In this document: piece after piece, positions 1 to 64,000 of the stretch
How positions within the stretch are numbered: the first letter of the stretch is position 1
Layout: each line of letters opens with the position of its first letter
Assembly: GCA_913757435.1 (NCBI GenBank)
Contig: CAJYDM010000002.1
Coordinates: forward strand, 310,001 to 374,000
DNA length: 64,000 nt
Source of the DNA: Syntrophomonas sp. DTU019
GTDB lineage: Bacteria > Bacillota > Syntrophomonadia > Syntrophomonadales > Syntrophomonadaceae
Direction of reading: 5' to 3'
Notes under the pieces: generated by a model
What the model was told of the DNA's origin: nothing
The model's input: only the letters and a program-made list of their open reading frames with translations
Databases searched by the model: none
Made by a program: the position numbers and the translations under genes

Positions 1-1801
1 TTTTCCACAACCGATAGGTAGGCACATTTAACACTACCACCTGCTGCTGCTCCAGCCGGGAAACAGCAGCTGAGAGCCATGAAGCCGGTGTATGGCCGGA
101 CTGTGCTTCAGTCTGATAGGAAGTACGCATCTCTTTGACTTTGAGTTGCAGACTGGTCCGGCCTCGGAATTGGTTGCGGTCCAGTTGAAAGCTGATATCG
201 GCCCGGTAATGGCTTGACTTAAAATCCACCAGATGCGGCTTGCCGAAAGCGATCACGCCCAGGTCGGTGCCTTGCAGGCGGGCCTTAAAGTGCTGGCCTT
301 CAGAACCTACCATACCCGCTTGATACAGCGCCGCTCCCCTAACCGCCAGTACCGGGGCATGATTACCGGGCCCGAAAGGCTCCATAGCCTGGATCTCCTG
401 CCATAGCTGGCAGTTTAACTCCTCGGGGGTAAGTTCAATATCTATGTGATGTTCTGATCGTTTTAGCTGAGCCGGACAGTGCTGCTGGCTCCAGGCCTGC
501 AAAGCCTCATCAAAGGCAGACAGTTTCGACCGCTCTATGGTCAGGCCTGCCGCCATGGGGTGCCCCCCGAATTGACGAAGATGTCTATGGCAGGCCTGCA
601 AGGCGGCATTGATGTCAAAGCCCTCAATGCTGCGACATGAACCCCGCCCGATATCGTCCTCCCAGTTTATGAGGATGACCGGTTTATGGTGCTGTTCACA
701 GAGCCGTGAAGCTACAATGCCCAGAACTCCATGGTGCCAGTCACTGCCGTCTATAAGCAGCACTGGTTTATCCTTTAAGGATGGTTGGTGAGCTATTTTA
801 AGGGACGCTTCGCCTACTATTATTTCCTCGATTTGTTTCCGTTCCTCATTGAGGCGGTCAAGTCTCTCCGCCAGGTAGCTGGCCTGTTGCTCCTCGCGGC
901 TATAGAGCAGTTCCACGCTGAGCCGGGCGTGGTCCAGCCGACCGGCTGCATTGAGGCGCGGAGCCAATATGAAACCGATTTGCCAGGAATCCAGCCGTTC
1001 CTCAGGTTTGATACCACCCAGATCCATCAAGGCCCTTAGTCCGGGCCTGACGGTATCAGACAGGCATTGCAGCCCGTGTCTTACCAAGATGCGGTTGTCA
1101 CCGGTCAGCTCAACGATATCAGCAATGGTGGCCAGAGCCACTAGATCCAGCCAAAGGTCTGGTTTAGACTGCTTCGTTAGGGCACGGGCCAGCTGGTAGG
1201 CCACCCCAGCCCCGCACAGTTTGCGGCTGCCCGGGTTGTGGTCATCCAGTTGAGGATTTATTATGGCGTCTGCCTCGGGGAGTATTTCACCCGGCATATG
1301 ATGGTCGGTGACAACCACCTTCATACCGAGCCTCCTGGCTGCGGCCACCTCATCCACTGACCTGATGCCACAATCAACAGTTATGAGCAGCCCATAACCT
1401 TGCCCAACCAGTTGCCGTACAGCTTGCATATTGAGCCCATAGCCCTCCTGAAATCGGTCGGGAATATAATAATCCACCTCAGCGCCAAGCATCTCCAGAC
1501 ATTCTCTCAATATAACCGTACTGCAGACCCCATCCACGTCATAATCTCCGTATACGATTATAGGTTGCCGGGCTAAAATCGTCTCTTCGATCACCTCTAT
1601 TGCTGTAACCATGCCCTTTAGGGCATGCGGGGAAGTGAGTTCTTCCCAGCGGGGTGAAAGATACCGTCGGCATTGCTCCTCGGTACACAGGCCACGCTGC
1701 TGCAGCAATATGGCTGCAGTAATGCTTATACCCAGGTTTTTAGCTATAGTGCGGGCTTGTTCAATATCATATTGGCGAACGATCCATATCGGCTGATTCA
1801 T
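1..1801 (-). CDS. recJ: Single-stranded-DNA-specific exonuclease RecJ (3' end cut by window)
   Basis: The minus-strand frame is open from an ATG at 1799-1801 to the window edge without a stop, giving about 600 residues of an incomplete protein that begins MNQPIWIVRQYD. The DHH-phosphoesterase motif DYDVDG lies near residue 86, followed by TVDCGI and TDHHMPG (the DHH triad) and later GRGSCRSIEGFDI, a RecJ DHHA1 signature. RecJ degrades single-stranded DNA 5' to 3' in recombination and mismatch repair. It needs divalent metal ions bound by the Asp and His residues of these motifs. The C-terminus lies beyond the left edge. Family membership is clear; only the total length is unknown. Confidence 0.95.
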   Translation of the reverse strand, partial: MNQPIWIVRQYDIEQARTIAKNLGISITAAILLQQRGLCTEEQCRRYLSPRWEELTSPHALKGMVTAIEVIEETILARQPIIVYGDYDVDGVCSTVILRECLEMLGAEVDYYIPDRFQEGYGLNMQAVRQLVGQGYGLLITVDCGIRSVDEVAAARRLGMKVVVTDHHMPGEILPEADAIINPQLDDHNPGSRKLCGAGVAYQLARALTKQSKPDLWLDLVALATIADIVELTGDNRILVRHGLQCLSDTVRPGLRALMDLGGIKPEERLDSWQIGFILAPRLNAAGRLDHARLSVELLYSREEQQASYLAERLDRLNEERKQIEEIIVGEASLKIAHQPSLKDKPVLLIDGSDWHHGVLGIVASRLCEQHHKPVILINWEDDIGRGSCRSIEGFDINAALQACHRHLRQFGGHPMAAGLTIERSKLSAFDEALQAWSQQHCPAQLKRSEHHIDIELTPEELNCQLWQEIQAMEPFGPGNHAPVLAVRGAALYQAGMVGSEGQHFKARLQGTDLGVIAFGKPHLVDFKSSHYRADISFQLDRNQFRGRTSLQLKVKEMRTSYQTEAQSGHTPASWLSAAVSRLEQQQVVVLNVPTYRLWK

Positions 1802-2608
1802 TTAATCCCCTTTGAGAATCGGGTAGACTGTGGCCTCAAAGAGGCCATTCCGATTTCTTATACATTATAAATGAAGACGATACGAATAGCAGTAGTTTCT
1901 TATTGCGCAGTATCAGCCGGGGTATGACGTTGAAAGCAAATACTAGCACGGTCTATTGGCTAGCAGGCAGGATACCTAATTGGATATGCTGCGGTCTTAG
2001 GGGATTGGGGCAAACCCCATTTGGCGACCAGGTTGCTGACTCCAGCCCATTGGCTGGTCGTGACAGGTTTAGCTCATACTCCCGGGTAGAGGAAGGATGG
2101 GATTGAAAACATGGTCGGATGAGGCTTTAATATGGTTAATATGTTGTTTTTATATCCATACAATTGTACGCGATACCTTACAACCGTCTGCTTCAGGCAA
2201 TCTTCAACCCAAAGTCTTCTTAAGCCCTGCAATATCTCATTCAGCTTTCCTGCAATCAAAGCCTAAAGCTCTAAATAAGGGAGTTGGCATGATAGCCCCC
2301 ACTCTATCCTTGACCAATACAGTCCGAATCCGGCGCAAACGCCATCATAGATGTTGCAGTCATTGATGGCACAACATTTGCATTACTATTACGGTAATAT
2401 TATGACCATGTGTTAAGAAGGGGGGTCTAATGATAAGCCCGGACGGTTTAATCTCTAAACTACCTTAATCAGAATAACGGATTATAACAGGGGGGATTAT
2501 AATTCCGTAAACTAATGCCTTATAGATTGTTGCAATATACCGAGTTCATTATCCCCCCTTTTAAATAAAAACTGATAGTGATTATATAAGGTTTGGGAGG
2601 TAGATCTT
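1802..2608. other. 807-bp intergenic region with hairpin, sigma-54 promoter and G-rich repeats
   Basis: No gene is supported here. A nested hairpin at 1817-1855 (AATCGG/CCGATT outside, GGCCTC-aaa-GAGGCC inside) lies just upstream of recJ. A perfect 10-bp palindrome TACAATTGTA occupies 2159-2168, about 200 bp upstream of the sigma-54 promoter at 2367. Downstream of that promoter the leader carries a run of six G three times, at about 2418 and 2490 and, inverted, at 2554. The open frames in this stretch have no recognisable protein features. Confidence 0.6.
2367..2383 (+). promoter_or_regulatory. Sigma-54 (-24/-12) promoter of the glutaryl-CoA dehydrogenase/gcdA operon
   Basis: The sequence TGGCACAACATTTGCAT matches the RpoN consensus TGGCACGNNNNTTGCW at nearly every position, with exactly 10 bp between the GG and GC dinucleotides. 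Transcription would start near 2394 and leave a leader of about 215 nt before the GTG at 2609. Two sigma-54 activators are encoded nearby, one directly downstream of the operon. Confidence 0.8.
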
Positions 2609-3766
2609 GTGAATTTTGATTTAACAGATGAACAAAAGATGGTTCAGGAAATGGCCAAAAACTTCGCAGAGAAGGAAATTGCCCCTTATGTTGACCAGGA
2701 CGAGGAAAACCACTATTATCGCAGAGAGATTTTAACCAAGATGGGCGAATTGGGTCTCTTAGGTTGGAGCATCCCCGAGGAATACGGCGGAAATGGCATG
2801 GGTTGGATGGAGGCGGTTTTGGCCCTTTACGAAATTGCTAAAGTTCATACCTCCTGGCGGCTGAGCATAAGCGGCAACTGCTGGGGGCCGGCGATGACTA
2901 TCAATCAGTATGGCACCAAGGAACAGAAGGAGAAATACATCCCCAAACTGATCAGCGGAGAGCATGTAGGCAGCTTCGCCATAACTGAAGCCAATTCCGG
3001 TTCGGATGTGGCCAGCATGAAGACGTTCGCTGAAGACAAGGGTGACCACTGGTTGATGAATGGCAGCAAGATGTGGATATCCGGAGGTCATGTTTCCGAT
3101 GTGGGCCTGGTATACGCAGTAACCGAGAAGGGTGCTGGCCACAATGGTCTATCCTGCTTTATCGTCGATTACAATAACACTCCCGGCATTACCAGGATTC
3201 CTATAACCACTAAAGTTGGCATGTGGACCGCTCCCACCTCGGAGCTGGTTTTCGAAAACGCCATAATACCGAAAGAAAACCTGTTGGGACCTTTAAATAA
3301 GGGCTTTTTCATCTGTATGTGGCAGCTTAACAACACCCGCATGGGCTGCGCTACTGGAGCGGCTGCGCTTTCCGCCGCCTGCCTGGAAGGTTCGGTGCAA
3401 TATGCTAACGAACGCACCCAGTTTGGCAAACCGATTGGTAAATACCAGATGATTCAGGCGCAGCTGGCAGAGATGAAACTGGAAGATGAAGCCGCCAAGT
3501 ACCTGGTTTACCGCGCTGCCTGGCTAAAAGACAAAGGATTGCCCAGCCAGCAGGCTACCTCCATGGCCAAGTTATTCGGTTGTCAGGCTGCAGTACATGC
3601 CGCTAATATGGCTATGAAGATTTATGGATCCTATGGATATTCCACCGAATATCCATGCGGAAGATGGCTGCGTGATGCCAAACAGTTCGAAACCCTGGAA
3701 GGCACCTCCAACATGCACATGCAGATCATCGCCAACATTGAGCTGGGTTATCAGCCCAACAGATAA
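2609..3766 (+). CDS. Acyl-CoA dehydrogenase, probably glutaryl-CoA dehydrogenase (non-decarboxylating type)
   Basis: This 385-residue flavoprotein has the full acyl-CoA dehydrogenase fold, with FAITEANSGSDV and MWISGG near the flavin and the catalytic Glu at about residue 364 in TLEGTSNMH. An Arg at residue 84 (SWRLSI) falls where glutaryl-CoA dehydrogenases bind the substrate's distal carboxylate. With the glutaconyl-CoA decarboxylase gene 49 bp downstream, this points to oxidation of glutaryl-CoA to glutaconyl-CoA. The GTG start follows GGGAGG by 8 nt; no upstream ATG fits. The operon is preceded by a sigma-54 promoter at 2367. The alternative is a general short-chain (butyryl-CoA) dehydrogenase; the glutaryl assignment rests on Arg84 and the partner gene. 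Confidence 0.8.
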   Translation: MNFDLTDEQKMVQEMAKNFAEKEIAPYVDQDEENHYYRREILTKMGELGLLGWSIPEEYGGNGMGWMEAVLALYEIAKVHTSWRLSISGNCWGPAMTINQYGTKEQKEKYIPKLISGEHVGSFAITEANSGSDVASMKTFAEDKGDHWLMNGSKMWISGGHVSDVGLVYAVTEKGAGHNGLSCFIVDYNNTPGITRIPITTKVGMWTAPTSELVFENAIIPKENLLGPLNKGFFICMWQLNNTRMGCATGAAALSAACLEGSVQYANERTQFGKPIGKYQMIQAQLAEMKLEDEAAKYLVYRAAWLKDKGLPSQQATSMAKLFGCQAAVHAANMAMKIYGSYGYSTEYPCGRWLRDAKQFETLEGTSNMHMQIIANIELGYQPNR

Positions 3767-3815
3767 GCATACCAGGTTTTAAACTATTAATGTTTTTGGA
3801 AGAAGGGAGAAGAAG

Positions 3816-5561
3816 ATGAGCGAATACGGTTTTTCACTACATCCATATTTTAAGGAAATGCCTGGCATCGGCAAAGCACTGAGAAAGGCTAATAAGGCCA
3901 ATACTGAAGAGCTTAAAAAGGTCGAAGCGGTCATAGCCGCAGAAGTGGAAAGAGTTAAGAATTCAGGCAAAGCCACCGATTTGATGAACAAAAAAGGGGA
4001 ATTGGACGTCTGGCAGCGCCTCGAATACCTGGTAGATCCGGGCACCTTTTGCCCTTTGCATACCATCTATGATCCACAGGGCAATGAAGAAGGCAGCACC
4101 GGTGTAATTGACGGATTAGGCAAAATATCGGGCAAATGGGCAGTAATCATCGCCTCTAACAACAAAATCATGGCCGGAGCCTGGATCGCCGGACAAGCCG
4201 ACAATATTCTCAGGGTCACCGATATGGCCAAAAGACTGCACATACCGCTGGTATGGGTGCTAAACTGCAGCGGTGTGAAACTGATGGAACAGGAAGAAGT
4301 TTATCCCAACCGCAGGGGTAATGGCACTACTTTCTATCGCCACGCCGAACTCCAGCAGATGGGTATACCAGTGATAGTGGGCATTTATGGCACTAATCCG
4401 GCTGGCGGTGGTTACCACGGCATCAGCCCCACTACCTTAATAGCCCATAAGAATGCCAATATCGCCGTAGGCGGCGGAGGTATTGTGGGTGGCATGTCGC
4501 CTAAAGGTTATTTCGACGAGGAGACTGCCGAGAGCCTGATCGATGCCACCAGGCAGTTGTCTTCAACTCCTCCGGGCAGGGTTGAAATCCATTACAACGG
4601 CACTGGATTCTTCAGAGAGGTATGTGACACTGAGGAAGCTGTACTGGACAGAATTAAAAAATACATGCAGGATATGCCAGCCTACCATCCCGACTTTTTC
4701 CGGGTAGCGGATCCGGTAGAGCCGAAGTTTCCGGCTGAAGACCTTTACAGCCTGGTGCCTGCCAATCAGAGAAGAACCTATTCTATGCCTGAGGTTCTGG
4801 CTCGGCTGTTTGACAATAGCGAGCACTTGGAATACAAGCCTGATTACGGGCCCGAGGTTTATTGCGGTCTGGCCAAAATCGACGGCTATCTGTGTGGTGT
4901 GATTGGCAACAATCAGGGTGCTCTGGGTGCTGAATATCCTGAATACACCGACCAGTACCAGGGTATGGGCGGAAAGCTCTACCGCCAAGGCCTGATAAAA
5001 ATGAGCGAATTCGTTACCTTCTGTGGCCGTGACCGTATCCCCATGATATGGGTGCAGGATACCACCGGCATCGATGTGGGTGACATCGCTGAAAGGGCCG
5101 AACTCCTGGGGTTGGGCCAATCACTGATTTATTCCATCGAAAGCACAGAACTACCTATGATGCTAGTGGTCTTAAGGAAGGGCACGGCTGCAGCCCACTA
5201 TGTTATGGGCGGGCCCAACGCCAACAACAATAACATCTTTACACTGGGCACGGCTGCCACGGAAATTTATGTCATGCATGGGGAAACCGCCGCTGCCGCC
5301 ACCTATTCGCGCCGCCTGGTCAAAGAAAAAGATGCTGGCAAGCCACTGGAACCCATTATTGAAAAGATGAATGACATCGTCAAGGATTACTATGAGAGAT
5401 CCCGGCCGGCTTTCTGCGCCAAGCGCGGCTTTGTCGATGAAGTTGTGAATTTGGACGAGCTGCGCAAATACTGCAAGGCTTTTGTGGGAGCCTCGTATCA
5501 AAATCCCACTTCCATATGCCCGCCCCATCAGATGATAACCCCAAGGATTATCAAAGGCTAA
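3816..5561 (+). CDS. gcdA: Glutaconyl-CoA decarboxylase subunit alpha (carboxyltransferase)
   Basis: At 581 residues this protein matches the length and motifs of GcdA from amino-acid-fermenting Firmicutes, including VPLVWVLNCSGVK-like, YPNRRGNGT, GIYGTNPAGGGYHGISP and QDTTGIDVG segments. These are two crotonase-fold carboxyltransferase halves. GcdA moves the glutaconyl-CoA carboxyl group to the biotin of the membrane decarboxylase, yielding crotonyl-CoA; the biotin carrier and the sodium-pumping GcdB are not in this window. It starts at an ATG after GGGAGAAGAAG and ends shortly before a strong terminator at 5608. Other acyl-CoA carboxyltransferases (methylmalonyl-, propionyl-CoA) are shorter, so the identification is fairly firm, while the physiological direction remains an inference. 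Confidence 0.88.
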   Translation: MSEYGFSLHPYFKEMPGIGKALRKANKANTEELKKVEAVIAAEVERVKNSGKATDLMNKKGELDVWQRLEYLVDPGTFCPLHTIYDPQGNEEGSTGVIDGLGKISGKWAVIIASNNKIMAGAWIAGQADNILRVTDMAKRLHIPLVWVLNCSGVKLMEQEEVYPNRRGNGTTFYRHAELQQMGIPVIVGIYGTNPAGGGYHGISPTTLIAHKNANIAVGGGGIVGGMSPKGYFDEETAESLIDATRQLSSTPPGRVEIHYNGTGFFREVCDTEEAVLDRIKKYMQDMPAYHPDFFRVADPVEPKFPAEDLYSLVPANQRRTYSMPEVLARLFDNSEHLEYKPDYGPEVYCGLAKIDGYLCGVIGNNQGALGAEYPEYTDQYQGMGGKLYRQGLIKMSEFVTFCGRDRIPMIWVQDTTGIDVGDIAERAELLGLGQSLIYSIESTELPMMLVVLRKGTAAAHYVMGGPNANNNNIFTLGTAATEIYVMHGETAAAATYSRRLVKEKDAGKPLEPIIEKMNDIVKDYYERSRPAFCAKRGFVDEVVNLDELRKYCKAFVGASYQNPTSICPPHQMITPRIIKG

Positions 5562-5607
5562 TTAAATCCTTACTCCCCTCCTCAACAGTATGGATTTAAA
5601 ACAGACA

Positions 5608-5650
5608 CAAACCCGCTGGTTTACCCCGAGCCAGCGGGTTTGTCTTTTTT
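5608..5650 (+). terminator. Rho-independent terminator after gcdA
   Basis: Perfect 12-bp arms CAAACCCGCTGG and CCAGCGGGTTTG enclose an 11-nt loop and are followed by TCTTTTTT. Confidence 0.92.
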
Positions 5651-5831
5651 GTTGCAGCGCTTGAAGGATTGAAGGTATGATAAGGATACACGTTAAAACT
5701 AGGATTTTGGGGGTATTTGGGAGACAGAGCGGTGAGTTTTCTGGTTTGCTTCATTTTTCCACAGTTTTAGATGATGAAATTAGTAGCTAGTGGATGTATA
5801 CTTAAAAGCGGTAATATATTTCACTCCCAAC

Positions 5832-5860
5832 TTGCCATTCATGTCTAATTTTGTTTATAT
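5832..5860 (+). promoter_or_regulatory. Sigma-A type promoter of the first sigma-54 activator
   Basis: TTGCCA and TTATAT are separated by 17 bp. A start near 5867 would make the in-frame TTG at 5861 untranslatable and supports the ATG at 5936 as the start of the activator. Confidence 0.5.
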
Positions 5861-5935
5861 TTGTTAAAACAGCTTCTCTATTTTGATGTAACCAAGCCGA
5901 AGATGATCAAGGACCAGCGAGAAAGGAATATAAAT

Positions 5936-8044
5936 ATGGAATTTGTTACTTTTCCAAATTCGTTTATTTTCGTAAAGGACTTGATTAATAAAGACTTCCA
6001 GTGTTTACGTCCCGAAGATTCCTTACGTACGGTGGTGAGCAAATACAAAGAGACCAAGGTAGAGACACTGCCAGTGGTTGACGAAGAAGGCAAGCTAGTG
6101 GGGGTATTTCCCCGGGGTAGGCTTTATAATGCCATCCTCGACGGGAAAAGTATGGACGAACCCTGCAGTTCCTATATGGTTACATCCCCCCATACCCTTC
6201 CTTCTGATCTCAGTTATAATGAACTAACTTTTAGCCTGCGGGTAAATCATAGCCGGGTGGGAACGATTCCGGTTGTCGATGAGAATCATAAACTGGTAGG
6301 CATGGCTGGAAAATTGGAATATGTCCGCACAACTCTGGGACTGACCAGAAAAGCTATGGCACACCTGGAATCTGCCTTCCAGGCCATGAGTGAAGGAATC
6401 ATAGTTACTGACGAACATGGCAACATAGGCCGCATCAACCTGGCGGCCGAAGGCCTGTTTGGCATAGGCGATGTAATTGGCAAACATATTTCGGATGTGT
6501 TTCCGGAAATCGTGTTTGATTTAGTGCGCCGCCAAAATGTGTATTGCATCGTACGCTCTTTACCTGTAATAATCAATCAGGTGCCGATAACTGTTGATGA
6601 CCGGATCACTGGCATGACCTATACTTTTCTTGATTTATCCGATTTAGAGGAGGTCACCGCCGAGCTGGAGATCGTTCAAGAGCTGCAGGCCAACCTGCAG
6701 GGCGTCTTGAGCGCTTCTTCTGATGGCGTAATCGTTTCTGATCAGCAAGGCTTGATCAGATATCATAATGAAGGCGCTATCAGCCTGCTAAAGAATCCCC
6801 CCCCTAGTCTGGTCGGTCAACATATTGAAAATATCGTGGGCAATTCTAGCAGCTTCAGTAATGCCATAGAAACCGGCCTGCCTGAAGTTGAAGTATGCTC
6901 CATAAATGGGCGCAATTGTATTGTTTCACATGTCCCGGTGAAAAGAACCCGAGCCGAGGGCGTATCGGCTGGCATAGTGAGCACGGTGTATCTAGATGAT
7001 AACCGCTTGACCGAACAACTATCCCAAAGCTGGTTTTCGCTTAAACAACAAGTTCAGTATTATCGCCAGGAACTTGAAAAGCATGGTGGCTCAGATACTG
7101 CTGAGTTTAATAAGATAATTACTGCAAACAGCGGATTTAAAGCCCTGAAAAATGAAGCCGAAAGAGTGGCCCGCAGTACCTCAACGGTTTTGCTCACTGG
7201 TGAGAGCGGAGTGGGAAAGGATATGTTCGCCAGGGCCATTCATGCCGCAAGTCAGCGGGCCCGGCTTCCTTTTGTGAAAGTCAATTGTGCCGCCATACCA
7301 GAAACCCTGCTGGAGTCGGAACTATTTGGCTATGCACCAGGGTCTTTTACTGGCGCTTTGAAGAAGGGCAAAATGGGGTATTTTGAGCAAGCTCATGAAG
7401 GCACTATCTTCCTGGATGAAATTGGTGATATGCCGCTTTCCATTCAGGTAAAAGTCTTGCAGGTTTTGCAGGAAAAACAGTTTATGCGGGTTGGCGGCAC
7501 CCGCACTCAGACAGTGGACGTTAGAATAATAGCAGCGACCAACCGGGACTTGCGTGAGGCTATGGCCAAAGGGGAGTTCCGAGATGATCTCTTTTATCGC
7601 TTGAATGTGATCGAGTTCAACCTCCCCCCACTGCGCTCCAGACCTGAGGATATTCTGCCCTTGGCAGAGGTATTTATAGAAAAATACAACCGCATTTTGG
7701 GCACACGTGTAACCCGGCTTTCCAGGGAGGCAGAAGAGTTGCTGGTCTCCTATTCCTGGCCAGGCAATATAAGGGAATTGGAAAACGCCATCGAAAGAGC
7801 TGCTAATTATGTCTGGGAAGGCGAAATAAAGAAAACTCACCTTCCTGCACATATAAACCCAGATCGTATTGAAAACAAGATAGAGACCGTACGTCCGTCT
7901 TTGTCCTCATTAGATTTTGTTGAAAAGGATATTATTGTTGATGCTTTGAAAAAGACCGCAGGCAACAAAAGTGCTGCTGCACGGTTGCTACGGATCAGCC
8001 GTTCTTCGTTTTATGATAAACTGGCCAAACATGGCATAAGTTAA
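5936..8044 (+). CDS. Sigma-54-dependent transcriptional activator, CBS-CBS-PAS-PAS-AAA-Fis
   Basis: The 702-residue protein has paired CBS domains (about 10-130), two PAS domains (about 145-380), and a sigma-54 AAA+ domain with Walker A GESGVGKD near 421-428, the sigma-54 contact loop as GSFTGA near 467 and Walker [10 protein letters not shown] Fis-type helix-turn-helix ([20 protein letters not shown]) closes it. It would bind upstream DNA and open sigma-54 promoters in response to ligands of the CBS or PAS domains, possibly adenosyl nucleotides, CoA esters or redox state. ATG 5936 after AAAGGA is preferred to TTG 5861, which lies at the predicted transcription start. It follows the gcd operon and converges on an MFS gene with a 4-bp overlap, so either is a likely target. 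Confidence 0.9.
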
Positions 8045-9354
8045 ATAGCCTTTTGATCGTTATAATGAGCCTGTTTGGTCAAGAAGAAGAACCGTTTTGG
8101 GGTTTTGCGAACAAATATCATACAGCACACCGCCAGTGCTGATACTACAGCTAGGAACTTCCAGGCAATACTGTATGAGTAGGCGGGATCGTACAGACGG
8201 GCAACCCAAATTGGCCCCAGGGCGCCGCCCAGTAAACCTGCCATGGTAATAGTGCCCCAGATTTTACCCATAGCACTTACTCCGAAGCGGTCAGCAACGA
8301 CAGCCGATATGGTCGCAGCTGCTCCATGAGCGGCACCTACAACCACCATCACCAATAGTATCATACTGCTACCTCCGGTGGTGAAGGCGAATAATGCACA
8401 TCCCAGGCAATAAAGAGCATAGGAGATGACTATAGTGGTTTTTCGATCTTTGACCAGGTCGGCCAACCATGCCCAAACCACGCCGCTGGCTGCGGTAATT
8501 AAGCCGGTATATCCGAAAAAGGTAGCTGCTTTTAGCTTGCTCAGACCCATATCAGTCATGGCCATTACCGCATGATTGGTCAATGAGTACCAGACGAACA
8601 AATACCCCAGGTAGCCAAACAGCAAGAGCCAGAACTCTCTGGTTTGAAGTGCGTCCTTAAACGACCAATCCTTCTGGTTTACTATTGGCGTTTTGCCAGG
8701 GATCTTTTGAATGGCTTCAAACTGCTCGGCTTCATGGGGCTTCATGCCATCGACATACTGACCCACATCCTGGGGCAGGTTCTTGACCAGCAGGCTGACC
8801 AGGATAATAAGCAGTGCTCCGGTACCGATGCCCAGTACGGTTACTGCAGTCCTCCACCCCCAGGCTTCCATAAGATAAGCTAAGAGCGGGTTGAAAACAA
8901 ACAAACCGACTCCCGTTCCGATAGACACCAGTCCAGCAGCAAGTCCTCTTTTACGCACAAACCAGCGCGATACCATGGTTGTGTTCACAACCATTCCGGC
9001 TCCTACCGCTGCCAGAGAAAACAACATGCCATAAGAGAGATATACGCTGAACAGACTCCTGGCCTGGCCAAACAAGGTCAAAGAAATGGCCATCAAAGCA
9101 GCCCCGGCCATAATCATCTTCTTGGGTCCAAAACGGTCCACCAAAGCCCCGCCAAAGGGCTGTAATATAGCCTGGCTGAGTATACTGAGGGAGAATACGC
9201 TGGTAACCATTGCTCTGCTCCAGCCGAATTCATCCAAGAGCGCCCCGAAAAGTGTACCAAAACAAAACTTGTTGCCGTATATGATGCTCACTACAATAAA
9301 TCCAACCGCAACAATGACCCACCCGTAGTAGATGTTTGACATCACTCTACGCAC
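8041..9354 (-). CDS. MFS transporter, monocarboxylate / oxalate:formate antiporter type
   Basis: This 437-residue protein is highly hydrophobic with about 12 membrane segments and starts [17 protein letters not shown] after a short leader, typical of MFS carriers for small carboxylates. The MFS loop motif appears as [13 protein letters not shown]. The GTG at 9354 sits 8 nt after GGAAGGGG and is preferred over the ATG at 9342, which is too far from it. The gene lies downstream of the beta-oxidation cluster but beyond a strong hairpin at 9509-9547, so it may have its own promoter. It could import or export a carboxylate such as a short-chain fatty or dicarboxylic acid; the substrate cannot be read from sequence. 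Confidence 0.82.
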
Positions 9355-9508
9355 AAAATAATCCCCTTCCCCCGCAAAGCATTAAGATTCCCCTTCGTTT
9401 GAACTTGCGGATTCTTTAAAAATAATGCTGTTTAATATCGTGGTATTTTCTAAGTTGACTACGTGTTCCGCAAGTATTTCCTCATATCAGTAGAAGGTCT
9501 TATAAACA

Positions 9509-9547
9509 GATGATTTCTTATCCTGCCAGGCAGGATAAGAAATCATC
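9509..9547 (-). terminator. Strong hairpin at the end of the beta-oxidation cluster
   Basis: Seventeen-bp perfect arms (GATGATTTCTTATCCTG and its complement) enclose a 5-nt loop, 25 bp after the last thiolase-like gene. The downstream run on the minus strand (CTGTTTATAAG) has few T residues, so this may act as a 3'-end stabiliser as much as a terminator. Confidence 0.65.
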
Positions 9548-9571
9548 GTAACAATTCTTAAAGACTATGAG

Positions 9572-10756
9572 TTACAGTTTTTCCAATAGCACCGTTAGAG
9601 ACTGACCACCCAAGGCTCCGACATTGACCAGACCCAGTTTGCCTTGACCGGTTTGCAGGCGGCAGACCATATTGGCTACCAATGCTCCTCCGGTTGCTGC
9701 ACCAGCGTGTCCAAAGCCCAGGCTGCCTCCGTCCACATTGGCCTTTTCGGCCGCCTGGCCCAGTTGTTTCAAGACTGCCAGACCGTATGCGGCGGAAGGC
9801 TCATGGAAATCAATGAAGTCTATATCGTCTAAAGTGGTCCCGGTTGCCTTCAAGGCCTTTTCGATCGATTTAGCGGTTGTGATCTCTAAGAGCCGGGGAT
9901 TGCCTGCAGCAATCCCAAAGCCCAGCATGCGGGCCAGCGGTTTGGCCCCCAGGGCCTGGGCACGGTCTGCTGAAAGCATGGCAATGCTGGCTGAACCGTC
10001 AGCCAGTGGGGCAATATTCCCCTCGGTGGCAGTACCGTCCGGATTAACCGCAGCCAGTTTCATCAATTGGGCAAAGCCGGGGGCTTTGGCGGCATCATCG
10101 GCTTCTATCACGACTTCGGCCTTCTTTACCTTTTTGGTAACTGGAACTATAGCGTCTTTAAACAGCCCATTTTTAATAGCGGCGGCCGCTTTTGACTTGC
10201 TGGCAGCGGCATACTCATCCAGTTCACTGCGGCTAATGCCGTAATTTGCTGCAATGATATCAGCTAATGTATAGGCACTGAGTTCACCATAAGTGTCCAC
10301 CGGCTGAGCTTTGATTTCTACGTCAACCTTGGAATCATGGAAACAAGCGTTTTCAGGCCCGAATTTGTAGCGCGGGTGGACCAGATACCACTGTGCCTGG
10401 CTGTTGGTTTCAATGCCACCAGTCATGAGGGCCGAATACTCACCACTGATAATCTTGTTAAAAGCACTGATCATGGCTTGAAGGGCGCCTGCACACAGAG
10501 CGTTCAAAGTAAATCCGGCTGTACTTTCTGCCAGTCCTGCCAGTAGCCAACCGTGCCTGCCAATATTGGCGGGTAGACTACTCTGTTTGGCCTCACCGTA
10601 TATACAGGCATCAAATTGTGAGGAATCAAACCCGGCCCGGGCAACAGCTTCTTTCATTGACATGGCGGCAATATCCTGAGAACGTAGATCAGCAAGTGAA
10701 CCCATATACAATCCCACAGGAGTACGTGCTGCACTGGCGATTACGACGTCTTGCAT
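9572..10756 (-). CDS. Thiolase-superfamily protein with incomplete active site (SCP2-thiolase-like)
   Basis: The 394-residue protein has the thiolase fold and the nucleophilic Cys88 (TLNALCAGALQ), plus a His350 in GFGHAGAATG where thiolases have GHPLG. The Asn of the usual NEAF motif is His318 in HEPSAA, and the C-terminal acid/base Cys is absent: the CxG position reads NVGALGGQ with Gly380. SCP2-type thiolases also have HDCF instead of NEAF and no C-terminal Cys, but keep a Cys in HDCF, which this protein lacks. It sits 17 bp after a canonical thiolase in the same cluster. It may catalyse acyl transfer without Claisen condensation, or be a partner subunit. Fold assignment is firm, function open. 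Confidence 0.75.
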   Translation of the reverse strand: MQDVVIASAARTPVGLYMGSLADLRSQDIAAMSMKEAVARAGFDSSQFDACIYGEAKQSSLPANIGRHGWLLAGLAESTAGFTLNALCAGALQAMISAFNKIISGEYSALMTGGIETNSQAQWYLVHPRYKFGPENACFHDSKVDVEIKAQPVDTYGELSAYTLADIIAANYGISRSELDEYAAASKSKAAAAIKNGLFKDAIVPVTKKVKKAEVVIEADDAAKAPGFAQLMKLAAVNPDGTATEGNIAPLADGSASIAMLSADRAQALGAKPLARMLGFGIAAGNPRLLEITTAKSIEKALKATGTTLDDIDFIDFHEPSAAYGLAVLKQLGQAAEKANVDGGSLGFGHAGAATGGALVANMVCRLQTGQGKLGLVNVGALGGQSLTVLLEKL

Positions 10757-10773
10757 AACTATCCCTCACTTCC

Positions 10774-12000
10774 CTAGTCTATTGTCTTGATTATGCCGGC
10801 AACGCCGATTCCGCCGCCGCAGCACATAGTAGACAAACCGTATTTGCCATTGGTACGTTGCAACCCATACAGGAGTTTAGTAGTAATAATGCATCCGCTG
10901 CCTCCTAAGGGATGGCCCAGCGCTATTGCACCGCCATACAGATTGACATGAGAATCAAGCCAGTCTCTGTCTACATCCCAGTCGCTCATCCATTCTCTGT
11001 AGACGGCCAGGCTCTGTCCGGCAAAAGCCTCGTTTAACTCCACCAGGTCCATATCTTTTAGAGTTAAGCCAGCTTTACCCATTGCTATCTCAACTGCAGG
11101 TACTGGTCCGCGCCCCATTATAGAAGGATCAACACCTGCTATACCGCCGGCTACAAACTCTGCTCTAGGCTTAACGCCCAATTCTTCAGCTTTTTCCTTG
11201 GACATCAAAATGGCCATGGCGGCTCCGTCATTTCTTCCTGAGGAGTTAGCTGCAGTCACAGAACCGTCTTTTTTAAATACCGGTTTTAATTTGGCCATGG
11301 CCTCCAGGGTGGTTTCGCGCGGATATTCGTCTACTTTAAAGATCCCTTTGCTGCCATCGGCCTTCTCGTATTCCACAGGAACTATTTCGGCCACAAAATC
11401 GCCATTGGCAATGGCCTGTTTGGCCAATACCTGGCTTCTGTATCCAAATTCGTCCTGTTCTTCACGGGAAATCTGGTGAATATCGACTAGATTTTCAGCA
11501 GTAATGCCCATGGGTATGTTGCCATACCTTTCCACCGGCGCTCCACCAGGGCCTCCGGCAATGATGGCATCATAAAGGGTCAGATTGGTGGTTCCAAAGG
11601 CCTGATTGGTCTTGCCGCTTAAGAAAAACTCCCCGGTGCTCATGGATTCTACGCCTCCGGCCAGTACCACATCGGCAAATCCATTTTTAATAAACTCGTA
11701 GCCCTCGATCATCGACAACAGCCCAGATCCACAGGCAACCGTTACTGTAGCCGCCGGAAGTTCTTCCGGAAGCCCGATATTTAGGACCATATTACGGGCA
11801 ATATTGGCACAGATGGTATTTTGTTTAACCTGACCTACAAAACAATAATCATAATATTCCGGCTTTACCTTAGCCTTATTGCGGTCTACAATAGCCTTGG
11901 CCACCTGGGAGACTAAATCGATAGGTTTAACATTTTTAAGAGAGCCACCCATAGTGCCTATGGCGCTTCGGGCCATGTCAACTATTACAACTTCACGCAT
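10774..12000 (-). CDS. Acetyl-CoA C-acetyltransferase (thiolase)
   Basis: The 408-residue protein has all thiolase catalytic elements: Cys90 in TVACGSGLL, NEAFAGQS, IALGHPLGGSG and the C-terminal Cys393 in TMCCGGGIG. Thiolases cleave acetoacetyl-CoA (or longer 3-ketoacyl-CoA) with CoA to acetyl-CoA, or run the reverse condensation. It lies 39 bp from an enoyl-CoA hydratase and 17 bp from the degenerate thiolase, in an apparent minus-strand operon. A second canonical thiolase at 14033 in the same cluster suggests different chain-length or direction preferences. The start is an ATG after TAGGAGGGATATA. Confidence 0.92.
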   Translation of the reverse strand: MREVVIVDMARSAIGTMGGSLKNVKPIDLVSQVAKAIVDRNKAKVKPEYYDYCFVGQVKQNTICANIARNMVLNIGLPEELPAATVTVACGSGLLSMIEGYEFIKNGFADVVLAGGVESMSTGEFFLSGKTNQAFGTTNLTLYDAIIAGGPGGAPVERYGNIPMGITAENLVDIHQISREEQDEFGYRSQVLAKQAIANGDFVAEIVPVEYEKADGSKGIFKVDEYPRETTLEAMAKLKPVFKKDGSVTAANSSGRNDGAAMAILMSKEKAEELGVKPRAEFVAGGIAGVDPSIMGRGPVPAVEIAMGKAGLTLKDMDLVELNEAFAGQSLAVYREWMSDWDVDRDWLDSHVNLYGGAIALGHPLGGSGCIITTKLLYGLQRTNGKYGLSTMCCGGGIGVAGIIKTID

Positions 12001-12039
12001 TATATCCCTCCTAATTTGCTGAACATTGATAGATCCAGC

Positions 12040-12837
12040 TTATTTACCGGTGTATTCTGGTTTTCTCTTTTCCACAAAAGCACGCATGCCTTCCTTAGCG
12101 TCTCTACTGCCAAAAATGGCCGCCCAGGCATCCTGCTCTACTCTCATGGCGGTCTCGTTGTCTGCGCCCCAATTCTGGTTAATTACTGCCTTGAGCATTT
12201 TCAGTGTAAAGGGGGGTTTTTTTGCCAGCTTCTCTGCCCATTCTCGGGCGGTGCTCATTAATTCGGCGAGCGGGACCACTTTGTTTATGAGCCCGATCTC
12301 CAGAGCTGTCTGAGCGTCTATCATGCCTCCAAAAAAGAGCATTTCCTTAGCTTTGCACATGGATACATTCTGCACCAGCCGATGGGTCGCTCCTCCACCT
12401 GGAAAAATCCCAACGTTGATCTCTGAACAGGCGATTTTGGCATTTTCCGCAGCTATACGCAGGTCGCATAACAGCACATTTTCTGCTCCGCCGCCCATGG
12501 CGTATCCCGCTACAGCCGCAATAGTCGGTTTAGGCATATCAGCCAAAGCCCTCTGACCAGCACAATTCAGGTCAGCATGAGCGCGGGCATCGACCACACT
12601 GTATTGTGAAATAGCTGGCAAATCTCCGCCAGCACTAAAAACCTTCTCACCACCGGTGAGTATTACCACTCTGACATCGGGGTCGTTTCCCAGCGCGGTA
12701 AAAATCTCCACCCGTTCACGATTTACCTCATTATTTATGGCATTTAATACTTCCGGCCGGTTGAATTGAACCGTGGCAATATGGTTTTCTACTGTGACCA
12801 GCATGGTATTAAACTTCTTATCCCGGTATGATAACAA
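12040..12837 (-). CDS. Enoyl-CoA hydratase (crotonase family)
   Basis: A 265-residue crotonase-fold protein; the two catalytic glutamates are present in GGGAEN and CSEINVG, and the CoA-binding loop reads SAGGDL. It would hydrate crotonyl-CoA to 3-hydroxybutyryl-CoA. A TTG start at 12837 is chosen because it lies 8 nt after GGAGG and gives MLSYRDKKF, matching the MSYRDKDY of its paralogue at 17091; the first ATG is inside the domain. A hairpin (12883-12913) separates it from the dehydrogenase gene upstream. Both paralogues share GIFPGGGAT, so they come from a duplication. Confidence 0.9.
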   Translation of the reverse strand: MLSYRDKKFNTMLVTVENHIATVQFNRPEVLNAINNEVNRERVEIFTALGNDPDVRVVILTGGEKVFSAGGDLPAISQYSVVDARAHADLNCAGQRALADMPKPTIAAVAGYAMGGGAENVLLCDLRIAAENAKIACSEINVGIFPGGGATHRLVQNVSMCKAKEMLFFGGMIDAQTALEIGLINKVVPLAELMSTAREWAEKLAKKPPFTLKMLKAVINQNWGADNETAMRVEQDAWAAIFGSRDAKEGMRAFVEKRKPEYTGK

Positions 12838-12882
12838 AAATACAACCTCCTTCCCGATGTCATCGGCCTCAGTTATAGGTTA

Positions 12883-12913
12883 CGGTCTATCCGGAGCTTT
12901 GCCGGATAAACCG
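12883..12913 (-). repeat. Intercistronic hairpin between hbd-like and enoyl-CoA hydratase genes
   Basis: Twelve-bp arms (CGGTTTATCCGG and CCGGATAGACCG on the minus strand, one G-U pair) enclose a 7-nt loop. No T-run follows, so RNA processing or partial attenuation is likelier than termination. Confidence 0.6.
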
Positions 12914-12994
12914 CAACCAGCATCTGTTAGGTGTTTCAGCCTGTCAGGGCCCTACTTAACACAGGCCGCGTTTGATAAAACCTCACATTTCGAT

Positions 12995-13882
12995 TTAGAA
13001 CTTGATGTCGGTTCTGGGTTTCTTTTCCCCAGAGGTGTAGTCGTACCATCCCTTGCCGGTTTTGCGGCCCAAATCGCCAGCGGTGACCAGTTTCTCTAGA
13101 ATAAGACTGGGCGCAAAATGGGGATTCTTATAACCCGCATACAGCTGTGACAACACGTTGTAGTTGACATCCAGACCTACGAAATCGGCCAGTTCAAATG
13201 GTCCCATGGGCATATTGGCACCCAGTTTCATGGCTGTGTCGATATCTTCAATGCTTGCTACGCCTTCCAACAAGCATTTGTAAGCTTCACAACGCAGCGC
13301 TGAATTGATCCGGTTTACGATAAAACCGGGAACGTCTTTGGCCACAACCGTAGTCTTGCCCATTTTCTGAGCAACTTCAGCAACTACCGCGATAGTTTCA
13401 TCCGAGGTTTTGATAGCACGGATGAGTTCGCACAGTCTCATTACCGGCACAGGACTGAAAAAGTGCATACCGATAAATTTGGATTGATCTTTAACTGCTA
13501 CAGCCAAAGAGGTAATTGGAATAGATGAGGTGTTGGTTGCCATGATGCATTCAGGTTTGCATATAGCGTCCAGTTTGCCGAAGATTTCTCTCTTGAGATC
13601 AGCGTTTTCATACACAGCTTCAATGACCAGGTCAACATCGGCTGCATCCTCAAGGGCAGAACTGGGTTTGATAAGAGCCATGGCACCGTCAAGAGCTTCC
13701 TGAGTCAGGGTTCCTTTGGCAACCTTTTTGGCCAAAAGCTTATTGATTCCGGCAATTCCCTTTTCAACAGCGGCGGGGGCAATATCATAAAGATACATTT
13801 CATAACCGGCCTGGGCCCCTACCTGCGCAATCCCGGCACCCATAAATCCTGCTCCAACCACGAATATTTTCTTAACTTCCAT
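12995..13882 (-). CDS. hbd: 3-hydroxybutyryl-CoA dehydrogenase
   Basis: The 295-residue protein begins MEVKKIFVVGAGFMGAGIA, with the Rossmann motif GxGxMG, and contains the HAD signature IGMHFFSPVPVM and GFIVNRI. It oxidises 3-hydroxybutyryl-CoA to acetoacetyl-CoA with NAD(P). The ATG at 13882 is preferred over ATG 13888 and upstream codons because it is 9 nt after AGGAGG, whereas 13888 is only 3 nt away. Neighbours are a thiolase upstream and an enoyl-CoA hydratase downstream, giving the consecutive steps of beta-oxidation. Length and motifs are normal for the single-domain bacterial enzyme. Confidence 0.93.
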   Translation of the reverse strand: MEVKKIFVVGAGFMGAGIAQVGAQAGYEMYLYDIAPAAVEKGIAGINKLLAKKVAKGTLTQEALDGAMALIKPSSALEDAADVDLVIEAVYENADLKREIFGKLDAICKPECIMATNTSSIPITSLAVAVKDQSKFIGMHFFSPVPVMRLCELIRAIKTSDETIAVVAEVAQKMGKTTVVAKDVPGFIVNRINSALRCEAYKCLLEGVASIEDIDTAMKLGANMPMGPFELADFVGLDVNYNVLSQLYAGYKNPHFAPSLILEKLVTAGDLGRKTGKGWYDYTSGEKKPRTDIKF

Positions 13883-13942
13883 TTTCATTTGCCTCCTTTG
13901 TGCTAATCGCAAATACTCAGGGACAACTACATTTGTTAAGTT

Positions 13943-14008
13943 AGCGGTTGGCCTGTTTCCGACTATGCTGTATCAATGCTGCGTTTACTAATGAATCTGC
14001 CAACCGCT
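13943..14008. repeat. Ten-bp inverted repeat in the thiolase-hbd gap
   Basis: AGCGGTTGGC at 13943-13952 and GCCAACCGCT at 13999-14008 are perfect complements separated by 46 nt. The element occupies most of the gap between thiolase and hbd and could form a branched RNA structure. Confidence 0.55.
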
Positions 14009-14032
14009 TCACTTGTCGAAGCTTTCTAATTG

Positions 14033-15217
14033 CTAGCCAACCCATTCCCAGATGGCGGCAACGCCCTGGCCGTGTCCGACGCACATGCTTTCTACCGCAT
14101 ATTTGGCGCCGTAATAAGGCATCTCATGCATGAGTGTGGTGGCTATACGAGCACCGGTGCAGCCCAAGGGATGTCCCAAGGCGATTCCGCTGCCGCGCGG
14201 GTTTAATAAAGGATGATTCCTGATGCCCAGTTCCTTGGTGCAGTATACTGCCTGGGAGGCAAAGGCTTCATTGATTTCCCAGATATCGATCTGATCCATT
14301 GTCATTCCGGCTTGTTTTAAGACCTTGGGAATCGCGATAGCCGGTCCGATGCCCATATAGACCGGATCCACACCGACAGCAGTGTAGCCTATAAGTTTCA
14401 TTTTGGGTTTAAGGCCCAATTCTAAGCATTTTTCCTTGCTGGCTACCAGCACGCAGGCAGCGGCGTCATTGGTCTGGCTGGCGTTTCCGGCCGTTACTGT
14501 AGCCAGTTCGTCCTTCAAAAACACTGGTTCCATTTTGGCCAGGGTCTCCATAGTGGTGCCCGGTCTAATGCCCTGGTCTCTGTCGGCAACCTGCCTGACG
14601 GTGCTGCCGTCTCTCTGCAAAACCTCGACCTCAATGGGCAGGATTTCATCTTTGAACAAACCTTCGGCAGTGGCTTTATGAGCTTTGGCATGGCTCTCCA
14701 CCGCCATCTGGTCCTGCTCTTCGCGGGTAATGCCATACTTGCGGGCTACCATCTCAGCCGTCCAACCCATGCCTTTGGCATTGTCATCTGTGAACTCACC
14801 CAGACGCGGGTTATGTTCATTGCCCCATCCCATGGGGACATGGGTCATATGCTGTACGCCACCAGCCAGGATTAATTCAGAACCCCAGCCCATATTGATT
14901 TCAGAAATGGCGTTGAAAATGGCCTGTACACCGGAAGAACAGAAGCGGTCCACGGTGCATCCCGGAATGCTATAAGGGAAGCCTGCCATAATTACCGAAT
15001 AGCGTCCGATGTTGCTGGCCATGTCTTTAACCAGAGCGGTTCCGCCCAGGATTACCCCATCCAGCTCTTCTTTCTTGTCCTCCAGTCCGGCCCGTCGCAT
15101 CAATTCATTCATAGTCAGTGCTGCCAGGTCATCGGCTCTAACATTGGCGAAATATGAGTACTTACCAGCCTTGGCAATAGCGGTTCTAACACTTTCAACC
15201 AAATAGATTTCTCGCAT
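14033..15217 (-). CDS. Acetyl-CoA C-acyltransferase (thiolase)
   Basis: This 394-residue thiolase has Cys93 (DRFCSSGVQ), INEAFASQ, ALGHPLGCTGAR and the C-terminal Cys379 (SMCVGHGQG), so its active site is complete. It follows the long acyl-CoA dehydrogenase by 22 bp and precedes hbd. The first three genes of the cluster (hydratase, dehydrogenase, thiolase) together with hbd encode a complete beta-oxidation spiral. The HGQG variant near the second Cys resembles FadA/degradative thiolases more than biosynthetic ThlA, which is an inference from motif wording only. Confidence 0.92.
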   Translation of the reverse strand: MREIYLVESVRTAIAKAGKYSYFANVRADDLAALTMNELMRRAGLEDKKEELDGVILGGTALVKDMASNIGRYSVIMAGFPYSIPGCTVDRFCSSGVQAIFNAISEINMGWGSELILAGGVQHMTHVPMGWGNEHNPRLGEFTDDNAKGMGWTAEMVARKYGITREEQDQMAVESHAKAHKATAEGLFKDEILPIEVEVLQRDGSTVRQVADRDQGIRPGTTMETLAKMEPVFLKDELATVTAGNASQTNDAAACVLVASKEKCLELGLKPKMKLIGYTAVGVDPVYMGIGPAIAIPKVLKQAGMTMDQIDIWEINEAFASQAVYCTKELGIRNHPLLNPRGSGIALGHPLGCTGARIATTLMHEMPYYGAKYAVESMCVGHGQGVAAIWEWVG

Positions 15218-15239
15218 TTAATAATCCCCTTTCCCCAAT

Positions 15240-17069
15240 TTAATTGATGATCAAGGCCTCTTCCGGAACTTCCAAAACACTGGTGTCGGCATCCTTGATT
15301 ACTGTGGTCAATGTAAATACGTTGGGCAGGATGTTGTTGGCATAGTAACGCGCTGCGGCCAATTTGCCGTTATAAAAGTTCATATCATAATGATCCGCGG
15401 GCAGATCCGCAATAATCTTTTTCACTGTTAAAGCCTGGTCTAAGAGGCAATAGGCAACATAGAGCTGCGCGAATACGAACAGAATACGGATGGCAAAGAC
15501 ATTAATGAGCTGGCCTTTGTCAGCTTTGTCGGCATGCCAGGAATAAACCAGGTTCATAACCTCTTCCGCGCAATTGTAAGCCTTTTCCATGTTAGCGAAT
15601 TCCTTGGCCAACCCCTCAACATTTTTATTATCATCTATGAACGCCTTGATGCTTCCCATCCACTTTTTGAAGGGTTCGCCGTCTTTCATGGTCATCTTGC
15701 GGCCTACCAAATCGTTGCCATGAATGAAGGAGGTGCCCTCCCAGATGGTTAGAACCTTGGAATCGCGAAGATACTGTTCAACCGGATATTCCTTGGTGTA
15801 TCCTACTCCCCCCAGAACCTGAATGGCTTCCGCAGTCATCAAGGCTGCAGTCTCACTGCCATAACACTTGACCAACGGGGTCAGGATGGCGGCCACATCA
15901 GCGCATTCCTTGGCTTTGGCCTTGTCTTCCGGTTTGGAATTTTCAGCTATGTCCAGGCTCCAGAAGCCTTTGAATATCATAGCCCTGATGCCTTCGGTGT
16001 GGGCCTTCATATCCAGGAGCATTCTTCTCACATCATCATGCTTGATAATGGGAACGCGCTCGCCTTTTATATAACCCTGAACCCTGTCAATGGCATACTG
16101 AGAAGCCAGGGCATATGCCGCAGAGGCCTGGTTGTTGGCATTGTGTCCGGTGCCTATACGGGATTCATTCATCATATTAAACATCATCATCAGGCCCTTA
16201 GAGCGGCCTTTTTCATCGGGGTCCGGTCCGACCTGGATTCCGTAGCACTCGTCGTTTTCACCGTAATTCAGCATACAAGTAGCCGAACCGTTAAGTCCCA
16301 TTTTATGTTCGATGGCAATGGTGGTAACATCATTATCTTTACCCAGGCTGCCGTCTTCATTGACCCAGATTTTGGGAACAATATAAAGGCCCAATCCTGC
16401 TGAGCCTTTGGCTCCTTGAGGCGGACGGGCCAGAACCATATGAATGGTGTTTTCACATATGGAGCCGTCACCGGCAGTGATGAACATCTTGGTCCCTTTG
16501 ATCTTCCATATACGCGGGTCTTCGGTAGGATAAGCCCTGGTCAGGGCATCGCCGACGTCTGAACCGGCGGAAGGTTCAGTCAGGTTCATGGTGCCCTGCC
16601 AATCGCCACTGAGCATCTTGGGAACGAATCTTTCTTTATCAGCTTCGGTGCCGAATTTGATAATCAGGTTGGCAGCCCCGGAGGTTAATTTGATGTTTGA
16701 GCCCATGGCCGGACAGGCGGCAGCGATCATTTCAGCTACTGCTTTGTAAAGGATCAAGGGCATACCACCGTCAACTTCCACGCATTCACTGCTGGATCCC
16801 CAGCCATTTTGCTGCAGGAAGCGGAATACTTCTTTATATCCGGGGGGATTGGTGACTACGCCGTTTTCGAACTTGACGGGGTTCTTGTCGCCTTCAACAT
16901 TGATGGGGCTGACTACTTCCCGGGCAACTTTGTACCCTTCGGTTAAAATGGGATCAACATCGTCAATGCTAAAATACTCTTTGAAACGATCCAGAGCGAA
17001 TACTTCTTCTGAAGGAAGCCATTCTTTCAAGATGAATTTTAAATCGCGAACATTATATTTGTATTCCAT
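15240..17069 (-). CDS. Acyl-CoA dehydrogenase, long (about 600-residue) family with C-terminal extension
   Basis: At 609 residues this is well above the 380-residue norm and matches the FadE5/DmdC-like branch, which has an N-terminal helical segment and a C-terminal extension. Motifs include LTEPSAGSDVGDA, FITAGDGS and the catalytic Glu in TIWEGTSFIHGND. It oxidises a saturated acyl-CoA to the trans-2-enoyl-CoA. It lies 21 bp after the second enoyl-CoA hydratase, in the sigma-54-preceded cluster. Substrate length cannot be read from sequence; in butyrate-degrading syntrophs a butyryl-CoA or medium-chain role is plausible. The ATG start has GGAGG at the right distance. Confidence 0.9.
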   Translation of the reverse strand: MEYKYNVRDLKFILKEWLPSEEVFALDRFKEYFSIDDVDPILTEGYKVAREVVSPINVEGDKNPVKFENGVVTNPPGYKEVFRFLQQNGWGSSSECVEVDGGMPLILYKAVAEMIAAACPAMGSNIKLTSGAANLIIKFGTEADKERFVPKMLSGDWQGTMNLTEPSAGSDVGDALTRAYPTEDPRIWKIKGTKMFITAGDGSICENTIHMVLARPPQGAKGSAGLGLYIVPKIWVNEDGSLGKDNDVTTIAIEHKMGLNGSATCMLNYGENDECYGIQVGPDPDEKGRSKGLMMMFNMMNESRIGTGHNANNQASAAYALASQYAIDRVQGYIKGERVPIIKHDDVRRMLLDMKAHTEGIRAMIFKGFWSLDIAENSKPEDKAKAKECADVAAILTPLVKCYGSETAALMTAEAIQVLGGVGYTKEYPVEQYLRDSKVLTIWEGTSFIHGNDLVGRKMTMKDGEPFKKWMGSIKAFIDDNKNVEGLAKEFANMEKAYNCAEEVMNLVYSWHADKADKGQLINVFAIRILFVFAQLYVAYCLLDQALTVKKIIADLPADHYDMNFYNGKLAAARYYANNILPNVFTLTTVIKDADTSVLEVPEEALIIN

Positions 17070-17090
17070 TTAGTATTTCCTCCTAATTAG

Positions 17091-17891
17091 CTACTCGCCG
17101 GTATACACGGGTTTGCGTTTTTCCAAAAAGGCATTCATGCCTTCTTTTGCATCTTTGGTACCGAAGGTCATCGACCAGCCATGGGTCTCGATCTGCAGAC
17201 CTTTTTCCAGACTGCTGCTCCAAGCTGCATTCAATGCCTCTTTGGCCATGCGCAAAGAAAAAGCAGGCTTTTTCGCCAACTGCCTGGCCAACTTCAGAGT
17301 AGTCTCTTTTAGCTCCGCCAGGGGAACAACTTTATTGACCAGGCCATATTTCAACGCGGTCTCAGCATCGAACATCTGCCCGGTAAAAACCAGTTCCTTG
17401 GCTTGACAAAGCGATATGTGCTGGGGCAGTCTCTGTGTAGCGCCTCCACCCGGGAATATCCCCACATTGATCTCCGGCAGAGCAAATTTGGCATTGTCCG
17501 CCGCGATTCTCAAATCGCAGCACAGGGCATTTTCGAAGCCGCCGCCCATGCACACCCCAGCGATCATAGCGATAGTAGGCTTGGGAAGATTGGTAAGTGT
17601 CAGGCCGCCCTGCACATTCTTATCAATGAATTCCCGTGCTTCTTTGACCCCATAATGGACCATCGACGCCAGGTCGCCGCCGGCACTGTAAGCCTTTTCA
17701 TTACCGGTCATGATCAAGACTTTGATCTCGGGATCCTGACCTGCTTCGAAAATAGCTTCACTGCGTTCGATCACCAATTGAGCATTGGCGGCATTCAACG
17801 CTTCCGGACGATTGTACTGGATTATGGCTATATCGCCATCGCCTTCAATGGTGACCTTGATGCACTGATAGTCCTTATCACGGTATGACAT
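17091..17891 (-). CDS. Enoyl-CoA hydratase (crotonase family), first gene of the cluster
   Basis: The 266-residue protein carries both catalytic glutamates (GGGFENAL and LPEINVG) and SAGGDL at the oxyanion side. It is a paralogue of the hydratase at 12040. The ATG follows AAAGGAGGGTG at good distance. A sigma-54 promoter lies about 215 bp upstream, inside the loop of a large inverted repeat. This gene thus opens the transcription unit for beta-oxidation. Confidence 0.91.
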   Translation of the reverse strand: MSYRDKDYQCIKVTIEGDGDIAIIQYNRPEALNAANAQLVIERSEAIFEAGQDPEIKVLIMTGNEKAYSAGGDLASMVHYGVKEAREFIDKNVQGGLTLTNLPKPTIAMIAGVCMGGGFENALCCDLRIAADNAKFALPEINVGIFPGGGATQRLPQHISLCQAKELVFTGQMFDAETALKYGLVNKVVPLAELKETTLKLARQLAKKPAFSLRMAKEALNAAWSSSLEKGLQIETHGWSMTFGTKDAKEGMNAFLEKRKPVYTGE

Positions 17892-18082
17892 CCTGCACCC
17901 TCCTTTCCGAATTTATGTTACATAATTCACGAACTGAGTCATCCACTTGATCTAACACCGTGGAATTTACCAACCTTTTAACCTGTTCAGGTTGATCAAT
18001 TATGCAATTCCATAATCATTTGCCATTGCTGTGCTTCATCTCAATCAGTTTTGGTAATGACAAAAGAATATTGCTGTAACCG

Positions 18083-18142
18083 GTTTGGCATTTGGGGGCG
18101 GGGAGAAAGCAAATGTTTCGCCACCCGTCCCCAACGCCAAAC
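18083..18142. repeat. Large two-part inverted repeat flanking the sigma-54 promoter
   Basis: Outer arms GTTTGGC (18083-18089) and GCCAAAC (18136-18142) and inner arms GGGGGCGGG (18094-18102) and CCCGTCCCC (18124-18132, one wobble) enclose a loop that contains the -12 element. There is no T-run after it on either strand. Confidence 0.65.
18108..18123 (-). promoter_or_regulatory. Sigma-54 (-24/-12) promoter of the beta-oxidation cluster
   Basis: On the minus strand TGGCGAAACATTTGCT has GG and GC 10 bp apart and shares AACATTTGC with the promoter at 2367. The predicted start is near 18096, leaving a leader of about 205 nt. Confidence 0.65.
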
Positions 18143-18193
18143 TTATATGCAGTACTACAAAATCTTGCCCTTGACCCGATTCAGGCTATAGCA

Positions 18194-19612
18194 TTATAGT
18201 TTGCCTGCCGCATCGGCTTCGGCCAGGGCCTCTTCATATACCACAAATCCGTCTGCTTTCGGTTTAGGAGCCATCAAGGTCAAGATTACCAGGATCGGTA
18301 CTCCCACCGCCAAGGACGGCCACAGTGAAGTAACATAAGGATTGCCTGCAAAGTGCCAAACCGCTGCTACAACACCGCCCACCAGTATAGACCAGAAGGC
18401 GGCCCGGCTGTCAACCCGCGGCCAGAATATGGCTACTAACAGCACCAATCCGGCGATGGCCCGGATCTGGAAAGCACCGGCCATCTGTCCCAGTATGGAG
18501 GTGGCTTGCAAGCCGAAATAGGTTGCGGCCAGACCAACAACAGTCATGGATATGCGGGAAAACATCAAGCGTTCACTTTCATCCGCGCTCGGTTTGAATA
18601 ACTTGTAGACGTCCTCACTGAGCATGGTACTGGTTAGCAGCAATAGTGCAGGACCGGTAGACATAATCGCAGCCAAAATGCCCATGGAAGCCAGAACCGC
18701 GAAAGTCGGCCCCAATTGATTGGCTACCGTATAAAGGATACTTCCGCTGCTAGCAGTAGGCAGCATAGCTTTGCCAACAACACCGATGATTGCCGGGAAA
18801 CACGCAAATATAAACGTTAATACAGAAGCCCATATAAACCCTTGCTTGTAAGAATGTTCATCCCTGGCTCCGAAAATGGCGGCGATTAACACCGATGCGG
18901 CAAAGAATGACAAAGCCGTACCTACCACCCAGCCGGCCATGGTCAACAGGTCAGGCTGATCCATCCGGAAATAGGTCGTAGGCAGGGCGACCTGTAATTG
19001 CCCTATGCCACCAGCCCATTTCACGGCGAAAATAGCCACTGTACCCAGACCAACATACATCACTATGGTGTGCAAGGCGTTCATCCAGGCCATACCCTTC
19101 ATCCCACCGGTAATGCACAAGACGATAAACAGAATGCCCAAGACCCAGGTAATCATAGTCTTGTCCACGCCCAGCAGGGGCGACAGTATATTACCTGCAG
19201 CCACCGGCTGCATAGCAAAAAGAATGGCGTAAACCAGAACCAGCACAAACATCATGACCATTCTGGTTTTGGCGTCAAACCGGGCAGCATAAACCTGGGG
19301 CACTGAAACGGAATTAAATTTATTGCCGATAACCCGGTAGAACTTGGCGGCGGTAAATAAAACCACCAGACAACCGATGCTCATGCCCCAGTTGACCCAT
19401 ACCGCTGATATTCCGAACTGGAAGGCTTGAGCGGCATTGCCAACCGTGCCTGCACCGGCAATGATTTCAGCGAACAACAGCGGGATAATCAACATCGCAC
19501 CTAAGTCTTTTTTGGCAACAAAATATCCGGCCAGAGTACTTTTTTGCCGCATCATATATAAGCCAATCCCGGTAGTAATTGCAAAATAAGCTACTACACA
19601 TGCTATAACCAT
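18194..19612 (-). CDS. Sodium:solute symporter (SSS family)
   Basis: A 472-residue, highly hydrophobic protein with about 13 membrane segments. The SSS features GYFVAKKDLGAM, AEIIAGAGTVGNAAQAF and GMKGMAWMNALHT match carriers for carboxylates and related solutes. It starts at an ATG after AAAGGGGTG, 40 bp downstream of the CoA-transferase gene, so the two are probably co-transcribed. The pairing suggests sodium-driven uptake of an organic acid that is then activated by the CoA-transferase. The substrate is inferred, not shown. Confidence 0.85.
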   Translation of the reverse strand: MVIACVVAYFAITTGIGLYMMRQKSTLAGYFVAKKDLGAMLIIPLLFAEIIAGAGTVGNAAQAFQFGISAVWVNWGMSIGCLVVLFTAAKFYRVIGNKFNSVSVPQVYAARFDAKTRMVMMFVLVLVYAILFAMQPVAAGNILSPLLGVDKTMITWVLGILFIVLCITGGMKGMAWMNALHTIVMYVGLGTVAIFAVKWAGGIGQLQVALPTTYFRMDQPDLLTMAGWVVGTALSFFAASVLIAAIFGARDEHSYKQGFIWASVLTFIFACFPAIIGVVGKAMLPTASSGSILYTVANQLGPTFAVLASMGILAAIMSTGPALLLLTSTMLSEDVYKLFKPSADESERLMFSRISMTVVGLAATYFGLQATSILGQMAGAFQIRAIAGLVLLVAIFWPRVDSRAAFWSILVGGVVAAVWHFAGNPYVTSLWPSLAVGVPILVILTLMAPKPKADGFVVYEEALAEADAAGKL

Positions 19613-19652
19613 AAAACTCTAACACCCCTTTTATTTGATTTGAACGTCGGGT

Positions 19653-20999
19653 CTAATCAATCTTGTTGGTCCGGGTCCAGATATGCTGCTCCTGGGCCGC
19701 TTTAATCAAATCATCGCGGAAATCGGGGTGCGCGATATCGATTAAGAGCTCAGCTCTTCTGTAGGTTGATTTTCCCATAACGTTGGCTATGCCGTATTCG
19801 GTTACGATGTAGGGTGCGTAGGTTCTGGGCATAGTTACGATGGTTCCCGGACTGAAATGGGGAACGATTCTGGACACCATTTTGCCCTTCTGCATCTTGG
19901 TGGAAGTAAGGCAGATAAAAGGCTTGCCACCTTTGGATTTTAACGCCCCAATGGTGAAATCAAGCTGGCCGCCGGTGCCAGATATATTGCGGAATCCGGA
20001 GGATTCAGAATTGATCTGACTGTAAAGATCAATTTCAACCGCGTTGTTTATGGCGATTACTTTGTCGTTTCGTGCGATGACGTCTGGATTGTTGGTGATA
20101 TCCACCGGATATGTGGCCAAGCGTGGATTATTGTGCATATAGTCGTAAAGCCGCTGCGAACCAAGAGCAAATGTGTAGGTGATTTTCCCCTTGTCAATGT
20201 TCTTCTTTTCCCCATTGACAATCCCTTTTTCTGCCAGGTCAATGAAGCAATCGGCCATCATTTCAGAATGGATACCAAGGTTTTTCAGGTCGGTGTCGGC
20301 AATCATCTTGCCTATCATGGAAGGCATTGCGCCTATGCCAAACTGCAGAGTGGCGCCGTCTTCGATTTCATTAATGAGTATAGAAGCAATCTTTTTCTCA
20401 GCATCGGATACGGGAAATTCCGACGGAAAAACCGGCATGGGACTCTCATGCTCTACCACATAGTCAACCTGGGAGATGTGGATGGATTCCTGTTCCCCAC
20501 CCAGGCACCACGGTACATTGGGATTAACCTCCAGGATCACCACGTCTGCCGCGTCGCAAAAGGTTTTGGCATAAGAGCAGGCCGGTCCAAAATTGAAGTA
20601 ACCGTGTTCGTCCATTGGCGTGGTCATGAGCATGGCTACCTTGGGCGGGTACATATTGCCGGAACGGGTATTGCCTGGGCACTGCCCGTAGTTGCCAGGA
20701 ATGTAATAAGCCAGGTCACGGTCTCCCATATGGCGTTCGTGTCCGCTCATATGTCCGGAATGATATAGAAACGATTTTTGTTCGGGGTCTGCTTTGACTA
20801 TTTCAGGTTCGTACAAAAGACACACGCCTTTTACATTGACCCCAGTCAACTCACCAGCTCTACGGGCCAAAGCCTGATCCAGAGCACGGGGGCCCATGGC
20901 GAAATGTCCGTACCATACCCACTGATTGGATTGGACTACTTTTACGGCTTCATCGGCTGTTCGAAGTTTGCTGGCATAAAGGTCACTATAGGTTCCCAA
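19653..20999 (-). CDS. Acetyl-CoA:carboxylate CoA-transferase (4-hydroxybutyrate/butyrate CoA-transferase family)
   Basis: The 448-residue protein belongs to the family-I-like acetyl-CoA hydrolase/transferase group. The active-site Glu lies in NSESSGFRN, followed by GTGGQLDF and TEYGIANVMG. It would transfer CoA from acetyl-CoA to a carboxylate such as butyrate or crotonate, saving ATP in activation. A TTG start is used because GGGGG lies 10 nt upstream and the nearby ATG at 21010 is out of frame and stops at once. The operon with the symporter is preceded by a sigma-54 promoter at 21126 and a palindrome at 21257. Confidence 0.88.
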   Translation of the reverse strand: MGTYSDLYASKLRTADEAVKVVQSNQWVWYGHFAMGPRALDQALARRAGELTGVNVKGVCLLYEPEIVKADPEQKSFLYHSGHMSGHERHMGDRDLAYYIPGNYGQCPGNTRSGNMYPPKVAMLMTTPMDEHGYFNFGPACSYAKTFCDAADVVILEVNPNVPWCLGGEQESIHISQVDYVVEHESPMPVFPSEFPVSDAEKKIASILINEIEDGATLQFGIGAMPSMIGKMIADTDLKNLGIHSEMMADCFIDLAEKGIVNGEKKNIDKGKITYTFALGSQRLYDYMHNNPRLATYPVDITNNPDVIARNDKVIAINNAVEIDLYSQINSESSGFRNISGTGGQLDFTIGALKSKGGKPFICLTSTKMQKGKMVSRIVPHFSPGTIVTMPRTYAPYIVTEYGIANVMGKSTYRRAELLIDIAHPDFRDDLIKAAQEQHIWTRTNKID

Positions 21000-21125
21000 C
21001 TAACATCAACCCCCTAATAAATAATCATGACTGGCCATATACTACAGCCAGACTTTTATGTTTACAGTGTTGATTCATTACCTCCTTCCCGATTCTTGTC
21101 GTATTTTTGTTCCAACATCTTAGAA

Positions 21126-21141
21126 CGCAACATTCATGCCA
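21126..21141 (-). promoter_or_regulatory. Sigma-54 (-24/-12) promoter of the CoA-transferase/symporter operon
   Basis: On the minus strand TGGCATGAATGTTGCG has the GG and GC pairs exactly 10 bp apart. The start would be near 21114, about 115 nt before the TTG start codon. Confidence 0.7.
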
Positions 21142-21256
21142 AGAAGTCCGGGGAAGAGGTGATATTAGTTTGCGCTATAATTTAGCCGTCTCATGGGGAT
21201 TTAGCATAAAAAAGAACACAGCTGCCTGCCTTGATGTTGTTCGATAATTATTACAG

Positions 21257-21276
21257 GTGTCTGTAAAGTCAGACAC
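21257..21276. promoter_or_regulatory. Palindrome, candidate upstream activator site
   Basis: GTGTCTG and CAGACAC are perfect 7-bp arms around a 6-nt spacer. It lies about 115-135 bp upstream of the -24 element of the sigma-54 promoter, the usual distance for enhancer sites bound by Fis-type activator dimers. Confidence 0.55.
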
Positions 21277-21335
21277 GTGTGGCGGCGACCAGTATATCCA
21301 TATCTTGGAATGACTAGAGCAGATTGGTTTCAATC

Positions 21336-21374
21336 AAAAAAGACCACTAGTCGTTCGTAGAATAGTGGTCTTTT
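21336..21374 (-). terminator. Rho-independent terminator of the second sigma-54 activator
   Basis: Eleven-bp arms (AAAAGACCACT and AGTGGTCTTTT) enclose a 15-nt loop and end, on the minus strand, in a run of six T. Confidence 0.88.
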
Positions 21375-21486
21375 GGTTTCCGGGGTTCTATGATATTAAT
21401 TATATTTTCTGCCAATTAGAACGGTTTGAATGTTTAAAGTTTCATTAGTATATCAAACCAGCTTCAGCAGGAAATGACCCTACCCA

Positions 21487-23592
21487 TTAATTCAGCCCGT
21501 ATTTGCTTAGTTTGTCATAAAAGGCAGATCGGCTCAGATTGAGCATTCTGGCAGCAGCGCTCTTATTCCCCTTAGTTTTTTGCAGGGCTCCGATGATAAT
21601 GTTTTTGTCAACGTCTGAAAGCGCAGAACGGTAATTTGAAGGTTCAATCTTTCTCGCTTCTGACTGAAACAGATGCACCGGCAGGTGTTCAACTCCAATT
21701 TCTCCATCCCAGACGTAATTAGCAGCTCTTTCGATGGCATTTTCCAATTCCCTTATATTGCCTGGCCAGGAATGACGCTGCAATGCTGTACAAGCTTCTT
21801 TGTTGATCCCTGTGACGTGCGCCCCCAGTATATGATTGTATTTTTCAATGAATTTATTTGCCAGCGGTACAATGTCTTCGAACCGCTCCCTCAAGGGCGG
21901 AAGATGAAACTCAATTACATTCAGGCGATAAAAAAGGTCTTCACGAAAACTTCCATTATTTATGGCTTCTCGCAGATCCTTATTGGTTGCGGCAATTATT
22001 CTGACATCTACTGTCTGTGCACTGGTTCCCCCAACCCTCATGAATCGTTTTTCCTGCAAGACCTGCAATAACTTGACCTGAATAGACAGAGGCATGTCCC
22101 CTATTTCATCGAGAAATATGGTTCCCTTGTGGGCCTGCTCGAAATAACCAGGCTTGCCCTTTTTCGAGGCGCCGGTGAAAGATCCGGGAGCGTAGCCGAA
22201 AAGTTCAGATTCCAATAGTGTCTCAGGAATAGCTGCACAATTCACCTTTACGAATGGGTATTTGGAGCGGGGACTTGCAGAATGTATGGCCCGAGCGAAC
22301 ATATCCTTGCCCACGCCGCTTTCACCTGTCAGCAGAACAGTGGAACTGCTGCGGGCAATTTGAAAGGCTTCGCTTTTCATATTATTAAACTCCGGGTTCC
22401 TGCTCAGTATCTGTTTGAAACTGCTTTCGCCGCCCTTTTTCTCAAGTTCACTGCGGTAATAATTGACCTGCTGTTTTAGTGACAGGAGTTTAGCAGCAAT
22501 CTCTTCGGTAAACACATTTTCATCGAGATATATAGTACTTACAACTCCTGTGATCGAATAATGATGGTCCCTGGCCTTTTTGATCGGTATATGAGATATA
22601 ACGCATTTCTTATTGCCTATGATACATTCCGATATTTCAGGTATACCGTTGGTGATAGTGTTTTCAGCCGCTCTGTTGTTGAGGATCTCATTGATCGGTC
22701 GGCCCACAATCTCTGGTGGTGTCTGCCCGAACAAATGGCTGGCTCTATTATTGCAATATTTGACTTTTCCGGAAACACCGGAAACCAGTACCCCGTCAGA
22801 AGTGGCATTGATGACGCCGTCCAGTACAGCGTGCATATCTTTGACCATCTCCAGTTCATGCGCTATCTCTTCTACATCCGATTTGTCCAAAAGCGTGATC
22901 ACGGTTCCAATATAGAAGTTTTCCTCATAGATTGGCATCTGATTGACAATTACGGGCAGTTCCTTAATTATGTGCTTTACCCCTAAAAGCCTTTTATTCA
23001 TGATATTGATCTCAGGCAAAACCTCGTTTAAATGCTTACCTTTAATATTGCTGAACTGCACCCCGAACATTTCTTCTGCCACCGGGTTGAACCTTAAAAT
23101 ATAGCCCTTGTTGTCAACGATTATAACCGCTTCATAGTTGGCGTTGAACAAGGACTCTAAGATAGCTGATGACTTTATTATTACATTCATGCTTTCGCGC
23201 AGATATTCTGCTGTTCCTATCAATCCAACCACTTTGCCGGAACGGTCTACCACGACTACATAATCCACTTTGCTGCGTGTAACTCTAACCGCCAGGGAGA
23301 CCTCATCGTAGCTTAGTTCCGAGGATACAAAAATCGGATTATAAACCACATACGGTCTGCACACATCATCTAAATCGGCCCCTTCTAATAATGCTGTGAA
23401 TAGTCTCTTTTTAGGGAATACCCCGATTAGCCGGTCCTTGTCGTCAACGACCGGAAGCGTGTTCAATTTGCATTCCTGGTAATAGCTAATTACCGTACGC
23501 AAAGTATCGTCAAGATGAAGCAGTTTAAAATTGGTATTCATCATTTGTTTGACAGTCAACCATGAAGCCGAATTCAGAGCTTTTGGGCTCAT
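21487..23592 (-). CDS. Sigma-54-dependent transcriptional activator, CBS-CBS-PAS-PAS-AAA-Fis
   Basis: This 701-residue protein has the same architecture and almost the same length as the activator at 5936: two CBS domains, two PAS domains, AAA+ domain with GESGVGKD near residue 421 and GSFTGA, and a C-terminal Fis helix-turn-helix ending SAFYDKLSKYGLN. The two are close paralogues, nearly identical through the AAA+ core but divergent in the sensing domains. The ATG at 23592 follows GAGGAGGGG by 7 nt and is chosen over the upstream in-frame codons at 23649. It lies between the CaiB-like gene and the CoA-transferase operon, each with a sigma-54 promoter, and is their probable regulator. Confidence 0.9.
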   Translation of the reverse strand: MSPKALNSASWLTVKQMMNTNFKLLHLDDTLRTVISYYQECKLNTLPVVDDKDRLIGVFPKKRLFTALLEGADLDDVCRPYVVYNPIFVSSELSYDEVSLAVRVTRSKVDYVVVVDRSGKVVGLIGTAEYLRESMNVIIKSSAILESLFNANYEAVIIVDNKGYILRFNPVAEEMFGVQFSNIKGKHLNEVLPEINIMNKRLLGVKHIIKELPVIVNQMPIYEENFYIGTVITLLDKSDVEEIAHELEMVKDMHAVLDGVINATSDGVLVSGVSGKVKYCNNRASHLFGQTPPEIVGRPINEILNNRAAENTITNGIPEISECIIGNKKCVISHIPIKKARDHHYSITGVVSTIYLDENVFTEEIAAKLLSLKQQVNYYRSELEKKGGESSFKQILSRNPEFNNMKSEAFQIARSSSTVLLTGESGVGKDMFARAIHSASPRSKYPFVKVNCAAIPETLLESELFGYAPGSFTGASKKGKPGYFEQAHKGTIFLDEIGDMPLSIQVKLLQVLQEKRFMRVGGTSAQTVDVRIIAATNKDLREAINNGSFREDLFYRLNVIEFHLPPLRERFEDIVPLANKFIEKYNHILGAHVTGINKEACTALQRHSWPGNIRELENAIERAANYVWDGEIGVEHLPVHLFQSEARKIEPSNYRSALSDVDKNIIIGALQKTKGNKSAAARMLNLSRSAFYDKLSKYGLN

Positions 23593-24041
23593 CGATTCAT
23601 CCCCTCCTCTAATCAACAGCAACAGCGATGCAAAATGTACCGCTTCCAAAACAATATTCCGGTCTAGATGCCCTAAGATTAGCTCTGCGATTGATCCTAA
23701 CAGTTTTAATGTAATGTAATGCTAGATTGTAATACTAGATGATTATTAAATGTGTATGGTCGACCGGACAGTTGTACGAGTAAGCAAACAAAAGCCTGAA
23801 TGTACTAATAAGGCATCATCAGACTGTTTTTCCTTCTCATTTTGCAGCCTGTTGGCATCACCCACCACCAGCCATTGCTACGACGAAGGATTTACCCCAT
23901 TAAACGGCGGGATACGTCTTACCGGCATTTCCGGCAGCCCCAGAAACGCAAAATATCCTTGCCACTAGAAATTGCAAGTATTATGCCAGGTTAAATTAAT
24001 TCCCGGTTAAAGCGGCAGAATTGACATAAAAACCATACAGT
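23593..24041. other. 449-bp intergenic region upstream of the second activator
   Basis: The segment 23710-23733 has three copies of TGTAAT, two of them overlapping, and a repeated CTAGAT (23722-23727 and 23735-23740), which could be a regulator site. I see no gene or clear terminator here; the open frame at 23750 has no recognisable protein features. Confidence 0.5.
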
Positions 24042-25214
24042 TCAGATAATCTTTTCCTTGACCAGCACCTCAATTTCGTCCAGTGTGTATCCGAGTTCTT
24101 CAAGAATCTTACCGCTGTGTTGACCTAGCCGGGGAAACTCATATTTCGGCTGATTAGAACTATTTGAGAACTTTATGACCGGGCCGGGCAGAGCCAGATC
24201 AATGCCTGTTTCCCTGAAATTGCCGATTTTAATAATGGTTCTACGGTCTTTGACCTGAGGGTGTTCACTCACTTCATCCAGGCTTAATACCGGAGTTATG
24301 CATGCCTCATCACCGAATATTTCCAGCCATTCGCTCTGACTCTTTCGCTTGATTCTGTCTTGGATCCCATTTATCATCTCTTCCTGCATGGAGGGTTCTT
24401 TATGAGGTTTTATATATTCGGGTTTGTTGATTACCGTACAGAACCTCGTCCAGTACTTTTCTTCCGATGCGCCGACACTTATATATCTGCCGTCACTGGT
24501 CTCATATATATTGAAATATGCAAAAGCACCGGTCAAACGTCCCTTCCCCCTCCGGGGCAAGCTTTGGTTGCCGGACCATTCTGCCATCGTATAGGCCAAC
24601 AGATTGACTGCACTATCTAACATTGCCACATCACAGAACTGGCCTTCCCCGGTCTTATCTCTGTGGTGCAAAGCCACAAGGATGGCAATAGCAGAATATA
24701 AAGCCCCGCTAACGGCAGATATTTGCACTGTCGACATAGCAGGCGGACCATTATGATGTCCGGTTAATTCCGTAATCCCGGCCAGACTGCTGATATTTAT
24801 GTCGTGAGAGGGAGCATTGCGCAGCGGCCCTGTCCACCCGTATGCAGTCAATGCGCAGTATATTAAGGACGGATTAAGCTGTTTCAGCGCCTCGTAGCCA
24901 AGTCCAAACTTATCCATCGTACCCGGCCTAAAACCGTCTATTACGACATCACTGACCCGAACCAATTTCCGAAATATTTCCTGTCCCTTTTTCTGCTTTA
25001 AATCAAGGGTGAGACTTCGCTTGTTGCGGTTGACTGAATAAAACTGTGCCCCCTCCCCTGCCAGACGGGGGAGATTCTTACGTGAGGGATCGCCATCGCG
25101 GTCTTCGATCTTGATGATTTCGGCCCCGTAATCAGAGAGCAGTTGAGAGCAGTACGGTCCGGGAAGCGCCCTTGACAGATCCAGTATTCGAATGCCAGAT
25201 AAGGGAAAATCCAC
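24042..25214 (-). CDS. Family III CoA-transferase (CaiB/BaiF), catalytic Asp apparently missing
   Basis: The 390-residue protein starts MDFPLSGIRILDLSRALPGPYCSQLLSDYGAE and has the family III CoA-binding segments VNRNKRS and FRPGTMDKFGLGY. The HDIN motif (residues 137-140) occurs in this family. The conserved catalytic Asp, normally just before the GALY helix, appears to be Ser166 in VQISAVSGALY. Family enzymes move CoA between carboxylates through an aspartyl-CoA intermediate, so the activity here is uncertain. It has its own sigma-54 promoter at 25341 and a terminator-like hairpin in the leader, and lies upstream of the second activator. Confidence 0.83.
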   Translation of the reverse strand: MDFPLSGIRILDLSRALPGPYCSQLLSDYGAEIIKIEDRDGDPSRKNLPRLAGEGAQFYSVNRNKRSLTLDLKQKKGQEIFRKLVRVSDVVIDGFRPGTMDKFGLGYEALKQLNPSLIYCALTAYGWTGPLRNAPSHDINISSLAGITELTGHHNGPPAMSTVQISAVSGALYSAIAILVALHHRDKTGEGQFCDVAMLDSAVNLLAYTMAEWSGNQSLPRRGKGRLTGAFAYFNIYETSDGRYISVGASEEKYWTRFCTVINKPEYIKPHKEPSMQEEMINGIQDRIKRKSQSEWLEIFGDEACITPVLSLDEVSEHPQVKDRRTIIKIGNFRETGIDLALPGPVIKFSNSSNQPKYEFPRLGQHSGKILEELGYTLDEIEVLVKEKII

Positions 25215-25240
25215 ATTTATCCCACCCTTCTAATAAATGA

Positions 25241-25270
25241 TTAAAAATGGCTCCGCATACTGATGGAGCC
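25241..25270 (-). terminator. Terminator-like hairpin in the CaiB leader (candidate attenuator)
   Basis: On the minus strand GGCTCC, a 10-nt loop and GGAGCC are followed by ATTTTTAA. It lies between the sigma-54 promoter and the CaiB start codon; no other minus-strand gene precedes it. Confidence 0.6.
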
Positions 25271-25340
25271 TGCTTACCTTTATGGAGACTTAATTTAAGT
25301 TGCATGCGCTTATCATGTCTCTCAACACTACGTTTAATAT

Positions 25341-25356
25341 TGCAAATTTCGTGCCG
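25341..25356 (-). promoter_or_regulatory. Sigma-54 (-24/-12) promoter of the CaiB-type gene
   Basis: CGGCACGAAATTTGCA on the minus strand differs from the RpoN consensus only at its first base, with the GG-GC spacing of 10 bp. The start would be near 25329, about 115 nt before the ATG. Confidence 0.75.
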
Positions 25357-25469
25357 GACACCTTTACCCTGCCTGTATATATTTCCCCAGTAAAAACCAG
25401 CTTATATATTCCCCTACTGTCATATAGATATAGATGAGGAATACGATTTTAATGAAGGGAGGTCTCTAT

Positions 25470-26576
25470 ATGGCGGCTCACCGTTATGTATATCCTGGCG
25501 GCAACACCCGTTTTGGATTCTACTCCTTCTATGACCATATGGTTGGTGCCGAGGTGGAGCAGAAGATCATATTGAAGGGCGGCCCCGGGGTAGGCAAGTC
25601 CGTCTTCATGAAAAAGGTTGGAGAGGATTTCGCCCGTCTGGGAGTGGATATCGAAGAACACGGATGCTCATCCGATCCGGATTCATTGGACGGGATCGTC
25701 GTGGGCAAAGGCCAATTCTGTCTGGTTGATGGCACCAGGCCCCACATAGTCGACCCGGTATATCCGGGAGCAGTGGACCAGATACTCAATCTCGGCGATT
25801 ATTGGGATCAAACGCTTATCAAGTCCCATCGCCGGGAGATCGTCAGCTTAACCAACGAGATCTCCAGGTGTTTTATGCGGGCTTACGGAAGACTGAAAGA
25901 GTGTGGTGTAGCTAGTGATGAGCTTAAAAGGTATTTCGGCGAGAATAGAGTTAACAGGTCTCTTTACCGCAATGTGCAAGGACTGACCGCTGACTTTCTG
26001 GCAGGTGCATTATCGGAATACCGACCTTTAAGACATCTCTTTGCCGGTGCGTTGACTCCGGGCGGGCCGAAGACCCGGCTTACCAGCCTGATCAATGAGC
26101 AAACCGCAGTTTTCGCCGTCAAGAGCAGTCCGGGAGCAGGGATTCAGGAGTTGTTCGCCCACACCAGGCGCCTCATGGAGCAGGGCGGGATCTACGCGGA
26201 AGTCTTCCATAACCCTATAGACCCGGAGGATATCGATTATATACTGGTGCCCTCTAATAACTCCCTTCTGATCGATATTGGTTCCAGGCTGCTTCCTTAT
26301 AAAGACCTGCTCAAAGGGAGGAAGCTGAAACGTCAATTGGACCTGGATCAATTACTCGATAATGACGGGGTGTCAACTCGGGCCAAGCTGATTTTTTCTG
26401 CCACCCAGCGCTGCGATCAGGGGATAGCCGATGCGGTGGAGATCTTGCAGACCGCCAAAAAATGGCATGACGACCTGGAGAGCTATTATGTGCCGGCTAT
26501 GGATTTCGATGCGGTCGAAGAACAACGGCGGCAACTCGTGGCTGCCTGGCAGGAGCAACTTACCGCCACAGTCTAG
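25470..26576 (+). CDS. ATP-binding protein of unknown function (PRK06851-like P-loop family)
   Basis: The 368-residue protein begins MAAHRYVYPGGNTRFGFYSF and has a Walker A motif KGGPGVGKS at residues 36-44. It resembles a small Firmicute family of conserved P-loop proteins with no assigned role. Cys55-like EEHGCSSDPDSLDG follows, a conserved segment of the family. The ATG at 25470 lies 7 nt after GGGAGG and is chosen over the ATG at 25434. It is alone on the plus strand, divergent from the CaiB gene and overlapping moeA tail-to-tail by 4 bp. No function is proposed. Confidence 0.7.
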   Translation: MAAHRYVYPGGNTRFGFYSFYDHMVGAEVEQKIILKGGPGVGKSVFMKKVGEDFARLGVDIEEHGCSSDPDSLDGIVVGKGQFCLVDGTRPHIVDPVYPGAVDQILNLGDYWDQTLIKSHRREIVSLTNEISRCFMRAYGRLKECGVASDELKRYFGENRVNRSLYRNVQGLTADFLAGALSEYRPLRHLFAGALTPGGPKTRLTSLINEQTAVFAVKSSPGAGIQELFAHTRRLMEQGGIYAEVFHNPIDPEDIDYILVPSNNSLLIDIGSRLLPYKDLLKGRKLKRQLDLDQLLDNDGVSTRAKLIFSATQRCDQGIADAVEILQTAKKWHDDLESYYVPAMDFDAVEEQRRQLVAAWQEQLTATV

Positions 26577-27781
26577 AACAAGCAAACCGAACAGACTGCA
26601 CCGTTGTTTAAACCCTGTTCCACTGCTCTGATGTGAATGTAACCATCAGCCCTGGCCAGAATTCCCATCAGACCGGATTTTCCCAACAGGGGGCGGGCCG
26701 ACCACTGGCCTGCCTCTTCTGCTAAGGACACTGGCACGAAATCATCACGTCCTGGTTGTGAGGCAATATTCTGCGTCAGGCAGGCATATAGCGTATAGTG
26801 TTTCCTGCTATCCAGCAGGGGCCGGGCTATCACCATAAACATCATCAAGGCCGATACCGGGTGGCCAGGAAGGCCGATAACCAGGCGATCCCCGATCTTA
26901 ACTGCCAGGGTCGGTTTGCCCGGTTTCACTGCCAGTCCATGAAACAGCAGCTCCGAGCCAGGAAACGACAGCAATACATCCAGGGTAAGGTCGGCTACAC
27001 CTACTGAACTGCCCCCAGACAGCAAGGTGATCTGATTGGAATCCAGCGATTTTGCCACCATGGCCTGCAGTTGTTCAGCGTCATCCCCAACCAGCGGATA
27101 GCTATGGGGATTATGCCCCATTCCAGCCACCATGGCCGCCAGGCTGTAAGAATTGACATCTCTCACCTGACCGGGTTGAGGATATTCCTCTATGGGTATG
27201 ACCTCATCGCCGCTGCTTATGATCCCTACCTGATACGGTTTTACGACCGGTACCGTAGTGATGCCCAGCGAAGCCAGCAACCCGATATCCTGAGGGCGCA
27301 GCACATGCCCAGGGGGGAACAAAGACTGACCCCTGCTAATGTCCTCTCCGGTCTGCATCACGTTTTCCCCCGGGCTGACGGGGCGATAAGCCAGTACGGT
27401 ATCATCACCGAGTTTTTCAGTATATTCCACCATCAGGGCAGCGTCACTGCCTGTTGGCAGCATGCCCCCGGTTGGAATCCAGGCGCATTCTCCGCTGTTT
27501 AGGGCGAAAGCGGGCACGGCCCCCATGGGCACAGTTCCTACCAAGCGAAAAAAGGCTGGCAAGGATTCACTGGCACCGAAGCTGTCCTGCGCACAGAGCG
27601 CATAGCCGTCGACTGTAGAGCGGTTGAAAGCAGGCATGTCTTCGGGGCTGTTGAGCTGGCCTGACACAACCCGCCCCCGGGATTGTTGTATCGGGCACTC
27701 CTCTTGGCCGGCTCCGCTTAAAGCCTCTTTGAGCCTCTGTATGGCTTCGGCATAACTCAATACCTTTAAAAATTCACCCAT
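26573..27781 (-). CDS. moeA: Molybdopterin molybdenumtransferase MoeA
   Basis: The 402-residue protein has the MoeA signatures RSTVDGYAL, GSSVGVADL and KPGKPTLAVKIGDRLVIGLPGHPVSA. MoeA inserts molybdate (or tungstate) into adenylylated molybdopterin to make the active cofactor. A second MoeA, fused to another domain, is encoded divergently 195 bp away. The pair next to formate dehydrogenase genes indicates a local cofactor supply block. The start is ATG at 27781; a weak GAGAGG lies upstream. Confidence 0.93.
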   Translation of the reverse strand: MGEFLKVLSYAEAIQRLKEALSGAGQEECPIQQSRGRVVSGQLNSPEDMPAFNRSTVDGYALCAQDSFGASESLPAFFRLVGTVPMGAVPAFALNSGECAWIPTGGMLPTGSDAALMVEYTEKLGDDTVLAYRPVSPGENVMQTGEDISRGQSLFPPGHVLRPQDIGLLASLGITTVPVVKPYQVGIISSGDEVIPIEEYPQPGQVRDVNSYSLAAMVAGMGHNPHSYPLVGDDAEQLQAMVAKSLDSNQITLLSGGSSVGVADLTLDVLLSFPGSELLFHGLAVKPGKPTLAVKIGDRLVIGLPGHPVSALMMFMVIARPLLDSRKHYTLYACLTQNIASQPGRDDFVPVSLAEEAGQWSARPLLGKSGLMGILARADGYIHIRAVEQGLNNGAVCSVCLF

Positions 27782-27976
27782 AATAAAATGCCTCTCAACA
27801 TATTGCTAGGGCGGATTCTGTATCAGCCCTTAATCCCATTATACTTAAACATTGCTGCGGTTAAAAATCAATACTGGCTTTTGACTACTTTCATTGGTAA
27901 TTTTGGCCCGGGTCAGGTTTTGATTTCGTCCCGGTTGCGATACAATAATTAAAAACCTCCAGGAGTCTACAATTAC

Positions 27977-29899
27977 ATGAAAAGAAATATATATATCAGG
28001 AACACTCCCTTGCAGGATGCTATCACCAGTTTTAATCAGGCTTTGGAGGGGGCAGGTTATTTCGCCCCAGATGAGGAATGGGTGCCAGTGCGGGAGTGCC
28101 TGGGACGGGTCACCTCCCGAGCGGTCCTGTCAAAGCGTTCTTCTCCACATTATCAGGCCTCAGCCATGGACGGTATTGCCGTACAAGCTAGAGACACTTA
28201 TGCCGCTAGTGAGACCAATCCGGTGCGGATAGACGAAAGCCAATACCTGATGGTGGATACCGGTGATTATGTGCCTCCGCCATTTGATGCGGTGGTGATG
28301 ATCGAAGATGTCAATTTTATTAATAATCAGGCAGAGATAATAAAAGCCGCAGTTCCATGGCAGCATATCCGTTCAGTGGGTGAAGATCTGGTTGCCCAGG
28401 ACATGATAGTACCCAGCTATTATACTCTGGGCAGTTTCGAAGTAGCAGCTTTGATCAGCGCCGGTTTGGATCAGGTGGCAGTTTTCAAACAGCCGCTGGT
28501 AGGCATCATACCTACTGGCACGGAACTGGTGCAAAACGCCGCTATCGATTTGGAACCTGGAAAGATTGTGGAATCCAACAGCTATATGCTGGCTTCGCTG
28601 TGCCGGATGTGGGGTGCTAAGACCATACGCCACCCTATCGTTGAAGACGATTGGGATAAACTGCTGGCAGCAGTGCAGGACATGCAACCGCAATGCGACC
28701 TCCTGGTGATCTGTTCAGGATCGTCTGCCGGAAGGGAAGATTATACTTCTGCCCTGATAGAAACGCTAGGAGAGGTGTTGCATCACGGTCTGGCCATCAA
28801 ACCGGGTAAGCCGGCCATCTTAGGCATGATTGGTGCCAAACCGGTCATCGGGGTGCCAGGCTACCCGGTTTCGGCGCAACTGGTGTTCACACTGTTTGCC
28901 CGGCCATTAATATACAGAAAGCAGGGTTTGGCGGTTCCTCAATCTGAAGCCGCTGATTGCCAGCTCACCAGGAAGTTGGCTTCGCCCATGGGGGTGGATG
29001 AATTCATCTATGTCAATCTGGCCAGGGTGCGGGAACGCCTCTTGGCGTATCCTTTGAGCCGCGGCGCAGGCATTTCCTCCAACCTGGTCAGAGCAGACGG
29101 GGTTATTACTATTGCCAGTGGTCAAGAAGGCATCAATGCCGGTGAAAAGACCACTGCTATCCTGACCCGCAGCCGCCGCGAAGTTGAACGCTCGCTGGTT
29201 TGTATGGGCAGCCACGACCTATGCATAGATTTTTTAACCGATTACTTGCGCCGCCAACACGACATCCGTCTGTTATCTGCCAATGTAGGCAGCATGGGGG
29301 GAATCATGGCCTTGTTGCGCGGCGAAACCCATATGGCCGGTATCCACCTCCTGGATACGGAGCGGGGCGAATATAATGTCAGTTATCTGCAGCGTTATTT
29401 GACAGGCCAGAATTGGCGCTTGATCAATGTCGCCAAACGGCAGCAGGGCTTGATCGTCAAAAAGGGTAATCCCCTTGGCATCACTGCTCTGGCTGCCCTG
29501 ACCGACCCTGAGGTGCGTTTTATCAACCGTCAGAAAGGAGCCGGTACTCGAATCCTGTTGGATTATCTGTTAAAACAACAGGGGATCAAACCTGATCAGA
29601 TTAACGGCTACACCCGGGAGGAATATACTCACCTGGCGGTTGCGGCAGCGGTCAAGAATGATGCCTGTGACTGCGGGCTGGGCATCATGTCGGTCGCACG
29701 GGTGATGGAGCTTGATTTTGTTCCTTTGGCTGAGGAACAGTATGATCTTTGCCTATTGATTGACTTCTTTCCTGAAGCCTGGCTGGACATCCTCTCAGAA
29801 GCCTTAGCCAACATCGCCTTCAGAAATAATTTAAAAGAAATGGGTGGTTATAACCTTGAACTCACCGGGCAGTTGATAGCAGATAATAAATTACATTAG
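27977..29899 (+). CDS. MoeA fused to a PBP-like substrate-binding domain
   Basis: The 640-residue protein has an N-terminal MoeA part (about 1-400) with SAMDGIAVQ, GSSAGRED and KPGKPAILGMIGAKPVIGVPGYPVSA. The C-terminal part (about 405-640) is a periplasmic-binding-protein-like domain with LLSANVGSMGGIMAL and NRQKGAGTRILLDYLL, which occurs alone or in such fusions and in regulators of molybdate metabolism. There is no signal peptide, so the domain acts in the cytoplasm, perhaps sensing or delivering oxyanion. It sits just upstream of the formate dehydrogenase operon. AGGAG lies 11 nt before the ATG. Confidence 0.9.
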   Translation: MKRNIYIRNTPLQDAITSFNQALEGAGYFAPDEEWVPVRECLGRVTSRAVLSKRSSPHYQASAMDGIAVQARDTYAASETNPVRIDESQYLMVDTGDYVPPPFDAVVMIEDVNFINNQAEIIKAAVPWQHIRSVGEDLVAQDMIVPSYYTLGSFEVAALISAGLDQVAVFKQPLVGIIPTGTELVQNAAIDLEPGKIVESNSYMLASLCRMWGAKTIRHPIVEDDWDKLLAAVQDMQPQCDLLVICSGSSAGREDYTSALIETLGEVLHHGLAIKPGKPAILGMIGAKPVIGVPGYPVSAQLVFTLFARPLIYRKQGLAVPQSEAADCQLTRKLASPMGVDEFIYVNLARVRERLLAYPLSRGAGISSNLVRADGVITIASGQEGINAGEKTTAILTRSRREVERSLVCMGSHDLCIDFLTDYLRRQHDIRLLSANVGSMGGIMALLRGETHMAGIHLLDTERGEYNVSYLQRYLTGQNWRLINVAKRQQGLIVKKGNPLGITALAALTDPEVRFINRQKGAGTRILLDYLLKQQGIKPDQINGYTREEYTHLAVAAAVKNDACDCGLGIMSVARVMELDFVPLAEEQYDLCLLIDFFPEAWLDILSEALANIAFRNNLKEMGGYNLELTGQLIADNKLH

Positions 29900-30207
29900 T
29901 TAATACTTATGATATATTTGTGTTATACTACAAAACCTTTAAAGCCCGGCAAGGATTTTATAATTCTCTGTCGAAATAATAAGTAGGCGAATTAGGGCTT
30001 TTTCTAAATGCAGCTATTAAGCCTTTGAAGGGAGGGAAGAGCCTTTTTGTCCCGTTGTGGTGCCAGCCATGACCAGGTCCTGATCGGTAGTACTTTACTA
30101 GATAAACCCCGACAGTGAGGTGTTATGGGTGTTGATATGGCCTGCGGGATGCTATAATGTGGTGGGAGTTTATAAAAATAAATACGGGAAAGGAGAGTGG
30201 GGAAGGA
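29900..30207. other. 308-bp region upstream of fdhA with sigma-A promoter
   Basis: A TTGATA (30132-30137) and TATAAT (30153-30158) pair with a 15-bp spacer lies 50 bp before the fdhA start. The rest shows no gene and no riboswitch that I could identify. Confidence 0.5.
30132..30158 (+). promoter_or_regulatory. Sigma-A-like promoter of the formate dehydrogenase operon
   Basis: Consensus TATAAT with TTGATA 15 bp upstream. The short spacer suggests a weak or regulated promoter. Confidence 0.5.
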
Positions 30208-33200
30208 ATGAAGGTTACGCGTCGTCAGTTCCTTAAACTAGCCGGTGGAACAGCAGCCAGCTTTGCGGTTGTGGATCTCGGCTTTGATATGCAGGCTACA
30301 GCTGCGGCTATTAAGGAACTCAGGATCAAAAACGTAACCCCAACACCGACGGTGTGCCCCTATTGTGCTTCTGGATGCGGTCTGGTTGTTTATTCCGAGA
30401 AAAATGCCGAAGGCAAATTTGTCAGACTGCTGAGCGTGGTAGGCGACCCTGACAATCCGATCAATGAAGGTTGTGCTTGTTCAAAGGGTTCGGCAATGTT
30501 CAATCTCAGAGAGATCTATGAGCCTGAGACCGGGCACCAGGTGGTCAACCCAAAGAGGGTACAAAAACCGTTGTATCGGGCACCCGGTAGTGAGAAGTGG
30601 GAAGAAAAAGAATGGGATTGGATTTTGGATGAAATTGCCCAGCGGATCAAACAGACCCGCGATGCAAGTTTTATTCATAAGGAAAAAATTGCTGATGGTA
30701 CAGAGATAATTGTAAACCGTACTGAAAAGATCGCCTCCATCGGTGGCTCCGGTCTGGATAATGAGGAGTGCTACCTATTAACTAAGATGATGCGTTCCCT
30801 GGGTGTGGTATTTTTAGAAACCCAGGCCCGTATCTGACACAGCTCCACGGTGGCAGGTTTGTCACCAGCATTTGGACGAGGCGCCATGACTAATCACATG
30901 ATCGACCTCAAAAACACCAATGCCGCTCTGATCATGGGCAGCAATATGGCGGAGAATCATCCCATCGGAATGAAATGGCTTATGAAAGGCAGGTTCGATC
31001 CTAAGCGTCAGACCAAGATCATCCATGTGGATCCCCGCTTTACCCGTACTTCGGCGGTTGCTGATATCTATTGCCCCATACGCTCAGGAACGGACATTGC
31101 ATTTTTGGGCGGCATGGTCAAATATATCATCGACAATGAACTTTATCATAAGGATTATGTAGTCAACTATACTAATGCAGCTTTTCTGATCAGGGACGAC
31201 TTTGATTTCAAAGATGGCCTGTTTTCTGGCTGGAACCCTGAAAAGAGAAGTTATGATGTGAGTTCCTGGGATTATAAATACGATGAAAGCGGAAATATCA
31301 TGCGGGATGAAACTCTGCAAGATCCACGCTGTGTGTTTCAGCTCATGAAGAAGCATTATTCCCGCTATGACATCGATACAGTATGCTCCATCACCGGCAG
31401 CCCCAAGAAAAAATACGAAGAGGTATTGAAATCATATTGCTCCACCGGAGCGCCTGACAAAACTGGCTGCATCAATTATGCTATGGGAATCACTCAACAC
31501 ACCGTTGGCGCCCAAAACGTTAAAGCCTTTACTGTGGTACAGCTTTTACTAGGCAACATGGGGAGGCCTGGCGGCGGCATTAACGCACTGCGCGGAGAGA
31601 ACAACGTACAGGGGGCCACTGACATGGCTCTGCTTTTCCACATCTTGCCCGGCTATATTGATTCCCCCACTGCAAGTGATGCATATAAAGATTTGATATC
31701 CTATATTCGCAAGACAACCCCCGGGGTGAGCAAGCTGCCTTTCACCAATCTGACTGAATTGCGGGCTCTGGTCGCGGCCGGTGTCAAATATTCGGGTTGG
31801 AAAATCCACACCTCCAAATGGATTGTCAGTTTGTTGAAAGCCTGGTACGGCGATGCGGCTACCGAAGCAAACGACTTTGGGTACCACTATATTCCCAAGC
31901 GGCAGGACACCAAGAATTATTCACATATCGCTCTGTTCGAAGCTATGCATAAAGGCGAGATCGACGGTCTCTTTATCAATGGATCCAACCCGGTGGTAGG
32001 CGGCCCCAATGCCAATAAAGAGCAGACCGCATTGACCAAGCTGAAATGGATGGTATCCATAGACTTGTGGCTCAATGAGAGCGCTGAGTTCTGGAGTCAC
32101 ACCGCCTGGGAAAGAGCTGTGAATAATGACAAGGTACAACGCTTGACACCTAAGAATATTGATACTGAAGTATTCTTCCTGCCAGCGGCTGCGGTATACG
32201 AAAAAGAGGGCACGGCAGCTCAAACCGGCCGTTGGGTACAGTTCCGCTGGAAAGGTGCCGACCCTGTAGGGGATTCTAAGGCTGACTTGTGGATATACAA
32301 TGAGTTGGGCAAAAGGCTCAAGGCATTATATGCTGACAGCACACGTCCCGAAGACGAACCAATCACCAAGCTTACCTGGGATTATGACGGACATCCCGGC
32401 GAAGAAGAGCCCGACATCTTGAAAGTAGCCAATGAATTGTGCGGATATACCATCGCCGATGGAAAGCCGGTGGAAGGCTTTGCTTTACTGAAGGATGATG
32501 GTAGTACAGCCTGCGGAAACTGGATATACTGCGGGGGCACCACTTTTAAAGACGGCAAAATGGTTTACAAACCAATGCTGCGCAAGAAAGAAGACCCCAG
32601 CGGATTAGGCTTGTTCCCCAATTGGGGTTGGGCTTGGCCAGTCAACCGTAGAATTATATACAACCGTTGCTCAGTACAACCTGATGGAGTGACACCCTGG
32701 CCTGGCGATGAAGACCGTCGTCTGGTATGGTGGGATGCTGCCGATGGCGCCGGTGCTTGGGCGGGACATGATGTTCCCGACTTCATTAAGACCACCGGTC
32801 CTGATAAACCGGCCTTCAAGGATCCTTTTATCATGCGTCCGGAAGGTAAGGGTTGCCTGTTTGCAACCACCTCCTCTTTCAAAGACGGGCCATTCCCTGA
32901 ACATTATGAACCGTGGGAATCCCCTGTCGCACCAATTATTAATAAACAAGCCATAAACCCTGCGGCCAAGGTTTGGGAGCCGGATAAACAGGGTAAGGCT
33001 GAAGAATTTCCGATCATCGCCACCACCTACCGGGTAACCGAGCATTGGCAGACTGGCGCTTTGACCCGCAATTTGCCTTGGCTGGCGGAGTTGATGCCCA
33101 ATATGTTTGTAGAGCTTAGTGAGGAACTGGCCCGGGAGAAAGGGATTAAAAACGGTTCCAAGGTTATTGTCTCTACCACCCGAGGTGACATCGAAGCCCT

Positions 33201-33396
33201 GGCTTGTGTGACCAAACGCTTTAAGCCCTTTAAAGTGGGTGGTAAAGAAGTTCACCAGATCGGTATGCTGTGGCAGTTCGGTTTCAAAGGCTATGCCACT
33301 GGGGACATCGCCAATCGTCTTACCCCCCATATAGGCGACGCCAATACCATGTGTCCAGAATATAAAGCATTTCTATGCGACATAAGGAGGGCGTAA
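30208..33396 (+). CDS. fdhA: Formate dehydrogenase catalytic subunit, selenoprotein, Tat-exported
   Basis: The gene continues through an in-frame TGA at 30835-30837, read as selenocysteine at residue 210, giving 1062 residues. The two frames abut exactly and the surrounding RI-Sec-HSSTVAGLSPAFGRGAMTN matches the Mo/W formate dehydrogenase active site. A SECIS-like hairpin begins 11 nt after the UGA. The N-terminus MKVTRRQFLKLAGG is a twin-arginine signal, followed by a [4Fe-4S] CPYCASGCG motif. It oxidises formate (or makes it from CO2) outside the membrane. The ATG at 30208 has GGAGAGTGGGGAAGGA upstream. Subunits FdhB and FdhC follow directly. Confidence 0.95.
30835..30866 (+). promoter_or_regulatory. 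UGA selenocysteine codon and SECIS hairpin
   Basis: After UGA (30835-30837), an 11-nt spacer leads to GGTGGC-AGGTTT-GTCACC (30849-30866), a 6-bp stem with an AGGUUU loop, the layout of the SelB-bound hairpin in E. coli fdhF. Confidence 0.85.
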
Positions 33397-33398
33397 CA

Positions 33399-34202
33399 AT
33401 GGCAAATATGACAAACCTGTATGATAGCAGTATATGTACCGCCTGTCGTGCTTGCCAGGTAGCCTGCAAGAACTGGAACCAGCTCCCGGCTTCCATCAAG
33501 CCCTTCAAAGGCAATTACCAGACCCATGAGGATACCGATGGCGATACCTATACCATCGTCCTGATGAATGAGGTCGACAATGCCGCCCACGGGGTGGACT
33601 GGAATTTTGCCAAATTCCAGTGCATGCATTGTTTCGATGCAGCATGTATGAAGGTTTGCCCCAAAGGCGCTTATACCAAAACGGAATGGGGAGCCACCAT
33701 CCATGACCCCGATAAATGTATCGGCTGCCAGTATTGCACCTATGCCTGCCCGTTTGGAGTGCCTAAGCACCGCAAACGTGAAGACAAGATCGCCAAGTGC
33801 ACCCTGTGCGCTGATCGCGTGACCGAAGGCCTGGCACCGGCTTGTGCTACGACTTGTGCCCCGGGAGCCCTGAGATTTGGGGACAGGGATGAGCTCATCG
33901 AATACGCTCGCGAGCGCGTCAAATCCCTGCAAGCCAACGGCTATCCCAATGCCACCATCTATGGCATCAATGAACTGGGAGGGCTCAACAAACTGTATAT
34001 ATTGACCGATACGCCTGATAAGTTCGGTCTGCCGGTCAATCCCCAGACTTATGGCACCATCAACTTCTGGCAGAACTGGGTGCAGCCCTATTTCGGCTGG
34101 CTTATCCCCGTTGCCCTGGGAGCATCGGCAGTCAGCTTTGTGACCACCCGGTTGATGGCCGATAAACACCAAGATCACCCTGTGGAAGGAGGTCATGAGT
34201 AA
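33399..34202 (+). CDS. fdhB: Formate dehydrogenase iron-sulfur subunit
   Basis: The 267-residue protein has four cysteine clusters (CTACRACQVAC, CMHCFDAACMKVCP, CIGCQYCTYACPFG, CTLCADRV) for four [4Fe-4S] centres, and one C-terminal membrane segment (WLIPVALGASAVSF). It passes electrons from FdhA to the cytochrome subunit. The ATG at 33399 is 8 nt after AAGGAGG and is chosen over the start at 33375, which lies inside fdhA. It starts 2 bp after fdhA ends and its TAA overlaps the next ATG by one base. Confidence 0.94.
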   Translation: MANMTNLYDSSICTACRACQVACKNWNQLPASIKPFKGNYQTHEDTDGDTYTIVLMNEVDNAAHGVDWNFAKFQCMHCFDAACMKVCPKGAYTKTEWGATIHDPDKCIGCQYCTYACPFGVPKHRKREDKIAKCTLCADRVTEGLAPACATTCAPGALRFGDRDELIEYARERVKSLQANGYPNATIYGINELGGLNKLYILTDTPDKFGLPVNPQTYGTINFWQNWVQPYFGWLIPVALGASAVSFVTTRLMADKHQDHPVEGGHE

Positions 34203-34948
34203 TGCAATGGTTACCAGAATACCGGGATGATGTACCTCGTGTAGAAAGATTCACCTGGCTGGCCCGGTTTACCCACTGGGGACATACTGTGACCTTTCTG
34301 CTCTGCCTGTTCACCGGCCTGATTCTCTTTTTAGACGGTGTCAACTGGCTGGCAGCCATCTTTGGCGGCTATTACGGAGCCGGTTGGGTGCACCGGATTT
34401 CAGCTCTGGCAATGACCGCATTGATTGGTTTCGGGTTTGTGTTCGGTTTTAAAGGAGTTTTGGTCTGGATCGTAGACCTGCTCCGGTTCGGCTTCAATGA
34501 CCTGAAATTCCTGGTTTTGTTCCCTCTGGAGTTTTTTGGCTTCAAGGTCAAAGTCCCGCCGCAGACCCGCTTTAACGGCGGTGAAAAAGGAAATTCCATG
34601 ATAACCCCGTTTATGGTCTTCCTGCTCATGATATCCGGCTATATCATGTGGTTCCCAAGCTATTTCCCGGCCAGCTGGGTAAGGGTAGCGTATCCCACCC
34701 ATGATATTGCTATGATTCTTTCCACTGTCATGGTGTGTATGCATGGTTACCTGGGTTCTTTCCACCCCGGCTCTGGCGAGTCCTTCTGGGGCATGTGGAA
34801 AGGCACCGTCAGAGAAGACTGGGCCAAACACCATCACGCAGTATGGTATGAAGAGACTTATGGCTCCATGGCAGGAGAAAAGCCTAAAACCATCCTGGGA
34901 CTGCCTGTTTTCGAAGAGTATAAGAGCAAACCCAAGGATGCAGAATAG
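34202..34948 (+). CDS. fdhC: Formate dehydrogenase cytochrome b subunit
   Basis: This 248-residue membrane protein has four predicted membrane segments and conserved His residues (FTHWGH, WVHRIS, YPTHDIA, MHGYLG) that can ligate two b-type haems. It takes electrons from FdhB to the quinone pool or another membrane carrier. The start codon overlaps the fdhB stop (TAATG). A terminator follows at 34970. Confidence 0.92.
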   Translation: MQWLPEYRDDVPRVERFTWLARFTHWGHTVTFLLCLFTGLILFLDGVNWLAAIFGGYYGAGWVHRISALAMTALIGFGFVFGFKGVLVWIVDLLRFGFNDLKFLVLFPLEFFGFKVKVPPQTRFNGGEKGNSMITPFMVFLLMISGYIMWFPSYFPASWVRVAYPTHDIAMILSTVMVCMHGYLGSFHPGSGESFWGMWKGTVREDWAKHHHAVWYEETYGSMAGEKPKTILGLPVFEEYKSKPKDAE

Positions 34949-34969
34949 TTAGAGCAGACACTGTTTAGG

Positions 34970-34995
34970 GGGGAGGCTTACTCTCCCCTTTTGTT
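34970..34995 (+). terminator. Rho-independent terminator after fdhC
   Basis: GGGGAG and CTCCCC arms around a 7-nt loop are followed by TTTTGTTTT. Confidence 0.8.
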
Positions 34996-35055
34996 TTATA
35001 CAGCTATAAAGGGAATATGATTTGTAGCCAGGCTTAATTAGAGGAGTGAATATTG

Positions 35056-35901
35056 ATGCCAAGCAAAATACCTGTAGAACTGCCCAGTGGTTATGTGGAG
35101 TTCTTCTCCGATCTGGAATCGTGGCAGAATGAACAACAGATCAAACTCCAAGCGGTCATGCAACTGGAGAAGGCGGAGGAACCTATGCGCAAAATCGCCA
35201 AACACCGTCGGCCGATGATTATGATCACCGGGCTTGAGGTAGATCCTGCCTTATATCGCCAACTGCTGGCTGATCTGTTGGATTTTCTTGTCGAGCAGCG
35301 CCCCGATATCAAGACTAATCTTGAAGAATTGCAGCATAAGCTTCCCGATTTCGACTATCCGCTGCTGGTCGCCCGTTTGCTGGAGCAGGACATGGAGTAT
35401 TTTGGTGACCTGGCCGGGGCATTGAATATCTCCCCGGAGTTGCTGATTTTTATATTGGACCATGCCTTGCGACCTTATCTAAGGGTATATGCCGCCCCAT
35501 ATCAGGCGGAATTATTTGAAAACACCTATCATCACTGGGATCTGCCCACCATCTGCCCGGTATGTGGCAGCAAGTCCCATTTCAGCCGTTTGCGGGCTGA
35601 GGATGGGAGGCGATTCATGTTCTGTGATCGTTGTTTTACCGAATGGGAAACCCGCTACCTGGAATGCGTTCACTGCGGCAATGATGAACCCGGCAAAATC
35701 AACTATATAGCGGTGGAAAATGATGCCTCCAACCAGCTTTATATCTGTGACAAGTGCCGCGGCTATCTAAAGACTTATGATGAGCGCCCCACCGGAATGC
35801 CTACTGACCTTTTCGTGGCCAACATACAAACCATTTACCTGGATATGTTGGCAGAACAAAAGGGCTATCGCAATCATAACGGCCATGGGAGCGATCAATA
35901 A
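35056..35901 (+). CDS. fdhE: Formate dehydrogenase accessory protein FdhE
   Basis: The 281-residue protein has four CxxC motifs in its C-terminal half (CPVC, CDRC, CVHC, CDKC), the FdhE rubredoxin-like metal sites. FdhE is a cytoplasmic protein needed for formate dehydrogenase maturation or activity. The ATG at 35056 is 9 nt after GAGGAG; the TTG three bases upstream is less well placed. A terminator hairpin separates it from the convergent mobB. Confidence 0.9.
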   Translation: MPSKIPVELPSGYVEFFSDLESWQNEQQIKLQAVMQLEKAEEPMRKIAKHRRPMIMITGLEVDPALYRQLLADLLDFLVEQRPDIKTNLEELQHKLPDFDYPLLVARLLEQDMEYFGDLAGALNISPELLIFILDHALRPYLRVYAAPYQAELFENTYHHWDLPTICPVCGSKSHFSRLRAEDGRRFMFCDRCFTEWETRYLECVHCGNDEPGKINYIAVENDASNQLYICDKCRGYLKTYDERPTGMPTDLFVANIQTIYLDMLAEQKGYRNHNGHGSDQ

Positions 35902-35911
35902 TTGCAGCCTA

Positions 35912-35961
35912 AAAAGGTACAGGTGCTCTCCGGCTAAGCCGCCGGATGGCCTGTACCTTTT
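35912..35961. terminator. Bidirectional terminator between fdhE and mobB
   Basis: Twelve-bp arms AAAAGGTACAGG and CCTGTACCTTTT with flanking A and T runs serve both converging genes. Confidence 0.88.
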
Positions 35962-35980
35962 ATAATTGCGCTATTCCCTT

Positions 35981-36466
35981 CTATAAGAGCTTGAATCTTT
36001 CCACTATGAAGCGCGCAATTTCCAGGTCTTGATCGAACCCAAAAGAGGTGATGCCGTCATCGCCGGGATGGTCGGATACACGGGCTACCAGATCGGTCAG
36101 ATCGGCTAGGAATCCCCCGGTGGCCTGCCGAACCACTTCTATTTTAGGATAAGGTCCGGTCTTATAGCCTTCAGTTATGACCAGATCGACCTCTCCTTCT
36201 ATTTCCGCGAAGATTTCCCGCAGGTTTCTCTCCTCACTTTCCCGACGATAGCGCAGCGACATATGCGGTGAAGATGCATACACCAGTTCGGAACCGGCTT
36301 TGAACAACCGCTCCGAATCTTTTTCCAGCGGAAGGTCAAAGTCGTGCTGAGAGTGTTTGATTACTGCGGTACGGATTTTCCAGGCTGTGAGATGACGGAT
36401 AACCTTCACCAGGAAGGTAGTCTTGCCGCTGTTATGATGTCCTACGAATGAAATGGCTGGAACCAC
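35981..36466 (-). CDS. mobB: Molybdopterin-guanine dinucleotide biosynthesis protein B
   Basis: The 161-residue protein begins with a P-loop (FVGHHNSGKTT) and has the MobB motif VITEGYKTGPYPKIEV. MobB is a GTP-binding adapter for the MobA step that adds GMP to molybdopterin. It completes the local formate dehydrogenase cofactor set but lies on the strand of the salvage operon, 40 bp downstream of the deaminase gene. Confidence 0.9.
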   Translation of the reverse strand: MVPAISFVGHHNSGKTTFLVKVIRHLTAWKIRTAVIKHSQHDFDLPLEKDSERLFKAGSELVYASSPHMSLRYRRESEERNLREIFAEIEGEVDLVITEGYKTGPYPKIEVVRQATGGFLADLTDLVARVSDHPGDDGITSFGFDQDLEIARFIVERFKLL

Positions 36467-36506
36467 TATGCCTCTCCTCTCAAAAGTTGTTTCGACTGGG
36501 GCCTTT

Positions 36507-37796
36507 TTATCTGCGGATCAGATCCGCCGCGACGGCCTGGCACCTTTCCAGTACCTCTTGTTCGTCAAAAGTAGTGATCTGGCGCTGTTTCATAATTATT
36601 TGGCCGTCCACTATCACCGTGTCGACATCGGAGGCCTGGGCCGAGTAAATGATATTGGCCACTATGTCATAACGCGGTATCATATGGGCTGCAGTAAGGT
36701 TAATGAGGATCAGGTCCGCTTTATAGCCGGGCTTGAGCATACCTATCTCGCCCAGGCCCAGGGCCTTAGCACCTAGCGTGGTAGCCATCTCCAGGACCTG
36801 ATAGGCGGGCAGGACGGTGGGATCCATAGTGCTCACCTTATGCAGCAAGGCACAACTGCGCATCTCCTCGATCATGTCCAGATTGTTGTTACTGGAGGCA
36901 CCGTCGGTGCCCAGGCCAACTGCAACGCCCGCCCTTAGCAGCTCCGGAACCGGGGCGATGCCGCTGGCCAGTTTCATATTGCTCTCCGGATTATGGGCCA
37001 CACCTACCTGATACTGTTTTAGGATGGCGATATCATCCGGACCCAAGTGAACGCAATGCGCTGCCAGGGTGGGCCGGGAGAAAACACCGCTATTAAGCAT
37101 CAGTTGGACAGGCGACATGCCGTATTGGTTTTGGATATCTTCCACTTCCTGGCGAGTCTCAGCGATATGTATATGCAGCCCGGTATCGAGTTCTTCTGCC
37201 AATGCCACTACCTTTTGCAGGTATTCCGGCGGACAGGTATAAGGGGCATGCGGCCCCAGGACGAAACGGATCCGTCCGTTAGCCGCCTGATGCCATTGTT
37301 CTACTAAACGGCGGCTGTCATCCAGGGCCGCTTGACTGTCCGGAGAAACCCCGATCATGCCGCGGCTTAATACCGCCCGTATACCGGTTTGCTCTACCGC
37401 TTGGGCGGCCCGGCTCATAGCAAAGTACATATCATTGAAGGTGGTAGTGCCGGATTTTATCATCTCGGTTATGGCCAGCATAGTGCCCCAGTATATATCA
37501 TCATCATTGAGTTTGGCTTCCAGAGGCCAAATCTTGGTGGACAGCCAATCCATCAGGGGAAGGTCGTCAGCATAACCCCTGAGCAAGGTCATGGCCGCAT
37601 GGGTATGGGTATTTATCAAACCAGGCAGAGCGACCTTTCCAGTGCCATCGATGGTCTGTTCATAATTCCCCTGAGGGGCAGCTCCGGAACCGACCTCGGC
37701 GATGAGATCGCCTTTGATAAGCAAATATCCCTTTTCAATATAGCTATCCTGGCCGTTCATAGCGAGGATAGCTATATTATCGATAAGAATTGACAT
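36507..37796 (-). CDS. mtaD: 5-methylthioadenosine / S-adenosylhomocysteine deaminase
   Basis: The 429-residue amidohydrolase has metal sites HTHAAM and HIHIAETRQE and the downstream AHCVHLG and LGTDGASSNN motifs. It deaminates MTA, SAH and often 5'-deoxyadenosine to the inosine forms. It is the fourth gene of the salvage operon (mtnP, mtnA, aldolase, mtaD). The ATG follows GGAGGTTTTATAAAG. Substrate choice cannot be fixed from sequence. Confidence 0.9.
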   Translation of the reverse strand: MSILIDNIAILAMNGQDSYIEKGYLLIKGDLIAEVGSGAAPQGNYEQTIDGTGKVALPGLINTHTHAAMTLLRGYADDLPLMDWLSTKIWPLEAKLNDDDIYWGTMLAITEMIKSGTTTFNDMYFAMSRAAQAVEQTGIRAVLSRGMIGVSPDSQAALDDSRRLVEQWHQAANGRIRFVLGPHAPYTCPPEYLQKVVALAEELDTGLHIHIAETRQEVEDIQNQYGMSPVQLMLNSGVFSRPTLAAHCVHLGPDDIAILKQYQVGVAHNPESNMKLASGIAPVPELLRAGVAVGLGTDGASSNNNLDMIEEMRSCALLHKVSTMDPTVLPAYQVLEMATTLGAKALGLGEIGMLKPGYKADLILINLTAAHMIPRYDIVANIIYSAQASDVDTVIVDGQIIMKQRQITTFDEQEVLERCQAVAADLIRR

Positions 37797-37865
37797 CTTT
37801 ATAAAACCTCCTTAACATCCCCCGGCCGATTTAAGCACTATTGAACCATACCTACCGCAGCCCAG

Positions 37866-38519
37866 TTATTTCTTCTGGCCGTAGTTCTTAAAGCCCTGAT
37901 GAAGCCGATTGATTTCCTCTTCCGGCAGACTGGGAACAGAACCCAGCATATGCGCATAGAGAGCTATCTGGGCAGTCTGTTCGGTGACATAGCATATTCT
38001 CAAGGCCTGGGATACTGTGTTCGCGCAGCCGATCACACCGTGATGAGCTAGCAAAGCTGCACAACCTGCTGTTCCCAGAGTCTGTACCGCATATTCCCCC
38101 AATTTGCGGCTGCCGGCCAGGGCATAGGGCACGACCGCTATCTCATGGCCGATCGCCTGGGCGGTCTCTTCAAGTATCACCGGAATAGACCTGCCAGCCA
38201 CGGCAAAAGCGGTAGCAAATGGGCTGTGAACGTGTACAATGGCATGCACATCGGGTCGGGCTTTATATATCGCCAGGTGCAGCGGGGTCTCACTGGACGG
38301 CTTAAAGCTCCCTTCCAAGACCTGGCGGTCGTAATCCACTACCACCATATCCTCAGCGGTCATACTGCCATAATCCATCCCGCTGGGGGTAATCACAAAA
38401 CCTTCTACATCCCTGCTGCGGGCACTGACATTTCCCCAGGTGCCGATCACCATTCCGCTTGCGGCGATTTCTCGGGCTGCATTCAAAACCTCTTGCCGGG
38501 CTTGTATAGAACTGATCAC
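37866..38519 (-). CDS. Class II aldolase/adducin family protein, probable 5-(methylthio)ribulose-1-phosphate aldolase
   Basis: The 217-residue protein has the class II aldolase zinc motif HVHS and the later HHGVIG, with GTWGNVSARS at the phosphate end. In the operon it follows mtnA, so the substrate is probably the (methylthio- or deoxy-)ribulose-1-phosphate made there, cleaved to DHAP and an aldehyde. GTG at 38519 lies downstream of GGAAGGACGGTGAGG and leaves a 4-bp gap to mtnA; the ATG at 38561 would overlap it by 38 bp. The dehydratase MtnB is an alternative family member. Confidence 0.78.
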   Translation of the reverse strand: MISSIQARQEVLNAAREIAASGMVIGTWGNVSARSRDVEGFVITPSGMDYGSMTAEDMVVVDYDRQVLEGSFKPSSETPLHLAIYKARPDVHAIVHVHSPFATAFAVAGRSIPVILEETAQAIGHEIAVVPYALAGSRKLGEYAVQTLGTAGCAALLAHHGVIGCANTVSQALRICYVTEQTAQIALYAHMLGSVPSLPEEEINRLHQGFKNYGQKK

Positions 38520-38523
38520 CCCC

Positions 38524-39561
38524 TCACCGTCCTTCCTTGAGTCTCTGCAGTTCTTCCGCAAATGGAGCCTTGATAACGCCGCCTTCGGTGATTATGCCGC
38601 TTATCAAATTATGCGGGGTCAAATCAAAGGCAGGGTTGAATACTTCCACCTCAGGGACTGTGAGGTAAGTGGCAGCACAACACCTGACTTCATCCTGGCT
38701 GCGTTCTTCGATAGTAATAGCCTCCCCGTCAGGTAGACTGATATCGACGGTGGATAAGGGGGCAGCCACATAGAATGGGATCTTATGGTATTTAGCCAAG
38801 ACAGCCAGAGAGAATGTGCCGATTTTGTTGGCGGTGTCGCCATTAGCTGCGATGCGGTCCGCACCTACGATGACGGCATCCACCTTACCCAGTTTCATCG
38901 TATAGCCTGCCATATTATCAGTGATCAATGTCACCGGGATATTATCCTGCATCAACTCCCACACCGTCAGGCGGGCACCTTGCAGCACCGGGCGGGTTTC
39001 ACATGCCCACACCATATTTACTTTGTTGCGCGCACAGGCTGCACGTATTACTCCCAGGGCGGTTCCATAACCGCAGGTAGCAAGATGTCCGGCGTTGCAG
39101 ATGGTCATGATTCGGGAGTCAGCCGCCAACAGAGCCTCTCCATTAGCTCCAATAGCCCGATTCACTGCTATATCCTCTTCATACATACATTGGGCTTCTT
39201 CCAGCAAGCGGCTAGCCACCTGCTGCAGCCCAGCCCGCTTTTCATAGCGGTACAGCTTTTCCATCCGTTTTAAGGCCCAGAACAGGTTAACCGCAGTAGG
39301 CCGAGTCGATGCCAGCAAATCACGATTATACTCAAAGTATGTATCCATACCGCTGACCGGGCCCTGGTAACGCAGCATGGACAAGGCTAGGCCAAATGCC
39401 GCTACCACCCCGATGAGCGGAGCCCCGCGCACCTTCATGGAGCGTATCGCCTGGGCCACCTCCTCTGGCGTATGGCAGCGGTGGAAATGAACTTCCCCGG
39501 GCAGCTTGCTCTGGTCCAGAACCACTACGGCATCATTGTCGAAGCGCACTGTCTCTATCAT
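38524..39561 (-). CDS. mtnA: Methylthioribose-1-phosphate isomerase
   Basis: The 345-residue protein has the MtnA signatures RGAPLIGV, TICNAGHLAT, DNMAGYTMK and VGADRIAANGDTANKIGT, with Cys and Asp catalytic residues in the second and fourth. It converts 5-methylthioribose-1-phosphate to the ribulose form. Its ATG overlaps the mtnP stop by 4 bp, showing translational coupling. Confidence 0.94.
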   Translation of the reverse strand: MIETVRFDNDAVVVLDQSKLPGEVHFHRCHTPEEVAQAIRSMKVRGAPLIGVVAAFGLALSMLRYQGPVSGMDTYFEYNRDLLASTRPTAVNLFWALKRMEKLYRYEKRAGLQQVASRLLEEAQCMYEEDIAVNRAIGANGEALLAADSRIMTICNAGHLATCGYGTALGVIRAACARNKVNMVWACETRPVLQGARLTVWELMQDNIPVTLITDNMAGYTMKLGKVDAVIVGADRIAANGDTANKIGTFSLAVLAKYHKIPFYVAAPLSTVDISLPDGEAITIEERSQDEVRCCAATYLTVPEVEVFNPAFDLTPHNLISGIITEGGVIKAPFAEELQRLKEGR

Positions 39562-40352
39562 AATTTAACCTTTACCTCATCGAGAATGCGCGCACAGTCG
39601 CATCCTGTGTCCTGGGCCTCGATGTGCAAGGCGCTCTCCAATAGGAGTTTGCGTACTGCGGAGGTGTTGTTCTTCATAACTTCATAAACCTCACTGTGGG
39701 TCAGTATGGTCGGTGAAATGCCGGCAGCAAAATTGGTGATGGTGGCAACAGTGGCATAACACATGCCCAATTCCCGTGCCAGGCAGACTTCGGGTACACT
39801 GGTCATACCCACCACATCGCCCCCCAGCAGTTTATACACCGAGATTTCGGCAGCAGTCTCAAAGCGGGGGCCTTCTGTGCAGACATATACCCCACCGTTA
39901 ATAACCGTATAATTCAGATTATTTGCCGCCTGTACCAGGGCAGACCTGAGGCGGGGGCAGTAAGGGACAGTCATATCACAATGCACCACTCCCATATCAC
40001 CACCTTCATAGAAGGTGCTGGGACGTGACTTGGTGAAGTCCAGGAATTGGTCCACCAGCACAAATTGGCCGGGTCTGAAATCATAATTCAGTGAGCCCAC
40101 GGCGGCAGTGGCGAGAATATTCCTTACTCCTAATTTGTACAAAGCCAAGATATTGGCCTGATAATTTATCAGGTGCGGCGGTACGCTATGCTTGGACCCA
40201 TGCCTGGGTATAAAGGCCAATTCAATCCCCTGGTGAGTTCCGATGGTAATTGCCACGGCCCCATAGCGGGTTTCTTGAAGTACCTCGCGGCGGTTTTCAA
40301 AGGCATCTGGATTGTATATCCCTGTGCCTCCAATAATGGCTGTCTTGATCAA
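39558..40352 (-). CDS. mtnP: S-methyl-5'-thioadenosine phosphorylase
   Basis: The 264-residue protein matches PNP/MTAP family II with FIPRHGSKHSVPPHLINY, EGPRFETAAEI and VGMTSVPEVCLARE. It cleaves MTA (or the inosine form) phosphorolytically to adenine and methylthioribose-1-phosphate. It opens the four-gene salvage run, 26 bp downstream of ftsY. Whether the adenine or hypoxanthine nucleoside is preferred cannot be told; the deaminase gene nearby makes the inosine form possible. Confidence 0.92.
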   Translation of the reverse strand: MIKTAIIGGTGIYNPDAFENRREVLQETRYGAVAITIGTHQGIELAFIPRHGSKHSVPPHLINYQANILALYKLGVRNILATAAVGSLNYDFRPGQFVLVDQFLDFTKSRPSTFYEGGDMGVVHCDMTVPYCPRLRSALVQAANNLNYTVINGGVYVCTEGPRFETAAEISVYKLLGGDVVGMTSVPEVCLARELGMCYATVATITNFAAGISPTILTHSEVYEVMKNNTSAVRKLLLESALHIEAQDTGCDCARILDEVKVKL

Positions 40353-40378
40353 ATTAATTCCTCCTTATGGAAATACTA

Positions 40379-41599
40379 TTATGACTGAACATTGTTGTGG
40401 TCGGTGTCAAACAGCGCTTGAGCGAATAAGCCAGGGTCAAAATCCCTTAAATCATCCAAAGTTTCTCCGATACCGATCAACTTGACGGGCATATCCAGCT
40501 CCTGGGCGATAGCCAGTACGATACCACCTTTGGCGGTGCCATCCAGCTTGGTGAGTATAATGCCGGTAACTCCGGTGGCTTCCTGAAATATGCGTGCTTG
40601 ACTGATGGCATTCTGTCCGGTAGTGGCATCTAAAACCAACAAGACCTCCTGAGGCTCCTGGCCGATCTCCCGATCTATAATTTTTCTCACCTTGGATAGT
40701 TCTTTCATGAGGTTGGTTTTATTCTGCAAGCGTCCGGCGGTATCGATAATGAGTATATCGGCCTGGCGCGCCCGGGCAGCATTGATGGCATCAAAAACCA
40801 CCGCTCCGGGGTCGGCCCCCTCCTGATGCTTGATCAGTTCCACCCCTACCCGGTCGGCCCAAATCTGCAACTGATCGATGGCAGCGGCTCTAAAGGTATC
40901 GGCCGCCGCCAGGATCACACTTTTCCCCTCCTGTTTAAACCTGTAAGCCAGTTTAGCTATGGAAGTGGTTTTTCCAGCCCCATTTACTCCCACCACCATT
41001 ATTATGGCAGGCTGTGCACCGCCCAGATTGAGAGTCTGAGCATTTTGCAGCAGATTGGTCACTTCTTGTTGAATCAGAGCCAGCACCTCATTGGCATCGT
41101 TGATGCGCTGCTTTTTGGCGGACTGACGTATTTTGGCCACCAGTTCCACCGAGGTGTTCATACCCACATCGGCCTGTATCAGTATTTCTTCAAGTTCTTC
41201 CCAAAAGTCATCGTCTAATTTGCGGGTATTTTTAACCAGCTCCTGAATCTTGCCAGCCAGGTTTTCGCGGGTTTTACTTAGCCCTTGTTTAAATCGCTGC
41301 AGGAAGTTCAACCGCGGTTTGGGTTCCACAGCAGCGGAGGTTGTGGCATCCTGATCTGCCCCCAAATACTCGGCTTCAGGGCGGGGGGTCTCTTCCCCTT
41401 CCGCTGTTAGTCTCTGGTCCGCCTGGTCTTCACATTCCAGGTTATCCCCTGCCGCTGCAGGGGTTTCTTTCCGGGAAAAGGGATTGATGCGGTTTAATAG
41501 ACCGCTTTTTTCCGTCTCTACTTCAGAAGCGGGTGACGGCTTTTCCACACCGTTGTTTGGTTCTGAGCAATTCTTTTTCTTGCGATTGAAAAACGACAT
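40379..41599 (-). CDS. ftsY: Signal recognition particle receptor FtsY
   Basis: The 406-residue protein has an acidic, variable N-terminal region (about 1-100) and the SRP GTPase NG domain with [20 protein letters not shown] and [10 protein letters not shown]. FtsY docks ribosome-SRP complexes at the membrane. It is 31 bp downstream of smc, as in many Firmicutes. Confidence 0.96.
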
Positions 41600-41630
41600 G
41601 GTCTCATCCTTTCGATATGGTCAGACTGGT

Positions 41631-44600
41631 TTAACCCGCCTTGATGGGAACATCTTCTAAAGACAGAGTGTACACCCCGCTGATCCCTTTCTCAGCCATG
41701 GTGACCCCATATATAGTATTGCCGCATTCGATAGTGGTTTGGCGATGCGTGACCACAATAAACTGGGTTTCCTGGCACATACCATGCAGAAAACCAGTAA
41801 AGCGCTTCAGGTTGGTTTCATCCAGGGCGGCATCGATTTCATCCAGTAAACAGAAGGGCACCGGTTTAAGGCGGATCAAGGCAAATAGGAACGCAATGCA
41901 GGTCAGGGCCCGTTCCCCGCCTGACAGCAGGTGCAGTGACTGCACCTTTTTACCCGGTATTTTAACCTCGATGTCCACACCGGCATCCAGATCGGGACCG
42001 GCCTGGAGGAGCAGGCGCCCCTCACCGCCATTGAACATTTCGGTAAAGGTTTGGGCGAAGCTGTGGTTGGCCAAAGCCATGAATTGAGCGAAATCCCGGG
42101 CCATAAGCCGTTCAGTGTCTTTTAGCAGATCCAGCAGCGAGGACCTGGCCTCGCCTAAGTCCTGGTATTGCTTTTCCAAAAAGGTCAACCTGGTATCCAA
42201 GGCCTGGCTTTCTTCAATGGCAGAAACATCAACCGGCCCCAGAGCTTCCAGCTTTTCTTTCAATTCTCTGAGTTCATGCCTAATATTTCGCAATTCTGAC
42301 GGTTTTATCTCCCGGGTCTCGATCTCAGTTACCGGTATTTCACCAATTTTCTCCTGCCACTGCCCATACATTCCACCCAGTTCGGTCTCCAATCTGGCCA
42401 GGTTTAATTCCAACTGGCGGATACCCTGCTCCATTTTCTCCATTTCAGCAGCTGCCGGTTCCAGACTGTTTTTCAGATCACTGACCTCATTTCTGCACTG
42501 CGTTTCCTTGTTTTTAAGCACTTCCATCTCTTTCCGTTGCGATTCCGCAGTGGTGCAATACTGCTGTATCTTCTTTTCCAGGTCAGCTATTTTCCCAGTT
42601 TCAACCTCGATATTGTTCCTTAAGCGAGCCATCAGGTCCTGGGTCTCCTGCCAGGACAGTTGATATGACCTTTTCACTGCTTCAAATTGGAGCAGATTCT
42701 TATGACTATTTTCCAGCTCACGTTGTTTCATTTGTAATTGTTCGCGGTAGGATGAGGAACGCTCTTTCAACACCCCCAGATCCTGGCGCATTTTGATGAG
42801 GCTTTCTTTCTGTTCTTCAAGCTGGCTGGAGTCTTCATACTGCTGCTGCTGCAGGGCTTCATATATCTTTTCCAGAGCGGTCAGGTCGCCTTTGATCTGC
42901 ACCACCTCTTCCTGCAGGCGCGACATTTCACGGCTGGACTCCTGGCTCTGTTCCATCCAGTGGTGCATTTCTTCATCCCCCGCAGCCAACTGGGCCTGGA
43001 GCCAGTCTTTTTTTAAAGTATGTTCTATATACTCCTTTTTTAATTGCTGGGCTTGTTGCTCGCTGGCCTGCAACTTAGCCAGGGCTGAATCCAGGGCCTG
43101 CTGCGAGTGCTCCATCTGCACTTGCAGTTCCTGTAATCGGGCGGTGAGCTTATTCTCTTCGGCACGTCGCTGCAGCCGAGTCGGACCACGGTCAGCAGCC
43201 GTGCCTCCACTCATGGCCCCGCCGGGATTGATTATGTCCCCTTCCAGGGAAACCAGAATCCAAGGATAGTTTACTTTTCTGAAAACCTGTATGCCATGCT
43301 GCAGGCTGTCGACTACCAGTATCCTGCCCAACAAATATTCTGCCACCGACTGGTATCGGGGAAGGCATTTGACCAGGCGATCAGCGCTTCCCAACACACC
43401 CTTGAAAGCCAAAGCCCGGTCCAGCACCTCTGGCGGCACCCGGCGTATCCTGAGATTGTCCAGGGGGAGGCAGGTTACCCGGCCACGGCGCCTGTTCTTA
43501 AGCAGTTCTATAGCCTGACGGGCATCCGCACTACTTTCTACCACGATGTTCTCCATGCTCCGGCCTGCAGCGATCTCAATAGCCGTCTCTAACCCCGGAG
43601 GTACCTCCAGGATTTCTCCCACTACACCCAGAATACCCTTCAGCTCCCTTTGGGCGGCCCATTGCATCACAGCTTTTACACCTGGTGCATAGCCGCTGAA
43701 GCTCTCTCTGAGCCCTTTCAGGCTCTCCAAGCGGGTGCTATTAAGGCTGAATTCCCGGCGCTGCTCTTGCACCAGCTTTTCTAATGCTGCAACCTCACTT
43801 GCGGCCTCATTCCTGGAGCTTGCGGCCTTATCGCCAGCTTCTTGCAGTTCTTCCATAAGCTGTTCCAAATGGCTTTTATCCTCCAGGTAAACGGCCGCTC
43901 TGTCTTTAGCCTGCCTTAATTGCTGCTCCAACTGTTCTAATTGGGTTTCCAATCTGAATTTTCTTTCCTGTTGCTTATGCAGATACTCCCGTTTCTCCTG
44001 TATGGAATTTTTTATCCGGCTCTCTTCCCGGGTATGAGCAAACAGGTTAGCCTTCTCGGCCTCGAAGCGCTCTGTCTCCAGAGCTAGAGACTGTTCCAGG
44101 CTAATGCTGTCCTGCTCGATCGCCTGGCATTGTTTCTCCAGGTCTTGATAGGTTTGCTGCTGGGCGGCGTAGTCCTCCCGTTTGCCGATCAGATCCTGGT
44201 CAATCTTCTCCAACTGGGCTGCGTATTTACGAGCATCAGTCTCTACGCTATGTAGTCTCTCCCCGTAGTTGTGAATGCGTTCTTGGCTCAACTGGGTGGC
44301 GGCACGCAGTTCGCTCACATGGGCCTGAATTTCATACAATTGCTCTGCGGCTTGCTGGGCTTCCATACGGAGGCCCTCCAATTGGGCCTCTTTTTCCTGC
44401 AGGCAGCTAGCCTCTTGCAGCTGCTGTTCACGAAGCAGTTGCCAGGCCTGGCTGCGCTCCCTCAAATCTGTACGGCGTACTGCCAGGTCCCTTTCCAGTC
44501 TGTTAATCTCTGCCGCCAGAAGGGTCTTTTCCAGCCCCTCGGCTCGTTGTTGGTAATCCAGGTACAAGTTGGCCTTAGCTGCCTTTTGCCGCAGTTCCAG

Positions 44601-45206
44601 GCTCCGCTCACGCATTTCCTGCAACAGGTCGGCGAGGCGAATCAGATCCTGGGCAGTAGCTTCCAGCCGCCGGTTCACCTCTTCGCGTTGCTGACGATGC
44701 TTGATTATCCCTGAGGCTTCCTCCAAAATAAGGCGCCGCTCCAAGGCCTGAGCATTGAGGAGTTGATCAAGCTCGCCCTGACTGATAATGGCGTATCCTT
44801 TGCGGCCCAAACCGGTGCCGGCAAACAACTCATGGATATCCTTCATGCGCACCCGCGAGCGGTTGATGGCAAACTCGCTCTCTCCAGTTCTGAATAGCTT
44901 GCGGGACAGGTCTATCTCCGTATAATCCAGTGGCAGGAACCCGTCGCCATTATCGATCACCATCTCTACCAGGGCCATACCCTGAGCCCGTTTGCTGTCC
45001 GTACCACAGAAGATGATATCTTCACCTTTTTGCCCGCGCAGATTGCGGATGTTGTTCTCTCCCAAGACCCAGCGCACCGCGTCCACCACATTGCTTTTGC
45101 CGCAGCCATTCGGTCCTACCACAATATTAATGCCGGGTTCAAAATGGATAGAAGTATACTCGGCAAAAGACTTAAAGCCTTTGATATCCAGGCGCTTTAA
45201 ATACAC
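41631..45206 (-). CDS. smc: Chromosome segregation protein SMC
   Basis: The 1191-residue protein shows the SMC plan: N-terminal Walker A (GPNGCGKSNVVDAVRW), long coiled coil, hinge (about residues 510-660), coiled coil, and C-terminal signature LSGGERALTCIAF and Walker B (CLLDEIDAALDE). It condenses and segregates the chromosome with ScpA and ScpB, encoded elsewhere. The length is typical. Confidence 0.97.
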   Translation of the reverse strand: MYLKRLDIKGFKSFAEYTSIHFEPGINIVVGPNGCGKSNVVDAVRWVLGENNIRNLRGQKGEDIIFCGTDSKRAQGMALVEMVIDNGDGFLPLDYTEIDLSRKLFRTGESEFAINRSRVRMKDIHELFAGTGLGRKGYAIISQGELDQLLNAQALERRLILEEASGIIKHRQQREEVNRRLEATAQDLIRLADLLQEMRERSLELRQKAAKANLYLDYQQRAEGLEKTLLAAEINRLERDLAVRRTDLRERSQAWQLLREQQLQEASCLQEKEAQLEGLRMEAQQAAEQLYEIQAHVSELRAATQLSQERIHNYGERLHSVETDARKYAAQLEKIDQDLIGKREDYAAQQQTYQDLEKQCQAIEQDSISLEQSLALETERFEAEKANLFAHTREESRIKNSIQEKREYLHKQQERKFRLETQLEQLEQQLRQAKDRAAVYLEDKSHLEQLMEELQEAGDKAASSRNEAASEVAALEKLVQEQRREFSLNSTRLESLKGLRESFSGYAPGVKAVMQWAAQRELKGILGVVGEILEVPPGLETAIEIAAGRSMENIVVESSADARQAIELLKNRRRGRVTCLPLDNLRIRRVPPEVLDRALAFKGVLGSADRLVKCLPRYQSVAEYLLGRILVVDSLQHGIQVFRKVNYPWILVSLEGDIINPGGAMSGGTAADRGPTRLQRRAEENKLTARLQELQVQMEHSQQALDSALAKLQASEQQAQQLKKEYIEHTLKKDWLQAQLAAGDEEMHHWMEQSQESSREMSRLQEEVVQIKGDLTALEKIYEALQQQQYEDSSQLEEQKESLIKMRQDLGVLKERSSSYREQLQMKQRELENSHKNLLQFEAVKRSYQLSWQETQDLMARLRNNIEVETGKIADLEKKIQQYCTTAESQRKEMEVLKNKETQCRNEVSDLKNSLEPAAAEMEKMEQGIRQLELNLARLETELGGMYGQWQEKIGEIPVTEIETREIKPSELRNIRHELRELKEKLEALGPVDVSAIEESQALDTRLTFLEKQYQDLGEARSSLLDLLKDTERLMARDFAQFMALANHSFAQTFTEMFNGGEGRLLLQAGPDLDAGVDIEVKIPGKKVQSLHLLSGGERALTCIAFLFALIRLKPVPFCLLDEIDAALDETNLKRFTGFLHGMCQETQFIVVTHRQTTIECGNTIYGVTMAEKGISGVYTLSLEDVPIKAG

Positions 45207-45498
45207 TCTGTTCCTCCGTGTGTTACAGTTCCGCTTACAAATGCAGATCTTATTGCTGCAGCCCCTGCTGCATCGTCTTGCTCAGCGCCGGCCTTCTTCC
45301 CGCTCTTGTCCGCAGTGGTCGCCGCTTAAGGCCGGTGCAATAAAAACTGCGTTTTTGTAGCCCAAGCCAGTGATATGGCTTTGCTGGTATTTATTAGTTA
45401 AACAAAAGCCTGGTAAATACCTGCCCCGGTGGATAGTTTAACTGCGGTTTCGTTAAAACCGACCGGGGTTTGACACACGACCGGGTTTGCTCGGCTGG
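45207..45498. other. Gap between radical SAM gene and smc with nested hairpin
   Basis: Outer arms CCCCGGT and ACCGGGG surround inner arms CGGTTT and AAACCG at about 45423-45471. No gene is seen and no T-run follows, so it may be a leader structure for smc. Confidence 0.4.
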
Positions 45499-46611
45499 TT
45501 AGAGTTGGGCTGCATCATAGGGGAGCAAACCCTTGTCGATCATTGACCGGATAAATTCCCCCCGCTTAAGCGTCAGCTTCTTGATCTGCCCAGGAAATTC
45601 CATGGCTATCTCGTCTAAAGCCACCTCTGCGCTGGGCCTGACCTTGAGCGGTTCCAGTCCCAATTCCTGCTTTAAGGCCTTTAGGTTGCTGCGCTGCTGT
45701 CCAACCATCCGGGAGACATCGCGGGGATTGACCAGAATATTGATGGGCCCGTGCAGTCCCGGCTGGCTTTGCGCAGCGTGCAGCAGTTCTTTAGCCTGCA
45801 GCATAAATATATATTGTTGTACCAGTTCCCCAAAGGCGGGATGATACGGTCCGGCCAGTACGGTCTGCTCAGATTGTAGTTCCTGGCTGGGTTGCAGACC
45901 CAGCCGTATGACCGGGATACCACCGTATTGAAACATCAAAAGCATTTGCGCCGCAGTGGTTATGGCCTCATGCAGGGGCAATTCCCGATAGCATCCCTGT
46001 TGCCAGTGATCGGCCAGTACGGTCCCGGCTATCACCAAGGTGGGGTAGATCCTGACCATGTCCGGCTTAAGCCTTATCGCGACCAGAGTGCTGTACAGGT
46101 CCTTAGCACGCTCATCATGAGGCAGACCAATCATTAACTGAATACCCAGTTTAAATCCATATTCTTTGACTAACCGGCTCGAATCAACAGCCTGTGCCGC
46201 TACAGTTCCTCGTCCCGCGGCCGCCAGGACTTGGTCGTCAAAAGACTGCACTCCCAATTCGATGACGGTTACTCCCCGCTTCTTTAATCGCTTCAGTGTA
46301 GCGGCATCGATTCCATCCGGCCGGGTGGACAACCTCAGGCCACTCACTATGCCCTGACGCAGATACGGTCTTGCTGCCTCCAGATAGGCTTCCTGCAGGG
46401 ATACGTCCATCATGGTAAAACTGCCCCCGAAAAATGCGATCTCTATCTCGCTTCCGGGAGCAATAGTGGATAAATACCGCTCAACCATCTCTGGGATGCT
46501 GGAGGGGGAAAGGGGTTCAAGCTGGGAGGCTATTTGTCTTTGATTGCAGAATATGCATGTAAACGGGCACCCCACATGGGGGATAAAAATCGGGATATTT
46601 ATGTGCCTCAT
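45499..46611 (-). CDS. Radical SAM protein, Elp3-like
   Basis: The 370-residue protein begins MRHINIPIFIPHVGCPFTCIFCNQ with the radical SAM CxxxCxxC cluster and has EIAFFGGSFTMMD, a segment shared with Elp3-type radical SAM proteins. The target is not known; the position between rnc and smc is conserved in related Firmicutes. ATG 46611 overlaps the rnc stop by 4 bp, indicating coupling; longer upstream starts run into rnc. Confidence 0.83.
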   Translation of the reverse strand: MRHINIPIFIPHVGCPFTCIFCNQRQIASQLEPLSPSSIPEMVERYLSTIAPGSEIEIAFFGGSFTMMDVSLQEAYLEAARPYLRQGIVSGLRLSTRPDGIDAATLKRLKKRGVTVIELGVQSFDDQVLAAAGRGTVAAQAVDSSRLVKEYGFKLGIQLMIGLPHDERAKDLYSTLVAIRLKPDMVRIYPTLVIAGTVLADHWQQGCYRELPLHEAITTAAQMLLMFQYGGIPVIRLGLQPSQELQSEQTVLAGPYHPAFGELVQQYIFMLQAKELLHAAQSQPGLHGPINILVNPRDVSRMVGQQRSNLKALKQELGLEPLKVRPSAEVALDEIAMEFPGQIKKLTLKRGEFIRSMIDKGLLPYDAAQL

Positions 46612-47336
46612 AGCCTGGGGATTCTCTCCAGCCCCAGACTGAGCAGCAAGGGTTGGTTTTTCAATACCTTTTCGGCGGCATTTTGCTCGGCTTCCTTTTT
46701 GCTTCTGCCCTGGCCGACAGCCAGCAATTGGTCGCGGTAAAACACCCCCGCCTCGAAAACCTTGGCATGGGCAGGACCGCACTCCTTGATTATCTTATAG
46801 GCCACATTCTGTTTGTTCTTGCCCTGCACCAGTTCCTGCAGGCGGGACTTGTAATCCTGGTAGTCACCCCGTGCGGTTTCATCCACATACTCCTGCAAGT
46901 GAGTCATCACAAAACGGGTGGCGGCTTCATATCCCTGGTCAAGGTAAAGCGCACCTATTACCGCTTCCACGGCATCAGCCAGTATGGAGCGTCGTTTACG
47001 TCCCCCGGACATCTCTTCGCCTCGCCCCAAAAACAGATAATCACCCAGCCTCATGGCATGGGCAACGTTGAGCAAGGCCTTCTCGCACACCACCCTAGCT
47101 CGGATCTTGGTAAGTTCTCCTTCCGGCTTCTCGTCAAAATGATTGTATAAATATTCGGCTACTATCATATTAAGGACCGCATCACCCAGGAACTCCAGGC
47201 GCTGGTTGTTTACCACGTAGCTCTTTTCCTGGCTGAAGGAGGGGTGGGTCAATGCCATGTCGATAAGCCCCTGGTCTTTAAAAGTGAGCCCATTGTCGCG
47301 CATGAAGCGGACAACTGTGTCCCGGTGTCTAGCCAT
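46608..47336 (-). CDS. rnc: Ribonuclease III
   Basis: The 242-residue protein has the RNase III signature QRLEFLGDAVL with catalytic acidic residues, DAVEAVIGALYLD, and a C-terminal double-stranded RNA-binding domain. It processes rRNA precursors and other duplex RNA. Its ATG overlaps the acpP stop codon by 8 bp. Confidence 0.96.
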   Translation of the reverse strand: MARHRDTVVRFMRDNGLTFKDQGLIDMALTHPSFSQEKSYVVNNQRLEFLGDAVLNMIVAEYLYNHFDEKPEGELTKIRARVVCEKALLNVAHAMRLGDYLFLGRGEEMSGGRKRRSILADAVEAVIGALYLDQGYEAATRFVMTHLQEYVDETARGDYQDYKSRLQELVQGKNKQNVAYKIIKECGPAHAKVFEAGVFYRDQLLAVGQGRSKKEAEQNAAEKVLKNQPLLLSLGLERIPRL

Positions 47337-47577
47337 TCTTGACCTTTTCCAGGTGCTCGTAGAGCGCTGTCACAAGTGCTCCGAAGGTCGACAGGTTTTC
47401 CAGTCCCTCTTCCGGGAATTCCACATCATATGTATCTTCCAGGGCCATTACCATCTCCACCACATCTATGGAGTCTGCGTCCAGATCCTCCAAATTGGTT
47501 TCCAGAGCTATGTCCTGCGGGTTGAGATCCAGTTGTTCCGCCAGAATCTTCCTGGCCAACTCAATAAACTCCTGCAA
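47329..47577 (-). CDS. acpP: Acyl carrier protein
   Basis: The 82-residue acidic protein has the phosphopantetheine site Ser in DADSIDVVEMVM. It carries acyl chains in fatty-acid and phospholipid synthesis. The TTG start lies 7 nt after AAGGAGGG. plsX is 50 bp upstream and rnc overlaps its end; the fabH, fabD and fabG genes usually found between plsX and acpP are absent here. Confidence 0.95.
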   Translation of the reverse strand: MQEFIELARKILAEQLDLNPQDIALETNLEDLDADSIDVVEMVMALEDTYDVEFPEEGLENLSTFGALVTALYEHLEKVKNG

Positions 47578-47626
47578 ATCGATGCCCTCCTTAATTATTG
47601 AAATTATTATATTATCCTTTCAAAAT

Positions 47627-48583
47627 CTAAATCAATGCCCCCAGGGCTTGTTCCTGTTGTTCAACGATACGGCTGGCAACACACTGAAGAGCTATTCTCA
47701 TTCCACTTTGAATAGCCTGACTCTTGGAGCTGCCATGACATACGATACTGACCCCTTTGACCCCCAGCAAGGGAGCCCCGCCCACCTGACGGTAATCCAC
47801 GGCCTGATAAATAGAGGGCAAATGGCCTATTTCCCGCATGGTTTGCTGAGCCAGAAAAAGCACCAGTCCCTCCATGGCTTTGAGTACTATGTTGCCGGTA
47901 AAGCCATCACAAACGATCACATCACAGTCGCCGCTAAAAAGGTCGCGTCCTTCTACATTACCTATAAAATTGATTTTGGGCTGCTGCTTAAGCAGACCAT
48001 AGGCTTCCACTGCGGCAGCATTGCCTTTAGTCTCTTCAGCCCCATTGTTGAGCAGCCCCACCCGGGGATTGGCTATAGCCTGAACGGCCGAAGCGTATGC
48101 ACTGCCCAGAGCCCCGAATTGCACCAGCTGAGTGGGCCGGCAGTCCACATTGGCACCTACATCGATCAGCAGTGATTGAGTTCCGCGAAGGTTGGGTATA
48201 CCGCCGACGATGGGGGGACGTTCGATACCCTCCATGCGCCCCAGGATAAACAGAGCTGCTGCCATCTGTGCACCGGTGCTGCCACAGGATAACACCGCAT
48301 CAGCCTGGCCCTGCTTGACTAACCCAGTAGCAACTACAATTGAGGCGTCCTTCTTGCGGCGTATGGCTATTGCCGGGGATTCGTCCATGGCTATGACCTC
48401 AGTGGTATTGATCACCTGCAACCGGTCAGCATCATAGTCTTGTCCGCTTAAAGCCGCTTCGATCTCCTCGCTGCGGCCGACTAAAAATATTGAACCCGCA
48501 CTTTCCTGCAACCAACTCAAAGCCCCGCTGATAACCTCACCCGGTCCGTAGTCGCCGCCCATCACATCAACTGCTATTCTCAT
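47627..48583 (-). CDS. plsX: Phosphate acyltransferase PlsX
   Basis: The 318-residue protein begins MRIAVDVMGGDYGPGEVI and contains LSCGSTGAQMAAALF and VCDGFTGNIVLK. PlsX makes acyl-phosphate from acyl-ACP for phospholipid synthesis. The ATG at 48583 follows GAGGAGGGCAGC and is chosen over the ATG at 48643. A 10-bp-arm hairpin lies in the leader at 48614-48659. Confidence 0.95.
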   Translation of the reverse strand: MRIAVDVMGGDYGPGEVISGALSWLQESAGSIFLVGRSEEIEAALSGQDYDADRLQVINTTEVIAMDESPAIAIRRKKDASIVVATGLVKQGQADAVLSCGSTGAQMAAALFILGRMEGIERPPIVGGIPNLRGTQSLLIDVGANVDCRPTQLVQFGALGSAYASAVQAIANPRVGLLNNGAEETKGNAAAVEAYGLLKQQPKINFIGNVEGRDLFSGDCDVIVCDGFTGNIVLKAMEGLVLFLAQQTMREIGHLPSIYQAVDYRQVGGAPLLGVKGVSIVCHGSSKSQAIQSGMRIALQCVASRIVEQQEQALGALI

Positions 48584-48613
48584 GCTGCCCTCCTCATTTT
48601 CGGCCAGAATTAC

Positions 48614-48659
48614 AAAAAGTAAGCCATGGGCCTGAAGCGACACCGATACCTTACTTTTT
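48614..48659 (-). terminator. Hairpin between rpmF and plsX
   Basis: AAAAAGTAAG and CTTACTTTTT are perfect arms around a 26-nt loop, ending in a short T-run on the minus strand. It could be a partial terminator controlling plsX. Confidence 0.45.
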
Positions 48660-48676
48660 GACTACCCGTATTTTGA

Positions 48677-48847
48677 CTACATTACGTTTTTACCTTTATA
48701 AAATCCGCAATTCAAGCAGGCCCTATGTGATAATTTAAGCTCCTTGCACTGTGGACATTCAACCAATCCGGGTTTGTCCAGCTTACGCCATTCGGCACGC
48801 CTCATATTCTTCCTTGAATGCGATTGTCTCCTCTTAGGAACACCCAA
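48677..48847 (-). CDS. rpmF: 50S ribosomal protein L32
   Basis: A 56-codon gene: MGVPKRRQSHSRKNMRRAEW then CPQC and CLNCG, a zinc-binding four-Cys set. The TTG start is 6 nt after AAGGAGGGG. It sits between DUF177 and plsX, the usual order. Confidence 0.93.
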   Translation of the reverse strand: MGVPKRRQSHSRKNMRRAEWRKLDKPGLVECPQCKELKLSHRACLNCGFYKGKNVM

Positions 48848-48863
48848 TTTGTTCCCCTCCTTC

Positions 48864-49367
48864 CTAGGTTAATTTTTTCAGGGCTTCCCAGCGCGGATCG
48901 ATGTGATCCTCCTGGCAACGGCAAGCCTCCTGATTTTTGTTTACCCCGCAACCCGGGCATAGACCCTGACAATCCATATTGCAGAGCGGATTTAAGGGGA
49001 TGATGGCAAAAATGGCTTCTACTACCGCCGGCTCAATATCAACCTCACCTTGCTCCACTAGTAGTATATCATCCTTAAACTCATCTGGTTTTCGGCTGCC
49101 AGCATCTATCATCGTTAAATCCAGGGCTTCATCAACCTCAAAAATGGATGGCTCCAAACAGCGGGAACAGAGCAGTTGCAGCTTGGTAGTCACTTTTCCC
49201 CGACCGACATACATCTGCCCGGTGAATACTACTTCCAGGTCTACTTGGACAGGTTCTGCAAATCCAGCCCCCAGCCCCTGAAGCAGTTCATCAGGCCAGG
49301 ATTCCACGAATAGAAAGCTCTCCCCCTGTTTAGGTTGATTTCTTAGTTGTTTAAGGTCAATTTTCAT
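48864..49367 (-). CDS. DUF177 (YceD) family protein
   Basis: The 167-residue protein contains the DUF177 LCSRCL motif and the C-terminal cysteine motif CNMDCQGLCPGCGVNKN. It is 16 bp upstream of rpmF. The E. coli relative affects 23S rRNA accumulation; the same role here is an inference. Confidence 0.9.
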   Translation of the reverse strand: MKIDLKQLRNQPKQGESFLFVESWPDELLQGLGAGFAEPVQVDLEVVFTGQMYVGRGKVTTKLQLLCSRCLEPSIFEVDEALDLTMIDAGSRKPDEFKDDILLVEQGEVDIEPAVVEAIFAIIPLNPLCNMDCQGLCPGCGVNKNQEACRCQEDHIDPRWEALKKLT

Positions 49368-49480
49368 ATTGCACCCCTAAAAAACACCAGATTAATTATA
49401 TTCTTCACCGGTTAGTATTGTCAATAAAGCCAGCAAGTATATGCTGCGGTGTGCAGATTGGATGCTTATCCCCCAAAATT

Positions 49481-49508
49481 AAAGAGGCGGGTAATGGCCC
49501 GCCTCTTT
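49481..49508 (-). terminator. Rho-independent terminator of pta-ackA
   Basis: Eleven-bp perfect arms AAAGAGGCGGG/CCCGCCTCTTT with a 6-nt loop, followed on the minus strand by AATTTT. Confidence 0.9.
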
Positions 49509-49524
49509 AGCCAACAGTGCAATA

Positions 49525-50718
49525 TTATTTGGTGAGTCTGTAAGTATCTCTGGCGATTACCAATTCTTCGTTGGTGGGAATGACAAAGATGCGTACTTTA
49601 GAATCATCAGCGGCCACATCGACCTCTTTGCCACGGACTTTGTTCTTCTCCACATCCATCTTAATACCGAGAGCTTCCAGATTAGCGCAAATGTTCTCGC
49701 GCATGCTGATGCCGTTTTCGCCTACCCCGGCGGTGAAGACCAGGCAGTCGCAGCCGTTCAGCTTGGCGAAATAGTTGCCGATGTAGCCCTGAATGGCATT
49801 GTAATATACCTTGAGGGCGATCTGGGCTCTGGCATTGCCAGCCTTGGCGGCTTCTTCCACGTCGCGCAGGTCATTCGATACGCCGGACAATCCTAGCATA
49901 CCTGATTTCTTATTGAAATAGTTGTTGGCTTCAGCAGAATCCATGCCCAGTTTTTCCATCAGGAAGAAGACGATAGCGGGGTCGATGTCACCGGAGCGGG
50001 TGCCCATGACCAGACCTTCCAGGGGCGTGAAGCCCATGCTGGTTTCTACTACTTTGCCGTTCTTAATGGCGGCCATGCTGGCACCGTTGCCCAGATGCAG
50101 AGTGATGATCTTGCATTCCTCATAAGGCTTGCCCAGCAATTCGGCAGCACGGTGGGATACATAAAAATGCGAGGTGCCGTGGAAACCGTATCTTCTGATG
50201 CGGTATTTTTCATAAGCTTCGTAGGGCAGAGCGTACATATAATTCTGCGGTTCCATGGTCTGATGGAAAGCGGTATCAAATACTGCCACATGTTTGACAT
50301 TGGGCATCAGCTTCTGGCAGGCTTCGATTCCCATCAAGTTGGGGGGATTATGTAACGGAGCGATATCGAAGCATTCTCTGATCACCTTGGCGACAGCGTC
50401 ATCAATTACCACTGAATCGGCGAAACTCTCACCGCCATGGACCACACGATGACCGGCGGCACCGATCTCATCCATATCTTTTACTACGCCATATTCGGGA
50501 TTGACCAGAACTTCCAGAACCAACTCCATACCGGCTGTGTGGTCGGGAAGATCCTTTTTGATAACAACGGCATCTTTACCCAAAGGTTTGTGTTCCAGGG
50601 TGCTTCCTGGTATACCTACTCTATCTACCAGCCCCACCGCCAAAACGGATTCATCAGTCATATCGACGACTTGATATTTAATCGAAGAACTACCGGCATT
50701 AACAACCAAAACCTTCAT
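49525..50718 (-). CDS. ackA: Acetate kinase
   Basis: The 397-residue protein has both acetate kinase signatures, MKVLVVNAGSSSIKYQV and GAAGHRVVHGGE, plus RYGFHGTSH. It makes ATP from acetyl phosphate, the substrate-level energy step for acetyl-CoA coming from beta-oxidation. pta is 83 bp upstream. Confidence 0.97.
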   Translation of the reverse strand: MKVLVVNAGSSSIKYQVVDMTDESVLAVGLVDRVGIPGSTLEHKPLGKDAVVIKKDLPDHTAGMELVLEVLVNPEYGVVKDMDEIGAAGHRVVHGGESFADSVVIDDAVAKVIRECFDIAPLHNPPNLMGIEACQKLMPNVKHVAVFDTAFHQTMEPQNYMYALPYEAYEKYRIRRYGFHGTSHFYVSHRAAELLGKPYEECKIITLHLGNGASMAAIKNGKVVETSMGFTPLEGLVMGTRSGDIDPAIVFFLMEKLGMDSAEANNYFNKKSGMLGLSGVSNDLRDVEEAAKAGNARAQIALKVYYNAIQGYIGNYFAKLNGCDCLVFTAGVGENGISMRENICANLEALGIKMDVEKNKVRGKEVDVAADDSKVRIFVIPTNEELVIARDTYRLTK

Positions 50719-50801
50719 TATATTCCTACCTCCTCAATTTTCTTCAGAATTCCCCTTTATTATCCTTTGATCCCCTAAGGGGATGCAAAAAGTATCTGAG
50801 A

Positions 50802-51794
50802 TTAGGCTTTCAGAGCCGTCATGGCTACTACATTGACTACGTCCTCGACGCTGCAGCCTCTGGAGAGGTCGTTGACAGGTTTAGCTATACCTTGCAGAAT
50901 TGGTCCAATGGCTTCAGCCTTGGCCAGTCTCTGCACCAGCTTGTAACCAATGTTGCCAGCCTGGATATCAGGGAAAATCAAGACATTACAGTTGCCGGCA
51001 ATATCGCTGCCGGGAGCTTTGGAGGAACCTACACTGGGGACAATAGCCGCATCCAGTTGGAATTCTCCGTCCACTTTGATTTCCGGGAATTTCTCCTTGG
51101 CAATTTTGGTGGCCTCAACCACTTTATCTACCATTTGATGGCTGGCGCTGCCTTTGGTGGAGAAGGACAGCATCCCTACTTTAGGATCTTTGAAGCCACA
51201 TACATTGACAGCAGTTTCCACTGATGCTTTGGCAAACTCGGCCATCTGCTGAGCCGAGGGGTCAATGGTGACGGCACAGTCGGCAAACACGAATAAGCCA
51301 TCTTCACCATAGTCTTTGTTGGGGCAAATCATGATAAATGAACCTGAAACGGCAGAAATCCCAGGAGCTGTCTTGATAATCTGCAAAGCTGGCCTTAATA
51401 CGTTGCCGGTGGTGTTTTCTGCTCCTGCCACTTCACCGTCAGCTTTACCCATTTTCACCATCATGGAAGCAAAAAAGAGCGGATCCAACATGGTCTGTTT
51501 GGCCTTATCCAGGGTAACCCCCTTGTCCTTGCGCATTTCATAAAAAGCCTGGACAAAGTCATCAAGTAGCGGAGTAGTAGCCGGGTTGATAATTTCGGCA
51601 CCAGAAATATCGGCACCTATAGTACTTGCTAACCCCCTGATCGCGCTTTCATCACCCAGCAGAATCGGGTTGGCAATCTTGTTATCCACGATTGCCTTGA
51701 CAGCTTTAAGGGTTCTCTCTTCCGTTCCCTCGGGGAGAACTATGGTTTTTCCCTTGATTGCTGCCTTTTCTCTAATTTGCGCTAGTAAGCTCAT
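50802..51794 (-). CDS. pta: Phosphate acetyltransferase
   Basis: The 330-residue protein has the PTA core with VLPEGTEERTLKA and VGSSKAPGSDIAGNCNVLIFPD. It turns acetyl-CoA into acetyl phosphate for acetate kinase. The ATG at 51794 follows GGGAGGGAAAAGG and replaces the longer frame from 51977, whose first 61 residues are not part of the family. Confidence 0.96.
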   Translation of the reverse strand: MSLLAQIREKAAIKGKTIVLPEGTEERTLKAVKAIVDNKIANPILLGDESAIRGLASTIGADISGAEIINPATTPLLDDFVQAFYEMRKDKGVTLDKAKQTMLDPLFFASMMVKMGKADGEVAGAENTTGNVLRPALQIIKTAPGISAVSGSFIMICPNKDYGEDGLFVFADCAVTIDPSAQQMAEFAKASVETAVNVCGFKDPKVGMLSFSTKGSASHQMVDKVVEATKIAKEKFPEIKVDGEFQLDAAIVPSVGSSKAPGSDIAGNCNVLIFPDIQAGNIGYKLVQRLAKAEAIGPILQGIAKPVNDLSRGCSVEDVVNVVAMTALKA

Positions 51795-51926
51795 CCTTTT
51801 CCCTCCCAATTTTTCTAAAGATCTTAGTTTGTAGCAAACTTCACAATTATGCTCTAATTCTAGCATAAATGGCCTATAGAGTGTATAATTATTGGCACCA
51901 TTGACACAGTCCAAGGAGCCTGAAAC

Positions 51927-53177
51927 ATGAGCGTAGTCGGTATCGTCGCCGAGTTCAACCCTTTTCATAACGGCCACCTCCTGCTAGTGGAAGAAGTCCG
52001 TCAAAAGCTGCAGCCGGAAGCGGTTATTTGTGTTATGAGCGGTCCATTTGTGCAGCGCGGTGAACCAGCCCTGTGCGACAAATGGGCCCGCACCCGTATG
52101 GCCTTATCTAATGGGATCGATATGGTCATAGAACTGCCGTTTTGTTTTGCCGCTCGCAGTGCCTACTATTTTGCTCGCGGGGCCTTACTCACCCTGCAGG
52201 CTGCCGGGGCTGATCAGTTGGCGTTCGGCAGTGAGAGCGGAATCCTCGACCCCCTGTTAGAAATTGCGGGTCTGCTCAGCCATGAGACAGCTGCTTTCCA
52301 GCAGAAACTCAAGGCCAACCTGGCTCGGGGCTTAAGCTATCCGTCAGCGCGGGCCGATGCCATAAAATCCATCCTTGGAGATCACAGCCCGGAAATAAGC
52401 CAGCTTCTGTCTGGCCCCAACAATATTCTGGGGATCGAATACCTGCGTGTCATTAAACAACTGGACTTAGGACTTAAGCCGATTACCATAGCGCGCCGTG
52501 GTGCTGGCTACCATGACTCTGGGGTCTCTGCACTAGCCAGTGCCACTGCCATACGTCAGGCAGTATACCAGGGATACTTACATGACCTTTCCCAGGGCTT
52601 GCCGCAAATCAGCTTTCGCATCCTTAAGGAAGAGATCCAGGCAGGACGCGCCCCGATCAAGCATGATGGTCTGGAAGCGGCTTTGCTCAGCCAACTCCGG
52701 CTGGCCTCTAAAGAGTGGCTCAAGACTATTTACGAAGTCACCGAGGGGTTGGAAAACCGGCTCTTATTGGCGGCACAACAGAGCGGCACCCTGGCCGCAT
52801 TGCGCGATACAGTAAAAAGCAAACGATATAACCTTACCAGAGTCAACCGCATGCTCCTGTACTCGCTATTCGCTGTATCAAAGAGCCAGATGGCCCGGTT
52901 TGACAAGGCTGGGCCGCAATATATACGTCTGTTAGGGTTTTCGTCACAAGGGCGTAAAATCCTGCAAAAAGTGAAAAATAATTCAGAGCTGCCGATACTT
53001 AGCACCGGCAGCCAGATAGCGGCTATGATCAGAAATCCCCCTGGAAATACCGGTTCTGAAATGCTGGCTCTGGATATCAAAGCCTCAGACATTTTCAGCC
53101 TGTTAGCTCCGATGCCACAACAGAGACAGGGTGGCCAGGACTATTTCCGTCAGGTGGTGGAATCAGATCCTGTTTAG
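51927..53177 (+). CDS. tmcAL: tRNA(Met) cytidine acetate ligase (TmcAL, YlbM family)
   Basis: The 416-residue protein begins GIVAEFNPFHNGHLLLVEE, the HIGH nucleotidyltransferase motif, then MSGPFVQRGEPALCDKWARTRMA. It uses acetate and ATP to acetylate the tRNA(Met) wobble cytidine. It diverges from pta; its 3' end overlaps the patatin gene by 15 bp. Confidence 0.92.
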   Translation: MSVVGIVAEFNPFHNGHLLLVEEVRQKLQPEAVICVMSGPFVQRGEPALCDKWARTRMALSNGIDMVIELPFCFAARSAYYFARGALLTLQAAGADQLAFGSESGILDPLLEIAGLLSHETAAFQQKLKANLARGLSYPSARADAIKSILGDHSPEISQLLSGPNNILGIEYLRVIKQLDLGLKPITIARRGAGYHDSGVSALASATAIRQAVYQGYLHDLSQGLPQISFRILKEEIQAGRAPIKHDGLEAALLSQLRLASKEWLKTIYEVTEGLENRLLLAAQQSGTLAALRDTVKSKRYNLTRVNRMLLYSLFAVSKSQMARFDKAGPQYIRLLGFSSQGRKILQKVKNNSELPILSTGSQIAAMIRNPPGNTGSEMLALDIKASDIFSLLAPMPQQRQGGQDYFRQVVESDPV

Positions 53178-53951
53178 AGCAGCGGTTTTAGATAGAATCT
53201 GTTCCAGGCTGGCCTCAGCAGCCTGTCGTCCCAGATCGATAATCTGCCCTGCCTTGTCAAAAGCGCGCGGTGAAAAACAGCCCACTTGGGGTTGAATAAG
53301 TACATCGCTCAGTCCTTTTACCTGCTCAAACTGGGCTCTTTGCATGATGTCCAGCGAAGTAATGATCACATCCAGGGTATTGCGGATGTTAATCTCCTTC
53401 CCCCCACCGAACATTACATCTACCGCGATCACCATATCAGCTCCGCGGCTTCTGGCTATTTCTACCGGTAAACGATTGCTTACCGCTCCGTCTACCAGAA
53501 TCATATCCTCTTTTCTAACCGGGGAAAAAACGCCCGGCACAGAAATGCTGGCACGTATAGCATCCGCGACCGGCCCCGACTCCAGGACTACAGTATCCCC
53601 GGTAATAAGGTCGGTGGCTACCATATGCAGCGGCACTCGAGTATCCGTAAAGGTCATTTTCTTGGTTAAGAGTTTCAAGAGACTGTCCATCTTCTTGCCG
53701 GCTATGAAGCCCATGCGCGGCAGGCGTACATCGAAGAATACCCTTAAGTCCATGCTGTCGATCATTTTGCCCAGCATCACCATATCCGTCCCGCAAGCGT
53801 ATAGTCCCCCCACCATGGCGCCCATACTGCTGCCGACAATGAAGTCAAAAGGGATGTTGTTCTCAATCAGCACCTGCAAAACTCCAATATGAGCCAGACC
53901 ACGAGCACTGCCTGCCCCCAGCACCAATGCTATTCGGGGTGACTGAGTCAT
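53163..53951 (-). CDS. Patatin-like phospholipase/esterase (RssA type)
   Basis: The 262-residue protein has the serine nucleophile elbow GSSMGAM, oxyanion motif LGAGSARG and the Asp in VDGAVSNRLP. It would hydrolyse lipid esters. The ATG at 53951 is 6 nt after GGAGG. No membrane or signal segment is seen, so it is cytoplasmic or peripheral. Confidence 0.9.
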   Translation of the reverse strand: MTQSPRIALVLGAGSARGLAHIGVLQVLIENNIPFDFIVGSSMGAMVGGLYACGTDMVMLGKMIDSMDLRVFFDVRLPRMGFIAGKKMDSLLKLLTKKMTFTDTRVPLHMVATDLITGDTVVLESGPVADAIRASISVPGVFSPVRKEDMILVDGAVSNRLPVEIARSRGADMVIAVDVMFGGGKEINIRNTLDVIITSLDIMQRAQFEQVKGLSDVLIQPQVGCFSPRAFDKAGQIIDLGRQAAEASLEQILSKTAALNRI

Positions 53952-54072
53952 TATTGAACCTCCTTCAATGCGCCGCATTACGGCATTTATCGCCCGGCTA
54001 AGGCTTCTAACCCAACCCTTATCAACATATATTGAAGTGGAAACCTTGTCAAGTTAAGGGAGGGAAGCCGGA

Positions 54073-55254
54073 TTGCACGGCGCCATGCTTATCAAGCCCC
54101 AATTTTGGCTGTTGCTGGGTTTTACGGGCTTATTGGTTTTTATGATGGCTCAGCCCAGTGCAGCGGTCAATTCAGCCGCGGCCGGCATACGGCTATGGGC
54201 TATGGTCATAATTCCGGCCTTGCTGCCTTTTTTTATAGTCTCGGAATTGCTCGTCAATATGGGGCTGGTGAGATTTTTGGGGGTTCTGCTGGAGCCGGTG
54301 ATGCAGCCCATCTTTCGGCTCCCCGGGTGCAGTTCACTGGTAGTGGCGATGGGTTTCACCTCCGGGTTCCCCATCGGGGCCATATTGACCCGACGCCTGT
54401 ATGAGCAGGGCCTGCTAAATGCCGATGAAGCCCAGCGGCTGGTCTCCTTCACTAATAATTCCAGCCCGCTATTCATCCTCGGAGCAGTAGGTATGGGAAT
54501 GTTCGGATCCGCCAAGTTGGGCTGGCTCCTGGCCATCTCGCATTATGCTGCCAACCTGGCGGTAGGTGTGCTGTGCCGCTGGAAAGCGCTGGATACGGTC
54601 AGTTCCGTCGCCTATAGCAGGGGATTGTGGAAGGCGGCCGGGGTTGAACTATCGTCTTGCCTAGATAAGGAGGGTTTCGCCAAGCGCCTGGCTGAGGCCA
54701 TAAGCAAGAGTACAGCCAATATTCTGGCTATAGGCGGGTATATAATGATCTTCTCAGTAATAACCACCATGCTTTCCGAATGGGGGTTCTTGGAGCTACT
54801 GGCTGAACTGATCACGGCTTTTTTTAGTTTTATAGGGCTTTCTTATCAGGTAGCCTATGGAATCGGCATGGGCTTATTTGAGATAACGCTGGGTGCCAAT
54901 ACCATCGCCCAGGCCAGTGATGCGGACCTCCTGCATCAACTGGCTGCAGTCAGTCTGATCGTGTCACTGAGCGGTTTGTGCATCATCACTCAAGTCATGG
55001 GAGTAATGGTGGGTACTCCGGTAAGGCTTGGATTCTACCTCAAAGCCCGCTTATTGCAGGCGTTCATCGCGGTATCCATCACCCTGGGAGGATACCACTG
55101 GGTGGCCGCTTCTGCTCCGGTTTCCCACACATTCCTTTTGCCGAGCCCTTTCTACGCCGTTCACGCCTGGCGCTGGTCCATATATTGCCTGGCTGGTGCA
55201 GCTCTGATCCTCTTAATTATGATCGGTATGGCAGCTGTTATTAAAAGGGATTAA
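54073..55254 (+). CDS. ylbJ: Sporulation integral membrane protein YlbJ
   Basis: The 393-residue membrane protein has about 8-9 hydrophobic segments and the conserved TSGFPIGAILTRRLYEQG and FTNNSSPLFILGAVG of YlbJ, needed for spore cortex formation in B. subtilis. The TTG start at 54073 is about 8 nt after GGGAGGG; ATG 54085 is a weaker alternative. Confidence 0.88.
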   Translation: MHGAMLIKPQFWLLLGFTGLLVFMMAQPSAAVNSAAAGIRLWAMVIIPALLPFFIVSELLVNMGLVRFLGVLLEPVMQPIFRLPGCSSLVVAMGFTSGFPIGAILTRRLYEQGLLNADEAQRLVSFTNNSSPLFILGAVGMGMFGSAKLGWLLAISHYAANLAVGVLCRWKALDTVSSVAYSRGLWKAAGVELSSCLDKEGFAKRLAEAISKSTANILAIGGYIMIFSVITTMLSEWGFLELLAELITAFFSFIGLSYQVAYGIGMGLFEITLGANTIAQASDADLLHQLAAVSLIVSLSGLCIITQVMGVMVGTPVRLGFYLKARLLQAFIAVSITLGGYHWVAASAPVSHTFLLPSPFYAVHAWRWSIYCLAGAALILLIMIGMAAVIKRD

Positions 55255-55715
55255 AGGTCGCTCTCCATCTCCAGACGGATTTCTTCCTTGCCTTTAATGA
55301 TGTTCTCCAACCCTTTTTTCAGCACCAACTCCATATGGTTTAATACGTTTTCAGCGTATTGATTGGCTTCGTCTCTGATCTCACGGGCAATCTCTTCAGC
55401 TTTGGCCAGGATCTCCTCTGACATCCGCAGGGCATTCTTAGTTATTTCGCTGTCATCCATCATACGGGCTACTCTGTCTCTGGACTGCTCCAGGTATTCA
55501 TCGGCCTGCCCGCAAGCCTCTTTAATTATCCGCTGTTTCTCGGATATTATTAGGCGAGCGGTCTCCAGTTCTTCTGGCAATACAGCGCGCAGCCGGTCTA
55601 CCCTATCCAGTAAAATATCACTCTCAACCACCACTTTGGTGTTGGAAAATGGCATCTTTTTTGATTCCTTGACCAGTCCCTCGAGTTCATCTAAAATCTT
55701 AAAGATCTCCATCAT
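55251..55715 (-). CDS. Coiled-coil protein (ATPase/DivIVA-like)
   Basis: A 154-residue, highly charged, almost wholly helical protein of heptad-like repeats, without Cys motifs or membrane segments. It resembles the short coiled-coil proteins often encoded by rsmD in Firmicutes, some annotated as ATPase although no P-loop is visible. Its start is 15 bp after rsmD. Function unknown. Confidence 0.7.
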   Translation of the reverse strand: MMEIFKILDELEGLVKESKKMPFSNTKVVVESDILLDRVDRLRAVLPEELETARLIISEKQRIIKEACGQADEYLEQSRDRVARMMDDSEITKNALRMSEEILAKAEEIAREIRDEANQYAENVLNHMELVLKKGLENIIKGKEEIRLEMESDL

Positions 55716-55729
55716 TGCATATGCCTCCT

Positions 55730-56287
55730 CTAAGCCATCAATGAATAATAATGCATGGCAGACTCCCCATAATAATTATGCCGATATTTGATCAAACGGC
55801 TAAATGCTTGCGGGAGTTCCTTATGTCGACGAGTTCGAATAATGATGGTCCCTTGCGGTTGGAGTAAATCCACCTGATCCAGTTTTTTCATCACATCCAT
55901 AAATATCCCTTCAACAGTGAAGGGAGGATCTACATATATGTAATCGAATTTGGCGCCATTTTTGTGCAAGACATTCAAACCGCGCAGCACATCATTGCAA
56001 TACACTTCATAATCGTCCCCAAAACCGCAGTTGTCTAAATTCTCATATATGATCCGCACTGCCCCAGGGTTATTATCAATAAAAATCACTTGTTGAGCTC
56101 CACGGCTCAATGCCTCTATGCCCACGCTGCCGCTTCCAGAAAACAAATCCAAAAAACGGGCATCTTGTATTTGGGGGCCGATAACATTGAATAGAGCCTC
56201 TTTAATCATGTCGGTTATAGGTCTGGTTGTGTTACCAGATGGTGCCTTGAGTCGTTTTCCTTTGGCACAGCCGGCTATAACTCGCAC
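55730..56287 (-). CDS. rsmD: 16S rRNA (guanine(966)-N(2))-methyltransferase RsmD
   Basis: The 185-residue protein begins MRVIAGCAKGKRLKAP, has the SAM-binding motif FLDLFSGSGSVGIEALSRGA and the catalytic DPPF. It methylates G966 of 16S rRNA in the small ribosomal subunit. Unusually coaD is not next to it but lies about 7.6 kb further on. Confidence 0.94.
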   Translation of the reverse strand: MRVIAGCAKGKRLKAPSGNTTRPITDMIKEALFNVIGPQIQDARFLDLFSGSGSVGIEALSRGAQQVIFIDNNPGAVRIIYENLDNCGFGDDYEVYCNDVLRGLNVLHKNGAKFDYIYVDPPFTVEGIFMDVMKKLDQVDLLQPQGTIIIRTRRHKELPQAFSRLIKYRHNYYGESAMHYYSLMA

Positions 56288-56373
56288 TATTGCCCTCCTT
56301 CCTGGCGCATATACCTTAAGGGCTATATTATTGTCATCTATTGTAGCATAAAAAATTTTTTAAAAATATTGTA

Positions 56374-56495
56374 TATAATCCTATTTTAGGGGTAAAGATA
56401 TCAATACCAGATGATAGTCTGGTAAACAAACCCTCCCCAACAACTTTACAAAATTCTCCTCTCCCCAAAATGGCGACGCGAGTCGCCATTTTAAT
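56374..56495 (+). ncRNA. Candidate structured RNA or gpr leader element
   Basis: A TATAAT (56374-56379) precedes a stretch with hairpin TACCAGA-TGATAG-TCTGGTA and then a terminator-like hairpin at 56467-56492. There is no reading frame. A -35 box is not convincing, so this is only a candidate. Confidence 0.3.
56467..56492. terminator. Hairpin upstream of gpr
   Basis: AAAATGGCGAC-GCGA-GTCGCCATTTT, 11-bp perfect arms with a GCGA loop. T-runs are short on both strands. The nearest gene upstream on the plus strand ends at 55254, so what it terminates is unclear. Confidence 0.65.
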
Positions 56496-56555
56496 TTGCG
56501 TAGATCCTCGTATATTCTTCCAGTGATGGCGCAGACTAACTACCGAGGTGATAAT

Positions 56556-57515
56556 ATGAAGACTATTCTGAGTGCTTTCGGATTGAGTGTCGATTTGGCC
56601 GTGGAAGCCCATGAACTGGTGCGTGGCGCTGCCGATGTAGAAGTCCCTGGGGTAATCGAACAGGTTGAGGAAAAGGAATATGTGAAAATTACCACCATTA
56701 CCATCAAGGACCAGGCCGGAGCCGAAAAGATGGGCAAACCGATCGGGACCTATGTTACTATCCAGTCGCCACCGCTGAAAATCAATGACCCTTATGTAAA
56801 AAATGAAATAATCGAAGCTATGCAAAGAAGTATGCATACTCTTTTGGGCGATGGTATTCACCCGGGGGACACGGTTCTGCTAGTAGGCCTGGGAAATTGG
56901 CGGGCTACGCCGGATGCACTAGGCCCGAAATTCATTGAATATAGCCCTATCACCCGGCACTATCATCAACATGCCCCAGAAGCCCTCGTAGAAGGCATGC
57001 GCCCGGTATGCGGGATAGCTCCTGGTGTGTTAGGCATCACCGGCCTGGAAACTTTTGAAGTCATAAAAGGGGTGGTGGAGAATGTAAAACCGGCCGCTAT
57101 GGTAGTAGTCGATGCTTTGGCCGCTACCAATGTTGAACGTATCGGGACCACTATTCAGATGTCCAATACCGGAATACAGCCGGGTGCCGGGGTAGGTAAT
57201 GCCAGAATAGCTTTGACTGAACAAAGCCTGGGAATGCCAGTCATCGCCATAGGTTGTCCAACCATTGTGAATGCCAGTGTTATTGCCAGCGAAGCTATAC
57301 GCAAGTTTTGCTTTAACAGCGGGGCTATGTTCAATGAGACCCAGGCCCTGGAAGCCACCAGGACAATATTGTCTCGCTTTGGGGGGACTCTGGGAGTGAC
57401 CCCGCAGGAAATCGATGATATCGTAGAAAACACCTCTCGCATCCTGGCTATGGGGGTAAGCACGTCTCTGTTCCCAGGAATATCACAAGAACAATTGGAA
57501 TTGTACGCAACCTAA
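56556..57515 (+). CDS. gpr: Germination protease GPR (spore endopeptidase)
   Basis: The 319-residue protein has the GPR features LVGLGNWRATPDALGP, GIAPGVLGITGLET and VDALAATNVERIG. It is a spore-specific aspartic-type protease, made as a zymogen and activated to degrade SASPs on germination. The ATG at 56556 follows GAGGTG; the upstream frame from 56496 contains the hairpin region's edge. The SASP genes next door are its substrates. Confidence 0.93.
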   Translation: MKTILSAFGLSVDLAVEAHELVRGAADVEVPGVIEQVEEKEYVKITTITIKDQAGAEKMGKPIGTYVTIQSPPLKINDPYVKNEIIEAMQRSMHTLLGDGIHPGDTVLLVGLGNWRATPDALGPKFIEYSPITRHYHQHAPEALVEGMRPVCGIAPGVLGITGLETFEVIKGVVENVKPAAMVVVDALAATNVERIGTTIQMSNTGIQPGAGVGNARIALTEQSLGMPVIAIGCPTIVNASVIASEAIRKFCFNSGAMFNETQALEATRTILSRFGGTLGVTPQEIDDIVENTSRILAMGVSTSLFPGISQEQLELYAT

Positions 57516-57535
57516 AAAGATTTCTAAGTAAATGA

Positions 57536-57568
57536 AAACAAGCGGAGATATTAATCTTCCGCTTGTTT
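57536..57568. terminator. Bidirectional terminator between gpr and the SASP gene
   Basis: Eleven-bp arms AAACAAGCGGA/TCCGCTTGTTT lie between the converging genes. Confidence 0.82.
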
Positions 57569-57600
57569 AAACCTAGAATGATTACGTTGTGGCTATAATG

Positions 57601-57816
57601 CTAGCTAAGCTGACCACCTGACTTGCGCTGTTCGTAATCATAGATCATTTTCTTGACCATTTGTCCGCCGATGCTGCCGGCCTGACGGGAAGTCAGATCA
57701 CCATTGTAACCATCTTTCAGCTGTACGCCGACTTCCTGGGCAGCCTCCATCTTGAACTGGTTCATGGCCGCCTGAGCCTGGGGAACCAAAATACGATTGT
57801 TGCTTCTTTTTGCCAT
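57601..57816 (-). CDS. Small acid-soluble spore protein, alpha/beta type
   Basis: The 71-residue protein has FKMEAAQEVGVQL, the GPR cleavage region, and DLTSRQAGSIGGQMVKKMI, the DNA-binding SASP signature. It coats spore DNA. It converges on gpr, whose product digests it. Confidence 0.95.
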   Translation of the reverse strand: MAKRSNNRILVPQAQAAMNQFKMEAAQEVGVQLKDGYNGDLTSRQAGSIGGQMVKKMIYDYEQRKSGGQLS

Positions 57817-57885
57817 TCTGTCTCACCTCCTTTGTTTTGTAGTCATATTCTGTCCCCTACCGGAACTTATATGCTAGAAGTATTT

Positions 57886-58008
57886 TCATGAGTTTTTATT
57901 TTCTTTCTGGGCGGGCGAGGGTTTTTTAGGCTTCGAAATTCCCATTTCCTGTGCAACCTCGAATTTTATGTGCTCCAGCTTTTTGGACTTGTCATCGGCC
58001 TTGCTCAT
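57886..58008 (-). CDS. Small SASP-like protein, 40 residues
   Basis: An open frame with a good ribosome site (GGAGGTGATGGC) encodes MSKADDKSKKLEHIKFEVAQEMGI and then a Lys/Pro-rich tail, ending at 57886. The segment KFEVAQEMGI resembles the GPR-cleavage half of alpha/beta SASPs, but the DNA-binding half is missing. It lies just upstream of the SASP gene and may be transcribed with it. It could be a minor SASP or a remnant. Confidence 0.65.
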   Translation of the reverse strand: MSKADDKSKKLEHIKFEVAQEMGISKPKKPSPAQKENKNS

Positions 58009-58038
58009 GCCATCACCTCCGTTTTATGATAAGCCGAT

Positions 58039-58068
58039 AAAATCAAAAACTGCAGGGAAACCTGCAGT
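58039..58068 (-). terminator. Terminator after recG
   Basis: ACTGCAGG-TTTC-CCTGCAGT on the minus strand is followed by TTTTTGATTTT. Confidence 0.85.
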
Positions 58069-58122
58069 AATAGCTTTTAGTATTTTATGAAGATATACTC
58101 GAGGAACAATATAATAAAATAA

Positions 58123-60153
58123 CTAATTTGCGGCTATATACGACGCTTTTTTAAATTTCATATCGAAATACTTTTGCTGCAGAGAGTTCATGGCAGGAAA
58201 GGCTGCTGCCAGTTGCCGGCTCATTTCCACAATTTCCAGATCCCGGGAAAGATCAGCAACCTGCAATTGATTAAGTCCGTGCTGGCGCACTCCCCAGAAG
58301 TCTCCGGCTCCCCTTAAGCTGAGATCAGCTTGAGCTAATCGGAAGCCGTCATTAATGCTGGTCATGAGTTGCATTCTCTGCTCAGCTCCGGGGTTTTTAG
58401 GATCAGCCAGCAGGAAGCACAGCGATTGCCGCGATCCCCTCCCTACCCTGCCGCGAAGCTGGTGGAGCTGTGACAAACCGAAGCGTTCGGCTTGTTCTAT
58501 GATCATCATCGAGGCATTGGGCACATCTACACCGACTTCTATCACCGTGGTGGAAACCAAAACTTGTATGTAGCCCAGTTTAAAGCTTTCCATAATGCTC
58601 TCTTTCTCAGCACCTCTCATTCTGCCATGCAGCAATCCCACTTTGAAACCTTTTGCCAGTTCTGTACGCAATTCGTCATAGAGGGTTTGGGCCGCCAGGA
58701 GGTCTTGTTTGACGGATTCCTCGATCAAAGGGCAGACCACATAACACTGCGCTCCATCAGCCAGATGCCGCCGCATCAATTGGTAGGCCTGGGAGCGCCG
58801 TTCCCGTCTCAGGAATACTGTTTTTACAGGCGTCCGCCCTGGAGGGAGTGAATCGATCACTGACATTTCCAGATCACCATAAACGGTCAAGGCCAAGGTG
58901 CGGGGTATGGGGGTGGCGCTCATAACCAGGATATCAGGCTTTATGCCCTTGTCGCTCAGCAGGGCGCGCTGCCTTACCCCGAAACGGTGCTGTTCATCCA
59001 CAATTGCCAATCCCAGCTTAGCAAATTGCACTTGTTCTTGAATCAGAGCATGGGTGCCAACCAGCAACTGCACTTCTCCACTGCTGACTCCAGCCAGTAC
59101 AGGCTGGCGTAGGGAACTGTTCAAGGATCCGGTCAACAGTGCCATATTGCACTTCAATCCGGCGAAAAAGCTTTTCATATTGCGAAAATGCTGTTGGGCC
59201 AGGATCTCAGTAGGAGCCATAAAGGCAGCCTGATAACCGCTGGATAGCGCTTTGGCAATGGCCAGCGCCGCCACCGCAGTCTTGCCTGCGCCTACATCAC
59301 CTTGCAATAAACGGTTCATGGGCCGAGATGCTTCCATATCGGCAAAAATTTCTGTGGTGACCCTGCGTTGAGCAGGGGTGAGCATGAATGGCAGCTGCTG
59401 TGTCACTTCTTGGACCAGATTATCCTGTTCCCGGTGAGCTACACCGAGATAGATCTGCTGCGCCGCCTTAAGCTTTTTCAGGCCCAGGTTGAAGAGCAGC
59501 AGTTCTTCGCAAGCCAATCGACGCCGGGCCTCTTTATAATTTTCACCGCTTTGTGGAAAATGCATATTCCAGAAGGCGGTCTTTATGTCGATCAGTCTAA
59601 AGCGGCGAGCTTGATCCGGGTCCAAAAGCTCCGGATAATTGGGCAAAAACTCGTGCAGCGCGGTTTCGGTCAGCTGCCGCAGGGAGCGTTGGGTAAGTCC
59701 TTCAGTGAGGCCATAGATCGGCATCACCATATGGCTGGTGCTATCCTGATCTAACAGGTCATATTCTTGAACCTGTAGCTGGAGGCGGTCATAGACCAGC
59801 TTGCTCCGCCCTCGTGCCCATATATTCTGGCCTTTTTTAATGGAGCGGCTTAAAAAAGGCTGATTGAACCAGACCGCGGTAACAGACCCGCTGTGGTCCT
59901 GCAGGATTGCCTCAAATACGCTCATCCCACGGCGGCTGCGCTTCAAGCTGGCAGCTACCACTATTCCTCTGATGCTGCAATTTTGACCATCCTGAAGCTC
60001 CTTTATGGATTGGACACGATTGCGATCGTAATAACTGCGGGGTATGTACCACAACAGATCAAAAACCGTTTCAATGCCCAACCTGTGCAGTAACAGGCTG
60101 CGTTTGGGGCCCACCCCCCGGAGAAATTGTATTTTTTTGTCCAAGGCTTCCAT
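58123..60153 (-). CDS. recG: ATP-dependent DNA helicase RecG
   Basis: The 676-residue protein has an N-terminal wedge/OB domain, Walker A GDVGAGKTAVAALA, DEQHRFGVRQR, and QLRGRVGRGSRQS. RecG remodels stalled forks and Holliday junctions. The ATG at 60153 lies after GGAGACAGGGG; the longer frame from 60213 runs into the upstream terminator. Confidence 0.96.
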   Translation of the reverse strand: MEALDKKIQFLRGVGPKRSLLLHRLGIETVFDLLWYIPRSYYDRNRVQSIKELQDGQNCSIRGIVVAASLKRSRRGMSVFEAILQDHSGSVTAVWFNQPFLSRSIKKGQNIWARGRSKLVYDRLQLQVQEYDLLDQDSTSHMVMPIYGLTEGLTQRSLRQLTETALHEFLPNYPELLDPDQARRFRLIDIKTAFWNMHFPQSGENYKEARRRLACEELLLFNLGLKKLKAAQQIYLGVAHREQDNLVQEVTQQLPFMLTPAQRRVTTEIFADMEASRPMNRLLQGDVGAGKTAVAALAIAKALSSGYQAAFMAPTEILAQQHFRNMKSFFAGLKCNMALLTGSLNSSLRQPVLAGVSSGEVQLLVGTHALIQEQVQFAKLGLAIVDEQHRFGVRQRALLSDKGIKPDILVMSATPIPRTLALTVYGDLEMSVIDSLPPGRTPVKTVFLRRERRSQAYQLMRRHLADGAQCYVVCPLIEESVKQDLLAAQTLYDELRTELAKGFKVGLLHGRMRGAEKESIMESFKLGYIQVLVSTTVIEVGVDVPNASMMIIEQAERFGLSQLHQLRGRVGRGSRQSLCFLLADPKNPGAEQRMQLMTSINDGFRLAQADLSLRGAGDFWGVRQHGLNQLQVADLSRDLEIVEMSRQLAAAFPAMNSLQQKYFDMKFKKASYIAAN

Positions 60154-60171
60154 GATGATTCCCCTGTCTCC

Positions 60172-60201
60172 AAAATAAAAAGCGGGCCATAAAACCCGCT
60201 T
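60172..60201 (-). terminator. Terminator after the DAK gene, 18 nt before recG
   Basis: On the minus strand AAGCGGG, an 8-nt loop and CCCGCTT are followed by TTTATTTT. The T-run ends only 18 nt before the recG start codon. Confidence 0.8.
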
Positions 60202-60264
60202 CGAGTTCAACATTCTAAAGTCAGTCTGCGCCGGGCTGCAGTCGCGGGCATGATTAGCCCGCCA

Positions 60265-61914
60265 TCATTCCACTGAAATATAATAACTGTAATGGGGCTG
60301 CCCCCCATAATGGACCTGAATCTCATAATCAGCGTACCGCAGCTGCAACTTGGATTTAAGCTCCTGAGCCTCATTCTCATTTATATCCGCCCCGTAAAAC
60401 AGGGTGATCAATTCGCTGTCTTCATCAGCCATCTCCGCTAAAACCGCCTCAACCGCCGACTGGTTATCGTCAGCCTTGATCTTTATGGAATCCTCTACTA
60501 TGCCGATAATATCGTCGGCTTTGATATCGAGACCATTCACAGCTGAATCCCTGACCGCCCGTGTTATTTCTGCGTATTTGACGCGGCTTACCTCTTCTTC
60601 CATGGCTGCCACCATATCATCCAGATCCCCGTCAGGGTTAAAAGCTATCAGTGCGGAGATGCACTGCATTACCGAGCGGGTGGCTACTACCCGTACTTCC
60701 TGGTCCTTGGCCAGCAGAGCCGCCTGCTGTGCGGCGAGGATTATATTGCTGTTATTGGGGAGTATGATCACCGCCGGTGATCTTATTTCCTGGCAGGCTT
60801 TCAGCAGGTCCTCAGTGCTGGGATTCATGGTCTGACCGCCTTCCACCACCCGGTTTACCCCCAAGCTTTTCAGTATTTCCACAACCCCCTGCCCGCTGCC
60901 CACTGCTACCAGGCCTACTTTAGGCGCCTCAGACAGAGAAGGTTGTGCTGCTCCTGATTCTACCGGCCAGTTATTCCTGTGCTGGTGCACCTCTTCCTGC
61001 ATATTATTGATCTTGATGTCATTCAGATCCCCCACTTGCAGACAGTATTCCAGAACCCTGCCGGGGTGATTGGTATGCACATGAACCTTGACCAGTTGGT
61101 CATCCCCGACCACTAATAGAGAATCCCCCAGCTTGCCAAGGTGGTTCTTGATGCCCTCTATATTAAGCTTTTGACCTTTGAGCAACAACTCTGTGCAATA
61201 CCTATAATCCAGATGGGGAAGCTCTTCAACCGGCACAACTTTAACTTCTTCAGCGGCCGTCCATCCCCAGCGCAGTGCGTCCAGGTTGAGTTCATGATCG
61301 AAAGCCAGAGCTTCGGCAAATCCCTCCATAAAAAACAACAATCCCTGCCCCCCGGCATCCACCACACCTGCTTCGCGCAGTACCGGCAGCATCATCGGGG
61401 TTTTCTCCAGGGCATTATACCCACATCTGATCCCCGCCAAAACCACCTTGATCACATCATCGTTCTTCTTGGCCTCTTCCTCACAACCCCGCCCGATTTC
61501 CCTGATAATGGTCAGTATGGTCCCCTCTACCGGTTTCATTACGGCTTCGTAAGCCGTGCGTGAGCCTGCCTTCATGGCTTGCGCCAGTTCTTTGGCATCG
61601 ACCTTTTCTTTGTGGTCCAGGTAGATAGCTATGCCGCGGAAGATCTGGGATAGAATCACTCCCGAATTTCCCCGGGCTCCCATCAGAGAACCGGTGGAAA
61701 CTGATCTGGCTACCTTTCCCAAGGGCTGATCTTGTGACTTTTCGCCTTCCCTGACCGCTGACTGCAGGGTGAGAAACATATTGGTGCCGGTGTCTCCATC
61801 TGGTACCGGGAATACATTGAGCTGGTCGACCTTATCGCGATGGCTTTCCAGCTTAATAGTACCCCCTTTGAGGGCTCTGACAAAATCACTTCCATCTATA
61901 TACAACAAACTCAA
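60265..61914 (-). CDS. DAK-domain fatty acid kinase-type protein (FakA/YloV)
   Basis: The 549-residue protein has an N-terminal DAK2 domain with LNVFPVPDGDTGTNMFLTL and SLMGARGNSGVILSQI, and a C-terminal EDD-fold region. It matches YloV/FakA, which phosphorylates fatty acids bound to FakB. The operon position with asp23 and recG is the Firmicute norm. Confidence 0.92.
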   Translation of the reverse strand: MSLLYIDGSDFVRALKGGTIKLESHRDKVDQLNVFPVPDGDTGTNMFLTLQSAVREGEKSQDQPLGKVARSVSTGSLMGARGNSGVILSQIFRGIAIYLDHKEKVDAKELAQAMKAGSRTAYEAVMKPVEGTILTIIREIGRGCEEEAKKNDDVIKVVLAGIRCGYNALEKTPMMLPVLREAGVVDAGGQGLLFFMEGFAEALAFDHELNLDALRWGWTAAEEVKVVPVEELPHLDYRYCTELLLKGQKLNIEGIKNHLGKLGDSLLVVGDDQLVKVHVHTNHPGRVLEYCLQVGDLNDIKINNMQEEVHQHRNNWPVESGAAQPSLSEAPKVGLVAVGSGQGVVEILKSLGVNRVVEGGQTMNPSTEDLLKACQEIRSPAVIILPNNSNIILAAQQAALLAKDQEVRVVATRSVMQCISALIAFNPDGDLDDMVAAMEEEVSRVKYAEITRAVRDSAVNGLDIKADDIIGIVEDSIKIKADDNQSAVEAVLAEMADEDSELITLFYGADINENEAQELKSKLQLRYADYEIQVHYGGQPHYSYYISVE

Positions 61915-61928
61915 CTCGACGTCCTCCC

Positions 61929-62291
61929 CTACCTGTTGCCGGGAGCTTTAACCCCTTTAACGTTAACGTTTACTGCTGCTACAGGAATGCCGGCGGTATG
62001 ACTTAAAACGTAGGTCACCTTCTGAATGACGCTGCCAGCCACCTCTTTTATTTTAATTCCATATCCCATCATAACATAGAGGTCAATCACAAAGCCGTTC
62101 TCAGTGAATCTAACCTCCACACCTTTGCGCACATTTTCTCGTCCCAGAATACTGCTGATGCCGGTCTGTAAATCCTGCGATACCATGCCCACCAGGCCAT
62201 AGCAATCGATGGCAGCCAGCCCTGCGATGGTTTGGATAACCTCTTTGGACACCTGAATAATTCCTATTTCGGTATCTTTGATCTTATGCAT
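61929..62291 (-). CDS. Asp23/Gls24 family protein (YloU)
   Basis: The 120-residue protein has IQVSKEVIQTIAGLAAIDCYGLVGM and VNVNVKGVK, the Asp23 family ends. It is 14 bp upstream of the DAK gene. The family is linked to envelope stress and fatty-acid kinase genes; the biochemical role is unknown. Confidence 0.9.
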   Translation of the reverse strand: MHKIKDTEIGIIQVSKEVIQTIAGLAAIDCYGLVGMVSQDLQTGISSILGRENVRKGVEVRFTENGFVIDLYVMMGYGIKIKEVAGSVIQKVTYVLSHTAGIPVAAVNVNVKGVKAPGNR

Positions 62292-62413
62292 TCCGGTCCC
62301 TCCTGTCTGACTTAGTTAATTCTACAACACAATATTTATTCCTTCTTCTTGCCCTTTAACCACCATTTTGGTAAAATAGTTAAGTGCATTTATGAAGAGA
62401 GGGGGCAAGCAAG

Positions 62414-62602
62414 GTGGCCAAGTGTTATGTTTGCGGGAAAGGCATCACATTCGGGAAAACATACAGCCACTCCCATATAAGAACCAACCGGCAATGGAAG
62501 CCTAATATTCAGCGGGTAAAAGCTATTATTGACAAAACACCTCAAAGGATCTATGTATGTACCCGTTGCCTGCGTTCTGGCAAAGTACAGCGCGCCCTGT
62601 AA
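62414..62602 (+). CDS. rpmB: 50S ribosomal protein L28
   Basis: The 62-residue protein begins [21 protein letters not shown] and ends with [17 protein letters not shown] at 62414 is the start, about 9 nt after AGAGGGGG. It is divergent from asp23, the common Firmicute arrangement. Confidence 0.96.
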
Positions 62603-62613
62603 TTTTGTTTGAT

Positions 62614-62643
62614 AAAAGCCTCAGTCCCTCGGCTGAGGCTTTT
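62614..62643. terminator. Bidirectional terminator between rpmB and hslO
   Basis: Eleven-bp arms AAAAGCCTCAG/CTGAGGCTTTT. The hslO stop codon lies inside the rpmB-side arm. Confidence 0.9.
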
Positions 62644-63514
62644 TGGCGTCCATAATCTGTTCGGGGGTATAGTGATACTGCTGATTACAGAAATTGCAGG
62701 TGACTTCCATGGTACCTTCATCATCACATAAACGCTCCAGTTCTTCCTTGCTGTAACTGGATAGAATGACCGCCAGGCGCTCCCGACTGCAGGTGCAGCA
62801 GAATTCCAAATCCTGCTCCCCTATAAGCTGGTATTCGATTCCCCCCATTACTTTCTGCAACAGTTCTTCCAAATTTTCCGTCATTTCCAGAGCGGAGCTT
62901 ATATTGCCCAATTTCAGCACCTGCTGTTCAATACTGGCTAGCAGTTCATCATCGACTCCGGGCAGGGCCTGCACCATAAGTCCTCCGGCCGCTTTGATGC
63001 TCAGGTCGACATCTACCAGCACACCCAACGCCAGCAAGGTGGGGACCTGTTCGGAATGCATAAAATATTGCACCAAGTCCTCGGCGATCTCACCTGAAAC
63101 TAGTGGCACCCTGCCGGTGAAAGGCTGCTTCATGCCAATATCTTTAAGCACTTCCACATAACCTTCAGTTCCAACCAGTCCTCCCACGTTGAGCTTGCCG
63201 GGAGCAGCAGCCGGCAGATCAGCCTGTGGTTCGGAAATATAGCCGCGCACCGTTCCCATTCCGGTAGCAGTAGCGATGATCACCCCGGCAGGGCCATCTC
63301 CATTAAAACGCACCGAAACCACATCGGCAGGGTCCTTAAGATCATGGGTCATAATCAGAGCCGCAGTCAAGACCCTGCCTAAAGCAGCCGAGGCAGTGGC
63401 AGAGGTGTGATGGCGCTGCCGGGCGTGTTCGACCAGGTGGGTAGTGGCCGCCAGCACGACTTTTACGCCGCCGCTGCCATCCAAAGCTTTTATCATATAG
63501 TCTCTGGGAATCAT
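62621..63514 (-). CDS. hslO: 33-kDa chaperonin Hsp33
   Basis: The 297-residue protein has the C-terminal zinc redox switch (CTC ... CNFC) and the N-terminal AALGRVLTAALIM segment of Hsp33. It is a redox-activated holdase, Zn-bound and idle when reduced. Its presence in an anaerobe fits occasional oxygen exposure. Confidence 0.94.
   Translation of the reverse strand: MIPRDYMIKALDGSGGVKVVLAATTHLVEHARQRHHTSATASAALGRVLTAALIMTHDLKDPADVVSVRFNGDGPAGVIIATATGMGTVRGYISEPQADLPAAAPGKLNVGGLVGTEGYVEVLKDIGMKQPFTGRVPLVSGEIAEDLVQYFMHSEQVPTLLALGVLVDVDLSIKAAGGLMVQALPGVDDELLASIEQQVLKLGNISSALEMTENLEELLQKVMGGIEYQLIGEQDLEFCCTCSRERLAVILSSYSKEELERLCDDEGTMEVTCNFCNQQYHYTPEQIMDAKKPQPRD

Positions 63515-64000
<486 letters not shown>

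Follow-up and report, generated by a model that had tools for sequence, protein, structure and literature searches.

A thiolase-like protein with an altered active site is encoded beside an ordinary thiolase in Syntrophomonadales

Genes at the locus

The window, i.e., the whole stretch of DNA analyzed here, consists of 64,000 nucleotides from Syntrophomonas sp. DTU019 and contains a run of nine minus-strand genes extending from a gene for a CoA-transferase to a gene for a thiolase-like protein (TLP). Judging from strand and spacing, the nine genes probably form one operon for acyl-CoA breakdown. The genes, with the basis of each assignment, are:

9572..10756, minus strand: thiolase-like protein (TLP), 394 aa, of a family with a Cys-His-His active site (open reading frame with ATG; Pfam; structure model)
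10774..12000, minus strand: partner thiolase T2, 408 aa, with intact NEAF, GHP and CxG motifs (open reading frame; Pfam; alignment)
12040..12837, minus strand: enoyl-CoA hydratase/isomerase family protein (Pfam ECH_1)
12995..13912, minus strand: 3-hydroxyacyl-CoA dehydrogenase (Pfam 3HCDH)
14033..15217, minus strand: ordinary thiolase T1, with NEAF and the C-terminal Cys intact in the T1 family and in the window copy (Pfam; alignment)
15240..17069, minus strand: acyl-CoA dehydrogenase of the 609-aa type (Pfam)
17091..17891, minus strand: enoyl-CoA hydratase family protein (Pfam)
18194..19612, minus strand: sodium:solute symporter (Pfam SSF)
19653..20999, minus strand: acetyl-CoA hydrolase/CoA-transferase (Pfam)

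The order along the minus strand is CoA-transferase, symporter, hydratase, acyl-CoA dehydrogenase, T1, 3-hydroxyacyl-CoA dehydrogenase, hydratase and T2, with TLP last, and 17 bp separate the end of the T2 gene from the ATG of TLP. The plus strand across 9572-10756 is full of stops. Pfam assigns to TLP the domains Thiolase_N (6.2e-49) and Thiolase_C (8e-21), both above the curated cut-offs and spanning the whole length of the protein. The thiolase-like reading frame, which a preliminary description had placed in a beta-oxidation cluster without naming its strand, is thus real and lies on the minus strand.

The operon is bordered on either side by a gene for a sigma-54 activator that has CBS and PAS domains (5861-8044 and 21487-23649 of the window). 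Farther out, on the strand opposite to the operon (2609-5561), lie a gene for an acyl-CoA dehydrogenase and then one for a 581-aa carboxyl transferase, which we take to be glutaconyl-CoA decarboxylase-like.

Active-site residues and predicted structure of TLP

In thiolases, according to excerpts of PMC3406046, one Cys accepts the acyl group, the oxyanion hole is made up of an Asn/His or His/His pair, and the alpha proton is moved by another Cys. The corresponding columns were located in an alignment of 66 thiolase rows taken from the loci (12 TLP, 12 T2, 7 T1 and 35 other thiolases). The 54 comparison thiolases in this alignment were gathered by similarity to canonical thiolases, and eight SCP2-type rows are excluded from the count. 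The catalytic columns correspond to the following codons in the window:

10493..10495, minus strand: Cys88, nucleophile column (CxS); Cys in 12/12 orthologs and in 54/54 other thiolases
9803..9805, minus strand: His318, NEAF Asn column, motif HEPS/HEQS; His in 12/12 orthologs, Asn in 54/54 others
9707..9709, minus strand: His350, GHP His column, motif GHAGAATGG; His in all alignment rows
9617..9619, minus strand: Gly380, column of the second catalytic Cys (CxG); Gly in 10 and Ala in 2 of 12 orthologs, Cys in 54/54 others

Five residues (C88, H318, E319, S321 and H350) are invariant among the 12 TLP orthologs, and the motif at position 318 reads HEPS in ten of them and HEQS in two. At the corresponding columns, every one of the 54 comparison thiolases has Asn, Phe, His-Pro and Cys. 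Measured against the residue set of catalytic thiolases, TLP therefore has one of the two Cys, lacks the NEAF Asn and keeps the His of the GHP column. The substitutions in the window copy had been read correctly from the single sequence (Cys88 kept, Asn replaced by His318, the second Cys by Gly380, and a remaining His, which is His350), and the alignment extends the pattern to all 12 orthologs, bearing out the earlier claim of a nucleophile retained in the absence of the acid/base Cys. That a catalytic Cys might instead be placed elsewhere in the active site, an outcome named beforehand as speaking against this claim, found no support, as a search for a replacement Cys across the TLP family returned no invariant Cys besides C88.

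By sequence, the canonical thiolases are closest to TLP, which aligns end to end with them; in the structural alignment its identity to the Clostridium acetobutylicum thiolase is 35%. An AlphaFold2 model of TLP built with seven sequences reached a pLDDT of 81 and a pTM of 0.86; residues 122-158, which we take to be the region that includes the tetramerisation and covering loops of thiolases, are poorly predicted (pLDDT < 50). The matches listed for the model by Foldseek and VIA-align (50 rows) are all canonical thiolases, although the lack of ketosynthases from these rows carries no weight, and VIA-align superimposes it on 4xl3 with Z 57.2 and an rmsd of 1.7 over 376 residues at 35% identity. 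TLP thus has in common with canonical thiolases such as ThlA of C. acetobutylicum and the Zoogloea ramigera enzyme the fold over the full length, Cys88 and the GH His, and differs from them in four replacements, namely NEAF Asn by His, C-terminal Cys by Gly/Ala, NEAF Phe by Ser and GHP Pro by Ala. The Zoogloea N316H mutant (2wku), also among the structural matches, is an engineered counterpart of only one of these changes.

The fold and the overall similarity to canonical thiolases could be taken to mean that TLP is an ordinary working thiolase that uses another base, e.g., Ser321 or His318, both of which are invariant. We consider this highly improbable. The base Cys is present in every one of the comparison thiolases and in 0/12 TLPs, no other Cys is invariant in its place, and in the Zoogloea thiolase engineered loss of the second catalytic Cys reportedly stops condensation.

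The His in the NEAF Asn column is shared with the SCP2-type thiolases (motif HDCF), as the available text of PMC12329534 describes them. Nevertheless, TLP is not a typical SCP2 thiolase, in agreement with the preliminary description: the Cys of HDCF is absent from HEPS/HEQS, and the Pfam domain is Thiolase_C and not Thiolase_C_1.

Distribution of TLP and pairing with T2

Orthologs of TLP, with 57-100% identity, were found in 12 of the 63 genomes of the order and in 7 of its 29 genera, and the next match has 37% identity; a search at the level of the class added no genomes to these 63. Among 398 sampled genomes of the phylum, in which the best four candidates per genome were scored, seven matches had E of 1e-75 or better, five of them TLP and two ordinary thiolases (36-37% identity, Asn and Cys intact). 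A DNA pattern for GHAGAATGG matched in 4/398 phylum genomes, in each case at a TLP gene. Plasmid records contained 19 matches to TLP, with identity of about 34% at best among the 8 of 19 listed, and the single match in a viral scan is an ordinary thiolase. A single-query scan of genome contigs yielded one relative, L003, which is counted once together with G002. The distribution of TLP may extend beyond the genomes where it was seen.

The 12 genomes with TLP, and no others among the 63, have close orthologs of T2 (70-100% identity), and no match falls between 51% and 70% identity. In all 12 loci T2 lies directly upstream of TLP on the same strand, at a distance of 17-23 bp. The pair persists where other genes of the operon are missing: G064 (locus L047) has it without local genes for 3-hydroxyacyl-CoA dehydrogenase and hydratase, and L045 and L046 retain it without T1. 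It is therefore T2 and TLP that stay together as a unit. Genes that are always adjacent and co-inherited are the mark of heteromeric pairs such as KS/CLF and PhlA/PhlC, and TLP and T2 have this arrangement in 12/12 loci. Equal distribution is, on the other hand, expected of co-inherited neighbors whether or not their proteins touch, and it fits two enzymes of one pathway as well. The correlation between the TLP and T2 distance matrices (r = 0.88) is likewise expected from shared ancestry alone. A small, phrase-bound literature search found no paper on a hetero-oligomer of two thiolases.

T2 has two peculiarities of its own, each present in 12 of 12 sequences: its CxG loop reads CCGGGIG and not CIGGGQG, and T87, three residues before the Cys of CGSG, takes the place of a near-fixed Asn.

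Neighbors of the pair at other loci

Genes for 4HBT-type thioesterases lie downstream of TLP at six of the 12 loci (identified by Pfam in three of the six and by similarity in the rest):

L038, 8566-8976: 4HBT-type thioesterase
L039, 12013-12408: 4HBT-type thioesterase
L042, 8764-9177: 4HBT-type thioesterase
L043, 8849-9259: 4HBT-type thioesterase
L044, 10658-11071: 4HBT-type thioesterase
L047, 8805-9242: 4HBT-type thioesterase

Release of thioesters may therefore matter at these loci. Homologs of the thioesterase occur in 8 of the 63 genomes, two of which (G063 and G071) have no TLP, and none was found in the genome of the window at E 1e-15.

The thioesterase genes, together with residues in TLP that should permit formation of an acyl-enzyme, suggest another possibility, namely that TLP acts on its own in the same pathway, as an acyl-CoA hydrolase or acyltransferase that does not bind T2. 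We find this very unlikely, as it leaves unexplained why T2 and TLP are never apart, and a dedicated thioesterase makes a further hydrolase less needed.

Near the T2-TLP pair, loci L043-L046 have genes for methylmalonyl-CoA mutase, whose large and B12 subunits are encoded separately, for MeaB and for carboxyltransferase-like proteins, and L045 also has an epimerase-like protein of the glyoxalase family. Among these, the mutase in L044, the B12 subunit in L043 and MeaB in L044 and L045 were typed, and the others were assigned by size and similarity. Genes for chemoreceptors (MCP) lie just downstream of TLP at four loci, those in L037 and L042 being recognized by similarity only:

L037, 8459-9790: chemoreceptor
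L038, 7367-8542: chemoreceptor
L042, 9449-10615: chemoreceptor
L039, 10741-11898: chemoreceptor

The position of these genes beside TLP hints that the substrate of the pathway is also sensed.

Selective constraint and origin of TLP

The dN/dS ratios of TLP in the three closest pairs are 0.080, 0.093 and 0.058, compared to 0.034, 0.051 and 0.030 for T2 in the same pairs; two further TLP pairs were saturated in dS and excluded. A pseudogene or a sequencing error is ruled out by the intact reading frame in 12 genomes and dN/dS of 0.06-0.09. TLP has 128 invariant positions among 394, and 31 of them fall among the 55 positions that we assigned, by our own definition, to five active-site loops (hypergeometric p 7e-5); T2 has 185 invariant positions, 41 of them in active-site loops (p 8e-6). 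At 12 positions (G90, A91, D166, A252, A284, T293, D316, H318, S321, L346, A351 and A353) TLP is invariant while at least 95% of the 54 other thiolases share a different residue, and nine of the 12 fall in the active-site loops so defined. Because purifying selection acts on TLP and its loops are enriched in invariant residues, the active site appears to be rewired and not decaying, and the pattern of constraint is, as far as sequence can tell, the signature of a changed function.

These results bear on the possibility that TLP has no catalytic role and serves T2 as a structural or regulatory subunit, much like a chain-length factor, with Cys88 as a relic. The strict pairing with T2, the loss of the second Cys and the faster evolution of TLP (mean distance of 0.347, compared to 0.256 for T2) are in its favor. 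However, a dead subunit should lose the nucleophile and both His, which TLP keeps in 12/12 sequences, and its loops should not be rich in invariant positions; chain-length factors do lose the Cys. We therefore regard a non-catalytic role as unlikely. The preliminary description had suggested that TLP might be a structural partner of T2. The partnership, in the functional sense, is strongly supported by the tight pair in the same genomes, whereas the strong constraint on the active-site loops, which that description had not noted, speaks against a purely structural, decaying subunit.

In a 53-row tree TLP forms one clade and T2 another (100/100 for each), and the stem of TLP is long, at 1.5 changes per site. 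This tree is a 74-row tree minus the eight intended SCP2-type outgroup rows and 13 other thiolase rows; the 74-row tree, in which one outgroup row (L085) was a wrong open reading frame and the other seven had a branch of 7, was set aside. The AU test did not reject TLP and T2 as a single clade (p 0.358). Descent of TLP from a recent tandem duplication of T2, or a common origin of the two, is neither supported nor rejected by these sequences.

Comparison with ketosynthases and other thiolase-fold systems

Ketosynthases have the same fold as thiolases, but the two make the carbanion differently: in thiolases it results from proton abstraction by a Cys, in ketosynthases from decarboxylation. A weak, directed comparison of the TLP profile (n=12) with E. 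coli FabF/FabB gave E 3e-4 and a probability of 39% over 106 columns. In this weak match with FabF, His318 aligns with the His of HGTSTP and His350 with the His of GHxxGAAG, presumably the two catalytic His of FabF. For a profile built from T2 and other ordinary thiolases, the alignment to FabF/FabB was confined to the surroundings of the nucleophile Cys, and a profile comparison with FabH gave nothing useful. The match with FabF is a hint and no more. Elongating ketosynthases (KAS I/II and the KS of KS/CLF) use a Cys-His-His set, according to the available portion of PMC12664062, and TLP has the same set, a correspondence that the preliminary description did not mention, and likewise lacks a proton-abstracting Cys. 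Unlike the ketosynthases, TLP is a thiolase in sequence and in Pfam family, with no ketoacyl-synt hit at E 0.001.

TLP could be a decarboxylating condensing enzyme, in which a canonical thiolase lineage would have arrived independently at the Cys-His-His set of ketosynthases. The condensation partner of the acyl group on Cys88 would be malonyl-CoA or a related carboxyacyl-CoA, with decarboxylation in place of proton abstraction by the missing Cys. This is consistent with the conservation of C88, H318 and H350 next to the replacement of the proton-abstracting Cys by Gly/Ala, with the weak alignment of the two His to the FabF pair, with the residue set of elongating ketosynthases (PMC12664062, in part), and with the methylmalonyl-CoA mutase, epimerase-like and carboxyltransferase-like genes that adjoin some loci. 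The thiolase-like protein TbSLP slowly decarboxylates malonyl-CoA, as stated in excerpts of PMC12329534. On the other hand, the operon of TLP is catabolic, and no acyl carrier protein gene stood out in the lists of open reading frames, although their lower limit of 90 aa may have hidden one. Moreover, the two His may be a mere variant of the oxyanion hole, since SCP2 thiolases have that His and are nevertheless thiolases (PMC12329534, same excerpts). On balance we consider a decarboxylating condensing enzyme rather unlikely. Its combination with the pairing, i.e., a ketosynthase-like TLP performing decarboxylation-driven condensation or acyl decarboxylation within one hetero-oligomer with a normal thiolase in a syntrophic fatty-acid pathway, seems to us more doubtful still; if true, one complex would cleave 3-oxoacyl-CoA and, spending a carboxyl group, also form it.

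Several other systems resemble TLP in part. PhlC of the Friedel-Crafts acylase PhlABC is a thiolase-fold acyl transferase working inside a complex (PMC6392133, partial text). Like TLP, which is known from sequence, it has a thiolase fold and a Cys88, which is acylated in PhlC and accompanied by His347, and acyl transfer replaces thiolysis in a hetero-complex. Its nearest structures, however, are of the SCP2 type, and it is accompanied by DUF35-like and HMG-CoA-synthase-like subunits, according to the same partial text; inspection of the window operon by eye found no room or reading frame for a DUF35 protein. TLP1/SLP and the aldolases Ltp2/Sal combine the thiolase fold with an altered NEAF column, as does TLP, but the motif is YSCF, YDCF, YDHF or YDCY in these proteins and HEPS/HEQS in TLP, and the nucleophile column is Gly in Sal and remains Cys in the TLP family (excerpts of PMC3406046 and PMC12329534). 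KS/CLF is a thiolase-fold heteromer in which KS pairs with a related subunit (PMC12664062, available portion). There are thus precedents in PhlC for acyl transfer, weakly in TbSLP for decarboxylation, and in KS/CLF for pairs of thiolase-fold proteins.

Proposed function

The residues of TLP would leave it three outlets, namely acyl transfer or hydrolysis, decarboxylation-driven chemistry, and holding T2. Acyl-enzyme formation is still expected because the nucleophile and the oxyanion-hole residues are kept; an acyl-CoA would donate its acyl group to Cys88, acting with His350 and His318, and the group would be held in the oxyanion hole. Lacking the base for abstraction of the alpha proton, TLP alone should catalyze neither normal thiolysis nor Claisen condensation. 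Carbon-carbon cleavage in beta-oxidation would be performed by T2, and TLP would pass on or release acyl groups by transfer to CoA or by slow hydrolysis. Acyl transfer or hydrolysis, as suggested at the outset, is consistent with the residues. Alternatively, TLP might tune T2 for a particular 3-oxoacyl-CoA. That the two proteins hand over acyl groups to each other is guesswork.

The strict pairing with T2, taken together with the constrained active site, favors a catalytically competent partner of T2. We propose, with moderate confidence, that this thiolase paralog has been repurposed catalytically and acts only together with T2; most likely the two build a hetero-oligomeric thiolase, in which TLP would be the second subunit. 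Within the canonical branch of the thiolases, the TLP family appears to be a new variant: natural sequences of this branch that have the residue set of ketosynthases, lack the base and are kept under selection. As such, TLP could show whether those few residues suffice to switch the chemistry, and its strict pairing with an ordinary thiolase makes it possible to test whether two thiolases form a hetero-oligomer.
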